A stretch of 55,123 bases of DNA, taken from positions 1 through 55,123 of the IMG/VR virus record IMGVR_UViG_3300032737_000190. One strand, written 5' to 3'. The position numbers and the translations under genes were made by a program. The notes under the pieces were generated by a model. That model saw only the letters and a list, made by a program, of their open reading frames with translations, had not been told where the DNA came from and ran no database searches. Each line of letters starts with the position of its first letter. Positions within the stretch are counted from its first letter, which is position 1. Origin of the DNA: a virus. This document shows positions 1 to 55,123 of this stretch, piece after piece.

Positions 1-1
1 G

Positions 2-229
2 ATTTGCGCCGTTCACTTGAAGGATTCGGTACAATGGCAATCTGATCTTCAAACATTTAGACCGCTTGGTTTTGGCACTGTTGACTGGGGGCTTGTAAAA
101 GCATCCATGAAGCATTTGCCACATGATGTACATCTCATTGTTGAGCAAAGTTTCAATCGAAAGACATCATCAGATGATTTCCTTCGGTTGCTACACAGCT
201 CAGCAAAACACTTAACAGAAAGAGGCTAG
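2..229 (+). CDS. C-terminal end of a TIM-barrel sugar isomerase/epimerase-like protein (partial)
   Basis: The frame is open to the left edge, so only the last 75 or so residues are present. The visible part starts ICAVHLKDS and continues with a PLGFGTVDW stretch and HLIVEQSF. This order (strand ending in HxKD, then a G-x-G loop before a helix, then a strand ending in an acidic residue) is typical of the C-terminal metal-site strands of the xylose-isomerase-like TIM barrel (AP endonuclease family 2 fold). The exact substrate cannot be read from this fragment. It ends one base before the next gene, so the two are probably co-transcribed. Confidence 0.6.
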   Translation: MCAVHLKDSVQWQSDLQTFRPLGFGTVDWGLVKASMKHLPHDVHLIVEQSFNRKTSSDDFLRLLHSSAKHLTERG

Positions 230-230
230 C

Positions 231-746
231 ATGACAAAACATGCAACCACATTTGGAGGATCTGAATTTGAAGAAGGTTCTTCCGAATACGAGGATAGCA
301 TCAAGATTGGGGAACATCTTGCCAAGTTAGGCTACGGTGTCCGCTGTGGCGGATACTATGGCCTAATGGAGGCTGTTGCCCGAGGCGTCGCTGAAGCTGG
401 TGGTCAATGTGAAGGTATTACCAATGCCTCATTTGACCCCAAGGATGCCAATCGTTTTGTTACGAGCGAGCGCAAAGGATGCGATCTGTTCGAGCGACTT
501 CGGTGGCTCATTCAGGACTCTGAGTTATTTGTTATCCAAAAAGGAAGCCTCGGCACCCTTGTGGAGCTGATGCTTGTCTGGTGTCTAAAGTACACCGATA
601 CCATGCCAAACATACGCATTTTCCTGATTGGTGAATGCTGGCATCCCGTAATCGAAGGATTGCGGGCGACGGCAATCAAGCCTGAATTCTTTTCGTTGAT
701 AACGATCTACGATTCTGTAGATCAATTTACCAGCGAAGTGGAATAA
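231..746 (+). CDS. LOG-family (lysine-decarboxylase-like) nucleotide phosphoribohydrolase homologue
   Basis: This 171-residue protein has the Rossmann-like layout of the LOG family, whose characterised members release bases such as cytokinins from nucleoside 5'-monophosphates. Visible marks are the GGYYGLMEAVARG glycine loop near residues 40-52, the arginine-containing helix FERLRWL near 87-93, and KGSLGTLVE near 104-112. The last corresponds to the family PGGxGTxxE motif, but the leading PGG is altered to KGS while GT and the final Glu are kept. The ATG at 231 follows the upstream gene directly. Fold assignment is good; activity with an altered PGG is uncertain. Confidence 0.75.
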   Translation: MTKHATTFGGSEFEEGSSEYEDSIKIGEHLAKLGYGVRCGGYYGLMEAVARGVAEAGGQCEGITNASFDPKDANRFVTSERKGCDLFERLRWLIQDSELFVIQKGSLGTLVELMLVWCLKYTDTMPNIRIFLIGECWHPVIEGLRATAIKPEFFSLITIYDSVDQFTSEVE

Positions 747-807
747 GGTGATTACCATCAACCGTGTCGACATTTCTCCTGAGACGGAGCAAACTAGACC
801 GACTCAC

Positions 808-840
808 AGCTCCCATTCGAAAGGATGGGGGCTTTTTTTA
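808..840 (+). terminator. Rho-independent terminator after the LOG-family gene
   Basis: The arm AGCTCCCAT (808-816) pairs with ATGGGGGCT (825-833), with one G-U pair and an 8-base loop, and runs directly into a seven-T tract. It closes the rightward operon. It abuts the stop codon of the oppositely oriented acetyltransferase gene. Confidence 0.85.
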
Positions 841-1275
841 TAATGCCAAACTATATGTAATGCCTTCCCATTCTTTATTCTCAAGCTTGGCAAAACCAAA
901 TTTTTCATACAGCTTTTGTGCCGGTGTATTTTCGTGTTCGGTTTGAACAACCAATCCCTGTAGCCCATTCTTTTTTGCAAATTCCACGGCAAAGGAAAGT
1001 AATTTCTTGCCAATGCCTCTCCCTTGAAAATTTGGGGAAACAAATACTTCTACAATTGTTAATTTATCGTTCCAGAGCGTTTCAGCAGATGCTAGGTAAC
1101 CAACAAACTGATCATCCTCTTCGAGGATTACTTGATAGGCATGCTTATTTTTTAGTTGGCTTTTCAGCCAATTGAGGTATTTTTCTGAGAACGAAAAATT
1201 TAGATCACCATAGCTTGCTTTTTGACTTGCTAATATATTTAGTTGAGCCGGATCCGTTACAAATACCATCTGCAT
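838..1275 (-). CDS. GNAT-family N-acetyltransferase
   Basis: This 145-residue protein has the acetyl-CoA-binding signature VSPNFQGRGIGKKLL (near residues 78-92, the Q/R-x-x-G-x-G/A loop). It also has the C-terminal ENTPAQKLYEKFGF segment, the common NxxAxxLYxKxGF motif of GNAT enzymes. It would transfer an acetyl group from acetyl-CoA to an amine; the substrate is not predictable. Two in-frame ATG codons (1275 and 1269) are possible starts. It is a single-gene unit convergent with the LOG-family gene. Confidence 0.85.
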   Translation of the reverse strand: MQMVFVTDPAQLNILASQKASYGDLNFSFSEKYLNWLKSQLKNKHAYQVILEEDDQFVGYLASAETLWNDKLTIVEVFVSPNFQGRGIGKKLLSFAVEFAKKNGLQGLVVQTEHENTPAQKLYEKFGFAKLENKEWEGITYSLAL

Positions 1276-1374
1276 GTATTGATTATAGCAAAAGAAAAGT
1301 ACTTAAGCTGAAGTTCAGGTTTATATGTCAGCTAAATGACAAATCTCTAACAATAGGGTAATGTCTACTACTTT

Positions 1375-2187
1375 ATGGTTAACAACAGAAAAGAAGCGGC
1401 AAAGGCTCATAAGTTCCTTCTAAAGAAGGGTAACAAGAATGAGAAGAAGATTCGTAAGGAGTTCAAAAAACTGATCTTGTTTATAGAGAAAATAGAAGAG
1501 ATACACGGTCGAATGATTCTTTCACTCAGTAATTTACCTCCGAAAGATATTGCAGACGATTCGATAAGAGACTTGTATTGTGAGACCTTTGATGCGCTTT
1601 ACTCTGCGAAAGATTTGGTGCAGAAAGGCATACTGTCGATGCCATTGATTCTTATTAGAAACGCGTGGGAATCCACACTGCTTATTACGTACTTCACTCT
1701 GCATCCTGAGAAGGCAGAAGAATGGAGGAATGGTAAGGAAATAAGGCAAAAAGTTATTCGTGAAGCACACAAAAATCATCCTAAGGGTGGTAGCGAGGAA
1801 TCGCAAAAAGAGATGTATCATACGCTCTCCAAGGCAGTACATCCCGGTGCTGCAGGAAGAATCATAGTCCATCGTCTTTTGGGTTCTGGTAATCCTTATC
1901 CAATTGCAACAATAGGTTTTCCTGAACCTATTTCGATTCTTGAAAATCTAGACATGATTATTCGTCACTGGCTCTTCTTAAGGGCAAGCATTGAGATTTA
2001 CTTTGGTGATAGGCTTTTTGAGAATGATCAGGAGTTAAAAGAGGCAATGAAAGAAATTTCTGATGGTGAAGCAAATAAATTGAAACCTTGGCTATGGGAC
2101 AGGCACTCTAAAGAAGTAGAAAAATATGAGAGTGAATTGAATAAGAATATGGATTTCTTCGACGAAGAGTGGAATGTTGAGCCTTAA
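1375..2187 (+). CDS. Hypothetical helical protein, possibly HEPN/DUF5677-like
   Basis: No firm family is recognised. The 270-residue product is predicted mostly helical and charged. Its N-terminus is very Lys-rich (about residues 1-35). A central helical pair contains LVQKGILSMPLILIRNAWES and then YHTLSKAVHP, which resembles the layout of DUF5677-type HEPN-like proteins found near defence genes. It starts with ATG at 1375 and is convergent with the zinc-ribbon gene, 13 bases away. It may mark the left edge of accessory island A. Confidence 0.45.
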   Translation: MVNNRKEAAKAHKFLLKKGNKNEKKIRKEFKKLILFIEKIEEIHGRMILSLSNLPPKDIADDSIRDLYCETFDALYSAKDLVQKGILSMPLILIRNAWESTLLITYFTLHPEKAEEWRNGKEIRQKVIREAHKNHPKGGSEESQKEMYHTLSKAVHPGAAGRIIVHRLLGSGNPYPIATIGFPEPISILENLDMIIRHWLFLRASIEIYFGDRLFENDQELKEAMKEISDGEANKLKPWLWDRHSKEVEKYESELNKNMDFFDEEWNVEP

Positions 2188-2200
2188 AATAGATTTATTC

Positions 2201-3352
2201 TTAGAGCTCTACATCATCCGGAAACATTGATTCATGTCTCGCTGATTTAACCTTTGAAAGGTTAACTAACTTGCCCTTCTTTTTCATTCTACTCTTGGTG
2301 AGCTTCTGCAGCTCTTCTTCCGTCTCATATCCACGGATGCGTCCGCTGAGTAATCCGAGCCGATAGCTAACACCTTCAGCCAATGACCAGTTTTTGTTAT
2401 CCAATGCCTTCTCAATTGCCTTATCCAATGTTTTACGACTGTCGTAGTCTTCTCGTTTTTCCTCCGTATCTCTAACAGAGAACTCTACGATGATTTGCTG
2501 ACCGGGCGACGGCATTGTAATTTGTAGATCCGCGTAACCTATCTTCTTTGTTATTGCCTTCAGAAGCTTTTCTAACGAAGCGATGTTGATCTTCTTTGTA
2601 TCAGCAAGCTTGTCGTACAATTCCGTGTTGGCCTCCTGCTCCTTTGTTTGGCTCTCTATCTGCTTCATGGATTCCACCCAATGGCGATACCGCTGTCCTT
2701 GCTGGTCATTTAGGCAGAAACGCTGTTTATCGTACTCAAATCGTTTTATTTCTTCTGCTGTAGGGTCTTTCTTCTTACCAATGACGCTCTCTGTTTCCTC
2801 AATGTGACCGCAGTGTTTGCAGGTTTCAATGTAGTACCGCTTACCATTTTTCTTTTTCGTGTCAGTCTCCACTTCACGATTACATTTGATACAGAGAATG
2901 GGCTTACGAGGAACTTCTGTGCCATTCTCATAAACATCTTTTCCTTGCTTACAAGGTTTGCAGCACAGAAAGAACTCAATCCATTCCCGATCACTATCAA
3001 TATCAAAGTTTATGTGCTTATAAACACATTCCATCCTTTCCCCGCACGATGAACATGAAACAAGCGGTATTCGTGCATTCTCCAGCATCTCATCACTTCT
3101 TTGATCCTTCAATATCCATCGTTCGATTGATTCTTCTCGTTTCAAATATCGATCTCCGACAGTCTGGAAAAGAATCCAATCACTCGATAGGTCGTGACAC
3201 CATTGAATTTGTGCTGGAGAAAGCTGCTCTTCTGATCCTTGTTCTGATTTGGATATTGGACGCGGCTCTTCGTATCGGCGACACATTTCAACGGTATGGC
3301 GGTCGTACATATCTTCGTAATAGGGCCGATCTTTGAGATGCTGGTAAGTCAT
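2201..3352 (-). CDS. Hypothetical protein with multiple zinc-ribbon CxxC pairs
   Basis: The middle of this 383-residue protein carries four Cys pairs: CSSCGERMEC, CCKPC, CIKC and CKHC (about residues 97-183). These look like two zinc ribbons. The C-terminal half is charged, helical and Lys-rich and may bind nucleic acid. It lies 10 bases downstream of the Zn/HTH gene on the same strand, so the two probably form an operon. There is no enzyme motif I can name. Its partner is duplicated in island B but this gene is not. Confidence 0.5.
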   Translation of the reverse strand: MTYQHLKDRPYYEDMYDRHTVEMCRRYEEPRPISKSEQGSEEQLSPAQIQWCHDLSSDWILFQTVGDRYLKREESIERWILKDQRSDEMLENARIPLVSCSSCGERMECVYKHINFDIDSDREWIEFFLCCKPCKQGKDVYENGTEVPRKPILCIKCNREVETDTKKKNGKRYYIETCKHCGHIEETESVIGKKKDPTAEEIKRFEYDKQRFCLNDQQGQRYRHWVESMKQIESQTKEQEANTELYDKLADTKKINIASLEKLLKAITKKIGYADLQITMPSPGQQIIVEFSVRDTEEKREDYDSRKTLDKAIEKALDNKNWSLAEGVSYRLGLLSGRIRGYETEEELQKLTKSRMKKKGKLVNLSKVKSARHESMFPDDVEL

Positions 3353-3362
3353 AGAACAGAAG

Positions 3363-4028
3363 TCATTTCATTTTCTTTAATTTTAATTCCCCCTCTATAA
3401 ATTCAATGTGCTCTAAGATCCCATAGCCCTTAAGATGAACATGTGGATCATTGTGTTTGTACCAAGGTTCGATGTGAACGGTGAATGTCCCATCGCCCGT
3501 TCCTTCGGTGTGAGAATAATTTTCAACCATCTTCTTTGGTGGTAGAAAATCTTTGTTTTCTTCGATCAGAAACAATAGAGCGTCTTCACGCTTTTCACGC
3601 TTCACGGTACGAGCTTTGATAAGATCTTCTTTTATCCAGCGTCGGAGTGTGGCGCGTCTGATATTGAAATCACTTTGCATGTCCCAGCACGAGTACCATG
3701 TATCAGTATCTTCAGCGCAGACAGCAGGAATCTCTCCACGATCAATGGCTCTTTGGCACTCAACGCATTTAACACCGTATTTGTCATACCACGTTTCTTC
3801 GTCGGAACATGAATCTCGGCAAATGGCACAGGTGTAGCCCTTTCCGCTGAGATGAAATCCCTTTGGGAATTTTTCTAGCTTCCGTTGTCTGTACTCCTCC
3901 TCTTTCTGAAATGGGAGCATGATTTCGTTGATTCGATGTATATTTTCAGCCATATCCATCGCATGATCCCAGTTGAATTCCTTACTGCGTGTTTGCATCT
4001 GTTGCCTGTTTTTCTGAATAGAATTCAT
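3363..4028 (-). CDS. Zinc-ribbon plus MerR/excisionase-like HTH protein, island A copy
   Basis: The first 60 residues are charged and helical. A Cys4 unit follows: CAICRDSC and a second CxxC pair (CVEC) separated by a WYDKYG segment. Next comes a helix-turn-helix-like stretch, DMQSDFNIRRATLRRWIKE, of the MerR/excisionase type. The protein encoded at 37244-37966 has the same architecture with closely matching blocks: KGFHL-GYTCAIC, EETWYDKYG, the DMQS-FNIR HTH and DxLPPKK. A DNA-binding regulator of the mobile island is the likely role (inference). Confidence 0.6.
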   Translation of the reverse strand: MNSIQKNRQQMQTRSKEFNWDHAMDMAENIHRINEIMLPFQKEEEYRQRKLEKFPKGFHLSGKGYTCAICRDSCSDEETWYDKYGVKCVECQRAIDRGEIPAVCAEDTDTWYSCWDMQSDFNIRRATLRRWIKEDLIKARTVKREKREDALLFLIEENKDFLPPKKMVENYSHTEGTGDGTFTVHIEPWYKHNDPHVHLKGYGILEHIEFIEGELKLKKMK

Positions 4029-4088
4029 AACTTACAATTATACGAAACTTGGCATTGTAGTAAACCTTTTTCTTTGGTCCCTTGCATA

Positions 4089-5330
4089 TTACTTCGGCAT
4101 AAGCGAGTAAATCTTTCTCAGTTGCATCTGCAACTTGCTTCTGAGTTTGATATCTAACAGAGCTGAATCTAGAAGTTCAGGAATTGAATTTTTAGAGATA
4201 TTCCTGAAAGCGAGATGAAATTGCTTTTGCTTTAACAAATATAAATAACCCACCAAAACAAAGCGTGTGATCTTCGTGAAAAGCTCTGTGCTCCTAAATA
4301 GCTCTTTATATTTTTTTAGAAAGTCGGCGTGATCGACTGCTTCAATGACGGAGAAAGATGTTCCATGTATAAAGTTGTTTCTTTTCTTCGTAAGTCCTGC
4401 AATTTCATCATCTATGTCCACATTTTTCAAAACATTTCCAAGCATGAGAGTTATTCGCTTGCTTAACTTGTATGAAGCACCCGATCTTCCGTCGAAAGTT
4501 ATCAATGTTTCAAGAATGGTACAAAATTCGACGTATTCTTTATCATTGAGGTGATTTTTTCCTCGGCAGCTGTACTTCTTAAGTTGATCAAAGAGACAAC
4601 AAGCACGTGCTGCACGGTACTCCTCTTGCGATACGATTTTTTTCTTTCGGAGAATTTTGTATAAATCGTTCATACCTTGGCTGCCTGTTCCTGTGACTTC
4701 CAAACTCAATAAATTGTAAAATGTATAGTCCATCCTCGACAGTTCATTCAAAAACTTCACAAAATTCTGACTCTTAAAAGCCGGAGCTTGCTGTTGATCC
4801 TGCAAGGAAACTTTGAGTTCGCCATACGGGATATCGCTTGAGTGAAATCCCATATCGTTAACGATAAATATCGGATGCAGAAAATAAGGAGAGAATAAAT
4901 TGATCAGAAACAAGGCATTGTCCTCTAGGTACTGATCTGTAATTGGAAAGCGAATGTGATGGTTCACTTTCTTAGCCCAACTATTCGTCTTGATCTTTAT
5001 CAGAAGCCCCCAACTTGCTAATTCGTAGTAAGGTTTCCATGCTGCTTTTATTTTATTTATGTCATTTTCATGCGCTGACGTAATTCTGAAGTGGTGATCC
5101 TGAAGATAGCTCGCTTCTGTCATAGATGGATTTCTTGGTGCAATGGCGGTACTGATCTCTGAAATGAACTCATCAAACTTCATCTTGCGCAAATTCCAGC
5201 ACTCAATACCGGTAGCAATGACATGCTTCTTTCGAAGTTGAGTGTTTTTATATCCTCTGAATACGAAGAAAAAGCATTGCTCCACATAAACAATTCTACC
5301 AACAGTATCACCGACATCCAACCTGAGCAT
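4089..5330 (-). CDS. Apea-like HEPN-domain protein, putative defence RNase
   Basis: The C-terminal third has the Apea-type HEPN layout: LETLITFDGRSGASYKLSKRI, then IAGLTKKRNNFIHG, whose RNNFIH matches the RX4H ribonuclease motif of HEPN domains. The N-terminal two thirds are unassigned. HEPN proteins of this kind are often toxins or defence effectors. The start is uncertain. The frame is open to 5378, but that stretch overlaps direct repeats and a palindrome that look regulatory. ATG codons at 5330 and 5183 are both plausible; I chose 5330 because the sequence after it still reads as protein. Confidence 0.55.
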   Translation of the reverse strand: MLRLDVGDTVGRIVYVEQCFFFVFRGYKNTQLRKKHVIATGIECWNLRKMKFDEFISEISTAIAPRNPSMTEASYLQDHHFRITSAHENDINKIKAAWKPYYELASWGLLIKIKTNSWAKKVNHHIRFPITDQYLEDNALFLINLFSPYFLHPIFIVNDMGFHSSDIPYGELKVSLQDQQQAPAFKSQNFVKFLNELSRMDYTFYNLLSLEVTGTGSQGMNDLYKILRKKKIVSQEEYRAARACCLFDQLKKYSCRGKNHLNDKEYVEFCTILETLITFDGRSGASYKLSKRITLMLGNVLKNVDIDDEIAGLTKKRNNFIHGTSFSVIEAVDHADFLKKYKELFRSTELFTKITRFVLVGYLYLLKQKQFHLAFRNISKNSIPELLDSALLDIKLRSKLQMQLRKIYSLMPK

Positions 5331-5335
5331 TTTTG

Positions 5336-5383
5336 GACAACTCTTGACAACTCTTGACACCTTTTGTGTGATATACAATCACA
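5336..5383. promoter_or_regulatory. Direct repeats plus perfect palindrome between the HEPN gene and cassette A
   Basis: The 10-mer GACAACTCTT occurs twice in tandem (5336-5345, 5346-5355) and a third copy begins at 5356. The tandem copies create two TTGACA hexamers. A perfect inverted repeat TGTGAT-N5-ATCACA follows at 5367-5383. This looks like an operator controlling the leftward HEPN gene, the rightward cassette, or both. Confidence 0.4.
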
Positions 5384-5504
5384 GGATTCAGAAACATGCG
5401 CAATGCGTTTTAGTTGAATGGAGAAATTGCCGAGGTTAATGTGTTTTTGACTCGCAAGAGTCCACACATGGATCTGGAGAGTCATCCCATATCTATCTAG
5501 CAGG

Positions 5505-5520
5505 TGCCGCGCAAGCGGCA
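5505..5520. other. Perfect stem-loop with GCAA tetraloop upstream of cassette A
   Basis: TGCCGC-GCAA-GCGGCA forms a 6-bp stem closed by a GNRA tetraloop, about 100 bases before the first cassette ATG. It may be a leader-RNA structure. No T-tract follows, so it is not a normal terminator. Confidence 0.35.
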
Positions 5521-5620
5521 TAACAAAGTATTCCACCACCGACTGCGCCCTCGACTAACAGATTCAATAAGAGGAACCGCAGACGGACACGGACTGCTTT
5601 TATTTCCTGTTACCACTTTC

Positions 5621-6934
5621 ATGCCTAAAGCTACTCAATCAAAATCGGCCGCGCAGAATATTCCTCTGTCACAGAAAATTACCATGGTACCTACGAAGGT
5701 ACTGAAGTGCGCTGAGTATAATCCTCGGAAACATGACGATGTTTCCAAAGAGCAACTCAAGGAAAGTTTTCGGCGATTTGGGGCAGTCGATCCCTTGATC
5801 GTCAATAGTTCTCCTAAACGCAAGAACATTATTATCGGCGGTCATTTCCGTAAGGAAGTCGCTGAAGAACTGGGCATTAAAGAATTGCCTGTTGTCTATG
5901 TTCACATTGCAGATATCGAGAAAGAACGAGAACTTAATCTCCGTCTCAACCGAAATACCGGAGAATGGGATCTTGAACTACTGAAGAAGTTTGATATCGA
6001 ACTTCTACTCGATGTTGGATTTGATGACAGTGATCTCTCAGATATCTGGGATGACATGCTGGGGACTGAGGATGATGAATTTGATGTCGAAGAGGAACTC
6101 GCAAAGATTGATAAGCCAAAGACCAAATTAGGCGATCTCTATCAGCTAGGATCACATCGCTTGCTGTGTGGCGATGCAACCGAAATGGATAACATTAGGA
6201 GGCTGTGTGGAGAACAGAAGATCAATATGGTCTACACGGATATTCCTTACAACATCAACCTAGACTACTCAAAGGGCATCGGAGGTAAGGGTAACTATGG
6301 CGGTACGACAGATGACCATAAAACTGACGATGTGTACCATGACTTTGTCAGCTCTATTATCAAAAGCGGTCTTTCGGTTGCAAGTGTAGACAGTCACTTC
6401 TTCGTGTGGTGCGACCAATCCTACGTTTGGCTGCTACAACAGTTATATCGAGAACATAGCATCACATATAAGCGCACATGTCTCTGGATTAAGAACGGTG
6501 CGAATGTAACGCCACAAGTGGCATTCAATAAGGCATACGAACCGTGTGTTTACGGAATAAGGGGCAAGCCTTATCTCAATACTAAGGCGACCAATTACCA
6601 TGAAGTACTCAACAAGGAGGTCGATTCTGGTAACCGTACCATCGATGACATCATGGATTTGATGGACGTGTGGCTCGTAAAGAGACTCGCTGGGAGCGAA
6701 TATTCACATCCCACTGAAAAGTCCCCAACATTACATGAAAAACCACTCAGACGCTGTACGCGCCCCAATGACATTGTGCTTGATATGACGGCGGGCTCAG
6801 GAAGCACATTGATTGCCTGCGAACAGATGAAACGTCGAGCTTTTCTCTGTGAGATAGAACCTATTTTTTGTGACCTGATCCTTCACAGGTACGAAGAACT
6901 CACAGGTACTAAAGCTATCCTTCTTCAATCATGA
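5621..6934 (+). CDS. ParB-domain DNA methyltransferase, island A copy
   Basis: The N-terminal ParB/sulfiredoxin-type domain spans about residues 20-100 (AEYNPRKH, GAVDPLIVN, IIGGHFR). A linker leads to an amino-methyltransferase domain of the order motif IV then motif I. Motif IV reads DIPY (residues 207-210) rather than the usual DPPY, and the SAM loop reads DMTAGSGST (388-396) rather than DxFxGSGST. The island B copy keeps DPPY and DLFGGSGST, so this copy may be weakened. The ATG at 5621 is chosen over an earlier in-frame GTG at 5504 because the island B homologue aligns from here. It overlaps the next gene by ATGA. Confidence 0.8.
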   Translation: MPKATQSKSAAQNIPLSQKITMVPTKVLKCAEYNPRKHDDVSKEQLKESFRRFGAVDPLIVNSSPKRKNIIIGGHFRKEVAEELGIKELPVVYVHIADIEKERELNLRLNRNTGEWDLELLKKFDIELLLDVGFDDSDLSDIWDDMLGTEDDEFDVEEELAKIDKPKTKLGDLYQLGSHRLLCGDATEMDNIRRLCGEQKINMVYTDIPYNINLDYSKGIGGKGNYGGTTDDHKTDDVYHDFVSSIIKSGLSVASVDSHFFVWCDQSYVWLLQQLYREHSITYKRTCLWIKNGANVTPQVAFNKAYEPCVYGIRGKPYLNTKATNYHEVLNKEVDSGNRTIDDIMDLMDVWLVKRLAGSEYSHPTEKSPTLHEKPLRRCTRPNDIVLDMTAGSGSTLIACEQMKRRAFLCEIEPIFCDLILHRYEELTGTKAILLQS

Positions 6935-7710
6935 GTAAAAGCACTATCAAATACGGCGATATGTTTCAGCTCGGGGCACACAAACTCCTGTGTGGCGACT
7001 GCTGTGATCTAAAACTTATCCAGCCCTTCCTTGGCTCCGACAGTATCTCTTTGCTACTTTCGGATCCTCCATACTCAATAAATTACGTTGCAGGCAAGAA
7101 AGGATTTACTCAATCGAAACAGGTGCACAAGAACATTCAGAATGATCATTTACAATCTGACGACGAGTACCGGAATTTCTCTCGGACTTGGATCGAAGCT
7201 GCACTCCCTTCGTTCGCGACGAAGAACGCAGTCTACATCTTCAACTCCGACAAAATGATGGTACCTCTGATCCTCGGAATGCGTGACGCTGGATGTCACT
7301 TTGCGCAGCTGCTCATCTGGGTAAAGACCGCAGCAGTTATCGGGAGATTGGACTACATTCCTCAGCATGAACTTCTGATTTATGGGTGGTACGGCAGACA
7401 TGCTTTCCAGAAATCCAAAGATAAAAGTGTGCTCGTGTGCCCAAAGACCAAGAAAAACTCGCTACACCCAACCATGAAACCCATCAGCCTTCTACGTCGT
7501 CTTATTCTCAATAGTAGCAAAGTTGGAGATATCATCTATGACCCATTCGGTGGTTCTGGTTCTACGTTGATTGCTGCAGAGCAGACGAAACGTAGGTGTG
7601 TGATGGTAGAGATAGATCCGCAGTACTGCCAAGTCATCATCGATCGCTTTGAGAAACTTACTGGAAAAAAGGCAAAAAAGATTTCGATACCTCAAATTAC
7701 CCATGTCTGA
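6931..7710 (+). CDS. Site-specific DNA methyltransferase (N4-C/N6-A type), island A copy
   Basis: This 259-residue methyltransferase has motif IV DPPY at residues 45-48 and the SAM-binding loop DPFGGSGST at 204-212. Motif IV precedes the SAM loop, the order of beta-class amino-methyltransferases that modify adenine N6 or cytosine N4. It starts with the ATG overlapping the stop of the ParB-methyltransferase gene, so the two are translationally coupled and may act as a pair. No restriction partner lies inside the cassette, so self-marking of the element or anti-restriction are reasonable roles (inference). The island B counterpart is at 44415-45209. Confidence 0.85.
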   Translation: MSKSTIKYGDMFQLGAHKLLCGDCCDLKLIQPFLGSDSISLLLSDPPYSINYVAGKKGFTQSKQVHKNIQNDHLQSDDEYRNFSRTWIEAALPSFATKNAVYIFNSDKMMVPLILGMRDAGCHFAQLLIWVKTAAVIGRLDYIPQHELLIYGWYGRHAFQKSKDKSVLVCPKTKKNSLHPTMKPISLLRRLILNSSKVGDIIYDPFGGSGSTLIAAEQTKRRCVMVEIDPQYCQVIIDRFEKLTGKKAKKISIPQITHV

Positions 7711-8203
7711 AGATACTACTCCAGCAAAGGCAGATAGTACGGTTGCAGCGAGACAGGCGCATCTGCGTACACAGCTCCTTGAACAATTCAAAAAGGTGCC
7801 CATCATTCATACTGCATGTGAAAAAGTCGGTGTTGCTCGCGCAACCTACTATCGCTGGAGAAAAGAAAATACTGAATTCTGCAGAGCTGCCGATGAGGCA
7901 CTCGATGATGGCAGGCTACTTATGAATGACATGGCTGAATCACAACTGCTCTCAGCCATTCGTGATCAAAACATGACTGCTATTATTTTCTGGCTCAAAA
8001 ACAGACACGTTGCCTATACGCCTCGGTTGCAAGTGACAGCCAAGACCGAGGTTGATGAAACATTAACGCCGGAGCAGGAAGAGACTATTCGAGAGGCACT
8101 TCGGCATGCTTCCTTACTTCCTTCACCATCTACTTATGACAATAATTCCGAAAAAGGATCAGGAAATCCTGAACCGAATGCTCAAGGAAAGACCAGTCCG
8201 TAA
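7703..8203 (+). CDS. Small HTH protein, terminase small subunit-like, island A copy
   Basis: An N-terminal helix-turn-helix reads VPIIHTACEKVGVARATYYRWRKE (shown at about residues 29-52). A helical part with MAESQLLSAIRDQNMTAIIFWLKN follows, the pattern of phage phBC6A51-type small terminase or HTH DNA-recognition proteins, then an acidic tail. It sits directly before the large terminase gene, the usual TerS position. The ATG at 7703 overlaps the methyltransferase stop by 8 bases. The 45199-45654 product matches it closely, including CEK-GV-RA-YYRWRKE. Confidence 0.7.
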   Translation: MSEDTTPAKADSTVAARQAHLRTQLLEQFKKVPIIHTACEKVGVARATYYRWRKENTEFCRAADEALDDGRLLMNDMAESQLLSAIRDQNMTAIIFWLKNRHVAYTPRLQVTAKTEVDETLTPEQEETIREALRHASLLPSPSTYDNNSEKGSGNPEPNAQGKTSP

Positions 8204-9626
8204 AGCAGTGTGCAAACAGAACTTGTACTGGTATCTGCTCTTCTACTTTGCACACTACATTAAGTACTCGTTTGCAGAGTTCCATCATATTCTAATTCAC
8301 ATTTTGGAAGACAGATGCAAGCGATTGATAACGGTTGTAGCATTCCGTGGCTCTGGTAAATCAACCATTGTATCCCTCATTTATCTTCTCTGGGCCATCA
8401 TGGGTCGTGAGGAACGCAAATTCGTTCTTGTTGTTGGCAAAACACAAGAACAAGCTCGGCAACTACTACGAAACATCCGAACGGAATTAGAGACGAATAC
8501 CTTGTTACGAGGTGACCTAGGGCCATTCCACGAGGAAGAGGATGAATGGCGCAACATGTCCCTTGTGCTCTCGAACTATGGAGCACGTATTACTGCCATT
8601 TCTGTTGGACAAGGTATCCGAGGACTGCGCCATGGGCGTTACCGTCCTGATCTAATCCTCTGTGATGACATCGAAGATCTGGAGTCAGTAAAGACACGAG
8701 AGGCTCGTGATAAAACACACGAGTGGTACACAAGTGAGCTCGTGCCTGCTGGTGATAAAGGGACGCGCACGGTTGTTGTCGGAAACTACTTGCACGAAGA
8801 TTCCCTGACGCAAAGGCTAAGAATGCAATCAGAGAAATCTTCTCATACATCTTCATACATTCATTGTCCGTTGGTTGATGAAGATGGTATCTGTGCATGG
8901 ACAGGGAAATACCCGACAGCAGCAGATGTTGAAGAAGAACACCAACGTGTCGGAGATGAGAGAGCGTGGCATCGTGAATACTTGTTGCATATTCTCTCCA
9001 CCGATGAGCAGATTATTCAGCCAGAATGGATTGAGTACTACGATACGATTCCACCAATCGGACATCCAAAATTCAATGTCTCAGCAACGGGAGTGGATCT
9101 AGCCATTTCTAAAAATGATTCTGCAGACTTTACAGCAATGGTTTCGGCAATAGTTTTTGGTGAAGATCAGGATATGCGTGTGTACATCCTTCCAAATCCA
9201 CTGAATGAAAGACTGACATCATTAGAAACCGAAGATGCAGCGAAAAAACTCGCACAGAATATTGGTAAAGGAAAAGACGAGCACCATCTCTACATTGAAG
9301 ATGTTGCGTACCAAAAGGCAATGATTGAGCGATTGGAATATGATGGATATCGAGCAAAGGGCATAAAGGTTCACATGCAGGATAAGTCTGCAAGACTACG
9401 GATCAATAGCCATATGGTGCAGTCTGGCAAAGTACTTTTTCCAAAAAAAGGCGCAGAAAGACTCATTGAACAACTTGTGCATTTTGGCATGGAGAAGCAC
9501 GATGACCTTGCTGATGCATTTGCAATTCTCTTGGCTGGGATACAGGAGAACAAAACGAATTACATTAAAATCACTATCATTAGACCGACACGTCTAAGAG
9601 ATCAAATGAGAAGCTGGGGATATTAA
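8136..9626 (+). CDS. Phage-type terminase large subunit (ATPase plus nuclease), island A copy
   Basis: In phages this protein drives DNA packaging and cuts the genome. The ATPase domain has Walker A FRGSGKST (residues 70-77) and Walker B LILCDDIED (173-181). The RNase H-like nuclease domain shows its expected acidic residues: GVDLAIS (about 325), YIEDVAYQ (about 388) and HDDLADAF (about 455). All catalytic marks are intact. The ATG at 8136 overlaps the small-subunit gene by 68 bases, and this start matches the island B homologue. No portal or capsid gene accompanies it. Confidence 0.85.
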   Translation: MTIIPKKDQEILNRMLKERPVRKAVCKQNLYWYLLFYFAHYIKYSFAEFHHILIHILEDRCKRLITVVAFRGSGKSTIVSLIYLLWAIMGREERKFVLVVGKTQEQARQLLRNIRTELETNTLLRGDLGPFHEEEDEWRNMSLVLSNYGARITAISVGQGIRGLRHGRYRPDLILCDDIEDLESVKTREARDKTHEWYTSELVPAGDKGTRTVVVGNYLHEDSLTQRLRMQSEKSSHTSSYIHCPLVDEDGICAWTGKYPTAADVEEEHQRVGDERAWHREYLLHILSTDEQIIQPEWIEYYDTIPPIGHPKFNVSATGVDLAISKNDSADFTAMVSAIVFGEDQDMRVYILPNPLNERLTSLETEDAAKKLAQNIGKGKDEHHLYIEDVAYQKAMIERLEYDGYRAKGIKVHMQDKSARLRINSHMVQSGKVLFPKKGAERLIEQLVHFGMEKHDDLADAFAILLAGIQENKTNYIKITIIRPTRLRDQMRSWGY

Positions 9627-9643
9627 AGCGTTACAAGACTGGA

Positions 9644-9669
9644 TACCAGAGCATTTCGGTGCTCTGGTA
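9644..9669 (+). other. 10-bp perfect hairpin after the terminase gene
   Basis: The arm TACCAGAGCA (9644-9653) pairs perfectly with TGCTCTGGTA (9660-9669) around the loop TTTCGG. It lies 18 bases after the terminase stop and before the recombinase. There is no strong T-tract, so it could be a weak terminator, an mRNA-stabilising structure or part of a recombination site. Confidence 0.5.
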
Positions 9670-9688
9670 GCTCTATTAAAGGGCAAGT

Positions 9689-9756
9689 GGGCTGGCTCTC
9701 GCACCGGCTCTCTGGCATTGCTTGTAGGTGCATTCAGCACTTTCCCCCTATAACCA
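9689..9756 (+). other. Conserved leader before serine recombinase A, candidate att or control site
   Basis: This stretch aligns almost without gaps to 47108-47174 before recombinase B: 68 versus 67 bases to the ATG. Shared blocks include GCTGGCTC, GGCAT and TTGTAGGT. The region before it, between the genes, is not similarly conserved. Large serine recombinases often have their attachment site directly beside the gene, so this is an att candidate. A shared 5' regulatory leader is the alternative. Confidence 0.4.
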
Positions 9757-11130
9757 ATGCCAACAGCAACCGCTACATCACCGACACTAACTGATACCAA
9801 TGCACAAGCAATCGCGGATCCCATTAGGTTTTGCCTATACAGTAGAAAATCCTCAGAAGAGGATGAAAGACAAGCCCTATCCATTGATTCACAGATTAAG
9901 GAAATGAAGGAACTCGCAAAACGCGATGGAGTTGAGATTGAAGAAATTCTCAGAGAGAGTCATTCTGCAAAAGACTCCGGGCAGCGACCGATTTTCAAGA
10001 AAATGATCGAGCAGATCGAAGAGGGTGAATTTGATGGCATCATCACATGGGCTCCTGACCGCCTGAGCAGAAATGCAGGAGATCTCGGCAGCCTTGTTGA
10101 CCTCATGGACAGAGGTAAACTCAAGTGCATTCGTACGCACGGGCAAACATTTACAGATAATCCGAACGAGAAGTTCCTTCTGATGATTCTCTGCTCACAA
10201 GCGAAGCTGGAGAATGACAATCGTGGTATTAACGTGAAGCGCGGACAGAGGGCACGAGCACAGATGGGATATCGACCATGCTTGCCACCACTCGGCTACC
10301 TAACCGAACGAAAAGCTGGAGAGAGCAGGAGCAGTACAGTGGTAGATTCTATTCGAGGACCAGTCATCACCGAGATGTTCGAACAGGTTGCTTATCGGGG
10401 TGCAAGTGGACGTACTCTCTTTCACTGGTTGGTTGATGAGAAGGGGTTTCGGACACGGAAGGATAAGAAACCAAGCCTCTCCATGCTCTATCGCATGTTG
10501 CGCAACCCCTTCTACATCGGGAAGTTCGAGTATCCCAAAGGTAGTGGTAAATGGTACAGAGGTGACTATGAGCCATTGGTGAGTAAGGATTTGTTTGAAG
10601 AAGTGCAAAAGCTTCTTGATATGAATATGTCCCATAACAAATCATGGGGATCCAAAGACTTTGCCTTCGTGCGGATGATGACATGCGGTTCCTGTAAATC
10701 AGGAGTGACTGCTGAGGAGAAATTTAAGAAGCTCAAGAATGGATCAGTGAAACGGTATGTGTACTACCGCTGTACTCACAGTAAAGACCTGACGTGCAAA
10801 GAACCGTCGATACGAGAGGATGTGCTGATAGAGCAGCTACTCGATATGTTGGATGATCTGGATATGGACAGCGCCGGAATGAAGAAGAGTCTGAAGGAAG
10901 AACTGGAACGATACAGCAAGTTCTCTGATGTCCTCGGGGTGGACATGGAGTTCAAGAAGAAGTTGAAGGAGATTGATGGGAGGAAATATGCAGAGTATGT
11001 GCTTCGGGAGGGTAGCAGTGAGGAGAAGAGGGGGTTGTTGGAGAATATGAAGAGTGAAATCACTCTGATAGATGGCAGTATCTCCACAAATCACGAGAGT
11101 TCTGGACGAAGAAGTGTAAAAAGAAGATAA
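9757..11130 (+). CDS. Large serine recombinase, island A copy
   Basis: The 457-residue protein has the resolvase-type catalytic domain, with YSRKSSEEDERQALSIDSQ giving the nucleophile Ser32. The ITWAPDRLSRN segment (residues 96-106) carries the conserved DRLSR arginines. A Recombinase domain follows (about 165-290), then a zinc beta-ribbon with Cys310, Cys313, Cys339 and Cys347, then a coiled-coil-like charged tail. This architecture is that of phage/ICE integrases that join attP and attB without a tRNA target. The island B protein (47175-48506) matches throughout. Confidence 0.9.
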   Translation: MPTATATSPTLTDTNAQAIADPIRFCLYSRKSSEEDERQALSIDSQIKEMKELAKRDGVEIEEILRESHSAKDSGQRPIFKKMIEQIEEGEFDGIITWAPDRLSRNAGDLGSLVDLMDRGKLKCIRTHGQTFTDNPNEKFLLMILCSQAKLENDNRGINVKRGQRARAQMGYRPCLPPLGYLTERKAGESRSSTVVDSIRGPVITEMFEQVAYRGASGRTLFHWLVDEKGFRTRKDKKPSLSMLYRMLRNPFYIGKFEYPKGSGKWYRGDYEPLVSKDLFEEVQKLLDMNMSHNKSWGSKDFAFVRMMTCGSCKSGVTAEEKFKKLKNGSVKRYVYYRCTHSKDLTCKEPSIREDVLIEQLLDMLDDLDMDSAGMKKSLKEELERYSKFSDVLGVDMEFKKKLKEIDGRKYAEYVLREGSSEEKRGLLENMKSEITLIDGSISTNHESSGRRSVKRR

Positions 11131-11138
11131 TTGCAACT

Positions 11139-11459
11139 ATGCCATCTGCAAACGCTCAAAATATTGAATCGGCATTAGAGGATATGAGAAATGTACATCT
11201 TCCTGATGATGTAGATCTTTTTGCATTAGAGATTCAGGAAGATCATGGAATTTGGGAAGTCGTTGTAATTTTTGATCCTTTTTCTCATATTATTCCCGAT
11301 GGACATCCTTATCCTGCATCACGTGATGTACCATCACCTGACTTAGAATTTTCCTCAAAAGAAGAGGCATTGGATTTTGCACAAAAATTACATGATGTTT
11401 TGGTTGAGCGAGGTAAGCAGCCAGAAGGCAATACAACATACCTCTTTGAAGCAAGATAA
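11139..11459 (+). CDS. Hypothetical small acidic protein
   Basis: This 106-residue acidic protein is not a family I recognise. It has a strand-rich centre (ALEIQEDHGIWEVVVIFDPF) and a helical segment EEALDFAQKLHDVLVERG near the C-terminus, so a small alpha/beta fold is likely. It lies 8 bases after the recombinase and may be cotranscribed with it. It has no counterpart beside recombinase B. It is convergent with the STAND gene, with a 13-base gap. Confidence 0.5.
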   Translation: MPSANAQNIESALEDMRNVHLPDDVDLFALEIQEDHGIWEVVVIFDPFSHIIPDGHPYPASRDVPSPDLEFSSKEEALDFAQKLHDVLVERGKQPEGNTTYLFEAR

Positions 11460-11472
11460 ATATTGAATTTGT

Positions 11473-14400
11473 TTATCTATAAATCCCTTCTATCTGTATA
11501 GCCATTTGAATGGCTCTTTCCCATCCAATTTCAAGGTATGCATCCAGTGTCAGCAAGAAATCTTCTCTTGCCTGTTCATCTTCAGCTAACAGTGATTTGT
11601 GATCTGCAAAAATTCTCTCTAATAGCTCAACGGTTTTATCTGAAGCCATATGCTCATAGGTAATTCCGTTCGGAAGAGCTGCAAGGGTCATCTTTCGAAG
11701 CCAAGAGAGTGCTATTTTGGTATTGAATGGAAGCAGCTCCTCAATTGCTTGCAAAACATCATATGCAATGGCCGGATGAGCCATTTCACACAGAATATTT
11801 AAAAGCGGTGTTTGCTCTTTCCAAAATTTACTAATCTCTTCTGCTGGATTACCCTTTCCTGCATTCCATTCTTCCACCTTCGCCTTTGCAAGGAAATGCA
11901 GTTCGGTAGAAGCAATTTCAAACGTTCTACTTATGGTATTAATACCTGTTGGCGGCTCTGATGGTCTTTTATTGGGTTCCATTTTTAGCACTCGCTCTCT
12001 GTACTGATGGAGGGTTGAGTTTCCTGCTGCGAGTATTCGTAGCAATAATGCATGTGCCCTTTTTGCCTGAGCATCTGTGACTGAAATATGTTTAGGCATC
12101 CTCCTTGGAAAGGAGTAGTCCAGTGCTCCTTCTGCAAATCCAAAAAACGTGTGTGCATTCTCCTCTGGGGCTTCCAGAATTTTTTCTGTTAATTCCTCAA
12201 TCCACTTCCATTGTTCTGTAATGGAATAGCTTGAATATGTCCTCCCCAGTCCTTGCTGCCACTCATTCAAGTGTAAGTCTTTTGCGGTTTGTAATAGCTT
12301 CTGAGCGAATGCATCGGCTCTGCTTGCATCAATTTTTCTTGTTCTGAGCAGGAAGCCATTATGTAATACTGCTGAGAGTAGAGCATAGTTTCTAGCTCTA
12401 TTTGGCAAATCATCCAACCACTTTTCTAACGTATCCAAAACAAAGAGGGGGCTCTTCTCCTGAAGTAGGAAAATTTTTGAAGCCAAATGAAAACCAATCT
12501 GTGGGTCGTCTGCGTGAGCAACCTTCTTTAGGAGTTCCAGGTATGCGGAATCAAGTTTCTTCTTATTCCATACCAAATACATCAAACCAGATGTGGCTGT
12601 ATAGCGTGGATCAATGCTTCCATAAGTAACAACCTCGTTGTACTGATCTACTTCTTTGGCATCAACTGGATTGTTCAGTTCTTTTTCCAGTGCTGTCCTA
12701 AACACATCAAATGCCTTCTTAGAGATATCTTGTTTAAGATCAGAAAAGCTACGCACTATTTGGAGGTAGGCATTCACAATTTCATTTTGTACTATGCTCC
12801 TTAGCTTAGGGTCGGCATCACTACTAGTATTTAGATAGGATTCAGCATCACTAAGTTTCTTTTGAAGATAAGCAAGGTTTCGTTTTCCCACCTTTGCAGC
12901 AAGCTTCCCAATTTCTTGAGCCATCTTGTCCAAATCCTTATTTGCTTTGTTCGTTAGAGAAATTCCTTCCCTAGCCAACTCTTCTTCTCTCGAAAAATGT
13001 ACACCCCGAACAGTGCTATAACCTCTATCTTCATCAATTTTCACATCTTCTTTTTCGAATGACTCAACTATCGATTTGGCTGCATCAGTCCTCTTCTTCT
13101 TAGGAATTAATGAAAGGTACTTTGCCTGTTGGCGTTTTACATACTCATCCAAATGTGAATAACCAAGATATTTTGCATGAGATGTTTTTAATGAAAGCAC
13201 AGCCTTTTGAAAATCATCTACGAATTTATCTCCAAGATGCTTTTGAAAAGCCATGAAGCACTGACCGATAGGATGCATTAGGTCTACACACATTAATAAT
13301 TGTGGAATACAAATGAGCTTGGAAAGCTTTTTTGCATAGAACCTTGGATTGGATGCACCAGCAGTTAACAGCCTCCTCCACACAGATGCTGGTGTCTTTT
13401 CTGTAACAAGTGAAGGTTGAATATCCTTCCATTGATCCTCTGTAATTTCATTAGCTAGAAATTGCTGCCAATTGCCAAGCATCTTACTTGTCTCTTCTCG
13501 ATTGTTATCATCGTGATCCCATATGTGGGAATAATCAGTTAAAACACCTACCTTCTTTCCGTTCCATAAAAATAATTGCACCGCAGGAAGGTCTCTGTCC
13601 TTCAACTCTGAGTAGGCACATGAAACATTGATTAGAGCCATTGTTGCATACTTAGGACTTGAGTGAAGAAAGCCATCAAATTTCTCCTGTAGAAAATGAA
13701 GACCGCTTGTGTAGTCCTGTCTCCGGTTGCTGCTGATAGATAGGATTACACTGTTGCTAAACCCTGTTGTTGATTCATCCCTCTCTTCATATCCATACAT
13801 GGCGGAATAAACCTTTGCAACGAGTGCTGGGTCAGCATCCCATAAGCCATCAATATGCCAAGAAAGCTGCTGTGCTTGAATGTATCCAGTTTTGACTATC
13901 TCTACTGGTTCAATAATTTTTCGCACGATGACGGCAGCTTCAACTGGATTACTGGCAAACGAATGGCACAGCCAAGTTATGGGTCTGCTGATCAAACGCA
14001 TTGGCTCTTCTGTAGTCCACAAATACTCGATCAGAGCAACGACTGCCTGATTGAATGTTCTCTTCTGGTCATCTGTAAGTTGGGCTATATGACCATTTGC
14101 TTCTTGAAGGATTTGATAAGACTTGCGAACATGAGGATCGCTTTTGCTTTGTGCTAGTTTCAATGCAAGATCAAGCCAACATTGACCTGTGCCTTCTGCA
14201 ATTTGCTTTGGCAAGCAAACATATGTTGCAGCAGTAATAACTCCAAACAGAAGTTTTCTCCACTCATCAGAGTCCTGTTTATCAGATAACGATTGCTGGA
14301 AGGGATGGTCTAGGTCATCAACACTTCTTACTTCAGTAGCAATTGCCACATAGCCAGGGAACTTTTGTAGATGTGGCACTGCATCACTACTTTGAATTGC

Positions 14401-16362
14401 ATTGAGAATATCCCATAACTCATTTCTGCCCTTATGCCATGCCCACCTATAAAAGAAAATAAGGCTGGGTCGGAGAAAAAGACCCCAGTTATCGTATGAT
14501 GACAATTCACCAACTAATGACTCTTTCTTTGGTCTTACAAAAAATTTTTCTGCCAAGTAATCGAAGAGAAGATCGTGAGTGAATCCAACTCGATCATCTG
14601 GCAATCTTCCTGGCATGCTCTGCACTTCTGAGAGAAGATTTGTACTCATTAGGTATTGTTTCACTTCCGCTGATATTACAGGCAATGCAACTTGCAACCT
14701 TTGCTTTGAAACCATTTCATTAATTATCAGTGAAACCACATCTTCTACCTCATTTCTCTGTTTTAGACATTCCTCAACAAAAGACTGCACTCGCTCTTCC
14801 CAATACCTATCAAAGAGCTCTGCCTGTGTTGAAATCGTTGAAAGCTCCTCATCCTCAATATGGGAATCTAGCAATTCGCATAGCAGCTTTAAGCTGAAAA
14901 TATTGGTAACAATTTGAGCCAATTGGTCATGTTTCTTAATGGCATAGCCCACCTGAGGCACGCTCTTAATCACTTGTTTAATCTCATCCTCATGTAATTC
15001 AGGTACCTGAATATGAGCAATCTTAGCAAGTTCCTCATTCGTAAAATTCTCAGAGATCACTTCGCTGGCATGAAATGCATGTATTAATTTGGTCGAATAC
15101 CTCAAATCAAATGTTCTTACAGAGGCAATGACAGTGACTCCAGAAGCTTTTGCATAACGCAGAAGCTCTACATACGAATCTAAGGTAACGCCGTCACGTA
15201 TACTATCGAGTCCATCGATAACCAAAATAGTGTCTGTGCTAGCTGCCTCTTTCAATACATCAATCCATGAGTGCTGAAGACCAATGATATTCTTTGCCTC
15301 TTGGAGAGAAGAAAACTTGATGCTGCTAGCAGACCAAAACCATACACGTCTATTTTCAGATAGCTGCTGCACTCCTCCAAACAATGCACCTGTTTTTCCA
15401 CTTCCAGCATCACCCACTACCAAAAATGAATGCTTTTCTCCACAACGAACAATATCCTGAGTAACTGCACGTTCCACCTTCACAGTCTTCCCTTGTAGCT
15501 TTATTGATGCTCTGTTATTCAACTCGTATCCATGAATCTGGTCATTTGTCAGCTGACTCATTTTTTCAAAATCTTCCCTATAACTAGGGCTTTCGTTCAA
15601 TTCATACCCTGCTTGTGTTAGCTTCTCCCTTAAATCAGCTCTATCAATTCCCGCTTGTTCATCTGTCATTTTTCTCGATAGCTCCAGCAGCCAATTCACA
15701 GCAGCATTCCACCTAGCCTGCGAAAGAGGACTCAGCACATTGACTTTAACGGCAGTACAAACTGATTGCCAATCTGAATCGCCTTCTTCGAGCTTCAACT
15801 GTTTTATATGAATACTCTTAAGAAATTCGTCTTTGCTAGCATTTGGAATTTCATCGAGTGTATCAATCAAGCGGTACACCCTTTCCACTAAAGCAATCTC
15901 AGTAACACCACTCGCTACAAACATAACACTGTTTCCTGTCGGCATGCTACGGGCACGAGATAAAATTGTACCAAGTTTTTTTAAATTTTGATTGTCTCCT
16001 TGGTGAAACAAGACATTACGATGATTACTTCCTTGTTGGAATTGCTGATGTAGCTGAATAAGTAAGTCAGCAAATTTACTACTGGTACTTTCAGATATTC
16101 TGACATTCTTTTTACATTGTCCATACAAGTGATAATCATCACCAAAATCAATTCTCACATCGTTCACAGCATCCCCCGTTTCACAGCTGACTCGTGATGC
16201 TGGTATATCTGCTGGTATCCCAAATTCAGTCTGTGCAGTCTCTATCAGCATTTGTAACAGCCACCATGAAGCAACCTTTTTCTGAAAGGTAAAACCAGAT
16301 GATGCAGATGCACCACCTACATCTGTTCTTTGCCTTGCGCTATTAACATTTTTCTTATTCAT
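11473..16362 (-). CDS. Giant nuclease-STAND NTPase, Avs-like antiviral sensor/effector
   Basis: This 1629-residue protein opens with a restriction-fold nuclease similar to Cap4/DUF4297. After SGFTFQKKVASWWLLQML come an acidic residue in VNDVRI (Asp68) and the QxK motif in YGQCKKN (Gln82, Lys84). The NTPase core has a P-loop GDAGSGKTG (317-325) and Walker B ILVIDGLDS (379-387). About 1000 residues of helical repeats follow, as expected of a STAND sensor. Known Avs proteins bind a phage protein, oligomerise and cut DNA; by analogy this one may do so. It is the last gene of the minus-strand defence operon. Confidence 0.75.
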   Translation of the reverse strand: MNKKNVNSARQRTDVGGASASSGFTFQKKVASWWLLQMLIETAQTEFGIPADIPASRVSCETGDAVNDVRIDFGDDYHLYGQCKKNVRISESTSSKFADLLIQLHQQFQQGSNHRNVLFHQGDNQNLKKLGTILSRARSMPTGNSVMFVASGVTEIALVERVYRLIDTLDEIPNASKDEFLKSIHIKQLKLEEGDSDWQSVCTAVKVNVLSPLSQARWNAAVNWLLELSRKMTDEQAGIDRADLREKLTQAGYELNESPSYREDFEKMSQLTNDQIHGYELNNRASIKLQGKTVKVERAVTQDIVRCGEKHSFLVVGDAGSGKTGALFGGVQQLSENRRVWFWSASSIKFSSLQEAKNIIGLQHSWIDVLKEAASTDTILVIDGLDSIRDGVTLDSYVELLRYAKASGVTVIASVRTFDLRYSTKLIHAFHASEVISENFTNEELAKIAHIQVPELHEDEIKQVIKSVPQVGYAIKKHDQLAQIVTNIFSLKLLCELLDSHIEDEELSTISTQAELFDRYWEERVQSFVEECLKQRNEVEDVVSLIINEMVSKQRLQVALPVISAEVKQYLMSTNLLSEVQSMPGRLPDDRVGFTHDLLFDYLAEKFFVRPKKESLVGELSSYDNWGLFLRPSLIFFYRWAWHKGRNELWDILNAIQSSDAVPHLQKFPGYVAIATEVRSVDDLDHPFQQSLSDKQDSDEWRKLLFGVITAATYVCLPKQIAEGTGQCWLDLALKLAQSKSDPHVRKSYQILQEANGHIAQLTDDQKRTFNQAVVALIEYLWTTEEPMRLISRPITWLCHSFASNPVEAAVIVRKIIEPVEIVKTGYIQAQQLSWHIDGLWDADPALVAKVYSAMYGYEERDESTTGFSNSVILSISSNRRQDYTSGLHFLQEKFDGFLHSSPKYATMALINVSCAYSELKDRDLPAVQLFLWNGKKVGVLTDYSHIWDHDDNNREETSKMLGNWQQFLANEITEDQWKDIQPSLVTEKTPASVWRRLLTAGASNPRFYAKKLSKLICIPQLLMCVDLMHPIGQCFMAFQKHLGDKFVDDFQKAVLSLKTSHAKYLGYSHLDEYVKRQQAKYLSLIPKKKRTDAAKSIVESFEKEDVKIDEDRGYSTVRGVHFSREEELAREGISLTNKANKDLDKMAQEIGKLAAKVGKRNLAYLQKKLSDAESYLNTSSDADPKLRSIVQNEIVNAYLQIVRSFSDLKQDISKKAFDVFRTALEKELNNPVDAKEVDQYNEVVTYGSIDPRYTATSGLMYLVWNKKKLDSAYLELLKKVAHADDPQIGFHLASKIFLLQEKSPLFVLDTLEKWLDDLPNRARNYALLSAVLHNGFLLRTRKIDASRADAFAQKLLQTAKDLHLNEWQQGLGRTYSSYSITEQWKWIEELTEKILEAPEENAHTFFGFAEGALDYSFPRRMPKHISVTDAQAKRAHALLLRILAAGNSTLHQYRERVLKMEPNKRPSEPPTGINTISRTFEIASTELHFLAKAKVEEWNAGKGNPAEEISKFWKEQTPLLNILCEMAHPAIAYDVLQAIEELLPFNTKIALSWLRKMTLAALPNGITYEHMASDKTVELLERIFADHKSLLAEDEQAREDFLLTLDAYLEIGWERAIQMAIQIEGIYR

Positions 16363-16504
16363 ATTCCTTAATTAAATTGTAATAAGCACACCACTCACAA
16401 CCCTCATCACTCTTCGGAATCTTTTTTGCACACAAACACTTGTGAGCGTCAACGATAGCATCCTCTATCCAATTGGGAGATAACATTAGAAGTGTGAGCA
16501 TCAT
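16355..16504 (-). CDS. 49-residue Cys-motif protein filling the gap between Res and STAND genes
   Basis: An ATG (ATGATG at 16504/16501) sits 2 bases after the Res stop, and the frame ends by overlapping the STAND start by 8 bases, so it fits the gap exactly. The product ends with CLCAKKIPKSDEGCEWCAYY. This resembles the PxxxxxCxxCxY C-terminal tail of RecB/Cas4-type PD-(D/E)XK nucleases, but no nuclease domain is present. It may be a small partner protein or a remnant. Its tight coupling on both sides argues that it is translated. Confidence 0.55.
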   Translation of the reverse strand: MMLTLLMLSPNWIEDAIVDAHKCLCAKKIPKSDEGCEWCAYYNLIKEYE

Positions 16505-16506
16505 AA

Positions 16507-19170
16507 TTAAGCAGCATTAAGTTGCAACAATCCATTAAAACTCATATTCGCCTTAATAACATTATGAGGGATCAGTACATAGCTCCATGGTTTTCCCTTA
16601 TGAGCAGCGCTGTATTCAGATGCAGCTTTGCAGAACTCTAGTGCGGCTTCTGCTTTTTCCAAAACATCTTTCTCTTCGATATCCTTTTCGGCTTTAACTT
16701 CAATCAAATAAATACAATCACTTGTCTCAACCACAAAATCCGGTACGTATCGTTTTGAATTGTGTCTCCAATAGATACGAAACTGCGATTGGGCAGGTCT
16801 GAGCCATTTTAGAACATCAGTATCCGCCTCAAGCGTTGCAGCTAAGTCTTTTTCAGATTTTGAATCGAATTTGTACAGGTTGTGACAGGCTTTTTTGAAA
16901 CCACCAAATACTTTGGATGGGATTGTATTGGTAGGCTGAATTGTTTCTGAATAGTGATGAACCTTGTCCTTCGTATACTTCGATAAATTATGTGGCTCTA
17001 TCTTCGTAAAAGCATGAATAACTGGCTCTTCAAAGCCGGCCTCTTCTAAGTAGAAATGCTTCTTTAATTGAACATAGATAAACTTTGCAATCTCACGTTT
17101 GTGATAGAGCACTATGTTGCGCAATTCATCATCACTGCGACCAGCACCAAGTTTATCGACTGCATTTTGAGCCAGATTGTACAAGAGATCGCTTACCTGG
17201 TCATAATCGATGTCGGGATAGTTTATGAGTTCATTCACCAGAATATTGACCGGAGTGTCACGTACGACTCCGCTGCCTTTGCCCTGAAGAACATCGAACT
17301 CGTGTGTTCTCAGTGTTGTGCGAAGTATCTCTTCGGAAACTGGTTGATAGTTCAGGTTCGACACATCCAAATCAAAATCATGGAATCCCGCAGTCACTTC
17401 ATTGCTCTGTTGGATAAGGATACGGGGGATAGGAATGATTTTTTGGATCACTTCCTGCACTACTTCTTCATACTCTTTCTTCGCAGCTTCAATGATTTCA
17501 TTTTTGAATAAGTCTTGCTGCGGCGCATTTTCTACTCGTTCAATGAGTTTTTCAAAAACAATTTTCTTTACTTCAACTGAATTAAGATCATTTATATTTG
17601 TAACTGAATCCCCAAGACTGGAAACAGTATCAAACAGTGCTTGTTTAGCTTGGATGTTGATATTGGCCTCCTGTTTCTTCTCAGGATCCTTCAATGCATC
17701 TGCAGCGACTCTTTGATCTTGCAATGCTTCTGCATATGTAGAGGCAGATGTAATAATAGATTGAGCCTCTGGCAGAAAGTTTGGGTTTATTTCAATAATA
17801 TTCTCCTTTCTAATTATTGAATTAGGATCATTAGCTGCTTCAACTAATGCCTGAAACCGATCATGGGCAATGACAGTAAGTGTATCAGCTTTCTTTTCTC
17901 CGGTACGTTTTCCAAATGGCAATCGAAGACCACGTCCCAGAGTCTGTTCTGTGAGAATTTGTGAATTTGATGCCCTAAGAGGAATAATTGTATACAGATT
18001 TGTGACATCCCATCCTTCCTTCAGCATATTAACGTGAATAACAATCTCAATCGTGTTTTCTGGTTTCTCTAAATCCATCAGCCGCTGCACGTTTTCCTCC
18101 TTTTCACCTCCTCGTTGATTGGAGTGAATTTCCATGACCTTGCCTTTATATCTACCCTCAAAGAACTTATTCGATTCGATCATTTCCTTTAGTTCCTGTG
18201 CATGGGTTGTATCTTTGGCAACGACAAGCACAAATGGCTTTACCAATTTGTTGCCTGTATCACGAGAATAGATATCCAGAGCGACCTTGGTATCCTCATG
18301 AATACGAATACCATCCTCAAGCTTGATGAGATCAAGCTCCTTGGGGTCATTTCTATATTGATCAGGGTCAAAGTCTCTACGAGTAGCAACGGCAGGTTCC
18401 TTGAGGTAACCATCATCCAGTGCATGAGCAAGAGAATATTCGTACACAACATTCTTAAACTTGTTACCCTTTGTATCAATCGGAGTTGCTGTAAGTTCTA
18501 ACCCTAAAACCGATTTTAGTTCATTAATAGCTTTCATGCCCGCATCAGCACGATAATGGTGCGATTCATCCATAAGCACCACAAGATCATTCAGTTCCGA
18601 AAGATAGCTAAAATACGACTCACCAAGGTACTCAGAAAGCCTCTTAATGCGTGGCTCTTTTCCTCCACGCATCTCTGAACTGATACGTTGGATATTGAAG
18701 ACATTGATTTTCACGGACTCGTTAAAAAGAGTTGCTTGCCTTGCTTCCGAGTAATTGTCACTGGTGATAATGCGAGGGGGATTCTGGGCAAACTCACTGA
18801 TGCCATTAAATACATACTTTGCATTATTTGGGTCTGAAAAATCCGCCACCAATTTGTTATAGATCGTTGTACCCGGAGCCAAAACAAAAAAGTTTTTGAT
18901 GCCCTTTTCTATGTACAGATACGCTATGAAAGCTCCCATAAGACGCGTTTTTCCGACTCCAGTAGCCAGCGCAAAGGTTACCGATGGGAAGTCACGCTCA
19001 AAGTCTGAGCAAGTTGGGTACAGTTCATGCACTTTTTTGAGAGTCTCTGTGAGATCAACTCCATTCTGTAACTCAAGTTCATCTGCAAGCTTAGAGAGTA
19101 TTTCCAGACTTTTTGTCTGAGGCGGGCGAAGACTGAGCCGATTGGTAATGGTTTGAGCAGTCTTATTCAT
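16507..19170 (-). CDS. Type III restriction enzyme Res-like subunit (helicase plus nuclease)
   Basis: The SF2 helicase core shows Walker A ATGVGKT (residues 69-75), motif II DESHH (201-205), motif III LTATP and a C-terminal helicase part with LKEGWDVTNL and QTLGRGLRLP. The last 90 residues contain a PD-(D/E)XK nuclease, PDFVVETSDCIYLIEVKAEKD, with D, E and K in place. These are the parts expected of a type III Res subunit, which works with a Mod protein. I chose the ATG at 19170, which overlaps the mod stop by 8 bases, over one at 19203. Confidence 0.85.
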   Translation of the reverse strand: MNKTAQTITNRLSLRPPQTKSLEILSKLADELELQNGVDLTETLKKVHELYPTCSDFERDFPSVTFALATGVGKTRLMGAFIAYLYIEKGIKNFFVLAPGTTIYNKLVADFSDPNNAKYVFNGISEFAQNPPRIITSDNYSEARQATLFNESVKINVFNIQRISSEMRGGKEPRIKRLSEYLGESYFSYLSELNDLVVLMDESHHYRADAGMKAINELKSVLGLELTATPIDTKGNKFKNVVYEYSLAHALDDGYLKEPAVATRRDFDPDQYRNDPKELDLIKLEDGIRIHEDTKVALDIYSRDTGNKLVKPFVLVVAKDTTHAQELKEMIESNKFFEGRYKGKVMEIHSNQRGGEKEENVQRLMDLEKPENTIEIVIHVNMLKEGWDVTNLYTIIPLRASNSQILTEQTLGRGLRLPFGKRTGEKKADTLTVIAHDRFQALVEAANDPNSIIRKENIIEINPNFLPEAQSIITSASTYAEALQDQRVAADALKDPEKKQEANINIQAKQALFDTVSSLGDSVTNINDLNSVEVKKIVFEKLIERVENAPQQDLFKNEIIEAAKKEYEEVVQEVIQKIIPIPRILIQQSNEVTAGFHDFDLDVSNLNYQPVSEEILRTTLRTHEFDVLQGKGSGVVRDTPVNILVNELINYPDIDYDQVSDLLYNLAQNAVDKLGAGRSDDELRNIVLYHKREIAKFIYVQLKKHFYLEEAGFEEPVIHAFTKIEPHNLSKYTKDKVHHYSETIQPTNTIPSKVFGGFKKACHNLYKFDSKSEKDLAATLEADTDVLKWLRPAQSQFRIYWRHNSKRYVPDFVVETSDCIYLIEVKAEKDIEEKDVLEKAEAALEFCKAASEYSAAHKGKPWSYVLIPHNVIKANMSFNGLLQLNAA

Positions 19171-20815
19171 TGTCTTCGTCGGTAATATCTTGATCCTCAG
19201 CAATTTCTTCCGTTGATTCGATAATGTTGAGATCGTAATTGTCCTGCCCGTATTCGCACTTACCCAAAATCATCTGCGGAATCTTTTTGATTGTTATATT
19301 GGGATAGCGATCTTCACACTCAGGTGCAAAAGACTTGGCGCAAATTAGCAAACTTTCTTCACTGCTCATTTCTTCGTGGATCTTATCGAGTTGTTCAACT
19401 GTTACGAATGCTGTAGTCACAAAGATATAGTCTGTTTCCGTTGATTTACCCTGCTTCCAATACAATTCCTCATGTGGTGAAAACCGGAAACCTTCATGCT
19501 TACACATGGCTGCAGCCAGCATGTTCGCGTTGTATTTCTCGTCTATTATCCAATTATTATATTTGTCTTTACGAAGGAGGCTCGATGCAAGATTATAGAA
19601 TTTAAAACCTCCTCCCCCCTTCCATCCGAGAGTTTCAGAAAGAGGTAATCCGTCATTTCCATCGACTACTTTTTTAAGTCTTGGAAGACAATGAGTATAG
19701 GCGTGTTCTCCTAATTCAACTCCAATCCATTTGCGTTCCATTTTGTGAGCAACTGCTGATGTTGTACCTGAGCCAAGGAAAGAATCAAGAACTAAATCTC
19801 CAGGCTTTGTAGAAATATGAATGATTCGTTCCATTAATTTTTCTGGCTTCGGAGTATCAAACACATCAGATTCAAAAATGGCTTTTATCTCAATTTTAGA
19901 AGTTCTATTACTACCTACTTCACTTTGAGTCCATATAGTTTCAGGGGGTGTGCCAGTTGAATTTTCATAATAGATTCGGAAATAAAGGCTCCAACCATTT
20001 TTAGTTTTAACCCACTCAAGCAGACTTGCGTCCTTTTCAACTCTTTCCTTTCCCCATCGCCATCTACTATCTGTGCCATCTGGGTTTTTGGGAAATAATT
20101 CCTGGCCATCTGGTGTTGTTATAGCAAAATACATCGAAGGTCTTTTTGCTCTATGGCCGTCTGCACCCATTGCCCGAAGAGGCTTTAAGTAATATATCTT
20201 CCCATTCTCATCTTTTTTATTGTAATGCTCAGGGGCATCTCCATTCTTTAGTCTGTTAATATTTGTCTTTTCGATATTTTTTGAATAAACCAAGATGTGG
20301 TCATACCTGGAAGAAAAAAATTTAGCATCCATTCTTGGGCTATCTGCTTTCTCCCAAGCTACATCTGCAAGAAAATTATTCCGTCCAATAATTTCATCAC
20401 AGAGCACCTTACAGTAATGAGCTTCAATATCATCAAGTGTTATCCAAATTAACCCATCGTCTGAAAGAAGTCTCCATAATAGCAGGATTCTATCTTTCAT
20501 TAATCTTAACCAAATTGAGTGCTCTAAATTGTCGTCGTAATGTTCAAAAGCACTCCCCGTATTGTAAGGAGGATCAATGTAAACACACTTCACCTTGCCA
20601 GCAAAATCCTGCTCCAAAGCCTTGAGGGCTAAAAGGTTATCCCCATGAATGAGCATATTTTCTGTGTTGGAGTCGCCATAGGATTTCTCAGGATCTTCGA
20701 TTAGGATCCTCGGTTCCAGCTTCAGCTCTTCGTCTTTGCCTATCCACGTCAGCTCAAGGCGTTGCTTCTTTGGCTTTCCTTTGCCGTTATTGGTCTGTGC
20801 AGTTGTATCAGTCAT
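19163..20815 (-). CDS. Type III Mod-like DNA adenine methyltransferase
   Basis: Typical type III Mod features are visible: the IHGDNLLALKAL lead-in (residues 57-68), DPPYNTG (81-87) with a following HYDD, and the SAM loop DSFLGSGTT (344-352). The C-terminal 150 residues are likely recognition and partner-binding parts. It would methylate adenine in an asymmetric site and give the Res subunit its specificity. The ATG at 20815 lies 7 bases after the SNF2-helicase stop, and its end overlaps res, so three genes form one transcript. Confidence 0.85.
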   Translation of the reverse strand: MTDTTAQTNNGKGKPKKQRLELTWIGKDEELKLEPRILIEDPEKSYGDSNTENMLIHGDNLLALKALEQDFAGKVKCVYIDPPYNTGSAFEHYDDNLEHSIWLRLMKDRILLLWRLLSDDGLIWITLDDIEAHYCKVLCDEIIGRNNFLADVAWEKADSPRMDAKFFSSRYDHILVYSKNIEKTNINRLKNGDAPEHYNKKDENGKIYYLKPLRAMGADGHRAKRPSMYFAITTPDGQELFPKNPDGTDSRWRWGKERVEKDASLLEWVKTKNGWSLYFRIYYENSTGTPPETIWTQSEVGSNRTSKIEIKAIFESDVFDTPKPEKLMERIIHISTKPGDLVLDSFLGSGTTSAVAHKMERKWIGVELGEHAYTHCLPRLKKVVDGNDGLPLSETLGWKGGGGFKFYNLASSLLRKDKYNNWIIDEKYNANMLAAAMCKHEGFRFSPHEELYWKQGKSTETDYIFVTTAFVTVEQLDKIHEEMSSEESLLICAKSFAPECEDRYPNITIKKIPQMILGKCEYGQDNYDLNIIESTEEIAEDQDITDEDNE

Positions 20816-20822
20816 AGATTTA

Positions 20823-23765
20823 TTAGATAACACTCCATCGAATAGTAAAAAGTGTCTCCAGTGTAGCATTTTGCTTGAGCTGTGCCTCTACTCGATCAAT
20901 CAGACCTTCCTTCTTCTCTTCGACTTCATCCTGAGACTCAAAAAGCTTCTTTCGCATCTCATTCCTCTTCTTTTCCATATCCTTAATCGACTTCTGTACT
21001 TTCAATTTTTCATCCAAGTTTAATATTTTCTTAGAAGCAGTCTTTGCAGTCTTAATATCTATGTCGAGCTTCTTTAAATCAAGTTCAAGAGCTTTCTTTA
21101 CGTCTTCTGCCCACTTATCCAGCTTATCAACCTCTGTATCAAAGAAGTCGCTGTTGCGTTCGGCGATCTGCCCAGAGATAAGAGTAACTGTTTGCTCTTC
21201 AGCTTGTTGTAGTTGTGCAATATCATCTGCCGTCAGATCTTCACACTGCTTAGTGCTTCCAGATAAGGCAAAAATCTTCTTCGATACTTCAGGATCCAAT
21301 ACCTTGCCACTCGCATCGAGAGCAATGGTAAGAATATGGTCTTCACTCTCAAAGGCCTGAACCGTGTAGCAGGCAACACGCATGACACCGCTTTTTCCGA
21401 CTAAATCTTCCAGTACAGAAATTTTGACTTTGTTGTTCGTGTAATCGAACGTCATTTCCGTTGTCGGAAGATCTGCTTCCTTTACCTTTTCTAAAATGCG
21501 CTGTGCCAAGGGATGTCCAGGGCGATAGACATGGGAATCTTCTATATTTTTTCCGATCTTGTATGGCCCTGGTGGAATGGCTTCGCCTTTAAATGGGTTC
21601 TTTTTAAGGAGAAATGAATATCCTTCTTCGGCATACTCTGCGCTATCACCAAGAAAGTATCTTGTTGTGTCCCAAAGCCAACGTTCATACTTATCAAGAT
21701 ACTGCTGACTTTCACTAAGATTGAAACGCAGTTTTTCATGTACCTCGGCATCAAAGTTTTCTAGCAGTTTTTGTTTCGCATCTCCCATATTTTCCTGAAT
21801 GCTTTCATCCATTTCCTGCTGGAGCGCGTCAAACGCCGTATTGATTTCGTCTTCAGATCGACATGACTGATAGATTGAAGCAATTCGCTTCTCAAAATCT
21901 ACTCCAGATTCAATACTACCCAGCACTTCATCACTGGCGCCAAATACACCTTTAAAGAGGTTAAATTTCTGGTCGAGCAATTCGTAAACACGCTGATCTG
22001 CAGCATTCTTTCTATTCACAAAGTTAATGACCACTACGTCATACTTCTGACCGTATCGATGGCAGCGTCCTATTCTTTGCTCGATCCGCTGTGGATTCCA
22101 AGGCAAATCATAGTTAATAACCAGCGAACAGAATTGAAGGTTGATACCCTCGGCTCCCGCTTCTGTAGCAATCATTATTTCTGCCTCATTCTTGAAATAA
22201 TCCACTATTGAAGCTCGCATATCTGCAGACTTTGAACCGCTTATCTTGTCAGTATCTTTGTGTTTCTCCAGCCATTCTGAGTAGATCTCTTTTGACTTAG
22301 GATCATTGTTTGATCCATTAAAGAATACGACTTTATCTTTGTACCCATTATCCGAAAGCATCTCCATCAGATAATTTTGTGTGATACGTGATTCAGTAAA
22401 AATAATGGCTTTCTTCTGTGCACCTAGGCTTTCTGTCATCTGAAAACCTTTTTCAATACCAATAAGCAAAGCATCCCCCTTTGAATTCTTCCATATTTTT
22501 TTTGCTATATCACGATATCTTTGCAGATCTTTCCTTTCCTCCTTCATCGCTTCAATGTCTTCCTTTGTAAATATTTTCGTTTCAGTATCTTCATCTTCGT
22601 CAGTATCCTCTTCTTCATCGATCCACTCATCAGATAGTTCATCATACGTATCAAAATCTTCTTCAATATTCGGAATGCCTAACTCTTGTTGTACATTCTT
22701 CTTCTTAGCCTCTTTGATGAGCATTTCAAGCTTCGTTGCCAGTCCATCTAAAGTGCTGGCAATTGCAAAGGATGATGAGGCAAGTAATTTTCGAAGAATA
22801 AGAGTCATGAGATGCCTTTGACTCGCTGGCAATGCATAGAGAATCGGGCGCTGAAGGTAGTCAGTCATCTCATCATACAATTCAATCTCTTGATCAGACG
22901 GAACGTAGTCCTGTGTTAAGGGTATGCGTTTAGTGTACTTGATATATTCAAGAACCTGACGTCGCAAAGTGCGAATGCAGACAGTCTTCAGGCGATTGCG
23001 AAGATCAAGGAACATCTCCTGCTTTGGTTCGACAAGACCCAACTCATTTTCATAGATATCTTGCACTTGTGATACCCGGGCATAATTTGCCTTAAAACTC
23101 TTTAAATCACCGAATACATGGTCATCAATAATGCTTACAAGACCGTAAAGTTCGAGAAGAGAGTTTTGTAGAGGGGTGGCGGTGAGCAAGATCTTGGGAA
23201 TACCTTCAAGTGATGCCTTAATCTCTTTAGCAATCTTATTGCTTGGCTTGTACACATTCCGCAAACGATGCGCCTCATCGATAATGACCAGATCCCACGG
23301 AGTCTGTTTTACATATGGCGACTTGTTTCGCGCAAAGTGATAGGAGCAAATAACAATATTATCCTCTTGGTCAAATGGGTTTAGATTTCCATCTTTGATG
23401 AGTTGATTGAAAGACTTAGCCTCTAATAGACTTGATGGAATAAAAAACTTTTCCTGCAACTCTGCGCTCCATTGCTTACGAAGGTTTGATGGAACAATGA
23501 GCAGTATTTTCCGTTTCCGCTCTGCCCATTTCTGAGAAATAACCAGACCTGCCTCAATAGTCTTTCCAAGTCCTACCTCATCGGCAAGAATTGCCCCCTT
23601 TGAAAGAGGCGAACGGAAAGCGAATAATGCTGCTTCAATCTGGTGTGGATTAAGATCAACTTGAGCATTGGATAGCGTAGAAGTTAGCTTTTCCAAGCTA
23701 TTAGATGAGCTTCTCTTGGTAAGCTCATACGCGAAATACTTTGCATGATATTCAGTTATATCCAC
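20823..23765 (-). CDS. SNF2/RapA-like DNA helicase of a defence operon
   Basis: The SNF2-type core has DEVGLGKT (residues 62-69), DEAH (163-166), LTATPLQN (motif III) and, in the second RecA lobe, EGINLQFC followed by NPQRIEQRIGRCHRYGQ (motifs V-VI). A long acidic insertion rich in Glu and Asp lies between the lobes, and a coiled-coil C-terminus ends the protein. Similar helicases occur with methyltransferases in DISARM (DrmD), but no DrmA, DrmB or DrmC is near. Here it is the first gene of a SNF2-Mod-Res-small-STAND operon and probably assists DNA translocation by the R-M complex. Confidence 0.85.
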   Translation of the reverse strand: MDITEYHAKYFAYELTKRSSSNSLEKLTSTLSNAQVDLNPHQIEAALFAFRSPLSKGAILADEVGLGKTIEAGLVISQKWAERKRKILLIVPSNLRKQWSAELQEKFFIPSSLLEAKSFNQLIKDGNLNPFDQEDNIVICSYHFARNKSPYVKQTPWDLVIIDEAHRLRNVYKPSNKIAKEIKASLEGIPKILLTATPLQNSLLELYGLVSIIDDHVFGDLKSFKANYARVSQVQDIYENELGLVEPKQEMFLDLRNRLKTVCIRTLRRQVLEYIKYTKRIPLTQDYVPSDQEIELYDEMTDYLQRPILYALPASQRHLMTLILRKLLASSSFAIASTLDGLATKLEMLIKEAKKKNVQQELGIPNIEEDFDTYDELSDEWIDEEEDTDEDEDTETKIFTKEDIEAMKEERKDLQRYRDIAKKIWKNSKGDALLIGIEKGFQMTESLGAQKKAIIFTESRITQNYLMEMLSDNGYKDKVVFFNGSNNDPKSKEIYSEWLEKHKDTDKISGSKSADMRASIVDYFKNEAEIMIATEAGAEGINLQFCSLVINYDLPWNPQRIEQRIGRCHRYGQKYDVVVINFVNRKNAADQRVYELLDQKFNLFKGVFGASDEVLGSIESGVDFEKRIASIYQSCRSEDEINTAFDALQQEMDESIQENMGDAKQKLLENFDAEVHEKLRFNLSESQQYLDKYERWLWDTTRYFLGDSAEYAEEGYSFLLKKNPFKGEAIPPGPYKIGKNIEDSHVYRPGHPLAQRILEKVKEADLPTTEMTFDYTNNKVKISVLEDLVGKSGVMRVACYTVQAFESEDHILTIALDASGKVLDPEVSKKIFALSGSTKQCEDLTADDIAQLQQAEEQTVTLISGQIAERNSDFFDTEVDKLDKWAEDVKKALELDLKKLDIDIKTAKTASKKILNLDEKLKVQKSIKDMEKKRNEMRKKLFESQDEVEEKKEGLIDRVEAQLKQNATLETLFTIRWSVI

Positions 23766-23835
23766 GTTTGGAGTATAACGTATGCAATGAATTAGTGATA
23801 AGTAAAAGCATTTAACTTACTAAATATTGACGTGA

Positions 23836-25296
23836 TTAGAACTTTTTACTGAGAAGGTGAAATATCTCAACCATAGCCAGTGTATCCAAATTGCAATACG
23901 TCAGAAGGTTCTGAAAAATCTGCTCACGTTCTTCTTCACTCTTACTAAACGACTTATTCCATAATAGTGAAGCAGTCATACCTTCTTGTACTTCTAGATT
24001 TTGGTATGAAAGATGTGGTAACAGTACTGGTAACACCTTTTTGAGGGAGTAGCTTCCACAGAAGCGATAGTCTACATAGTGTTGCTCGCTGAATATTTCC
24101 TTAAGATCGAAAATGCGATCGTTCATTGATCTAAGGAATTCGGCATGTTCCGGTAAAAGTGATGCCATGATCTCATTGCATCTGATCTCAAAACTCTTAT
24201 GCCATACAATAATCGTTCCCTCTTCTCCAATATCAGAGCGTAGAGCAGATGAAATGGCTGGCATTGTATTCCCATACTCTTGTGCAAGGAATTCTTTATG
24301 TATCAGTTCAGATGTAGGCGATTCCAAAATGTGTAGAGAATACTGGAATGGCATAGTTTGATTCGGATGGAATCCATCAAATGGAGGAACAACAGAAGAG
24401 AATGTTTCGTAATCGAAGAAATATAGTGGATATGTCAGGCTACCAAGAACTTCTTTAATTGATGTAAGATTAATAATAGGTTCTTCACGTTTTGTAGAAA
24501 GAACTTGATTCAATTGTGCATCATTTAACTCGAATTCATCTGGCACGTCGCTTATAACAAGAATTTTTTGGTTAGTTAGCAGCTGCACCTTCTTTTTGGA
24601 AATACCTCGTAGCTCATAGACAGAATGGTCAGGGAGTCCAGGATAACAATGAGTACAACACGGTGAATTTTTATAAGTGCAACTACAAGGAAACTCTTCG
24701 ATCGTTGGCTCTTCTGTACATTCAAGGACGCGCTTTGCTTTTGGAATAGCTGCCTCAACTTCGTCTATCAATGCGCAAGCACTCTCTGTTACATCTTCAA
24801 TCAGCAGGAGTCCATTTGGATCTATATCTCCATTACGAATGTATTCTCGATTAATATGCACAATGCTCAATGTTCCTATCTTGTATCCAGCCCGTTCGTA
24901 AGCCAATTTCTGAAAACAGACGTCGTACAGGTGTTTCTTCTTTATTTCTGTGCTGCCCTTCACTTCTACGATATTCCATACTTTCCGCTTAGAATCGAAA
25001 AGTAGAATATCAGCCATGGCAAGAAGTCCATCACCAATAGCAGTTGCTTGGTACAAAGTTTGAATACCTGTTTCTATAGCTTTTTTAGTATCCCGTTCTC
25101 CTGCCATATGAAAGCTTTTTATGTGCTTCCCATTTGGGAAAAGCTTGCATGCCCATTCTTCAACAGCTTCACCTTCATCTGCCATGCGTTCCTGCTCCAG
25201 CGGACTTGCTGTATCTATTTGATCTTTATCGTTATCCGATAGCCACAGATAACGTGGACATTGAAGATAGCGTATGAATCGTGATTTTGTCAGCAT
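23836..25296 (-). CDS. DUF2779 protein: Cas4-like Fe-S nuclease fused to DnaQ-like exonuclease, island A copy
   Basis: The N-terminal RecB/Cas4-like domain has Cys13 (QCPRYLWL), an acidic Asp96 and WNIVEVKGS with Glu111 and Lys113. A Cys cluster at 204-217 could complete an Fe-S site with Cys13, as in Cas4. The C-terminal part is DnaQ-like: FDYET (Asp295, Glu297), IVWHKSFE and CNLDTLAMVEI. A dual nuclease acting on DNA ends is the likely role. It is 486 residues long, the same length as its paralogue at 40635-42095. A 70-base gap to the SNF2 gene leaves operon membership open. Confidence 0.75.
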   Translation of the reverse strand: MLTKSRFIRYLQCPRYLWLSDNDKDQIDTASPLEQERMADEGEAVEEWACKLFPNGKHIKSFHMAGERDTKKAIETGIQTLYQATAIGDGLLAMADILLFDSKRKVWNIVEVKGSTEIKKKHLYDVCFQKLAYERAGYKIGTLSIVHINREYIRNGDIDPNGLLLIEDVTESACALIDEVEAAIPKAKRVLECTEEPTIEEFPCSCTYKNSPCCTHCYPGLPDHSVYELRGISKKKVQLLTNQKILVISDVPDEFELNDAQLNQVLSTKREEPIINLTSIKEVLGSLTYPLYFFDYETFSSVVPPFDGFHPNQTMPFQYSLHILESPTSELIHKEFLAQEYGNTMPAISSALRSDIGEEGTIIVWHKSFEIRCNEIMASLLPEHAEFLRSMNDRIFDLKEIFSEQHYVDYRFCGSYSLKKVLPVLLPHLSYQNLEVQEGMTASLLWNKSFSKSEEEREQIFQNLLTYCNLDTLAMVEIFHLLSKKF

Positions 25297-25320
25297 TGTG
25301 TCTAGTGTAGTGAATTATCC

Positions 25321-26415
25321 CTATATCTCAGAGAAGTTCTTCTGACTAATTTCAGTAACCATTGTCTCAAAAACAGAGAGAAGCCCCTGAATATCTTTCG
25401 TCGAGAAGTCATTAAGGCGAATTTCGTAGTACGTAGCATCAAACTTATCTCGTATGAGTGATGGTACAGTCTTCACGAACAGATCGGCATACTTCTTTCG
25501 TAGTTCAGGATTATTCTTCCAGAATTCAGGAATGAGATTCCATCGACCCGGAGTATTAGCGAAGAAGATAGTTTTTCTAATGCCATCTTTGTACTTTGCT
25601 TTAAGTTTGAAGGAATTTGTTCCGTACTCGATCGCATCAGATCCACACTTTGTAGCAAAGTCGTAAATCACACGCATCTTTCTACAAGTTTCCTCATCAC
25701 TCTCCTTGTTGAGCTCTACGAAGAACGATTCCTCGTCCCAAACGCGAGATGCCAGACGTGTACTTGCAACAGAAACGTCTTTCTTCACTTCTGTTCCAAA
25801 AAGTCTGGGGATCATAATTTCATAGCTTTCAAATTTGTAGTATTCAATCTCGGCAATGTAGATGTTAAATTTACTGTATTGGTTGAGGAAGAGTATTAGA
25901 TCTTTTAATTGAGAATGGAGATTGTCCATAAGGACGACGAATTTAAAGGTGCCTTCATCCAAGTTTCTTCTATAGCTTTCAAGGATGGTCTGTACTTCAT
26001 CATCAGATATCTCGAAGAACTCTTGTAGCTTCTGCTGTACGCTCATATTCCATTTCTTCTGCGTCTGACGCTCTATTTCATTTAGGAACTGTACGAAGTC
26101 GTTATAATGCCTCCAGAGAGATGCTCCGTAATCGAGAACTTGAGCTACGACATGGCGCTTATCAGAGTTTCGGTAGAGTTTTGTTTCAATGAGGTACAAT
26201 TCACCATCTTTGTCGATACCGACAGCATCTATAGGACCACTTTGTGTTGGAAACTCCCTAGCAATGATCAGGAGACGGATATCCTCTTTAATATCGTAGA
26301 GAGGAATGGAATCTGGATTATCGTAAATGTACTGTTGGAGTTCGTCTTCACTATTAAAAACAGAGCTATCGATGCGTTTCGCATCTTTGCCGTTTTTGGA
26401 TATTATGAGTGTCAT
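25321..26415 (-). CDS. PD-(D/E)XK nuclease-like protein
   Basis: Near the N-terminus a PD-(D/E)XK signature is clear: GPIDAVGID, then GELYLIETKLYRN, giving Asp63, Glu77 and Lys79. An 'AQVLDYGASL' helix follows, as seen in NucS/DUF91-type or DUF4268-like predicted nucleases. The remaining 250 residues are unassigned. I chose the ATG at 26415. The frame is open further upstream, but that stretch reads as low-complexity non-coding sequence and overlaps the divergent promoter region. A DNA-cleaving accessory defence protein is plausible; no methyltransferase is directly paired with it. Confidence 0.65.
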   Translation of the reverse strand: MTLIISKNGKDAKRIDSSVFNSEDELQQYIYDNPDSIPLYDIKEDIRLLIIAREFPTQSGPIDAVGIDKDGELYLIETKLYRNSDKRHVVAQVLDYGASLWRHYNDFVQFLNEIERQTQKKWNMSVQQKLQEFFEISDDEVQTILESYRRNLDEGTFKFVVLMDNLHSQLKDLILFLNQYSKFNIYIAEIEYYKFESYEIMIPRLFGTEVKKDVSVASTRLASRVWDEESFFVELNKESDEETCRKMRVIYDFATKCGSDAIEYGTNSFKLKAKYKDGIRKTIFFANTPGRWNLIPEFWKNNPELRKKYADLFVKTVPSLIRDKFDATYYEIRLNDFSTKDIQGLLSVFETMVTEISQKNFSEI

Positions 26416-26436
26416 GTAAGCATTGTGAGCATATAT

Positions 26437-26520
26437 TATTAGAATGAAAGTATTACAATTTGCACACCAACTGTAAAGTAGGTGTAAAATACTTTGGCCA
26501 ATCCCGATACTCTTTGGGAT
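26437..26520. promoter_or_regulatory. Divergent promoter/operator region before the XRE regulator
   Basis: The block AAAGTATTAC (about 26446) is mirrored by GTAAAATACTTT (about 26484). ATCCC (26501-26505) pairs with GGGAT (26516-26520), overlapping the XRE start codon. TTGCAC (26459) and TAAAAT (26484) are possible but widely spaced promoter hexamers. An autoregulatory operator is likely. Confidence 0.35.
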
Positions 26521-26728
26521 GGGTATAATCACAAAGACAGTATCGAAGAATTTAAAGCAGTTACGTGAGAAGCGTGGCCTCACTCAAGAGGAGGCAGCTG
26601 ATTTGTGCAATATGGAGTACAAACAGTACCAGCGTTATGAGAGCAATAAGCTTAAGGATATGCGCATGAGTACAATTGAGAAGATTGCGAAAGGTTTTGA
26701 TGTAGATCCATCTGAGTTGCTGATGTGA
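26519..26728 (+). CDS. XRE-family helix-turn-helix regulator
   Basis: This 69-residue protein is essentially one Cro/C1-type HTH domain: LKQLREKRGLTQEEAADLCNMEYKQYQRYES followed by TIEKIAKGFDVDPSELL. These are the five helices of the fold, with the recognition helix around MEYKQYQRYE. There is no extra effector domain. It probably controls itself and the divergent nuclease gene through the inverted repeats that overlap its start. Confidence 0.85.
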   Translation: MGIITKTVSKNLKQLREKRGLTQEEAADLCNMEYKQYQRYESNKLKDMRMSTIEKIAKGFDVDPSELLM

Positions 26729-26763
26729 GCATTTCCGGAATTAAAATGTGGTAGAATGCACGC

Positions 26764-27108
26764 ATGCCAATTCCTAAGAAGTATAAACACATAAATTTTA
26801 AACCACCTGCGGAGGTCGCTAAGTATGCGGCTGAGGGATTAAGGCTAAGGCGTGAATTTAAGCGTGGAGGGACACCAGTAGGAATAGCCCGTGCTCGTGA
26901 TTTAAAGAACAGTCGGCAATTATCACCAAGCACAATCAAGCGTATGTATAGCTTTTTCGCACGTCATGAAGTAGATAAACGCGGAAAAGATTATGGGAAT
27001 CCAGATCGTCCCAGCAACGGTTTTATAGCATGGCTTCTGTGGGGAGGAGATCCCGGCAAGAAGTGGGCAGATGATATATACAGGCAAATGAAGAAATCAG
27101 ACCAATAA
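26764..27108 (+). CDS. Conserved phage-associated small protein
   Basis: This 114-residue basic protein contains RRGGT-like and VGIARARDLKNSRQLSPSTIKRMYSFFARHEVDKRG, then PSNGFIAWLLWGGDPGKKWA. These strings resemble a conserved domain I recall from phage and prophage proteins, sometimes as an N-terminal module. The function is unknown to me. Its ATG is at 26764, 15 bases before TspO is reached at the other end, and a TAGAAT hexamer lies 8 bases before the ATG, so it may be translated from a leaderless mRNA. Confidence 0.55.
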   Translation: MPIPKKYKHINFKPPAEVAKYAAEGLRLRREFKRGGTPVGIARARDLKNSRQLSPSTIKRMYSFFARHEVDKRGKDYGNPDRPSNGFIAWLLWGGDPGKKWADDIYRQMKKSDQ

Positions 27109-27122
27109 CCACCCTGCAAAGT

Positions 27123-27527
27123 ATGCCTCCTTCAGAAACATCATATTGGTACTCTCAAATGATTAAACCTGCGTTTGCTCCTCCTGCATGGGTGTTCGGT
27201 CCGGTGTGGACGATTTTATATATAATCATTCTCATTTCTTTTGGCTACGCATTTCTTAATATTTTTAAATCTAAATGGCCTCCTAAAACTGCTGTCCCAT
27301 TCATTATTAATCTGGTAGCCAATTTTGCCTTTACACCGATTCAATTCGGACTTCAGAATAATATTCTGGCATTTATTGATATTACAATTGTTCTTGTAAC
27401 GATCATATGGATCATGCGTACAGCTTGGCCTCTTGCAAAATGGGTCAGTTGGGCACAGGTTCCTTATCTGTTATGGGTAAGCTTCGCTACTGTTCTGCAG
27501 GCTAGTATTACGTGGCTAAATTGGTAG
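27123..27527 (+). CDS. tspO: TspO/MBR-family membrane protein
   Basis: The protein is 134 residues with about five hydrophobic membrane segments and the Trp/Pro-rich marks of the family: SYWYSQMIKPAFAPPAWVFGPVWTILY at the N-terminus (two loops of the family signature) and PYLLWVSFATVLQASITWLN at the end. TspO proteins bind porphyrins and cholesterol-like ligands and influence stress responses. It starts at ATG 27123, 15 bases after the preceding gene. The length is a little short of the usual 150-160 residues. Confidence 0.85.
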   Translation: MPPSETSYWYSQMIKPAFAPPAWVFGPVWTILYIIILISFGYAFLNIFKSKWPPKTAVPFIINLVANFAFTPIQFGLQNNILAFIDITIVLVTIIWIMRTAWPLAKWVSWAQVPYLLWVSFATVLQASITWLNW

Positions 27528-27547
27528 GAGCTAGTTTGGATTTTTAG

Positions 27548-27581
27548 GGCAAGTGGATCGCTTTAGACGCGCACCTATTGG
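27548..27581 (+). repeat. 34-bp intergenic repeat, copy 1
   Basis: This sequence matches 36764-36797 with a single mismatch, in the same orientation. It lies between the converging ends of tspO and hsp20. It contains an imperfect GGT(C)GC / GCGCACC hairpin. Confidence 0.8.
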
Positions 27582-27597
27582 ATACCCTTAAACCTTG

Positions 27598-28051
27598 CTA
27601 ACCTTCGATCTCCAGTTTTCTGCCTTTCTTCTGTATTGCTTCCTTGCTTTTGGGAATACTTATTTTAAGTTTGCCATTTTCCATTTTGCAATTGGCCTTG
27701 TCTTCAATAGCAGAAGTCGGCAGAGCTACTTTTCTAACACAACTTCCTGACGAACATTGTTTACAGTAATACTTCCTTTCTTCATCTTTTTCTTCTTTCC
27801 CATCTTTTATTGCTCCGGAGATTGAAAGTACTCCATTATCCAGAGTCACCTCGATATCATCTTTCTTGAATCCAGGAAGATCAGCAGTTACTTCTATTTG
27901 TTCATCTGTTTCCGAGATATCCAGATTTGGAGTAAATATTGCCCCAGTGGAATCCCCAAATATTGATGGTAATCCGAAGAAATCATCATCAAAAAAACCT
28001 CTCGAATGGGCCGAGAAACTGCCCCCGATGTCTATGTGGTACGAGTTGCAT
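27598..28051 (-). CDS. hsp20: Hsp20 small heat-shock protein with Cys-rich insertion; apparent frameshift near start
   Basis: The alpha-crystallin domain is clear: DLPGFKKDDIEVTLDNGVLSI and a C-terminal NGKLKISIPK. Where Hsp20s usually read Arg-rich YHRxERxxGxFxR, this one has YYCKQCSSGSCVRK, introducing three cysteines. From the ATG at 28051 the first 20 residues read like a normal Hsp20 start ending GPFERFF, then hit TGA. Skipping one base in the seven-A run (27991-27997, plus strand) joins this to DDDFFGLPSIFG. An upstream GTG at 28080 keeps the frame but lies at the predicted transcription start. A sequencing indel or a real frameshift explains this. Confidence 0.75.
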
Positions 28052-28073
28052 GGTAATAGGGGAAAAATGTAAA

Positions 28074-28100
28074 TTAGCACTCGAAATTGTAGAGTGCTAA
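28074..28100. promoter_or_regulatory. CIRCE operator (HrcA binding site)
   Basis: A perfect TTAGCACTC-N9-GAGTGCTAA matches the CIRCE consensus in both arms. It overlaps the hsp20 promoter, so the heat-shock repressor HrcA should block transcription at normal temperature. Confidence 0.95.
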
Positions 28101-28114
28101 TTAGACCTGGTCAA
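28086..28114 (-). promoter_or_regulatory. Sigma-70 type promoter of hsp20
   Basis: On the minus strand TTGACC (28114-28109) and TACAAT (28091-28086) are 17 bases apart. The -10 box sits inside the CIRCE spacer. Transcription would begin near 28079. Confidence 0.75.
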
Positions 28115-28120
28115 GATAGT

Positions 28121-28351
28121 ATGAAGTGTCGACTCCTTAAGAAAAAGTGTCACACTGCCAACAAGAGCAATGCAACTCATGAGGAAGCCAAAGACGATGA
28201 TGAATGCAAGTGTTGTCATAACTCACTAACAAGATTGCCTGTTTCTACCAAAAATTGCAATTGTGGTGCTGAAAAATGGACGCGAGTGGATTTAAGAGAA
28301 TGTTGCAACGATCATCGCGGCCACGGCGGCAAAATTAGAACCTTCGCATGA
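28121..28351 (+). CDS. Possible Cys-rich small protein divergent from hsp20
   Basis: This 76-residue frame has nine cysteines, arranged as single Cys at 3 and 10, then ECKCC, NCNC and ECC, in a Lys/Asp/His-rich background. That resembles a metal-binding peptide. It starts 7 bases from the hsp20 -35 box, and its last 40 bases overlap the convergent gene ending at 28312. No ribosome-binding site or own promoter is clear, so it could be non-coding sequence. Confidence 0.3.
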   Translation: MKCRLLKKKCHTANKSNATHEEAKDDDECKCCHNSLTRLPVSTKNCNCGAEKWTRVDLRECCNDHRGHGGKIRTFA

Positions 28352-28761
28352 ATCACATCTTCCTGATCAGGTTCCCCGATAGCAATAACAGGTATGCCAA
28401 TAGCAATGTCATCAATAGAACCTTCTTGTTCTTGATTCAGAACCTTCGTTCTTGAATCGAACACTATAACACGCTCTGTTCCGTCTCTCCTGAGTACTGT
28501 CAACGTCCCGCTCCCGATGGAGAGCACCTCTCCGCCAAATCCATGCCGCTGATGACCGAATCTTGGCGTTTCCGGTCGCATCTCTCGAATCATATCCGGT
28601 GGAAAGCCTGCTTGGCGGAATCTTCCGAATGAATGTGAAGCGCTTCGGTATGCACCGAACTGCATCCCAACGAAAAAAGTTCCTCCGAGGAGGATAATTG
28701 AAAGCATCATCAATATGACGATCATTAGAACCCGGTTGGAGGTATCATTAGGAGAAAGCAT
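28312..28761 (-). CDS. Membrane-anchored DUF5666-like protein in the sigma operon
   Basis: One membrane segment (VLMIVILMMLSIILLGGTFFVG, about residues 12-33) is followed by an Arg/Pro/Gly-rich linker. A small beta-strand domain comes last: GGEVLSIGSGTLTVLRRDGTERVIVFDSRTKV then IGIPVIAIGEPDQ. This pattern resembles DUF5666-type domains. The domain should lie outside the membrane. The ATG at 28761 overlaps the end of the preceding membrane-protein gene by 14 bases, making it the third gene of the sigma operon. It might sense or transmit envelope state (inference). Confidence 0.6.
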   Translation of the reverse strand: MLSPNDTSNRVLMIVILMMLSIILLGGTFFVGMQFGAYRSASHSFGRFRQAGFPPDMIREMRPETPRFGHQRHGFGGEVLSIGSGTLTVLRRDGTERVIVFDSRTKVLNQEQEGSIDDIAIGIPVIAIGEPDQEDVIHAKVLILPPWPR

Positions 28762-29161
28762 GACGGTTGAAAAGAATATCATAGAATGGACGAATATCCC
28801 GTATAAAAATGCGCAGTAACCAGCAGCAGAGGCCAGTAGCTACACCCGTTAAAAGCAAACTTGTGAGCGGAATGGATTCCAGAAGCGCATTCCTGCCCTC
28901 CTCCAACGCAAGCAAACCGGGTTGCTTGAACATCACATAGAAAAAATCCACCGTCTGGAATGCGACCGTATTGATGAGAAGCACGGAAAGTGCATAGAAG
29001 AACACAAGTAACGATCCGCCGAGTAAAACAGTATCACGCAGAAGTATCTTTCTCTTTTGTCGGATATTGCGCATCTGAACACGTAACTCAACTCCCTTCA
29101 CAAAGCCGTGTGGTAGACGCTTTACTTCTGCCGAGCGCTTGAGAAGGTCGTCGAGATTCAT
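28748..29161 (-). CDS. Membrane protein encoded with the ECF sigma factor, putative anti-sigma
   Basis: A charged, Arg/Lys-rich cytoplasmic N-terminus of about 45 residues precedes two or three hydrophobic segments: LGGSLLVFFYALSVLLIN, a region around FFYVMF, and IPLTSLLLTGVATGLCCWLL. There is no ZAS zinc motif (HxxxCxxC), so a classical anti-sigma domain is not shown. It begins in ATGA overlap with the sigma gene stop, the usual place for a sigma partner. Anti-sigma or sensor function is inferred from position only. Confidence 0.55.
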   Translation of the reverse strand: MNLDDLLKRSAEVKRLPHGFVKGVELRVQMRNIRQKRKILLRDTVLLGGSLLVFFYALSVLLINTVAFQTVDFFYVMFKQPGLLALEEGRNALLESIPLTSLLLTGVATGLCCWLLRIFIRDIRPFYDILFNRHAFS

Positions 29162-29742
29162 GATGTGAGCAGGTGTTGTAATGATGAAGAGAGGAGAGAT
29201 TTCGCCCGTTTCAGGTGCGTGCGCACAGTGTTGATGGGTAAAGATAACATCGATGCAATCTCTTCGTATGATAATCCCTCCCAGTAGTACAAGCTAATGA
29301 CCACTTGGTATTTTTGCGGGAGAGCGCGAACGGCTGCCTGTACCTGTTGTTTCTCTGAATATCTATCCAGCTTTTGTGAATGAGGTTCCTCATTGCTCTC
29401 AATGGATTCAGACATGCTGGGTTGCTCAGAATCCTCATGTTCCAGTTGCGAGAAGAGGAGCAATTTTTTACGCTTTGCGTGGTTTCTGCACAGGTTTGTG
29501 CAGACTCGAAAGAGCCATGGTTTGAGAGGATCCGAAATATCAAGCTTCGACAGGTTTTCGTGAAGTCGAATGAATGTCTCTTGTGCGATATCCTCGGCAT
29601 CGGCCTCATTGCCCGTGAGCCTTCGGGCGTAGCCGTAAATGGAAGGACCATAGTGCTCAACAAGCGCCCTAAAAGCCTCGCTGTCTCCTGCAATGGCCTG
29701 CTTTGCAAGCTTTGTATCGGAAAATTGTTCAGAGGAAGACAT
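29158..29742 (-). CDS. ECF-type sigma-70 family RNA polymerase sigma factor
   Basis: Region 2 is visible as FRALVEHYGPSIYGYARRLTGNEADAEDIAQETFIRLHENL, and region 4 as VRALPQKYQVVISLYYWEGLSYEEIASMLSLPINTVRTHLKRA. These are the two domains of ECF sigma factors, about 194 residues long. I chose the ATG at 29742, because the frame's upstream extension covers a promoter signature (29765-29791) that recurs before three neighbouring transcription units. This indicates the factor activates its own operon. The two downstream genes overlap or abut it. Confidence 0.9.
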   Translation of the reverse strand: MSSSEQFSDTKLAKQAIAGDSEAFRALVEHYGPSIYGYARRLTGNEADAEDIAQETFIRLHENLSKLDISDPLKPWLFRVCTNLCRNHAKRKKLLLFSQLEHEDSEQPSMSESIESNEEPHSQKLDRYSEKQQVQAAVRALPQKYQVVISLYYWEGLSYEEIASMLSLPINTVRTHLKRAKSLLSSSLQHLLTS

Positions 29743-29764
29743 GTCGATAGCATTGTACTTCCTT

Positions 29765-29791
29765 ACACAACGGGAGGCGAAGAAAGTTTCA
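29765..29791 (-). promoter_or_regulatory. ECF-type promoter, sigma gene autoregulation
   Basis: On the minus strand TGAAAC (29791-29786), 14 bases, then GTTGTGT (29771-29765). The bases after TGAAAC are T-rich (TTTCTTC). It ends 23 bases before the sigma ATG. It matches three other sites in this block. Confidence 0.75.
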
Positions 29792-30066
29792 ATATGATTT
29801 ATAAAATTCTTCTTGGCGCTCTCGATTTCACACTTTGCAGGCCTGATCAGTTCAGCAAAATCAAAGAATTGGAGGGTCAGAGAATGCATCACTGCTAAGA
29901 AGAAAAGACAGCCTGAACTATTACAAAGAAAACAGCCAGCGGCAAGCATACCTCCAAGCAAAACGCTGCGAGCTTGGATTTGAGCAATTTCGATAACGTC
30001 TGGTAATTCTTAGGCATATATCAATGGTACACACAGATAAGATGCAAAATAGTTTCAGCGATATCG

Positions 30067-30093
30067 TGAAACTTTTTCTGTATTCAGTTGTGT
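30067..30093 (+). promoter_or_regulatory. ECF-type promoter before the SLH gene
   Basis: TGAAAC at 30067-30072, 14 bases beginning TTTTTCT, then GTTGTGT at 30087-30093. The start codon is 45 bases downstream. Confidence 0.8.
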
Positions 30094-30137
30094 CTTCTGT
30101 GTGAAATCTATTTTTATTCATTTACCTATTGATTTTC

Positions 30138-31253
30138 ATGGAGAAAATACGAATACCACTTTCAGTGATAGCACTCGCTCTTTTATTGAACATGCAGATT
30201 GCGTCTGCGCAGTCTTGGAACTTTGGTGAACAGCGAAACCCCGAAAATCGAGGTGCAACAATAGAGCAACGGCTTATTGATATGGGAATCACTCTTCCGA
30301 GTGACTGGGATTCCATGGCCCAAGAAGAACGCAGGACTTTCATGCAAGAGAATGGATTTGAGATGGGTCCCGGAGGTGATCGTGGCAATTTTGACCGTGG
30401 ACAAAGAGGCCAATCCATGGAAGATCGTCTGGAACAACAGGGCATAGAATTGCCATCTGACTGGGATACCATGGCTCAGGAAGAACGCAGGACATTTATG
30501 GAGGAAAATGGACTAAACGTTGGTGGCATCCGTCAGCGTGCCAATGAATACAGCGACAGTCTGCCTGAAAACTGGAGCGAGATGACGCAGGAGGAGCAAC
30601 AAAACTATCTTGAAGAGAACGAGATTGATCGCCCCGGTCCAAGAGTACATAACTACCTACGCAATGTCCGAAAGGCACAGAACTACAAAAAGTTTTCTGG
30701 TCAGTTGCAATCAAAGAAACAATTCAGCGATGACTATCTAATTCGCCGAAAAGACGCTGTGAGCTTCTTGCAGAGAAGAGGTATTTTAGATGGAAATGAT
30801 GACGGCTCATTTAATCCACAAGGAGCAATTAACAGAGCAGAATCACTGAAGGTTCTGTTAGAAGCTTTGGGTGAGAACACTGTAGCTAGTGATACGACAG
30901 CCTTTTCTGATGTGCCCGTTGGTGCATGGTTTACACGCTATGTGAATCGCGCACGTGATCTTGGCATCGTAAAAGGATACGAGGATGGTTCGTTCCGCCC
31001 TGGCAACGTCGTCAATCAAGTAGAACTTCTCAAGATTGCTTTTGAAAGCTTTGGGATCGATCTGTCCGATTATCCTGTCACCGATCTGCCCTCAGGCACT
31101 GATCTTGATGCATGGTATGCCGTGTACTTACAGTACGCACTTGATAATGATTTACTGGATGAAGAAAAGGTAAATCCCAGTATAGGCATGACGCGTGAGG
31201 AGTTTTCCGAAGTGATCTATCGATTGATTCAGCAGCAAGAGAATCTGGAGTGA
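30138..31253 (+). CDS. Secreted S-layer-homology (SLH) protein with N-terminal repeats
   Basis: A signal peptide (residues 1-25, IRIPLSVIALALLLNMQIASAQ) is followed by three related repeats: LPSDWDSMAQEERRTFMQENG, LPSDWDTMAQEERRTFMEENG and a diverged LPENWSEMTQEEQQNYLEEN. Three SLH-like units follow from about 205: DAVSFLQRRGILDGNDDGSFNPQGAINRAE, RARDLGIVKGYEDGSFRPGNVVNQVE, and a weaker last one. SLH domains hold proteins to the cell-wall polymer. The ATG at 30138 is preferred over a TTG at 30129. An ECF-type promoter lies upstream, so expression probably follows the divergent sigma factor. Confidence 0.85.
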   Translation: MEKIRIPLSVIALALLLNMQIASAQSWNFGEQRNPENRGATIEQRLIDMGITLPSDWDSMAQEERRTFMQENGFEMGPGGDRGNFDRGQRGQSMEDRLEQQGIELPSDWDTMAQEERRTFMEENGLNVGGIRQRANEYSDSLPENWSEMTQEEQQNYLEENEIDRPGPRVHNYLRNVRKAQNYKKFSGQLQSKKQFSDDYLIRRKDAVSFLQRRGILDGNDDGSFNPQGAINRAESLKVLLEALGENTVASDTTAFSDVPVGAWFTRYVNRARDLGIVKGYEDGSFRPGNVVNQVELLKIAFESFGIDLSDYPVTDLPSGTDLDAWYAVYLQYALDNDLLDEEKVNPSIGMTREEFSEVIYRLIQQQENLE

Positions 31254-31256
31254 CTT

Positions 31257-31283
31257 TGAAACTTTTTCTATCTCAATTTGTGT
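31257..31283 (+). promoter_or_regulatory. ECF-type promoter before the small secreted protein
   Basis: TGAAAC at 31257-31262, 14 bases beginning TTTTTCT, then TTTGTGT at 31277-31283. It starts 4 bases after the SLH gene stop and 91 bases before the next ATG. Confidence 0.75.
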
Positions 31284-31347
31284 AAGTGTTTGCATGCAAT
31301 GAAAGTCTGATCAACTCATCCATTTTATTTCCTTTCACTGTCTCATC

Positions 31348-31821
31348 ATGAAGATATACAAGCAATCAGTTGCGGTTCCATTAGCAACCGCTCTTATGTT
31401 CCTTGCCGCAACACCAGCAGTACTTGCCTTCGGTGGCTTTCGTGGAAGCGATGTGCCTGAAGAAGCGAGAGAAACACTCAAAGCCTGTCATAACTCCATT
31501 TTGGAGAAATATGACATTGAAGTTCCTGAAGCTTCTGAGAACAGTCGTCGTTTCCGCGGTTGGGGATGTGGATTTTCCGCTGACTTGAACAGTGAGGAAC
31601 GCGCTACCATGAGAGGAGAACTCCAAAGCTGTAGAAGCGATGTGATGGAGCAGTACGGCATAGAAGCTCCAAAGCGCCAGGACTTCAAGTCTTTCGGAAT
31701 GCGTGTTCCTCACGATTTCAGAGGTGAATTCTTCGGTGGCCTAAAGGATCTTTTTGAAGAAGACAAAACTGCACTAATGCAGGAGATAGAAGCTCTCATC
31801 GAGAAATACCGCAACAAGTAG
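31348..31821 (+). CDS. Small secreted protein with internal duplication
   Basis: The signal peptide covers about residues 1-27 (hydrophobic VAVPLATALMFLAATPAVLA). The mature part holds two related helical units, ETLKACHNSILEKYDIEVPE and GELQSCRSDVMEQYGIEAPK, each with a Cys, which could form a disulphide. A helical, charged C-terminus follows. I recognise no enzyme. It lies between an ECF-type promoter and a terminator, so it is a single-gene unit of the sigma regulon. Confidence 0.65.
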   Translation: MKIYKQSVAVPLATALMFLAATPAVLAFGGFRGSDVPEEARETLKACHNSILEKYDIEVPEASENSRRFRGWGCGFSADLNSEERATMRGELQSCRSDVMEQYGIEAPKRQDFKSFGMRVPHDFRGEFFGGLKDLFEEDKTALMQEIEALIEKYRNK

Positions 31822-31841
31822 TAAGCGCGTTTGAGGGGAGG

Positions 31842-31876
31842 AAAGTGTCTCCTGCAGGGAAGGAGGCACTTTTTTG
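31842..31876 (+). terminator. Rho-independent terminator abutting the next ECF promoter
   Basis: AAAGTGTCTCC (31842-31852) pairs with GGAGGCACTTT (31862-31872) with one G-U pair, followed by Ts. The T-tract ends in the TGAAAC box of the next promoter at 31875. Confidence 0.8.
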
Positions 31877-31901
31877 AAACTTTTTTCTTAGGCAGTTGTG
31901 T
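31875..31901 (+). promoter_or_regulatory. ECF-type promoter of the exporter operon
   Basis: TGAAAC at 31875-31880, 14 bases beginning TTTTTTC, then GTTGTGT at 31895-31901. The first ATG is 45 bases downstream. Five closely spaced genes follow without a visible terminator. Confidence 0.8.
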
Positions 31902-31945
31902 ATACAAAAGATTTATCAAATGTAACATTTCTTCCCCAAATTCCA

Positions 31946-32377
31946 ATGAAACGATTCAATCTTCCCTCCTACATAGTCGGTGTAATCACTGGTGCGGTTA
32001 TCCTTGTACTTGTTTTCTCTGTGAAGCCATTCTTAAACCCATCACAGAAAACACCGTTTCCATCAGACCGCATGTTTGACGGACAGGAGAGAGGAGAATC
32101 CCGCAGGGAAGGCATGCGTTCCCTAGAGGGGGATATGATGAACGAAGAACGTCTGCAGAGTATGGCCGATCAGTTTGGTATAACCGTAGAAGAATTGCAG
32201 ACTGAAATGGATTCAGGAAAAACTCTGCCGGAAATTGCAGAAGAGCATGGTGTTGAGCTTCAATCCCCCAGAGGAATGCCAGGAGGAGATAGGCTGGGGA
32301 TGCCCCAGAGTGGGACAGGCACATCTGAAATACCTGACTCACCAGAAGAACCGTCTGATACTGAATCTTCTGAATAA
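31946..32377 (+). CDS. Membrane-anchored protein with LGI-EEL-GKT helical motif
   Basis: A signal anchor (YIVGVITGAVILVLVFSV, residues 9-26) precedes a Met/Gly/Arg-rich linker. One copy of a helical motif, FGITVEELQTEMDSGKTLPEIAEEHGV, follows, then a Pro/Ser/Glu tail. The same motif occurs twice in the next protein, and a similar repeat is widespread in bacterial secreted proteins with unclear roles. The ATG at 31946 is chosen because the earlier frame start lies in the promoter region. It is the first gene of the ECF-controlled exporter operon. Confidence 0.65.
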   Translation: MKRFNLPSYIVGVITGAVILVLVFSVKPFLNPSQKTPFPSDRMFDGQERGESRREGMRSLEGDMMNEERLQSMADQFGITVEELQTEMDSGKTLPEIAEEHGVELQSPRGMPGGDRLGMPQSGTGTSEIPDSPEEPSDTESSE

Positions 32378-32397
32378 ATCTGATATTCTAGACGCAT

Positions 32398-32844
32398 ATG
32401 GATACCGCTACCCTCTCATCATTCGTTGCTGGCCTTCTCACCACACTTGTCGTTGGTGCGATAATCGTGGGGTCATTGCGTCTACATCCCAAGATGGATG
32501 TCTTACATCGTGGTGCGCCGCGCATAGAAGACCGCCAGTCATTTGTAGAGATTACAGAGCAACTCGGAATGTCTCATGAGGAACTTCGCCGTGAACTCTC
32601 ACAAGGGAAGTCGATGATGGATATTGCCATGGAGCGTGGTGTGAAACTTCGGCTTCCTCCCCGCTGGATGAATGAAGAAGATCGACAACAATTTTTGCAA
32701 GGTATGGCAGAACATATTGGTATCTCTGTGGAGGAACTGCGGGGAAAGCTATCTGAGGGAAAGAGATTAATGGACATTGCCGCAGAGCATGGCGTTACAC
32801 TTACGTTCCCGGAACCTCCAAGAAGAGAGAATCTTCCTCGATAA
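32398..32844 (+). CDS. Membrane-anchored protein with two LGI-EEL-GKT helical motifs
   Basis: An N-terminal anchor (SSFVAGLLTTLVVGAIIVGSL) is followed by two repeats, LGMSHEELRRELSQGKSMMDIAMERGV and IGISVEELRGKLSEGKRLMDIAAEHGV. It is clearly related to the preceding gene product and probably arose by duplication. The domain should face outside the membrane. It is followed 14 bases later by the membrane-fusion gene, which suggests it is an accessory part of the exporter. No catalytic motif is visible. Confidence 0.65.
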   Translation: MDTATLSSFVAGLLTTLVVGAIIVGSLRLHPKMDVLHRGAPRIEDRQSFVEITEQLGMSHEELRRELSQGKSMMDIAMERGVKLRLPPRWMNEEDRQQFLQGMAEHIGISVEELRGKLSEGKRLMDIAAEHGVTLTFPEPPRRENLPR

Positions 32845-32858
32845 TTTACTTCTTTTTC

Positions 32859-34796
32859 ATGACAGTTTTCTCATCACTCATTTACCGGCTTCACCTCATG
32901 AAATTTTCGATGCTGCTACACCGGCTTAAATGGGGCAGCGTAATACTTGGTGTTGCTACGCCACTTATTCTCGTAGGAGGCTACCGCTTCTGGAATGGCA
33001 ACACAGAGGCACAGGAGATTGTTGGAGAAATAGTGACTGTCGGTCGCCGGGATATTACACTCTCCATTAAGGCGCTTGGCACAGTGACACTTGCCAACGA
33101 GCAACAACTTCGCTTCAACGTGCAGGGTAAAGTGGAGAAAGTGCATGTAAAAACGGGAGATGAAGTAAAGCGCGACGACCTCATTGCGGAACTTGAATAA
33201 ACAGATCCCAATGCTGACATCCGTCAGGCACAGCTCGCCGTTAATGATGCGTATTTGCGTTTGCAAGAACTTCAAACGGGTCGCGATCAAGATATTATGA
33301 CTGCGGAGAACAGTGTTCGCGATCTCGAAAGACAGTTGGAAGATGCATACGGCGACCTGCCATCGCAACACATGCAAGTGGATGACCAGATCGAACAGGC
33401 AAAAAGAACGGTGTTGGAGAAAGAGGCTGCCTCCAAAAAGGCGCAGCGCGATCTTTCGGTGAGCATTGAGGATGCTATTGCTGATGCCGATGGCCTCTTA
33501 GATGATATTCTGGAAGTCCTCAGTGGAGAATCAGCAATACGTGGGGCTAAGCGCTACAAAACATTCGAAATTGATTTTCTTTATAACAATTACACCCTGA
33601 AAAATGAAGTAGAATTTGCCTTCTACGATGCATCAAACGCGTACGACGCATTTCGGGAGAAGCACGGATCGCTGCTAAACGTAGAAGATACCCGCAAGCT
33701 GCAACTGGCACTCGATGACGCTGTTGCCATGGCAGAAGAGATTGTTGACCTCACGAATATATCGTATGATTTTCTCAGAACAGCGGTACCATCGACGAGC
33801 TATACCGATGCAGACATCAATGACCTGAAGGCGACTATGAATACCAAACGTACAGCGACCATCACACTGTTCGATACCTTGCGCGATCAACAGGCAACTT
33901 TGACGCTTCCCGGAAAGAGCACCACGATGCAGGATCTTGAAGATGCACGCGAAGCTCTTACTTTACTAGAATCACAAAAGGAGAACAAAACGACAACAGC
34001 CGATACAGCAGAGCGTACGGTTTCCAACCTGAATGATAAACTGCGTGTAGAGCAGAAAAAAATGGAACAAACAACGGTGAGTGTTGATGTACAGATCAAT
34101 CAACAAGGAAATGCTATGGCGCAGAAGCAAGTTGCACTAGAAAAAGCACGACGTGCTTTGGAGAATTATGAACTGCGTGCGCCGTTTGATGGCATTGTCC
34201 GTCGCGTGGATTTTCAGGTTGGAGATAACCTCCTGGCAGATGCCAGCGAAACAAAATACATCGTGCTGGAAAATCCGGAATACTTTATTGTGACAGTTCA
34301 ACTCGATCAGGTCGATGTCGTCCACGCCAAAGAAAAACAGAAGACAATCATTACGTTTGATGCCATACCGGATGCGACATTTGAGGGAGCCATCAGTTTA
34401 ATTGATACGACACCGATTCAGACATCCGGAGTGGTTTCGTACGAAGTGGAAATTGTTCTGGAACCGACCGAAGAATATACGATTCTTTCGGGCATGACAT
34501 CCACAGTGGAAATTCAGACGGCATCAGCTGAAAATGCCATCGCTGTTCCCAATCTGGCTTTGCGCACGCAAGGTGACAGAACATTTATTACTAGCGAGGC
34601 TGGAAGCAATATTCCCATTGAGACTGGCATCACCGATGGGATGTACACCGAAGTTATTTCTGGCTTGCAAGAGGGTGATCGTATTCAGTCAATTAACATA
34701 TCACTCAACACGACGCAGGATTCCTCTGAGAGGGAGAATGACCGTGGCTCGAGAATGATGATGCCGATGGGTGGTGGTCGTCCGCCGGGCGGTTGA
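32859..34796 (+). pseudogene. macA: MacA/HlyD-like membrane-fusion protein gene interrupted by an in-frame TAA
   Basis: One continuous reading frame is split by TAA at 33198-33200. Before it come a membrane anchor and the first half of a lipoyl/barrel-sandwich motif (VQGKVEKVHVKTGDEVKRDDLIAELE). After it the same frame goes on with TDPNADIRQAQLAVND, a long coiled-coil hairpin, then LRAPFDGIVRRVDFQVGD and a beta-barrel region. The break lies where homologues usually continue LD/E-K-T/D, so one base change is enough. It could be a real nonsense mutation, an assembly error, or stop readthrough. Downstream transporter genes remain intact. Confidence 0.8.
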
Positions 34797-34817
34797 AGCT
34801 AATATTCCCTCTTCTGT

Positions 34818-35483
34818 ATGATAGAACTCAATGACATTACTAAAAAATACATCCTTGGTACGCAGGAACTCCCTGTGCTTAAGGGGATAACACTCACGAT
34901 TAATGAAGGCGAATTTGTCGCAATCATGGGGCCCTCCGGTTCAGGCAAGTCTACACTCATGAATATCATCGGTCTATTGGATACAGTGACATCGGGGGCG
35001 TACAAACTAGAGAACAAGAAAGTAAGCAGCCTCTCGGAAAATGACCAGGCAGAGGTTCGCAGCCGACGTATTGGGTTTGTATTTCAAATGTTTAATCTGC
35101 TCCCACGTATGAATTCTCTTCGACAGGTGATGCAACCGCTTCTATATCAGGGCATACCTCGCCATGAGGCAATGCAGAAGGCCGATGAAGCGTGTAAAGC
35201 TGTAGGACTCGAAGACCGAATGCATCATTTACCCAACGAACTTTCCGGAGGGCAAAGGCAACGTGTAGCTATTGCACGTGCGCTTGTAACAAATCCAGCA
35301 TTGATACTTGCCGATGAACCAACAGGTGCTCTCGATTCTCAAACTGGACAAGAGATAATGGATTTGTTAGATAATCTTAATAAGAATGATGTCACAATAG
35401 TAATGGTGACACATGAGCCACACATCGCCGATTATGCCAGTCGAAGGATTCATATTCTTGACGGCCAGATTGATCCCAAGTAA
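34818..35483 (+). CDS. MacB/LolD-type ABC transporter ATP-binding protein
   Basis: All ABC ATPase marks are present: Walker [10 protein letters not shown] (about residues 39-47), Q-loop FQMFNLLP, signature [15 protein letters not shown] (about 141-155), Walker [14 protein letters not shown] and the H-loop MVTHE. The length (221) and sequence style fit the LolD/MacB/FtsE group that powers extrusion or lipoprotein transport rather than import. It lies between the membrane-fusion gene and the permease gene, 7 bases before the latter. Confidence 0.9.
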
Positions 35484-35489
35484 CACCCT

Positions 35490-36722
35490 ATGTACTACTT
35501 CGAAAACTTCCGCAGCGCATTCGATGCCATCCGTAATAACAAGATGCGGTCGGGGCTCACGATGCTTGGCGTCATTATCGGTGTCTCATCTGTGGTGCTC
35601 ATGGTCGGCATCGGAAAAGGTTCTCAGCAGCAAATCACAGAACGGATCGAAAGTCTCGGAACGAACTTGCTCGTTATTCAGCCGGGAAGCCCCAGCCAAA
35701 CCAACGTTCGTTCAATGTTCCGTCGTGCCGGAGGAGGAAGCACTACCAGCACACTCACTTCAGATGATGTCAGTGCCATAGAAAAGAATGTTTCCGGGCT
35801 TCTTGGTATCTCGCCACAACTCTCAGGCAACATGCAGGCGATCGTAGGAAATCAAAATATGCAGACGAGCGTCATCGGCGTCACACCGGATTATCCTGCT
35901 GTCAATAATTTTTCACTGGAGTTTGGCTCTTTTATTGAAGAGCAACATATCGGAGAGATACAAAAAGTTGTCGTATTGGGTAAGGAAGTGGTTGAGACTC
36001 TTTTTGGAAGTCAAAATCCTATAGGAAAAGATATACGGTTGGAAAATCATATTTTCACTGTCATCGGCGTCATGGAGGCAAAAGGGCAACAAGGATTTTC
36101 AAATCAGGATGACATTGCCTTGATTCCACTGACGACAATGCAGCAGCGCATCCAGGGAACAGACAAGCTGGGTTCAATCAATGTTTCGGTAGAACATCAG
36201 GATGATATGGATCAGGTAAAAACAATTATTGAAGCTGTCTTGCTCAATCAGCACCGCATCTTAAACCCTGACGATCAGGACTTTAATATATTCAATCAAG
36301 CAGACACGGTCGAGACACTTAATGAAGTCACACAGACGTTCACTCTTCTCCTCGGCGGCATTGCAGCGATCTCGCTGATTGTTGGCGGAATCGGTGTAAT
36401 GAACATTATGCTTGTTTCTGTAACTGAGCGAACTCGGGAGATTGGTATACGTAAAGCCATTGGCGCAAAGAAGCGCGACATTCTTCAGCAATTCTTGGTT
36501 GAATCAATGGTATTGAGTGTGCTCGGTGGCGTAATCGGAATTCTCATTAGCTATCTCGGAGCATGGATTGTGACAAATTACGTAGAAACACAAGTAATCA
36601 TTGTATTCAATTCCATTTTACTAGCATTCAGTTTCTCGATTGCTATCGGTATTTTCTTTGGCATTCTTCCTGCGTGGAAAGCGGCGAAACTTAAGCCGAT
36701 TGATGCGTTGAGGTATGAGTAG
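35490..36722 (+). CDS. MacB/FtsX-like ABC transporter permease
   Basis: This 410-residue protein has one N-terminal membrane helix after a short cytoplasmic start (RSGLTMLGVIIGVSSVVLMVGIG), a large external domain (about residues 45-275), and three C-terminal membrane helices. The family signature ERTREIGIRKAIGAKKRDILQQFLVES lies in the cytoplasmic loop. This topology defines the MacB permease type. Together with the ATPase and fusion protein it would form a tripartite or bipartite exporter for peptides, lipids or drugs; substrate unknown. Confidence 0.9.
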   Translation: MYYFENFRSAFDAIRNNKMRSGLTMLGVIIGVSSVVLMVGIGKGSQQQITERIESLGTNLLVIQPGSPSQTNVRSMFRRAGGGSTTSTLTSDDVSAIEKNVSGLLGISPQLSGNMQAIVGNQNMQTSVIGVTPDYPAVNNFSLEFGSFIEEQHIGEIQKVVVLGKEVVETLFGSQNPIGKDIRLENHIFTVIGVMEAKGQQGFSNQDDIALIPLTTMQQRIQGTDKLGSINVSVEHQDDMDQVKTIIEAVLLNQHRILNPDDQDFNIFNQADTVETLNEVTQTFTLLLGGIAAISLIVGGIGVMNIMLVSVTERTREIGIRKAIGAKKRDILQQFLVESMVLSVLGGVIGILISYLGAWIVTNYVETQVIIVFNSILLAFSFSIAIGIFFGILPAWKAAKLKPIDALRYE

Positions 36723-36763
36723 ACAGGGCACATGGGACACCCCAAAGTCGCCCATCTTGGATA

Positions 36764-36797
36764 GGCAAGTGGGTCGCTTTAGACGCGCACCTATTGG
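36764..36797 (+). repeat. 34-bp intergenic repeat, copy 2
   Basis: This sequence differs at one base from 27548-27581 and has the same orientation. It too lies between converging genes, after the permease and before the small membrane protein, and directly precedes a terminator. Confidence 0.8.
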
Positions 36798-36819
36798 CTG
36801 GCCAGTCCTGTCTGGTACC

Positions 36820-36847
36820 AACCCCTTCGGGCTATTTTGGGGTTTTT
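36820..36847 (+). terminator. Rho-independent terminator of the exporter operon
   Basis: AACCCC (36820-36825) pairs with GGGGTT (36839-36844), followed by TTT. The loop is TTCGGGCTATTTT. The T-tract is short but the position after the permease gene fits. Confidence 0.65.
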
Positions 36848-36972
36848 GAGGACTCCTTTCATAAGGTTGGTTTAGGCACTCGGGTCAGGGCTTAAATGAG
36901 ACAAATGAGACACTATAAAAAGGGGGTGTCTTAGATGATTCTTGAACAAATAATTTGCTCAACAATTACAGC

Positions 36973-37215
36973 TTAGTAACGCCAGATACCAAGAGTGCGC
37001 AGTAACCATCCAGTCAGTCTGTACGCAATTGCTCCGAGAACAAGGATAAGTACATCAAACCATGGTTCTAAGAAAATTTCAGTGCCCCAGATTTTAATGG
37101 AGCCCACAATTAAAAGGAGCATAAATAATGCCCATACCTGCTTGCCTAAAGCACGATTTTCTCGGGGTGTTAAGCCATTCTTAGAAATATAATTCTTGCG
37201 TTTACGACGTGGCAT
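36973..37215 (-). CDS. Small two-helix membrane protein
   Basis: The 80-residue product has a strongly basic N-terminus (PRRKRKNYISKNG) followed by two hydrophobic helices (VWALFMLLLIVGSIKIWG and DVLILVLGAIAYRLTGWLL). No family is recognised. It lies 28 bases downstream of the island B Zn/HTH gene on the same strand and may be cotranscribed with it. The ATG at 37215 is the only good start. Confidence 0.5.
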   Translation of the reverse strand: MPRRKRKNYISKNGLTPRENRALGKQVWALFMLLLIVGSIKIWGTEIFLEPWFDVLILVLGAIAYRLTGWLLRTLGIWRY

Positions 37216-37243
37216 AGTGAACCACTATAATGCTTTTCTGACA

Positions 37244-37966
37244 TTATTGCTTCTTCGATTTTTTGTTTTGGTTTGTATATTCAAATTTGTAATCGTTTTT
37301 CTGACCTGCAGGAGGATCGGAATACTTCATGTATTTCATGATCTTGTAGTCTTTCAGATGCTCGAACGCATCGACGAATTTATACCACGGCTCGACTCGG
37401 AACCAATCCTGCCCATCTCTGGTCTCTTTAATCGATTTGCTATCTACTAACTTCTTCGGAGGCAAGGTGTCCTTGTTATCTTTGATCAGAAATACTTGCA
37501 CATGAGGTTTCTTCTCAGCATTGGTAATAGTTCTGGGCTTCAGTATTCCCTCTCGTACCCACTTACGCAGTGTCGAGCTTCTGATATTGAAACACGACTG
37601 CATATCATAACTGGAATACCAATTGTCTCGGTTCTTAGCAATGGATGCCGGAACCTGCTTGCGATCAACACCCTTCTGACACGTCATGCACTTAATGCCG
37701 TATTTGTCGTACCAAGTCTCTTCTTTGGAACAGGACTGACCACAAATTGCACAGGTGTAGCCTTCGCCATCCAGATGAAACCCCTTCGGATTCTCTTCTA
37801 GACGTTTCTGGCGTTTCATATCCTCAATCATGAAGTCGTACAGCACATGAGCTAGATTCTGCATATTGTAGGCAGCCTCAGTTGCCTCTTCCCATGTGTA
37901 TTCCTTGCCATATTCCTTCTCCATAATTTCTTTCATCTCCTGAATTCGCTCTTTGGTTAGCTCCAT
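37244..37966 (-). CDS. Zinc-ribbon plus MerR/excisionase-like HTH protein, island B copy
   Basis: It matches the 3363-4028 product block for block: a helical N-terminus, NPKGFHLDGEGYTCAICGQSC, EETWYDKYG, a second CxxC pair, the HTH segment DMQSCFNIRSSTLRKWVRE and DTLPPKK. It differs in a slightly longer Lys-rich C-terminus. It sits at the left side of island B, as the other copy does in island A, which supports a shared element-borne regulatory role. Confidence 0.6.
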   Translation of the reverse strand: MELTKERIQEMKEIMEKEYGKEYTWEEATEAAYNMQNLAHVLYDFMIEDMKRQKRLEENPKGFHLDGEGYTCAICGQSCSKEETWYDKYGIKCMTCQKGVDRKQVPASIAKNRDNWYSSYDMQSCFNIRSSTLRKWVREGILKPRTITNAEKKPHVQVFLIKDNKDTLPPKKLVDSKSIKETRDGQDWFRVEPWYKFVDAFEHLKDYKIMKYMKYSDPPAGQKNDYKFEYTNQNKKSKKQ

Positions 37967-38018
37967 AACAGATTAAGATGGATATGCTAAAGTAAAGATG
38001 ATTATACTCTAAATAAAT

Positions 38019-38876
38019 ATGTCTACAAGACATGGTTTAGATCCTCAGGCAGAAACTCCTTCTATTGCTTTCGGCATTACTGAAATAATGAATGCCGTTG
38101 GAATGTATCCATTTCATCCTCGGCGTAACGGCGAGCTATTATTTGATCCCGCTTCTCAATATTCTGAACATTTCAAACAGACTTCCGAAAAACGAATATT
38201 CCAAACCCTGCATCTATTTCAATGTCACCTAAATGGATACGCAAAATGTATGGCAAATATAAGGGACCAGTCTTATAGGGAAAAAATCGGATATCACACA
38301 AATCTGGCAGGATTAGCAGCAGAGACATTCTATTTCTTCTGGAGCATTCTTAGTGATGACCTCTCTCGCGTCATCCCCTATGTCATGGAACAAAGTCCAT
38401 CAATCAATGTACATAAATGGTCATTCGACAAGATGCTCAAAAGAATAGTAAATGATGGGCTGTACCCTGCACTGAAACCACTATTTGTTCCATTGGAACA
38501 AGATATGTCCTGGTGGACACTTTCATTTTCCTACGAGGATGGGATGCGACAGCGATTTATGCATTATGCAGATAGCCTCAGTCTTAATGGTCAATGTGAA
38601 AATGGGATGATGCATGCGAGTCCGAGTGTGTGGAGGTTTAACGAAGAGGGAGTGCGTGTAGACGCAGACTTCGACTACCTTCTTCATGGTTCACTCAAAT
38701 CCTTCTTCAATTGGCTCGATAATATTGAACAAACTCTTCGTGAGCGATTGAGGGAAAGATCAAGTATAGAAAATATTGAGTGGAATGAAGATGAAGATTG
38801 CTACTCCTTTAAACTGGGTGTGCAATTTGAAGATCAAGAAAGGGAGTTGGCAATTTTTCCTCAGATTGAAATTTAA
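38019..38876 (+). CDS. Hypothetical protein of unknown function
   Basis: This 285-residue protein is not recognised. It is rich in aromatic residues and predicted helical over most of its length (for example YHTNLAGLAAETFYFFWSILSDDLSRVI), with a strand-forming end. It is divergent from the Zn/HTH gene, with a TATACT hexamer about 12 bases before the start. Its stop is two bases from the end of the convergent GmrSD-type gene. Position in island B suggests accessory or defence cargo. Confidence 0.45.
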   Translation: MSTRHGLDPQAETPSIAFGITEIMNAVGMYPFHPRRNGELLFDPASQYSEHFKQTSEKRIFQTLHLFQCHLNGYAKCMANIRDQSYREKIGYHTNLAGLAAETFYFFWSILSDDLSRVIPYVMEQSPSINVHKWSFDKMLKRIVNDGLYPALKPLFVPLEQDMSWWTLSFSYEDGMRQRFMHYADSLSLNGQCENGMMHASPSVWRFNEEGVRVDADFDYLLHGSLKSFFNWLDNIEQTLRERLRERSSIENIEWNEDEDCYSFKLGVQFEDQERELAIFPQIEI

Positions 38877-38878
38877 AC

Positions 38879-40606
38879 TTAAGTTTTCAATTCTCTCTTA
38901 AATGCTTCCATTAGCGTACTCTTTCTTGTCTCAAAGAAATCCGGAAAATCCTCGTATTCTAAGGATATGCCATCTGGAATATAATGCTTTCGAAAGTAAT
39001 CTCTGCGACTTAGATCGTCAGGGCATTTTTCGGTAAGCCAATCCTTAAATGGCTTATTTGATTTTTCTTCATTTGGGATATCCTCAAGTAGTTGAAGATT
39101 CGGCAAGTAATCAACGTTTTCCAAATATTCTGAATGCCTATCAGGATCAATGCCTTCCGCCTTAAGTGATCGCTTATTAAACTTACTGCGCGGATGCATA
39201 TGATCAATATGAAACTTATTTCGGTAATCCAATGTTGGGTACAGCATAGAAAGAACCGAGAAGGTATGCCCTTTCCCATATTTTGAGTAGAGAAGATTTT
39301 CGATATCATCATCTGAAGAGATGAAGCTCTTCGGCGTTCCTTTAAATTTCTTAACAATTGAATCAAACGGAAACTTCGAGTGTTCTTTTTGTAATAGATT
39401 ACGCAGAGGTGTGAGTACATTATCTGGCTGTCCGCTGAAGATACGCTTGATGAGAGCAATAATCAGCCACTTACGAATAAACTTTCGATCTTCTAAATAT
39501 TCCCCAGATTGTACAAACGAAGAAGGATTACCTTTTTGCAAAATATAATAAGCAATGGGTATAAGTGCATTATTGGAAGTGAGTGTCGATTGATTATAGC
39601 CATATGATGCAACGAGTTCTGTTGTGAGTCGTAATGCCTTTTTGATGTCATCCCATTTTCCTTCTATCTTATGCATATTGCTGCGATTAAAGTTATCTAC
39701 TTTAAATCCGATATCTTTAATATCAGCCAATACCAGACTTGCTTTAAGGACAAAATCTTTATTGAAAGCAAATCCATCACCGGTTGCATTTAGATCGTCT
39801 ACAAATTCGGTAATCTCTTCTCTTGCATTTCCTTCCCACTGAGCTGTAGCAATAGAAAGGAGAAGATCGGAATAGCTAAGAACCGTCCCTCCGCTGTTAA
39901 CTCGGATAAAAATATTAAGTACCTTGTCCAAATCTTGATCATGCTCCTGAAAGAAATTTATTAACTGCTTTTCAGTAATAACTTCAAATAGTTGAAATAA
40001 ACACTCTTCAGCGAACTGACTTTCAAGCAGCTCCTTCTCTCTTAGATATCCATTTACATCTCGCAGACTGCTAAATGTAAGTATTTTTACAACTTCGAAC
40101 CAATGTGTATTTTCGTCGCTTGCTTCTGCTTCGTCTTCAGTCAGAAACTGAAAATCATACTTGAGATCGTAATCCTTTGAATTACTCAGTAGGTTCAGAT
40201 ACAACTTTCTTTTGGGATACGCATTGTCATTGCTACGAGAATAATATGGAAGCTTATTAGCGTATGTCCCTTTAAGTCCAATATACAAAGATGAAAGTCG
40301 TTGCTGGCCATCCAAGATTGCAGTTACAGCCTCATCACCAATAACATTTGCTCTAGTATTATGAGGATTATCCCGTTCATGATAGTTACGAATAAACTCG
40401 TAAAACTGGTAATTCTCTACGTTTTCTCGATCCACTTTCCAAAATAAGAAGGAACCGATTGGGTAGCCACGCATAATGGAATCAAACAACTTTGAAATTT
40501 GATCCGTCTTCCAAACAAACTCTCGTTGTATTGCGGGCAGAAGATACTTCTTGGCATGTACTTGCTCAATAACTTCCTTTATTGATATTGGTAGTTCAAA
40601 TGGCAT
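38879..40606 (-). CDS. GmrSD-type DUF262/DUF1524 restriction endonuclease
   Basis: The N-terminal DUF262 part has the LPAIQREFVWKTDQISKLFDSI opening and the DGQQR motif (residues 99-103) of the GmrS-like NTPase/nuclease domain. The C-terminal part has the HNH signature FHIDHMHPRSKFN (about residues 462-474) of DUF1524. GmrSD enzymes are type IV systems that cut DNA with modified, often glucosylated, bases. A single fused protein of 575 residues is normal. No methyltransferase is needed or paired. Confidence 0.85.
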   Translation of the reverse strand: MPFELPISIKEVIEQVHAKKYLLPAIQREFVWKTDQISKLFDSIMRGYPIGSFLFWKVDRENVENYQFYEFIRNYHERDNPHNTRANVIGDEAVTAILDGQQRLSSLYIGLKGTYANKLPYYSRSNDNAYPKRKLYLNLLSNSKDYDLKYDFQFLTEDEAEASDENTHWFEVVKILTFSSLRDVNGYLREKELLESQFAEECLFQLFEVITEKQLINFFQEHDQDLDKVLNIFIRVNSGGTVLSYSDLLLSIATAQWEGNAREEITEFVDDLNATGDGFAFNKDFVLKASLVLADIKDIGFKVDNFNRSNMHKIEGKWDDIKKALRLTTELVASYGYNQSTLTSNNALIPIAYYILQKGNPSSFVQSGEYLEDRKFIRKWLIIALIKRIFSGQPDNVLTPLRNLLQKEHSKFPFDSIVKKFKGTPKSFISSDDDIENLLYSKYGKGHTFSVLSMLYPTLDYRNKFHIDHMHPRSKFNKRSLKAEGIDPDRHSEYLENVDYLPNLQLLEDIPNEEKSNKPFKDWLTEKCPDDLSRRDYFRKHYIPDGISLEYEDFPDFFETRKSTLMEAFKRELKT

Positions 40607-40634
40607 ATGCCATATAGCATAAGCTATTCTTAGC

Positions 40635-42095
40635 TTAAAGAGAATCCAAGATATGAAAAATCTCCACCATTGCGAGCGTGTCCAGTTCGCAATACTTCCG
40701 CATATGGCTACAAGTTTCTATTTTCTCTTGTTCACTTCTACCATCCGTCAGCATTCGATACCATGATAGTGATGCTGTACCACCTTCCTGAATCTCCAGG
40801 TCTTTGTACGAAAGTTCTGGCACGAGTACTGGTAGTACATCCTTAATCGAACAGCTGCCACGGAAATCAGGATGGACGTAGAGCTGCTTCCGAAAAATTT
40901 CCATCAGATCATACACACGTTCATTGATGCTCAGTAGAAACGGAGCATGAGCTGGCACAAGCTCAGCAATCTCTTTGTTGCGACTCATCTCAAAGCTCTT
41001 ATTCCACACGATGACACTACCATCGCTATCTATGTCTCCAGACAATCGCTGTGCCAGTGTTTCTGCAGGATTTTCCAGTGCATCAGCTAAGTATTCGTAG
41101 TGTTCCACTTCTGCATCTGGTTCGCGCAAAACATGCAGTGAATACTGGAAGACCATCTGCTGGTACGGTTTGTAGCCATCAAAAAGAGGAATCGCTGGAA
41201 AGAATGTTTCATAATCGAGGAAGTACAGTGGATATTCTAGTTTGGATAGCTCCTTTTTAATGTCCTTAGTCTCAATAATCGGCTTTCCGTCTCGTGCAGC
41301 TTGAACCTGACACACCTGTGCCGTGGAGAGTGAGTATTCCTGAGGTAAGTCCGTGATTGCACGGATGCCAGCTTCGTAGAGTTCTTGTGCTTTTGTAGTG
41401 CGAATGCGGCTGAGGTTAAAGACGGAGTAGTCAGGCAAGTCAGGGTAGCAATAATGAAGGCATGGGCAGTCTTTCGCGCTACAAGTACAAGTGACATCAG
41501 TACGAGTGGGTGTATCTTTTCGTTCTATGAGTTCGAGAGCCTTTTGCACTTGCGCTTCCACTTGCAACTCGACTTCGTTTACCTGATCGGTAATTTCTCC
41601 CACAGTGATGAACTCCTGCGGATCAATGTCTCCATGTTTCACAAAATCCTTGTTTACATGGGCAAGGAAGAGCTTTCCGATATCGTATCCTGCCTTGCGA
41701 AACGCTAAACGCTGGAAACAAACATCGTGGATGTGATCTTTTTTAACTTCGGTAGAACCTTTCACCTCGATGATATTCCAAAGATCGCCGTCTTTCTGCA
41801 GAACGTCTGCCATCGCCAGTAATCCCTCAGCTATTGCAGTTGCCTGATAGATGAGATTTTTACCATCAGCCGCCAGCTCCTGCGTTTTCTTCGCTCCTGC
41901 ATCATGGAACGCTTTAACATGTGCACCGCCTGGATAGAGTTTTCGGGCTACGTCCTCCACCATGTTTCCTTGTTCCAGAATCCACTGCACTTGTGCATCG
42001 TCCTCGCTCCCCTCTATATCAGTACGGCGGTTTTTCCAGAGCCAAAGATGGATCGGGCATTCGAGGTAACGAAGAAATTCTGACTTGGTGAGCAT
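40635..42095 (-). CDS. DUF2779 protein: Cas4-like Fe-S nuclease fused to DnaQ-like exonuclease, island B copy
   Basis: It is a paralogue of 23836-25296 with identical length (486). Present are MLTKSEFLRYLECPIHLWLW with its N-terminal Cys, WNIIEVKGSTEVKKDH, the Cys cluster CTCSAKDCPCLHYC, and the exonuclease part FLDYETF with CELDTLAMVEI. Both nuclease sites therefore look intact. It follows the GmrSD gene's start with a 28-base gap on the same strand, so it may share the transcript. Presence in both islands suggests it belongs to the element, not to one defence system. Confidence 0.75.
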   Translation of the reverse strand: MLTKSEFLRYLECPIHLWLWKNRRTDIEGSEDDAQVQWILEQGNMVEDVARKLYPGGAHVKAFHDAGAKKTQELAADGKNLIYQATAIAEGLLAMADVLQKDGDLWNIIEVKGSTEVKKDHIHDVCFQRLAFRKAGYDIGKLFLAHVNKDFVKHGDIDPQEFITVGEITDQVNEVELQVEAQVQKALELIERKDTPTRTDVTCTCSAKDCPCLHYCYPDLPDYSVFNLSRIRTTKAQELYEAGIRAITDLPQEYSLSTAQVCQVQAARDGKPIIETKDIKKELSKLEYPLYFLDYETFFPAIPLFDGYKPYQQMVFQYSLHVLREPDAEVEHYEYLADALENPAETLAQRLSGDIDSDGSVIVWNKSFEMSRNKEIAELVPAHAPFLLSINERVYDLMEIFRKQLYVHPDFRGSCSIKDVLPVLVPELSYKDLEIQEGGTASLSWYRMLTDGRSEQEKIETCSHMRKYCELDTLAMVEIFHILDSL

Positions 42096-42192
42096 GTAAT
42101 TTTAGTCAAATGAGAGGTAATTGTACGCCAAATTAACACTGATGGGTAAGCAAAACTGGCGGTATACATCGGTACACCCTATAATGTGCGTA

Positions 42193-42990
42193 ATGTCATT
42201 AGATGGAGACTCTCAACGGCATACTAACAAGCCTACTAAATGGCGTGGAGTGCCAATCAAACACGCACTAGCAACTGTTGAGGGGCAACAATATTTAGCA
42301 GACCGAATTGCTCCAATGATAGCCCTACACATGCCAGCCATGCAGCAGTTACAAGAAGATATGCAAATGATTGCAGATGTAGCAAACAAGGCAATGGAGC
42401 CGTATCGTGAACTGGGACGACAGATGGGAAGGGCCATGGAAATGTACAGGCATCAAGCAGAACAAGTCGGCCGAGCAATTCGTAAGGCTCAACCGTATCT
42501 GGATGCAGTAAACAGGGAGATTGCTCGTCGCAATGCAATAAATGTTACGGCAACAGTAGTCACTGCAAATGAAGAAATGGAGAGTGAATCGAAAGCAATT
42601 ACTGTCCAAACTTCGAAACCTGACGATTGGCTACCATACCAACTGAAAGGTTCTACCGAATTATGTTCTTCTGTAGCAATCCATTTTGGAAGACAAATTA
42701 TACAATTCCGCTATCAAGACGGTTGGGTTTGTCGCAATATTCAGCCTCTACAAATGCAGATTGTAGAATTTCTCTGGCGGGAATGTACGGGTGGAGACAC
42801 GCGAGGCTATGCGGTAAAGGAATTGGGTATTGAGCTTACAGATGGCAATAACAAACCACGTTGTAGCAGTTCTATTTGCGGTCGTATCAATGAAGTAAAT
42901 GAATTAGCCAGACCATTTACCTACTTGAATCTGATTATTTCCGATAATGGTAGGCGTAGATTCAATCAACTGTTATTCCAGATACAATAA
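42193..42990 (+). CDS. Hypothetical protein with coiled-coil middle and wHTH-like C-terminus
   Basis: The N-terminal half is helical and Met/Gln/Arg-rich (about residues 35-110, coiled-coil-like). The C-terminal 80 residues (LQMQIVEFLWREC, AVKELGIEL, CGRINEVNELARP) look like a winged-helix DNA-binding domain; this is a weak structural guess. The start is uncertain: ATG codons at 42184 and 42193 follow a TATAAT (42180-42185) so closely that a leaderless transcript or a start further left is possible. It directly precedes the 12-bp repeats and cassette B, so it may regulate that cassette. Confidence 0.45.
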   Translation: MSLDGDSQRHTNKPTKWRGVPIKHALATVEGQQYLADRIAPMIALHMPAMQQLQEDMQMIADVANKAMEPYRELGRQMGRAMEMYRHQAEQVGRAIRKAQPYLDAVNREIARRNAINVTATVVTANEEMESESKAITVQTSKPDDWLPYQLKGSTELCSSVAIHFGRQIIQFRYQDGWVCRNIQPLQMQIVEFLWRECTGGDTRGYAVKELGIELTDGNNKPRCSSSICGRINEVNELARPFTYLNLIISDNGRRRFNQLLFQIQ

Positions 42991-42992
42991 AA

Positions 42993-43028
42993 CGTTAACG
43001 GGATCGTTAACGAAATCATTAACGGTAA
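42993..43028 (+). repeat. Three 12-bp tandem repeats (CGTTAACG core) before cassette B
   Basis: Units start at 42993, 43005 and 43017: CGTTAACGGGAT, CGTTAACGAAAT and CATTAACGGTAA. The first two cores are perfect 8-bp palindromes. They lie 3 bases after the HTH-like gene and 160 bases before the ParB-methyltransferase ATG, which fits an operator or a ParB-type binding site. Confidence 0.65.
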
Positions 43029-43183
43029 AGACTATTTAGTAATCACAATGCGTATTTGCAAGGTGAGATATTTCGCTTTATGACAGTAAGAATCAGCGGC
43101 TACTAAAAATTACTACAGCTCAGTCGTTGCAAAGAAAGCATCGTTCGTCGCATTCAATAGACACTCATTTCTTTGTAAATCTT

Positions 43184-44473
43184 ATGACTGATCCACTCCA
43201 AATCCACACAGTCGCAATCAGCGACCTCAACCCTGCTCCATATAACCCACGTAAGTGGGGTACTAAACAGGAGAAAGACCTGATCGAAAGCATCAAACGC
43301 TTTGGGTTCGTCGATCCGCTGATCGTCAACGGAGCGGATGAACGACTAAATGTAGTCATCGGGGGGCACTTCCGACTGCACATCGCTCGTAAACTGGGCA
43401 TGACTGAAGTGCCAGTGGTATACATATCGATTCCAGAAATTGAAAAGGAGAAAGAGCTAAACTTGAGATTGAACCGTAACCTCGGGAGCTGGGATTTTGA
43501 AATGCTTAAAGAGTTCGATGTCAGTCAGCTTATAGATGTAGGTTTTGAAGACGCTGATCTTAGTAATATCTGGGACGATGCACTGGAAGCCGATGATGAT
43601 GGATTTAACACAGAGGAAGCACTTGAGGAGATCAAAGAGCCTACGACGAAGCTGGGTGACTACTACGCACTTGGCAACAGTCGTCTGTACTGTGGTGATG
43701 CCACAATTTCAGAGGTAGTGGCAATTCTCACGCAAGGCCATACGCCCTCCATGTTGTACTGCGATCCGCCCTATAATATTGGGCTTTCGTATAACTCAGG
43801 AATCGGAGGCAAGAAAAATTACGGAGGGTCGACCAACGACAACAAAACCGATGATGAGTACCGTACATTTCTGCAGGCTACGATCCGAAACGGACTCAAG
43901 TACTCAACTGATGACATTCATGTTTTCTACTGGTGCGACTCCAACGCCATAGGACTTGTGCAGAACCTCTACCGAGAGGAAAGCGTAACACCACGCCGAG
44001 TAGCACTGTGGGTAAAGAACAATGCCAACATCACACCGCAGATTGCCTTTAGTAAAGTGCATGAACCCTGCGTCTATGGCACTCGTGGTACGCCGTACTT
44101 GTCAGATCGCATGCAGCAATTGACCGAAGTGTTAAACAAGGAAGTTGGCACAGGAAACCGTTGCATCGAAGACGTTATGGATATTTTAGATATATGGCTG
44201 GAACGGCGACTGCCGACCGAGCAATACCGTCATCCCACGGAAAAACCTCCGACCCTGCACGAGAAGCCGCTACGACGTTGCACAAAGCCCGGTGACACCG
44301 TTCTCGACTTATTTGGTGGCTCGGGTAGCACCCTAATTGCGTGCGAGCAGATGAAGCGCATTGCGCTCCTCTGTGAAATTGAACCTGTCTTTTGTGATCT
44401 TATCCTTCTTCGTTATGAGCAAATCACTGGAAACAAACCAGTTCAGCTCGCTTGCGGTTGGCAGCGTAGTTGA
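43184..44473 (+). CDS. ParB-domain DNA methyltransferase, island B copy
   Basis: ParB-like domain at about residues 10-85 (PAPYNPRKW, FVDPLIVN, VVIGGHFR) is followed by a methyltransferase domain with canonical DPPYN (194-198) and DLFGGSGST near the C-terminus. The matching linker LNLRLNRN and the GIGGKKNYGG segment show it is the counterpart of the 5621-6934 product. Unlike that copy, its catalytic motifs are standard, so it is likely active. The ATG at 43184 is preferred to a TTG/GTG-type start at 43127. Confidence 0.85.
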   Translation: MTDPLQIHTVAISDLNPAPYNPRKWGTKQEKDLIESIKRFGFVDPLIVNGADERLNVVIGGHFRLHIARKLGMTEVPVVYISIPEIEKEKELNLRLNRNLGSWDFEMLKEFDVSQLIDVGFEDADLSNIWDDALEADDDGFNTEEALEEIKEPTTKLGDYYALGNSRLYCGDATISEVVAILTQGHTPSMLYCDPPYNIGLSYNSGIGGKKNYGGSTNDNKTDDEYRTFLQATIRNGLKYSTDDIHVFYWCDSNAIGLVQNLYREESVTPRRVALWVKNNANITPQIAFSKVHEPCVYGTRGTPYLSDRMQQLTEVLNKEVGTGNRCIEDVMDILDIWLERRLPTEQYRHPTEKPPTLHEKPLRRCTKPGDTVLDLFGGSGSTLIACEQMKRIALLCEIEPVFCDLILLRYEQITGNKPVQLACGWQRS

Positions 44474-45209
44474 ACTTGGACACCATCGGCTCTTGGTTGG
44501 CGATTGTCTCGATACGGCTCTCGTCGCTCAGTTTCTCCACGGCGAGCAGATCGACCTTCTACTAACAGATCCTCCGTATGGCATCGCCTATGTGGAAGGC
44601 AAAACAGCATTCACTGGAAACGTATCGCATAAACCGATTGCCAATGATGGCGAGCAGAGCGAAGCGCAGTACCGTCGATTTACTCGTGACTGGCTGTTTG
44701 CCTCAAAACCGTTCTACACCAAAAAGAATGCTGCGTACATTTTCCACGCTGACCGCATGCTCTTTGCATTACGTGGTGGCATGGAAGATGCAGGGTGGAA
44801 GTTCGGGCAAATGCTTATCTGGCTCAAGACTGCAGCGGTCATTGGTCGACTTGATTACTTACCTCAGCACGAACTCGTCGCCTACGGCTGGTGCGGAACA
44901 CATTTATTTCGACGCAGTAAGGACAAGAGCCTTCTCATTCATCCACGGCCAAGCAAAAGCAAGCTACATCCGACGATGAAACCTGTGGGGCTACTACGAA
45001 GATTGATTCTGAACAGCACAAGTACTGGGGCAACTGTGTACGACCCATTCGGTGGCTCTGGCTCAACACTAATTGCCTGCGAACAAACGAAACGACGCTG
45101 TCTGATGGTGGAACTTGACCCGAAGTACTGCAAAGTGATTGCGAAGCGTTACGAAAAACTCACTGGCACCACTCCTGTTATCCGCTCCCCCTTACCCCAT
45201 GCCCGCTAA
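44415..45209 (+). CDS. Site-specific DNA methyltransferase (N4-C/N6-A type), island B copy
   Basis: The protein has DPPYG at residues 52-56 and DPFGGSGST near 210, with the shared LIW(V/L)KTAAVIGRLDY-PQHEL block found also in the island A copy. The order of motifs marks a beta-class amino-methyltransferase. The ATG at 44415 gives a 59-base overlap with the ParB-methyltransferase gene, longer than the 4 bases in cassette A, but no later good start is present. It is probably coupled with its neighbour. Confidence 0.85.
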   Translation: MSKSLETNQFSSLAVGSVVELGHHRLLVGDCLDTALVAQFLHGEQIDLLLTDPPYGIAYVEGKTAFTGNVSHKPIANDGEQSEAQYRRFTRDWLFASKPFYTKKNAAYIFHADRMLFALRGGMEDAGWKFGQMLIWLKTAAVIGRLDYLPQHELVAYGWCGTHLFRRSKDKSLLIHPRPSKSKLHPTMKPVGLLRRLILNSTSTGATVYDPFGGSGSTLIACEQTKRRCLMVELDPKYCKVIAKRYEKLTGTTPVIRSPLPHAR

Positions 45210-45654
45210 ACGCACACGTAAATCATCTGCTTCTGTACAAGCCAGAAAGTCACAAGAGCAGGAGCAATTGCTAATGCAGCTCAAGAAAACACCAGTCATC
45301 CAGATTGCCTGTGAAAAAACAGGTGTAAGCAGGGCATCGTACTACCGCTGGCGAAAGGAAGATGAAGAGTTTTCCTATGACTGCGATAAGGCACTTAGTG
45401 AAGGCAAACAACTCGTGAACGACCTTGCTGAATCACAACTGCTGGCAGCCATTCGTGACGGACACATGACGGCCATTATTTATTGGCTCAAGCACCATCA
45501 TAAAGACTATGAAACCCGTGTTGCCGTAACAGCCACGGTCAAACAGCAGGATGAACTCACGCCCGAACAGGAGGCCACTGTGAAGCAAGCACTAACCCTT
45601 GGACAACTATTACCCCCAGCATCTGATGATGGAACTGAACCCAATGTTGACTGA
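45199..45654 (+). CDS. Small HTH protein, terminase small subunit-like, island B copy
   Basis: The N-terminus is Lys/Arg-rich (PAKRTRKSSASVQARK), followed by the HTH segment TPVIQIACEKTGVSRASYYRWRKE and LAESQLLAAIRDGHMTAIIYWLK. The acidic tail LTPEQEATVKQAL matches the island A copy. It overlaps the methyltransferase by 11 bases and the terminase by 29. A DNA-recognition role for the neighbouring terminase is the simplest reading. Confidence 0.7.
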   Translation: MPAKRTRKSSASVQARKSQEQEQLLMQLKKTPVIQIACEKTGVSRASYYRWRKEDEEFSYDCDKALSEGKQLVNDLAESQLLAAIRDGHMTAIIYWLKHHHKDYETRVAVTATVKQQDELTPEQEATVKQALTLGQLLPPASDDGTEPNVD

Positions 45655-47089
45655 ACGGTTGATTAAAGATGCTGCTGTACGGCGACAAGTTACGAAGGAG
45701 AGTCACCTGTGGTTCTTTCATCTCTACTTCTCGCACTACGTGCAGTACGAAATTGCACCGTTTCATCGAGAGATGTTTAAAACAACCGAAGATCCAGAAG
45801 CAAAGACATCGGTGATTCTTGCCTTTAGAGGTTCTGCAAAGTCAACCATCATCAGTATGTCGTACCCGATCTGGGCGATTCTCGGCAAGCTAGAGAAGAA
45901 ATTTGTATTGATCCTTGGTCTAACCCAACATCAGGCTCGCCAGCACCTTAAGAACATCAAGGACGAGCTGGAACGTAACCAACTACTTCGGAATGACCTT
46001 GGACCATTTGAAGAACGTGAGGAGTGGAATGCCTACAGTCTCGTCATACCAAAGTATGGAGCAAAGATTATGGCGGTATCAACCGACCAGTCAGTACGAG
46101 GATTACGACATGGACCACACCGCCCCGATCTTATTATCTGCGATGACATCGAAGACTTGGTGTCTGTAAAAACCAAAGAGAGTAGAGATAAGGTTGATGC
46201 CTTTGTCTCTGGTGAAGTAATACCTGCTGGAGATAGAAACACGAAAGTGGTCTTCGTTGGAAACCTCCTTCATGAAGACTCACTGCTTATGCGACTGAAA
46301 GATCGTATCGAAGCGGATGAACTAGAGGGTACATTCCAGCGTTATCCACTACTGGATGAAAATGACGTACCTCTGTGGCCAGGAAAATTTCCAAGTACGC
46401 AGTACATTGAAAAAGAAAAGAAGCGTGTTGGTGATGAGTCGTCGTGGCACCGAGAATATTTGCTGACAATCCTCTCCACGGCAGAACGTGTCATACGACC
46501 AGAGTGGATACAGTTTTACGACGAACATCCGACTATTCAGCAGGACGGATACTTCTGTACTGCGATTGGCATCGATCTGGCAATTTCTCTTCGTGATAGT
46601 GCTGATTATACGGCTATGGTGGCTGCCCGCATCTTCCATGAAAACGGTGTGCGTAAAATCTATATACTACCTAATCCGATCAACGAGAGACTGACTTCAC
46701 TGGAGACATTGGATCGTGCGAAACAAATGGCTGATATTCTTGATAAGAAGAGCAAGACACGCATTTTTATCGAAGATGTCGGGTACCAAGGCTCATTGGT
46801 TGAACATCTGAAGGAAGCCAGTTACAAAGCGGAGGGGGTGAAGCTGAAGGGATCAGATAAGCGGAGTCGTCTGGCACTGGCAGCAAGAGCTGTGCAGGAC
46901 GGCACAGTGGTATTTCCGAGGCACGGCTGCGAAGATCTCATAAACCAAATGGTGAATTTTGGGATCGAAAAGCACGACGATTTAGCGGATGCATTTTCAA
47001 TGCTTGTGCTGCAGGCAACCAGTATCAAGCGAAGACGTGCGATGTTTGTGACATTAGATGACAGCTGGCTCTATAAGTCGTCTTTTTGA
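45626..47089 (+). CDS. Phage-type terminase large subunit, island B copy
   Basis: Walker A FRGSAKST (about residues 66-73; the Gly-to-Ala change inside the P-loop is unusual but tolerated in some terminases) and Walker B LIICDDIED are followed by nuclease-domain acids GIDLAIS, FIEDVGYQ and KHDDLADAF. The protein aligns along its length with the island A terminase, including LPNP-NERLTSLET. Both catalytic domains appear preserved. No portal or capsid gene accompanies it. Confidence 0.85.
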   Translation: MMELNPMLTERLIKDAAVRRQVTKESHLWFFHLYFSHYVQYEIAPFHREMFKTTEDPEAKTSVILAFRGSAKSTIISMSYPIWAILGKLEKKFVLILGLTQHQARQHLKNIKDELERNQLLRNDLGPFEEREEWNAYSLVIPKYGAKIMAVSTDQSVRGLRHGPHRPDLIICDDIEDLVSVKTKESRDKVDAFVSGEVIPAGDRNTKVVFVGNLLHEDSLLMRLKDRIEADELEGTFQRYPLLDENDVPLWPGKFPSTQYIEKEKKRVGDESSWHREYLLTILSTAERVIRPEWIQFYDEHPTIQQDGYFCTAIGIDLAISLRDSADYTAMVAARIFHENGVRKIYILPNPINERLTSLETLDRAKQMADILDKKSKTRIFIEDVGYQGSLVEHLKEASYKAEGVKLKGSDKRSRLALAARAVQDGTVVFPRHGCEDLINQMVNFGIEKHDDLADAFSMLVLQATSIKRRRAMFVTLDDSWLYKSSF

Positions 47090-47107
47090 AGCTATTTATA
47101 GGCATTA

Positions 47108-47174
47108 GAGCTGGCTCTTGCAACACCTATCCGGCATCAATTGTAGGTAGATTTAACCATTCACCCACATTTCT
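47108..47174 (+). other. Conserved leader before serine recombinase B, candidate att or control site
   Basis: This is the counterpart of 9689-9756, with matching blocks GCTGGCTC, GGCAT and TTGTAGGT at equal spacing to the recombinase ATG. It fills the gap between the terminase and recombinase genes. Confidence 0.4.
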
Positions 47175-48506
47175 ATGCCGACAGCAGTCGCACCACCACT
47201 GGCGCAAACAGACACGCAAATACCAATAGAAAACAAGCCTCTTCGCTATTGCCTTTACGCTCGTAAATCGAGCGAAGAAGACGAGCGACAAGCTCTTTCC
47301 ATCGACTCGCAGATACAAGAAATGACAGAATTAGCGAAGCGTGATGGTGCAGAAATCGAAGAGATACTAAAAGAAAGCCATTCTGCAAAAGCGTCTGGGA
47401 ATAGGCCAGTTTATCAGAAGATGCTACAACTTATTGAAGAGGATGAATTCGATGCAATACTGACATGGGCACCTGATCGACTCAGTAGAAATGCTGGCGA
47501 TCTCGGTACACTTGTGGATTTGATGGATCGAGGCAAATTGAAATGCATCCGTACCCATGGGCAGACCTTCACCAATAACCCTAACGAGAAGTTCCTACTC
47601 ATGATTCTCTGCTCGCAGGCAAAGCTGGAAAATGACAACAGGGGTATCAATGTGAAGCGAGGCCTAAAGACCAGAGCACAGATGGGATACCGTCCCTGCA
47701 TGGCACCGCTTGGTTACCTTCATGAACGACTAGCAGGTGCAACACAAAGTCGAATAGTGGTAGATCAAGAGCGTGGTGAAGCGATTGGAGAAATGTTTGA
47801 GCTTGTTGCGTACAAGGGTGCAAGTGGAAGGAAATTAGCCGAATGGCTTTACAATGAGAAAGGAATACGAACTCGCAAAGGCAAGAAGATTACTCTCAGC
47901 ATGATTTATAGGATGCTACATAATCCCTTCTATACTGGAAGGTTTGCATGGAACGGTGTGATGCAAGATGGAGACTATGAACCACTGGTGACAAAAGAGT
48001 TGTTTGATGAAGTGCAAAAGCTACTAGATATGAATAAGGCACACGACAAAGCGTGGGGCACAAAGGACTTTGCCTTCGTACGGATGATGACCTGCGGTTC
48101 TTGCAGCTCAGGTGTGACTGCGGAGGAAAAGTTCAAGAAGCTGAAGAACGGTACCGTGAAACGATATGTCTACTACCGCTGTACCCATGCCAAAGACCTC
48201 AAGTGCAAGGAGAAAGCGATTCGAGAAGACAATCTGATCGAGGAGCTACTCGGCCTAATCGAGAAGTTGGATCTGGATACGTCAAGTGTGCGAAAGAAGC
48301 TGCAAGATGAGATGGATCGGTATGCAAAATTCTCAGACGTTCTTGGAATAGATGTAGAGATGCAAAAGAAATTACGTGAGATTGACGGCCTGAAGTATGC
48401 TGAATACATCCTTCGGGAAGGAGGGAGTGAAGAGAAACGGAGTTTGCTGGAGAGTATTAAAAGCAAAATATTCCTACATGGAACTAGGATTACTTTAGAA
48501 AACTAA
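47175..48506 (+). CDS. Large serine recombinase, island B copy
   Basis: The catalytic YARKSSEEDERQALSIDSQ places the nucleophile at Ser32, followed by TWAPDRLSRN, the Recombinase domain and a four-Cys zinc ribbon (TCGSCSSG with YYRCTH and LKCKE). The C-terminal helical part matches recombinase A (KFSDVLGIDVE, KYAEYILREG). Full-length and intact. Its stop lies 2 bases from the stop of the convergent SF1 helicase gene. Confidence 0.9.
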   Translation: MPTAVAPPLAQTDTQIPIENKPLRYCLYARKSSEEDERQALSIDSQIQEMTELAKRDGAEIEEILKESHSAKASGNRPVYQKMLQLIEEDEFDAILTWAPDRLSRNAGDLGTLVDLMDRGKLKCIRTHGQTFTNNPNEKFLLMILCSQAKLENDNRGINVKRGLKTRAQMGYRPCMAPLGYLHERLAGATQSRIVVDQERGEAIGEMFELVAYKGASGRKLAEWLYNEKGIRTRKGKKITLSMIYRMLHNPFYTGRFAWNGVMQDGDYEPLVTKELFDEVQKLLDMNKAHDKAWGTKDFAFVRMMTCGSCSSGVTAEEKFKKLKNGTVKRYVYYRCTHAKDLKCKEKAIREDNLIEELLGLIEKLDLDTSSVRKKLQDEMDRYAKFSDVLGIDVEMQKKLREIDGLKYAEYILREGGSEEKRSLLESIKSKIFLHGTRITLEN

Positions 48507-48508
48507 AG

Positions 48509-51500
48509 TTAGGTATTTTGTCTTGTGCCTTTGCAATAGGGAAATCGTTTACACCCATAAAACTCGCCGTATCTACCTTTCCTCAAAACCATCTGAGATG
48601 CGCATTTAGGACACTGTTTATCAACAAGAATAACAGGTTTTGGTTGTCTAGCGCTACGACTGGCAGAAGGCATAGCTTTGCAACTTCTGCAAATTCTGCC
48701 GTATCCCGAAACTAAACGCGTGTCTTGGAAATCTACGCTGTTCTTAATATCTTTACACTTCGGACACTCTTTCATATCGCCGTTTTCAAGTCCTTCTACT
48801 GTTTGGTGAATGTTGCTTAACAAAGCATCCATATCTCTCTCACCTACAGAAATTAACTTCTTAATTCTGGTATCAAGAGTCTCCACAGGATCATCTCCCA
48901 TTGTGAATTTATTAATACGCAAAAATTTATACCCATAGCTTTCTAGTACCTTCTCTCGATACAGGTCTTGCTCTCCGTAGTATTCACCAATGTTGAATTC
49001 ATTAATCTGTTCCTTTGATCCAAAATGTTCATCGAAGCCATCATATTCAATAACAATACTGTGATTTTTTCCTCTGTCGTCTTTGAATACTAATAAGAAA
49101 TCAACTTTGTAATTTGGATGATTGTAATTCGTATCTAGTTGTTTTAGATACTTACCAAGCTCAAATTGAGGGTTAAACTCAATTTGCACTTTGTGCTCTT
49201 TCCAAAAATCTGTCTGATAGAACCAGTGCAATACCTTAGCTTCCATCGGAGAGTTGGGGTCAACATCGTCTGCTGTTTTTTCTTGCTTACCTTCTTCAAT
49301 AGCATTTGCATAATGACGTAGTGCTTCACCAATAGAACCGTTAAATTCTTTAATCTCTTTGCTTAGCACGAAGTGCATACACTCCTTTGCACGACTAAAT
49401 CCAACATTGAGGCGTTGCGCCTTAATAGTTCCTTGTTCCTCTAAATCTTGTTTGCTGAGGTCTGATATGAAAACTCCATATAGCCTGTCCGATTCTTCAG
49501 TAGCAACCATTGGGTAATAAATGATGTCTCTCTCTTCACCTTGGCAAGTATCGAACGTCATGATTTTTAGCTTTAGCTCAGCAAAGAACCAATCAGAATC
49601 AGAGTGCTTACTAATTTTTTCGACTAAACGTTTCTGTTGATTTGTATGAGGTGTAATGATTCCAACACTCGATTTAGATTGCATCTTTTTCAAATTCTCT
49701 AGCTCAGAAATCACAAAATTTATTTCTAGCATATTTGTATTCGGCACTGTCTCAGCTTTTCCATCATGCTCCAAGACAGTAAATTTTAACACATCATTGA
49801 TAGATTTAGCCCGAATTTTCATAACCTCTAAAGATTCTTGATAGAAATATTTATTGGAGTACCCAATGTTTTCTTTGTATCCCCTAAAATGTTTCTTTAG
49901 CTGAATATTAAAGTTATTAATAAATTCAAAGAAATCCAAAATAGATGTTTTGATATTGAACTTGTTCAGCTTTTCGAGCTTCACTTTGTCTTTTGAAATC
50001 GTCTCTGTAAAGACTTTCTTAAGATTGGCAATGTACTCCCTGTTTGTGTCAGTTCTCGCATGTGATGCTTTTACATTGCTGAACTGTTTTCTATCTCCCA
50101 GAATCAAAACCTTTTTAGCACGCAATAAGGCAGGGAAAGCTTGGGCAATACTTACCTGTGAAGCCTCATCAATAATTACTAAATCAAAGATATCTGGCTC
50201 CAATGGTATATATTCTGCATAGTCTCGAATGCCAGCCAGAATACAAGGAAATGCTTTTTTTAGCTTATTAAACTCATCCTTTGGGAATCTCTGTTTTTTC
50301 TGAATGAGGGTCTTGATGGTCTTAGCAGTAGCCGTGTTGTTGTAGTAAAATTTGATAAGCTTTGCATCCATCAAGTATGTCATTTGAGCTGTGACCAGGT
50401 CTTCTATATTTGATTTATCATTTACATAATCTACTTGTCCCAACTTACTGAATCCGTCCGTAATTTTCTGATGTAAAGTAATGTAGCGCACAATCTTAGC
50501 AAGGTCTTCTTCCTCCAGTTCAACCAAATCATTATCCAGTATTTGAGCTAAAGAATCGCTTTGGATTCCAAGAAGTTTATAAGTCTTTGGATAATCAGCA
50601 TCTTTGTCTTCAATAAATCGCAGGTCATCCAGAGAACTAACCATTTCTGCAAATGCTTCTCCAATACCTTTATCAGACATGACACCTTGTACACCTTTTA
50701 AATAATTCATCTTTTTGGCGATAGGCGCTGCAACTTCCTTATGTAAAGAATCTAGATGCTTCAATACCTCTGCTGTACGACTAATTTCTTTTAAATGTTT
50801 ATGTGGCTTAGGTTCTGTATAACCAACGTCTCGCTTGAACTCAGAGTCTATTTTGAATACAGCTTCCTTCTGGAATAAGAATCCAAAGACAGGATTACGT
50901 ACCTCTTCGTACCGTGTTAAGTAGCTCTCAATCTTTGCAATTGTGCCATCATCTAACTTGCTCAATTTTGCGATTGCTTCTGTGTAAGTACCATATGCAT
51001 CAGTGACTTGCCCAATGTGTTTCTTTACTTCCTCAAGTACACTATAAAAGGCATGGTAATCCTCTAAACTGGAAAAATCATTAACGGAAATACTGAATGC
51101 ATCTAATAAGTATTGACCGTGAGTATGTGTTTGCTTGTCATCTTCATGGAACATCGAACGGAGTTTTACGAGTGCATCTCGTATTTCCTGCAAATCAATA
51201 GCAGCACCTTGCTTAGAAAGCAGCTCTTGCAAGTCAACCATTGAAGCGTTCTGCTCTACAAAAGGCTGTAATTCATGCAGTTCAATTATTTCCTTCAAAT
51301 CTATTTCCGCTGCGGTGCATGTTTCAGCTTCGACATCTTCTTTGAGAGTATCTAGTCGTTTCTGTACGGCTTCATCAATACCTCCATGCTCTTTCTTTAC
51401 TGCCCTGTAGTGATTTCTGATTCTATCAATGGATGTAGTGGAGAGTATTTTTGCATACGTACTCCCTGCCTTTCCTAGGCGTAAGATAGGATTTTGAAAA

Positions 51501-53089
51501 TCTTTATCGTGCCTTACTTTATCCATTGAGCTTGTAATTTTGTCTTCAACGACATCCAGAGCTTCTTTTTTATCTGAAAGAACCAATACCGATTGGTCGT
51601 TTAAAATCGCATCACAAACAATGGCTGTAATAGTATGACTTTTCCCTGTTCCTGGTGGACCCTCGACTGTGATGTAGTTACAACCATCCTTTTTAATTGC
51701 ACTAAGAATCTGTCTTTGTTCGCTGTTTAATGGCACAGGTGTGGGGTATACCAACTTATCTCCAATGCTCTGCTCATCCCATTCATTATCAATCTTTTCA
51801 TGAAAAGATAATGGTTCGTTAAATATGAAGTTATCAATCAACCTATTGAATATCTCGCTAAGAGGATTGTCTTCTGAATCTAATAGTCCAAGAATATCCT
51901 CATAATCGTTAACTAACGCCTCATCTGATTTATCAAATAGGGACACATTGCATGCATTAGTAGTACGAACCCAGAGACTTTTAGCAATTTGATTATCTTG
52001 CTCTAAGACATTAAAACTTGAATCCAGTTCAAAGAAATTCGTTATCTCAGAAAGAATTTGATCTAAGATCGTATGTAGATTCTCACCATGCTCAGCTAAA
52101 TAAATAATTCTTTCGGTTATAGATTTGAGACTTCCTCGCTTGCCCTTCTCAATATTGTATTCCTGAACAATAAATTCAAGCGCTTTTTTGTTTATGTACA
52201 GTTGAGAATCAAATTCTATATTGAGTGTGTCTTTATCTCGATTGATAGTGAAGGGAATATAAAAAAGAGGGTATCTCGATTTACGGAAAGAAATATCATA
52301 GAAGTAAAAATAAAACTCCTGTTTGTCTAAAATCAACCTATTTCTATCCATTTCGAATATCTCACTAAATAAGTCAGTGACTCTAAAAGCATCAAAGAAA
52401 TCAAAAATACTTACTTTTACAGCATCTTCCTCAAATACCTCTTTTAACTGTTTTTCTATATTCATCTCTTGGTTGCTAACAATGTAATTTACAATTTGCA
52501 TACACCTATTTTCAATAAGAGATAGTAGGATAGTTGTTAGCTCTTCTTCCATAAGATAAATACTGTTCTCATCACCTAAATCTAAATTTTCTAAAGGTTT
52601 TTCTATGCTCCCTATGAAAGGATTAATTAGTTCCTCTCGAAGGATACTTGCACATGATTCCAATGCAATAGACTGTGCTTTATCTACCTCTTTCTTGTGT
52701 TGAACAGCAGCATCTTCAACTGCTTCCGATAATCGTTTTAGTACTTGATTAATTTGCTTCTTGGATATTCTGCCTACCTGCAACTCAATAAGGTCAAGCA
52801 AGCCAGTTGGAATTGAGGTTTTGTAGACACCTCTTTCAATCTTTAGAGAGCTATCAGGAAATCCTTTAGCCAAGGTTTTACGAATAATATTCTGAAAATC
52901 TGGATACTTATTGAGGCTTAAGCCAATAAGCAAATTATCCTTGTTCCTTGATTGCACTGAACGCTTGGGGTTTCTTCTTTTATGAAAATCTGTTTCTAAA
53001 AAATCCATGAAGTACTTCGCTACTTCTTTAATAAATTTATGAGATTTATTCTGATTTGCGGCCACAGGATTTGTCTCTTTCTTGCTCAT
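48509..53089 (-). CDS. Giant SF1 helicase-nuclease with zinc ribbon, putative defence protein
   Basis: This 1526-residue protein has an unassigned N-terminal 450 residues, then an SF1 (Upf1-like) helicase split by a long helical insertion: GPPGTGKS (477-484), IIDEASQ with GDRKQFSNV, TFDTCQGEERDIIYYP and RLNVGFSRAKECM. After it comes a small nuclease domain of the Vsr/MTES_1575 kind (IVIEYDGFDEHF ... YREKVLESYGYKFLRIN). The end carries CPKCKD and a topoisomerase-type zinc ribbon (CPKCASQMVLRKGRYGEFYGC). Large helicase-nucleases like this are common in defence islands; target unknown. Confidence 0.8.
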   Translation of the reverse strand: MSKKETNPVAANQNKSHKFIKEVAKYFMDFLETDFHKRRNPKRSVQSRNKDNLLIGLSLNKYPDFQNIIRKTLAKGFPDSSLKIERGVYKTSIPTGLLDLIELQVGRISKKQINQVLKRLSEAVEDAAVQHKKEVDKAQSIALESCASILREELINPFIGSIEKPLENLDLGDENSIYLMEEELTTILLSLIENRCMQIVNYIVSNQEMNIEKQLKEVFEEDAVKVSIFDFFDAFRVTDLFSEIFEMDRNRLILDKQEFYFYFYDISFRKSRYPLFYIPFTINRDKDTLNIEFDSQLYINKKALEFIVQEYNIEKGKRGSLKSITERIIYLAEHGENLHTILDQILSEITNFFELDSSFNVLEQDNQIAKSLWVRTTNACNVSLFDKSDEALVNDYEDILGLLDSEDNPLSEIFNRLIDNFIFNEPLSFHEKIDNEWDEQSIGDKLVYPTPVPLNSEQRQILSAIKKDGCNYITVEGPPGTGKSHTITAIVCDAILNDQSVLVLSDKKEALDVVEDKITSSMDKVRHDKDFQNPILRLGKAGSTYAKILSTTSIDRIRNHYRAVKKEHGGIDEAVQKRLDTLKEDVEAETCTAAEIDLKEIIELHELQPFVEQNASMVDLQELLSKQGAAIDLQEIRDALVKLRSMFHEDDKQTHTHGQYLLDAFSISVNDFSSLEDYHAFYSVLEEVKKHIGQVTDAYGTYTEAIAKLSKLDDGTIAKIESYLTRYEEVRNPVFGFLFQKEAVFKIDSEFKRDVGYTEPKPHKHLKEISRTAEVLKHLDSLHKEVAAPIAKKMNYLKGVQGVMSDKGIGEAFAEMVSSLDDLRFIEDKDADYPKTYKLLGIQSDSLAQILDNDLVELEEEDLAKIVRYITLHQKITDGFSKLGQVDYVNDKSNIEDLVTAQMTYLMDAKLIKFYYNNTATAKTIKTLIQKKQRFPKDEFNKLKKAFPCILAGIRDYAEYIPLEPDIFDLVIIDEASQVSIAQAFPALLRAKKVLILGDRKQFSNVKASHARTDTNREYIANLKKVFTETISKDKVKLEKLNKFNIKTSILDFFEFINNFNIQLKKHFRGYKENIGYSNKYFYQESLEVMKIRAKSINDVLKFTVLEHDGKAETVPNTNMLEINFVISELENLKKMQSKSSVGIITPHTNQQKRLVEKISKHSDSDWFFAELKLKIMTFDTCQGEERDIIYYPMVATEESDRLYGVFISDLSKQDLEEQGTIKAQRLNVGFSRAKECMHFVLSKEIKEFNGSIGEALRHYANAIEEGKQEKTADDVDPNSPMEAKVLHWFYQTDFWKEHKVQIEFNPQFELGKYLKQLDTNYNHPNYKVDFLLVFKDDRGKNHSIVIEYDGFDEHFGSKEQINEFNIGEYYGEQDLYREKVLESYGYKFLRINKFTMGDDPVETLDTRIKKLISVGERDMDALLSNIHQTVEGLENGDMKECPKCKDIKNSVDFQDTRLVSGYGRICRSCKAMPSASRSARQPKPVILVDKQCPKCASQMVLRKGRYGEFYGCKRFPYCKGTRQNT

Positions 53090-53187
53090 ATTGCACTATA
53101 TTGTATAGGTTAAGGCTCCATTCTTAAAGAAAATAACTCTTGCTTAGCTAATCTGACAAGGGATGATAGATATTAAAAGAACCAACG

Positions 53188-54291
53188 CTATTCCTTCATC
53201 CAGAACCAGTAGTGATTGAGAAGTTTGGAGCGAAGCCTGTAGGTGTTGGCATGGGAGAGAACACCAAGATACGAATGCAGAGATTGCTCAACACTTTCAG
53301 CGGTTTCCGATCCTGTTTTATGCATAGATACCCTCTCATGAAACTTGCGAAACATACGATTCTTTGTGCGCGTGCGAAGCATTCGATGGTGAGGCAGGAG
53401 TACATATCCGAGATAATCTATGCCCTGCGTAAACTTACGAATTGTGACCTTACGTGGATGCAGATCAAGGGAAAGTTCTTGTTGAAGGAATGATCCAATA
53501 GTCTTAATAAGAGATTGTAGGTACAGACTATCTGAAGATACGATCACAAAATCGTCAGTGTATCGAACGTAGTGACATATTTTCAATTCATGCTTCATAA
53601 ATTGATCTAAGGCGTTGAGGTACACGTTTGCAAAGAGCTGTGAAGTTAAATTGCCAATAGGAATGCCAGACTGCGAAACACTTCCAAATTGTGGAGCAGT
53701 AAAGCTATCGATAATTTCATCCATCAACCGAAGTACATCCTTATCACGGATGCGTTTTGTGATTTGGGATTTTAGGATTGGGTGCGACACTGAATCGAAA
53801 AATTTGTTGATATCACACTGCAGAGCAAAACAGGTACGGCTATTATTTCTGCTTTCTCTTCGCAACATCTGTTCCAGTGCATCTACTGCTTTATGTGTAC
53901 CCTTACCCTTTCTACAAGAGAAAGAATGAGCAATAAACGTCGGTTCGAAAATCGGATTGAGAACAGAGAATACAGCATGGTGAACGATACGATCACGAAC
54001 AGATGCTTTGTGAATATGACGCTGCTTTGGATCACAAATTGTAAAGGCACTATACGGTTGATGTTTATAAGTGCCGCTCGAAAGTTCCCTGTGTAATTGA
54101 AAAAGATTCTGTTCCAGTTTCCGCTCGAACTCCTGTACATCTATCCGCGCCTGTTTGCCTTTACGAAATTCCTCCCATGCAACAAAGAGATTTTCAGTGG
54201 AGATGATCCGCTCGTAAAGATGGCAATAAACACGCACAAAGGCATTGTAGTCGCTCATTCTCTTAAAATCGATCATTGACAGTATCGTCAT
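53188..54291 (-). CDS. Diversity-generating retroelement (DGR) reverse transcriptase
   Basis: The frame reads DINKFFDSVSH (motif A acids), then SGIPIGNLTSQLFANVYLN. Its IGNLTSQ follows the [ILV]GxxxSQ signature that separates DGR reverse transcriptases from group II intron (QGxxxSP) enzymes. The catalytic YTDDF comes next, then DLHPRKVTI and a thumb-like end. In DGRs this enzyme copies a template repeat with adenine errors that are written into a target gene. Start is uncertain: ATG at 54291 chosen, 54276 and 54258 possible, and the frame is open to a TTG at 54405. It is divergent from the putative target gene. Confidence 0.85.
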   Translation of the reverse strand: MTILSMIDFKRMSDYNAFVRVYCHLYERIISTENLFVAWEEFRKGKQARIDVQEFERKLEQNLFQLHRELSSGTYKHQPYSAFTICDPKQRHIHKASVRDRIVHHAVFSVLNPIFEPTFIAHSFSCRKGKGTHKAVDALEQMLRRESRNNSRTCFALQCDINKFFDSVSHPILKSQITKRIRDKDVLRLMDEIIDSFTAPQFGSVSQSGIPIGNLTSQLFANVYLNALDQFMKHELKICHYVRYTDDFVIVSSDSLYLQSLIKTIGSFLQQELSLDLHPRKVTIRKFTQGIDYLGYVLLPHHRMLRTRTKNRMFRKFHERVSMHKTGSETAESVEQSLHSYLGVLSHANTYRLRSKLLNHYWFWMKE

Positions 54292-54467
54292 TTGGTTATA
54301 TTGTATATTAAGATGCTCTTTTAGATCATCGTCAAGATTCAGGTAAAGAGACAAGCGCTCTGTGTATTTATTTGTGCATAGGGTGCTTGTCTCATTTTCG
54401 AGCAAGTCCGAGCCGACGGTACAATCGGTAATACTTGTATGCCCTTAATAGGGTAAAGGAGATTTTC

Positions 54468-55123
54468 ATGAAGACCGCAACAAGTTTGACAGGTCTGCCG
54501 CAGAAGAAGGTCACCACTGGTCTCAAGCGGCTCCAAGAGGCTGGTATCACACCAGAGCGATGGCTAACCATGCTTGACGCTGACTCTGCAGAAATGCAGC
54601 GTCTAGCAGACGCGTGGCCAGTGCGACTGCCGTCCTTCACCTACGATGCCGTGGCAATCCTCGGTTTCGGAGAAGCAAGTACGGAGCCGCTCCCAGAACC
54701 CGCACCTGGCGAGATCATTATCCGCGTCGGAGACTGGTCTCTGCAAGATCTGCGTGACTGTGAGGTCGGCAAGGAGCTGATGCACCAGCAGGATTGGTAC
54801 GACAAGTACGACTGCGCAAGTGCGAAGCTGACAGCAGGCATCTACCGCATGCGCCTGCCCGTGCCAGACAGCAACCGCAAGAACTTCGCCGAACAGAAGG
54901 AACTTCTCCTTTCTGGCGAAGAGGTCGCTCCTGTCGCACTCGGCGCTTCCGCCCTCCTCGATCATCTGAAGGAGACCGGAAACGATCTCCTAAAGAACGA
55001 TTGGTGTCGTTGCGAAGAGCCGCGCCCCGTTGACAGCCTCGTCGGTCTCGATATCGGCGAGTGTCGCGTGAGCGTCAGCAGCAACTGGGATGGCGGTCGG
55101 CATGACAGCGTGTGGTTGTCGGC
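54468..55123 (+). CDS. Putative DGR target (variable) protein, runs off the right edge
   Basis: An ATG at 54468 follows a good AAAGGAG ribosome site, and 218 codons are open to the window end. Residues 1-60 look helical (LTGLPQKKVTTGLKRLQEAGITPERW); the middle is mixed. The visible C-terminal part reads GECRVSVSSNWDGGRHDSVWLS. In many DGR targets the C-terminal variable region of the lectin-like fold has such Ser/Gly/Asn/Asp/His/Arg positions around fixed Trp and Val. The gene is clearly richer in G+C than its neighbours. Identification rests on adjacency to the RT and this pattern; no known family is recognised for the N-terminus. Confidence 0.6.
   Translation, partial: MKTATSLTGLPQKKVTTGLKRLQEAGITPERWLTMLDADSAEMQRLADAWPVRLPSFTYDAVAILGFGEASTEPLPEPAPGEIIIRVGDWSLQDLRDCEVGKELMHQQDWYDKYDCASAKLTAGIYRMRLPVPDSNRKNFAEQKELLLSGEEVAPVALGASALLDHLKETGNDLLKNDWCRCEEPRPVDSLVGLDIGECRVSVSSNWDGGRHDSVWLS

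Follow-up and report, generated by a model that had tools for sequence, protein, structure and literature searches.

The right end of the window, the window being the whole 55,123-base IMG/VR record that was analyzed here, very probably represents the left half of a diversity-generating retroelement (DGR) from a Peribacteria-like Patescibacterium, one in which the block of target, template repeat (TR) and Avd is inverted relative to the reverse transcriptase (RT). A DGR at this edge was the original prediction and it holds, i.e., the RT goes with DGR enzymes, an orthologous cassette (L009) possesses pairs of TR and variable repeat (VR), and the window VR diverges at adenine sites. The features found at this end are as follows:

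53188..54258, minus strand (open frame to TTG 54405): DGR-type reverse transcriptase (Pfam, PHROG, alignment, tree)
53551..53562, minus strand: YTDD catalytic motif (RT sequence)
53638..53658, minus strand: IGNLTSQ motif, i.e., the DGR 'SQ' motif (RT sequence)
54259..54467, no strand: divergent intergenic region, with a promoter-like site inside
54468..55123, plus strand: target gene of the DGR, truncated at the contig end (frame, L009 orthologue, profile, predicted fold)
55020..55123, plus strand: VR, incomplete at the contig end (differs from the orthologous TR/VR mainly at TR-adenine sites)

The Reverse Transcriptase

The RT open frame (53188-54405, minus strand) comprises 405 codons as counted from TTG. 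The true start is probably instead ATG 54258 or GTG 54237, as it is at that place that the orthologous L009 RT begins. The protein matches Pfam RVT_1 (E=2e-22) as well as PHROG 1423, 'Reverse transcriptase' (E=4e-124), and is 86% identical to the L009 RT. Its identity to eight aligned DGR-type RTs, the best relatives from phage and plasmid collections and including BPP-1 Brt, is 33-41%. The best solved chain by sequence is a reverse transcriptase, 8ub7 (3e-47), which we take to be the BPP-1 enzyme, with group II intron RTs at 1e-27. Single-protein scans of viral contigs with the window RT gave no relatives. IGNLTSQ and YTDD had been put forward as signatures to be expected of DGR enzymes. Both indeed are present, and the SQ motif of DGR RTs is discussed in PMC3521204, but among DGRs the YTDD spelling is less common than YMDD, which most reference rows of the RT alignment display. 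Close relatives within the window RT lineage have YTDD in common.

An RT tree placing this protein among other RT classes had been named in advance as counting against a DGR. In the resulting tree of 56 rows, where the other RT classes are represented by group II introns, these introns stand apart from DGR RTs at 100/100, and the window RT sits with the latter. There the Patescibacteria rows, the window, and four similar viral-contig rows make up one side of a 100/100 branch, with the window RT grouping with Peribacteria/Peregrinibacteria RTs (support 100/97). That the enzyme might be that of a group II intron, a retron, or a DRT/abortive-infection system, with its neighbor an unrelated gene, is exceedingly improbable. 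Generic group II, DRT and retron profiles do give matches, but all of those from NCBIfam are far below cut-offs (175 bits versus 300 for the group II intron profile), and profile scores argue against a retron or abortive-infection identity. Such a reading is refuted, furthermore, by the adenine-specific TR-VR pairs of the orthologous cassette, which also has Avd.

An Orthologous Cassette

L009 (JAHIYH010000045.1, a Patescibacteria MAG) was found by scanning one genome per species. Positions 53187-55123 of the window align to it at 85%, with the match ending at the RT stop codon. Its cassette consists of:

3173-3520, plus strand: Avd (Pfam bAvd)
3566-3689, minus strand: TR (TR-VR comparison)
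4088-4834, minus strand: target 2
5233-5907, minus strand: target 1
6156-7205, plus strand: RT

The Avd scores 57.9 bits with Pfam bAvd (cut-off 40) and 70.9 with the NCBIfam Avd profile, just under the cut-off of 80. As a strong terminator-like hairpin follows each L009 target, and as a 7-bp stem with T6, seen by eye, follows the TR, the TR RNA probably would be a separate transcript.

Two further cassettes resemble L009, L217 in having the same order with but one target, and L218 in its RT-target layout. Their RTs (4770-5702 and 6001-6831, respectively) carry in-frame deletions, that of L218 spanning the catalytic core and removing both IGNLTSQ and YxDD. The flipped layout therefore may tend to decay.

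A separate observation concerns the tandem target units of L009 (3844-6147), which share 108 nt of identical 5' flank and, on the 3' side, a stretch of 300 nt that is 95% identical. As the flanks thus are nearly identical while the encoded proteins are only 46% identical, this suggests duplication with target exchange between the shared flanks.

Adenine-Specific Rewriting

A near-repeat of the target 3' end that differs from it at adenines had been proposed as a check. No TR was found in the whole 55-kb window, on either strand, with the contig ending inside of the VR, but one with adenine-specific mismatches is present in L009. As the L009 cassette holds a TR, its absence from the window does not refute a DGR, and the window's own TR most likely would lie beyond the contig end. 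Within L009, 16 of the 19 differences between TR and VR1 are at A (p 1e-8), as are 21/25 between TR and VR2 (p 9e-12).

The VR sites of the window can be classed as adenine or other by reference to the L009 TR. Agreement between the window VR and L009 VR1 is then 8/28 at TR-adenine sites versus 67/75 at other VR sites (Fisher p=4e-9), with 462 of 528 sites the same outside of the VR. Given the two orthologous TRs, those of L009 and L217, the window VR is mismatched at 14/26 shared A and at 3/50 shared non-A positions, and where these TRs differ in their non-A bases it matches one or the other of them in 20 cases out of 20. With mismatches concentrated in this manner at TR-adenine sites, the window VR has been rewritten at adenine positions following the split of these lineages.

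From a different perspective, the window might possess only the remnants of a dead DGR, i.e., target and RT remnants along with a VR that has diverged through ordinary drift or selection. The damaged RTs of L217 and L218, which have the same RT-target layout, are in keeping with this, as are those several genomes of the order that have targets and no detected RT. The window RT nevertheless has its full length and retains both IGNLTSQ and YTDD, and the clustering of VR differences at TR-adenine sites is not explained by drift, though it could be by past activity. A dead DGR is therefore unlikely. The window cassette would presumably still be active.

As observed in passing, the L009 TR (L009:3566-3689) contains an in-frame TGA, the A of which is mutated in both VRs; an unmutated copy of this TR would truncate the target. 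A stem that closes the TR by way of its flanks (GGGAA ... TTCCT) is predicted by RNAalifold within the order, mostly with invariant pairs and little covariation. As a general feature this stem was rejected, the longest flank helix averaging 7.9 versus 7.8 when shuffled (64 Patescibacteria loci).

The Target Gene

The existence of a well-initiated gene on the opposite strand was borne out, with ATG 54468 found behind AAAGGAG and the frame running off the contig. So too was its unlike base composition (GC of 59% versus 41% in the RT). The gap of sixty-odd bases that had been described between the two genes is correct as measured from the RT open frame (62 bases), but is approximately 210-230 bp from the probable RT start, given that this is at ATG 54258 or GTG 54237. 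Within the intergenic region a promoter-like site (54276-54304, plus strand; consensus match only) faces the target. The C-terminal pattern, which had been seen as typical of a variable region, likewise is supported, both by the TR-VR pairs of the L009 orthologue and by the divergence of the window VR at adenine sites.

The N-terminal part, described previously as unfamiliar, remains so, having no match in Pfam, PHROGs, NCBIfam or PADLOC, in which indeed the target as a whole has no sequence family match. Nor are there relatives of the target in single-protein scans of viral contigs, and against PDB sequences matches are at chance level only. Residues 1-55 match nothing in sequence searches and are modeled as low-confidence helices in the L009 orthologue. 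It was upon that orthologue, 83% identical to the window target, that the fold was predicted (24-row alignment, mean pLDDT 86).

The fold predicted for the last approximately 150 residues of the target is C-type-lectin/FGE, as in known DGR targets, with the match spanning residues ~75-224 of the L009 model. Similarities are to the Bd2740 C-terminal domain (Z 9.6), to TvpA of Treponema denticola (2y3c; Z 9.4, rmsd 3.0 over 133 residues), and to PvdO (Z 9.2). This assignment rests on VIA-align (Z 8-9.6), with Foldseek returning nothing at E<=0.001 (best 0.016). The likeness to TvpA, a variable protein, thus is one of predicted C-type-lectin/FGE-type fold in the C-terminal part, at 13% identity, with the target's N-terminal part unrelated or unrecognized. 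Of 74 genomes from the order, 19 have a member of the target family, and in some of these no RT was detected. A profile ties the family to DGR targets elsewhere in the Patescibacteria for which a TR is confirmed.

Cassette Layout and Avd Orientation

In 63 of 64 relatives with a detectable TR, the TR is on the RT strand, 334-488 nt (approximately 400) upstream of the RT. L009 is the only exception, with its TR found on the opposite strand, 2.4 kb from the RT. That is, in L009 the RT is on one strand with targets, VRs and TR on the other, and in the window RT versus target and VR are opposite as well. The L009 order can be derived from the usual one by inverting the block of target, TR and Avd once with respect to the RT, and the unseen part of the window cassette would presumably be laid out in the same way. 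The divergent order had been flagged as less common than the co-directional one; this is the case among these relatives, and it agrees with Yan 2019 (PMC6642488), according to which canonical cassettes outnumber RT-inverted ones by more than 20 to 1. Misassembly as the source of the divergent order was rejected, given that the window, L009 and L217 all display it.

The Avd gene is antisense in all 80 Patescibacteria-type loci where found (76 genome loci, in the L010-L092 range, plus 4 viral contigs with Patescibacteria-like RTs), lying upstream, at most approximately 100 bp from where the matched RT begins. This places it in the interval from TR to RT, with Avd and RT arranged almost head-to-head. 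In the remaining viral-contig DGRs that have Avd nearby, by contrast, it is sense in 71/71. No description of an antisense Avd was found in a search that had Paul 2017 and Wu 2018 outside of it, and no priority therefore is claimed.

Relation to Known Systems

The DGRs of CPR bacteria are a known cellular clade, 'DGR clade 2', with targets lacking recognizable domains (Roux et al. 2021, PMC8144416). The present cassette shares that RT clade, its cellular carriage, and a target without a domain recognizable in sequence libraries, but differs in the inversion of the RT, as seen in L009, relative to target, TR and Avd. 'Inverted' DGRs (Group 4), in turn, have been described from Shewanella, Vibrio and Photobacterium by Schillinger et al. 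(2012, PMC3521204), who concluded that there is no need for the template RNA and the RT mRNA to belong to one transcription unit. The split is the same here, i.e., the RT is on the strand opposite to that of TR, VR and target (the TR as seen in L009). RT clade and hosts differ, however, and the inversion apparently is therefore independent of that in Group 4. L009 also has two targets, plus Avd on the RT strand at the far end. The inverted layout is thus rare but already known since 2012, and the window/L009 cassette is a variant of it.

Relative to the prototype, the DGR of Bordetella phage BPP-1, the RT family (33% identity), the presence of Avd, and the adenine-specific TR-VR differences are alike. 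The BPP-1 target, avd, TR and RT all point in one direction, and in a phage, whereas in the present case the RT has been turned around, and Avd and TR have opposing orientations.

Proposed Mechanism

The RT, together with an Avd encoded off the contig, would copy the RNA of a TR located to the right of the contig end, misincorporating at adenines. The resulting cDNA would replace the 3' end of the target gene such that residues of the C-type-lectin-type domain would keep changing. With the target-TR-Avd block inverted, as in the window sublineage, RT mRNA and TR RNA would be transcribed from opposite strands, and because of this the RT presumably must meet its template RNA in trans. Points that weigh against this account as a whole are that TR and Avd of the window itself are out of view, that the L217 and L218 RTs have deletions, that the L009 TR has the in-frame TGA, and that the L009 Avd falls slightly short in NCBIfam, though it passes in Pfam.

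In the view derived from BPP-1, the template RNA consists of the TR plus the spacer before the RT. A joint reading of the present findings, offered tentatively and as somewhat short of probable, is that an antisense avd in the TR-to-RT spacer is clade-specific, its mRNA overlapping the TR-RT transcript, that the flipped target-TR-Avd unit of the window sublineage still diversifies, and that some DGRs are cargo of terminase/serine-recombinase elements without virion genes. If true, then the TR and its antisense-Avd neighbor would be a self-contained template-RNA module, served by the RT in trans. A natural opposite-strand TR/RT cassette in the large, uncultured Patescibacteria helps to separate template-RNA needs from mere gene linkage, and adds an apparently independent case to the known Vibrio/Shewanella one.

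Host and Genomic Context

The host would be a tiny, uncultured Peribacteria-like bacterium. The window contains two related modules, with restriction- and helicase-type genes around them:

5504-11130: ParB-methylase, methylase, small and large terminase, serine recombinase (first module)
43127-48506: ParB-methylase, methylase, small and large terminase, serine recombinase (second module)

The cassette could be seen as that of a phage or prophage, diversifying a virion protein, as the record is from IMG/VR, as there are these two terminase modules, and as relatives' DGRs sit in such modules. The same kind of module accompanies the DGR in G045 (two loci), G007 and G017, with the DGR in the latter two placed between terminase and recombinase. 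No capsid, portal or tail gene, however, was seen among the window frames inspected (part of all frames), the target has no relative among 50,697 phage records, the L009 cassette has ribonucleotide-reductase- and GTPase-like genes nearby, on a contig of 128 kb, and this DGR clade is reported to be cellular with few exceptions (PMC8144416). A phage origin is on balance very unlikely, and the IMG/VR label probably reflects the terminases.

Defense-type genes near the window DGR (11473-26583, 38879-42095 and 48509-53089) encode restriction- and helicase-type proteins, DUF2779 proteins, and a 1526-aa helicase whose matches to anti-phage helicases are all below cut-off. With such genes on the same contig, the target might serve as a recognition protein, perhaps a sensor. 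The target family, along with its place beside defense-type genes and terminase-recombinase modules, bears on the use that CPR bacteria make of DGRs.

In relatives (L231, L232, L233 and L234), the terminase/recombinase module carries a DGR as apparent cargo, without obvious virion genes. Canonical Peribacteria DGRs are found at L233:7693-14537, L231:9800-16654 and L232:9592-16427. In these a conserved protein of approximately 966 aa, without a Pfam match, precedes the targets, which are an AAA-ATPase of approximately 936 aa with a C-terminal variable domain, and a 340-aa target.
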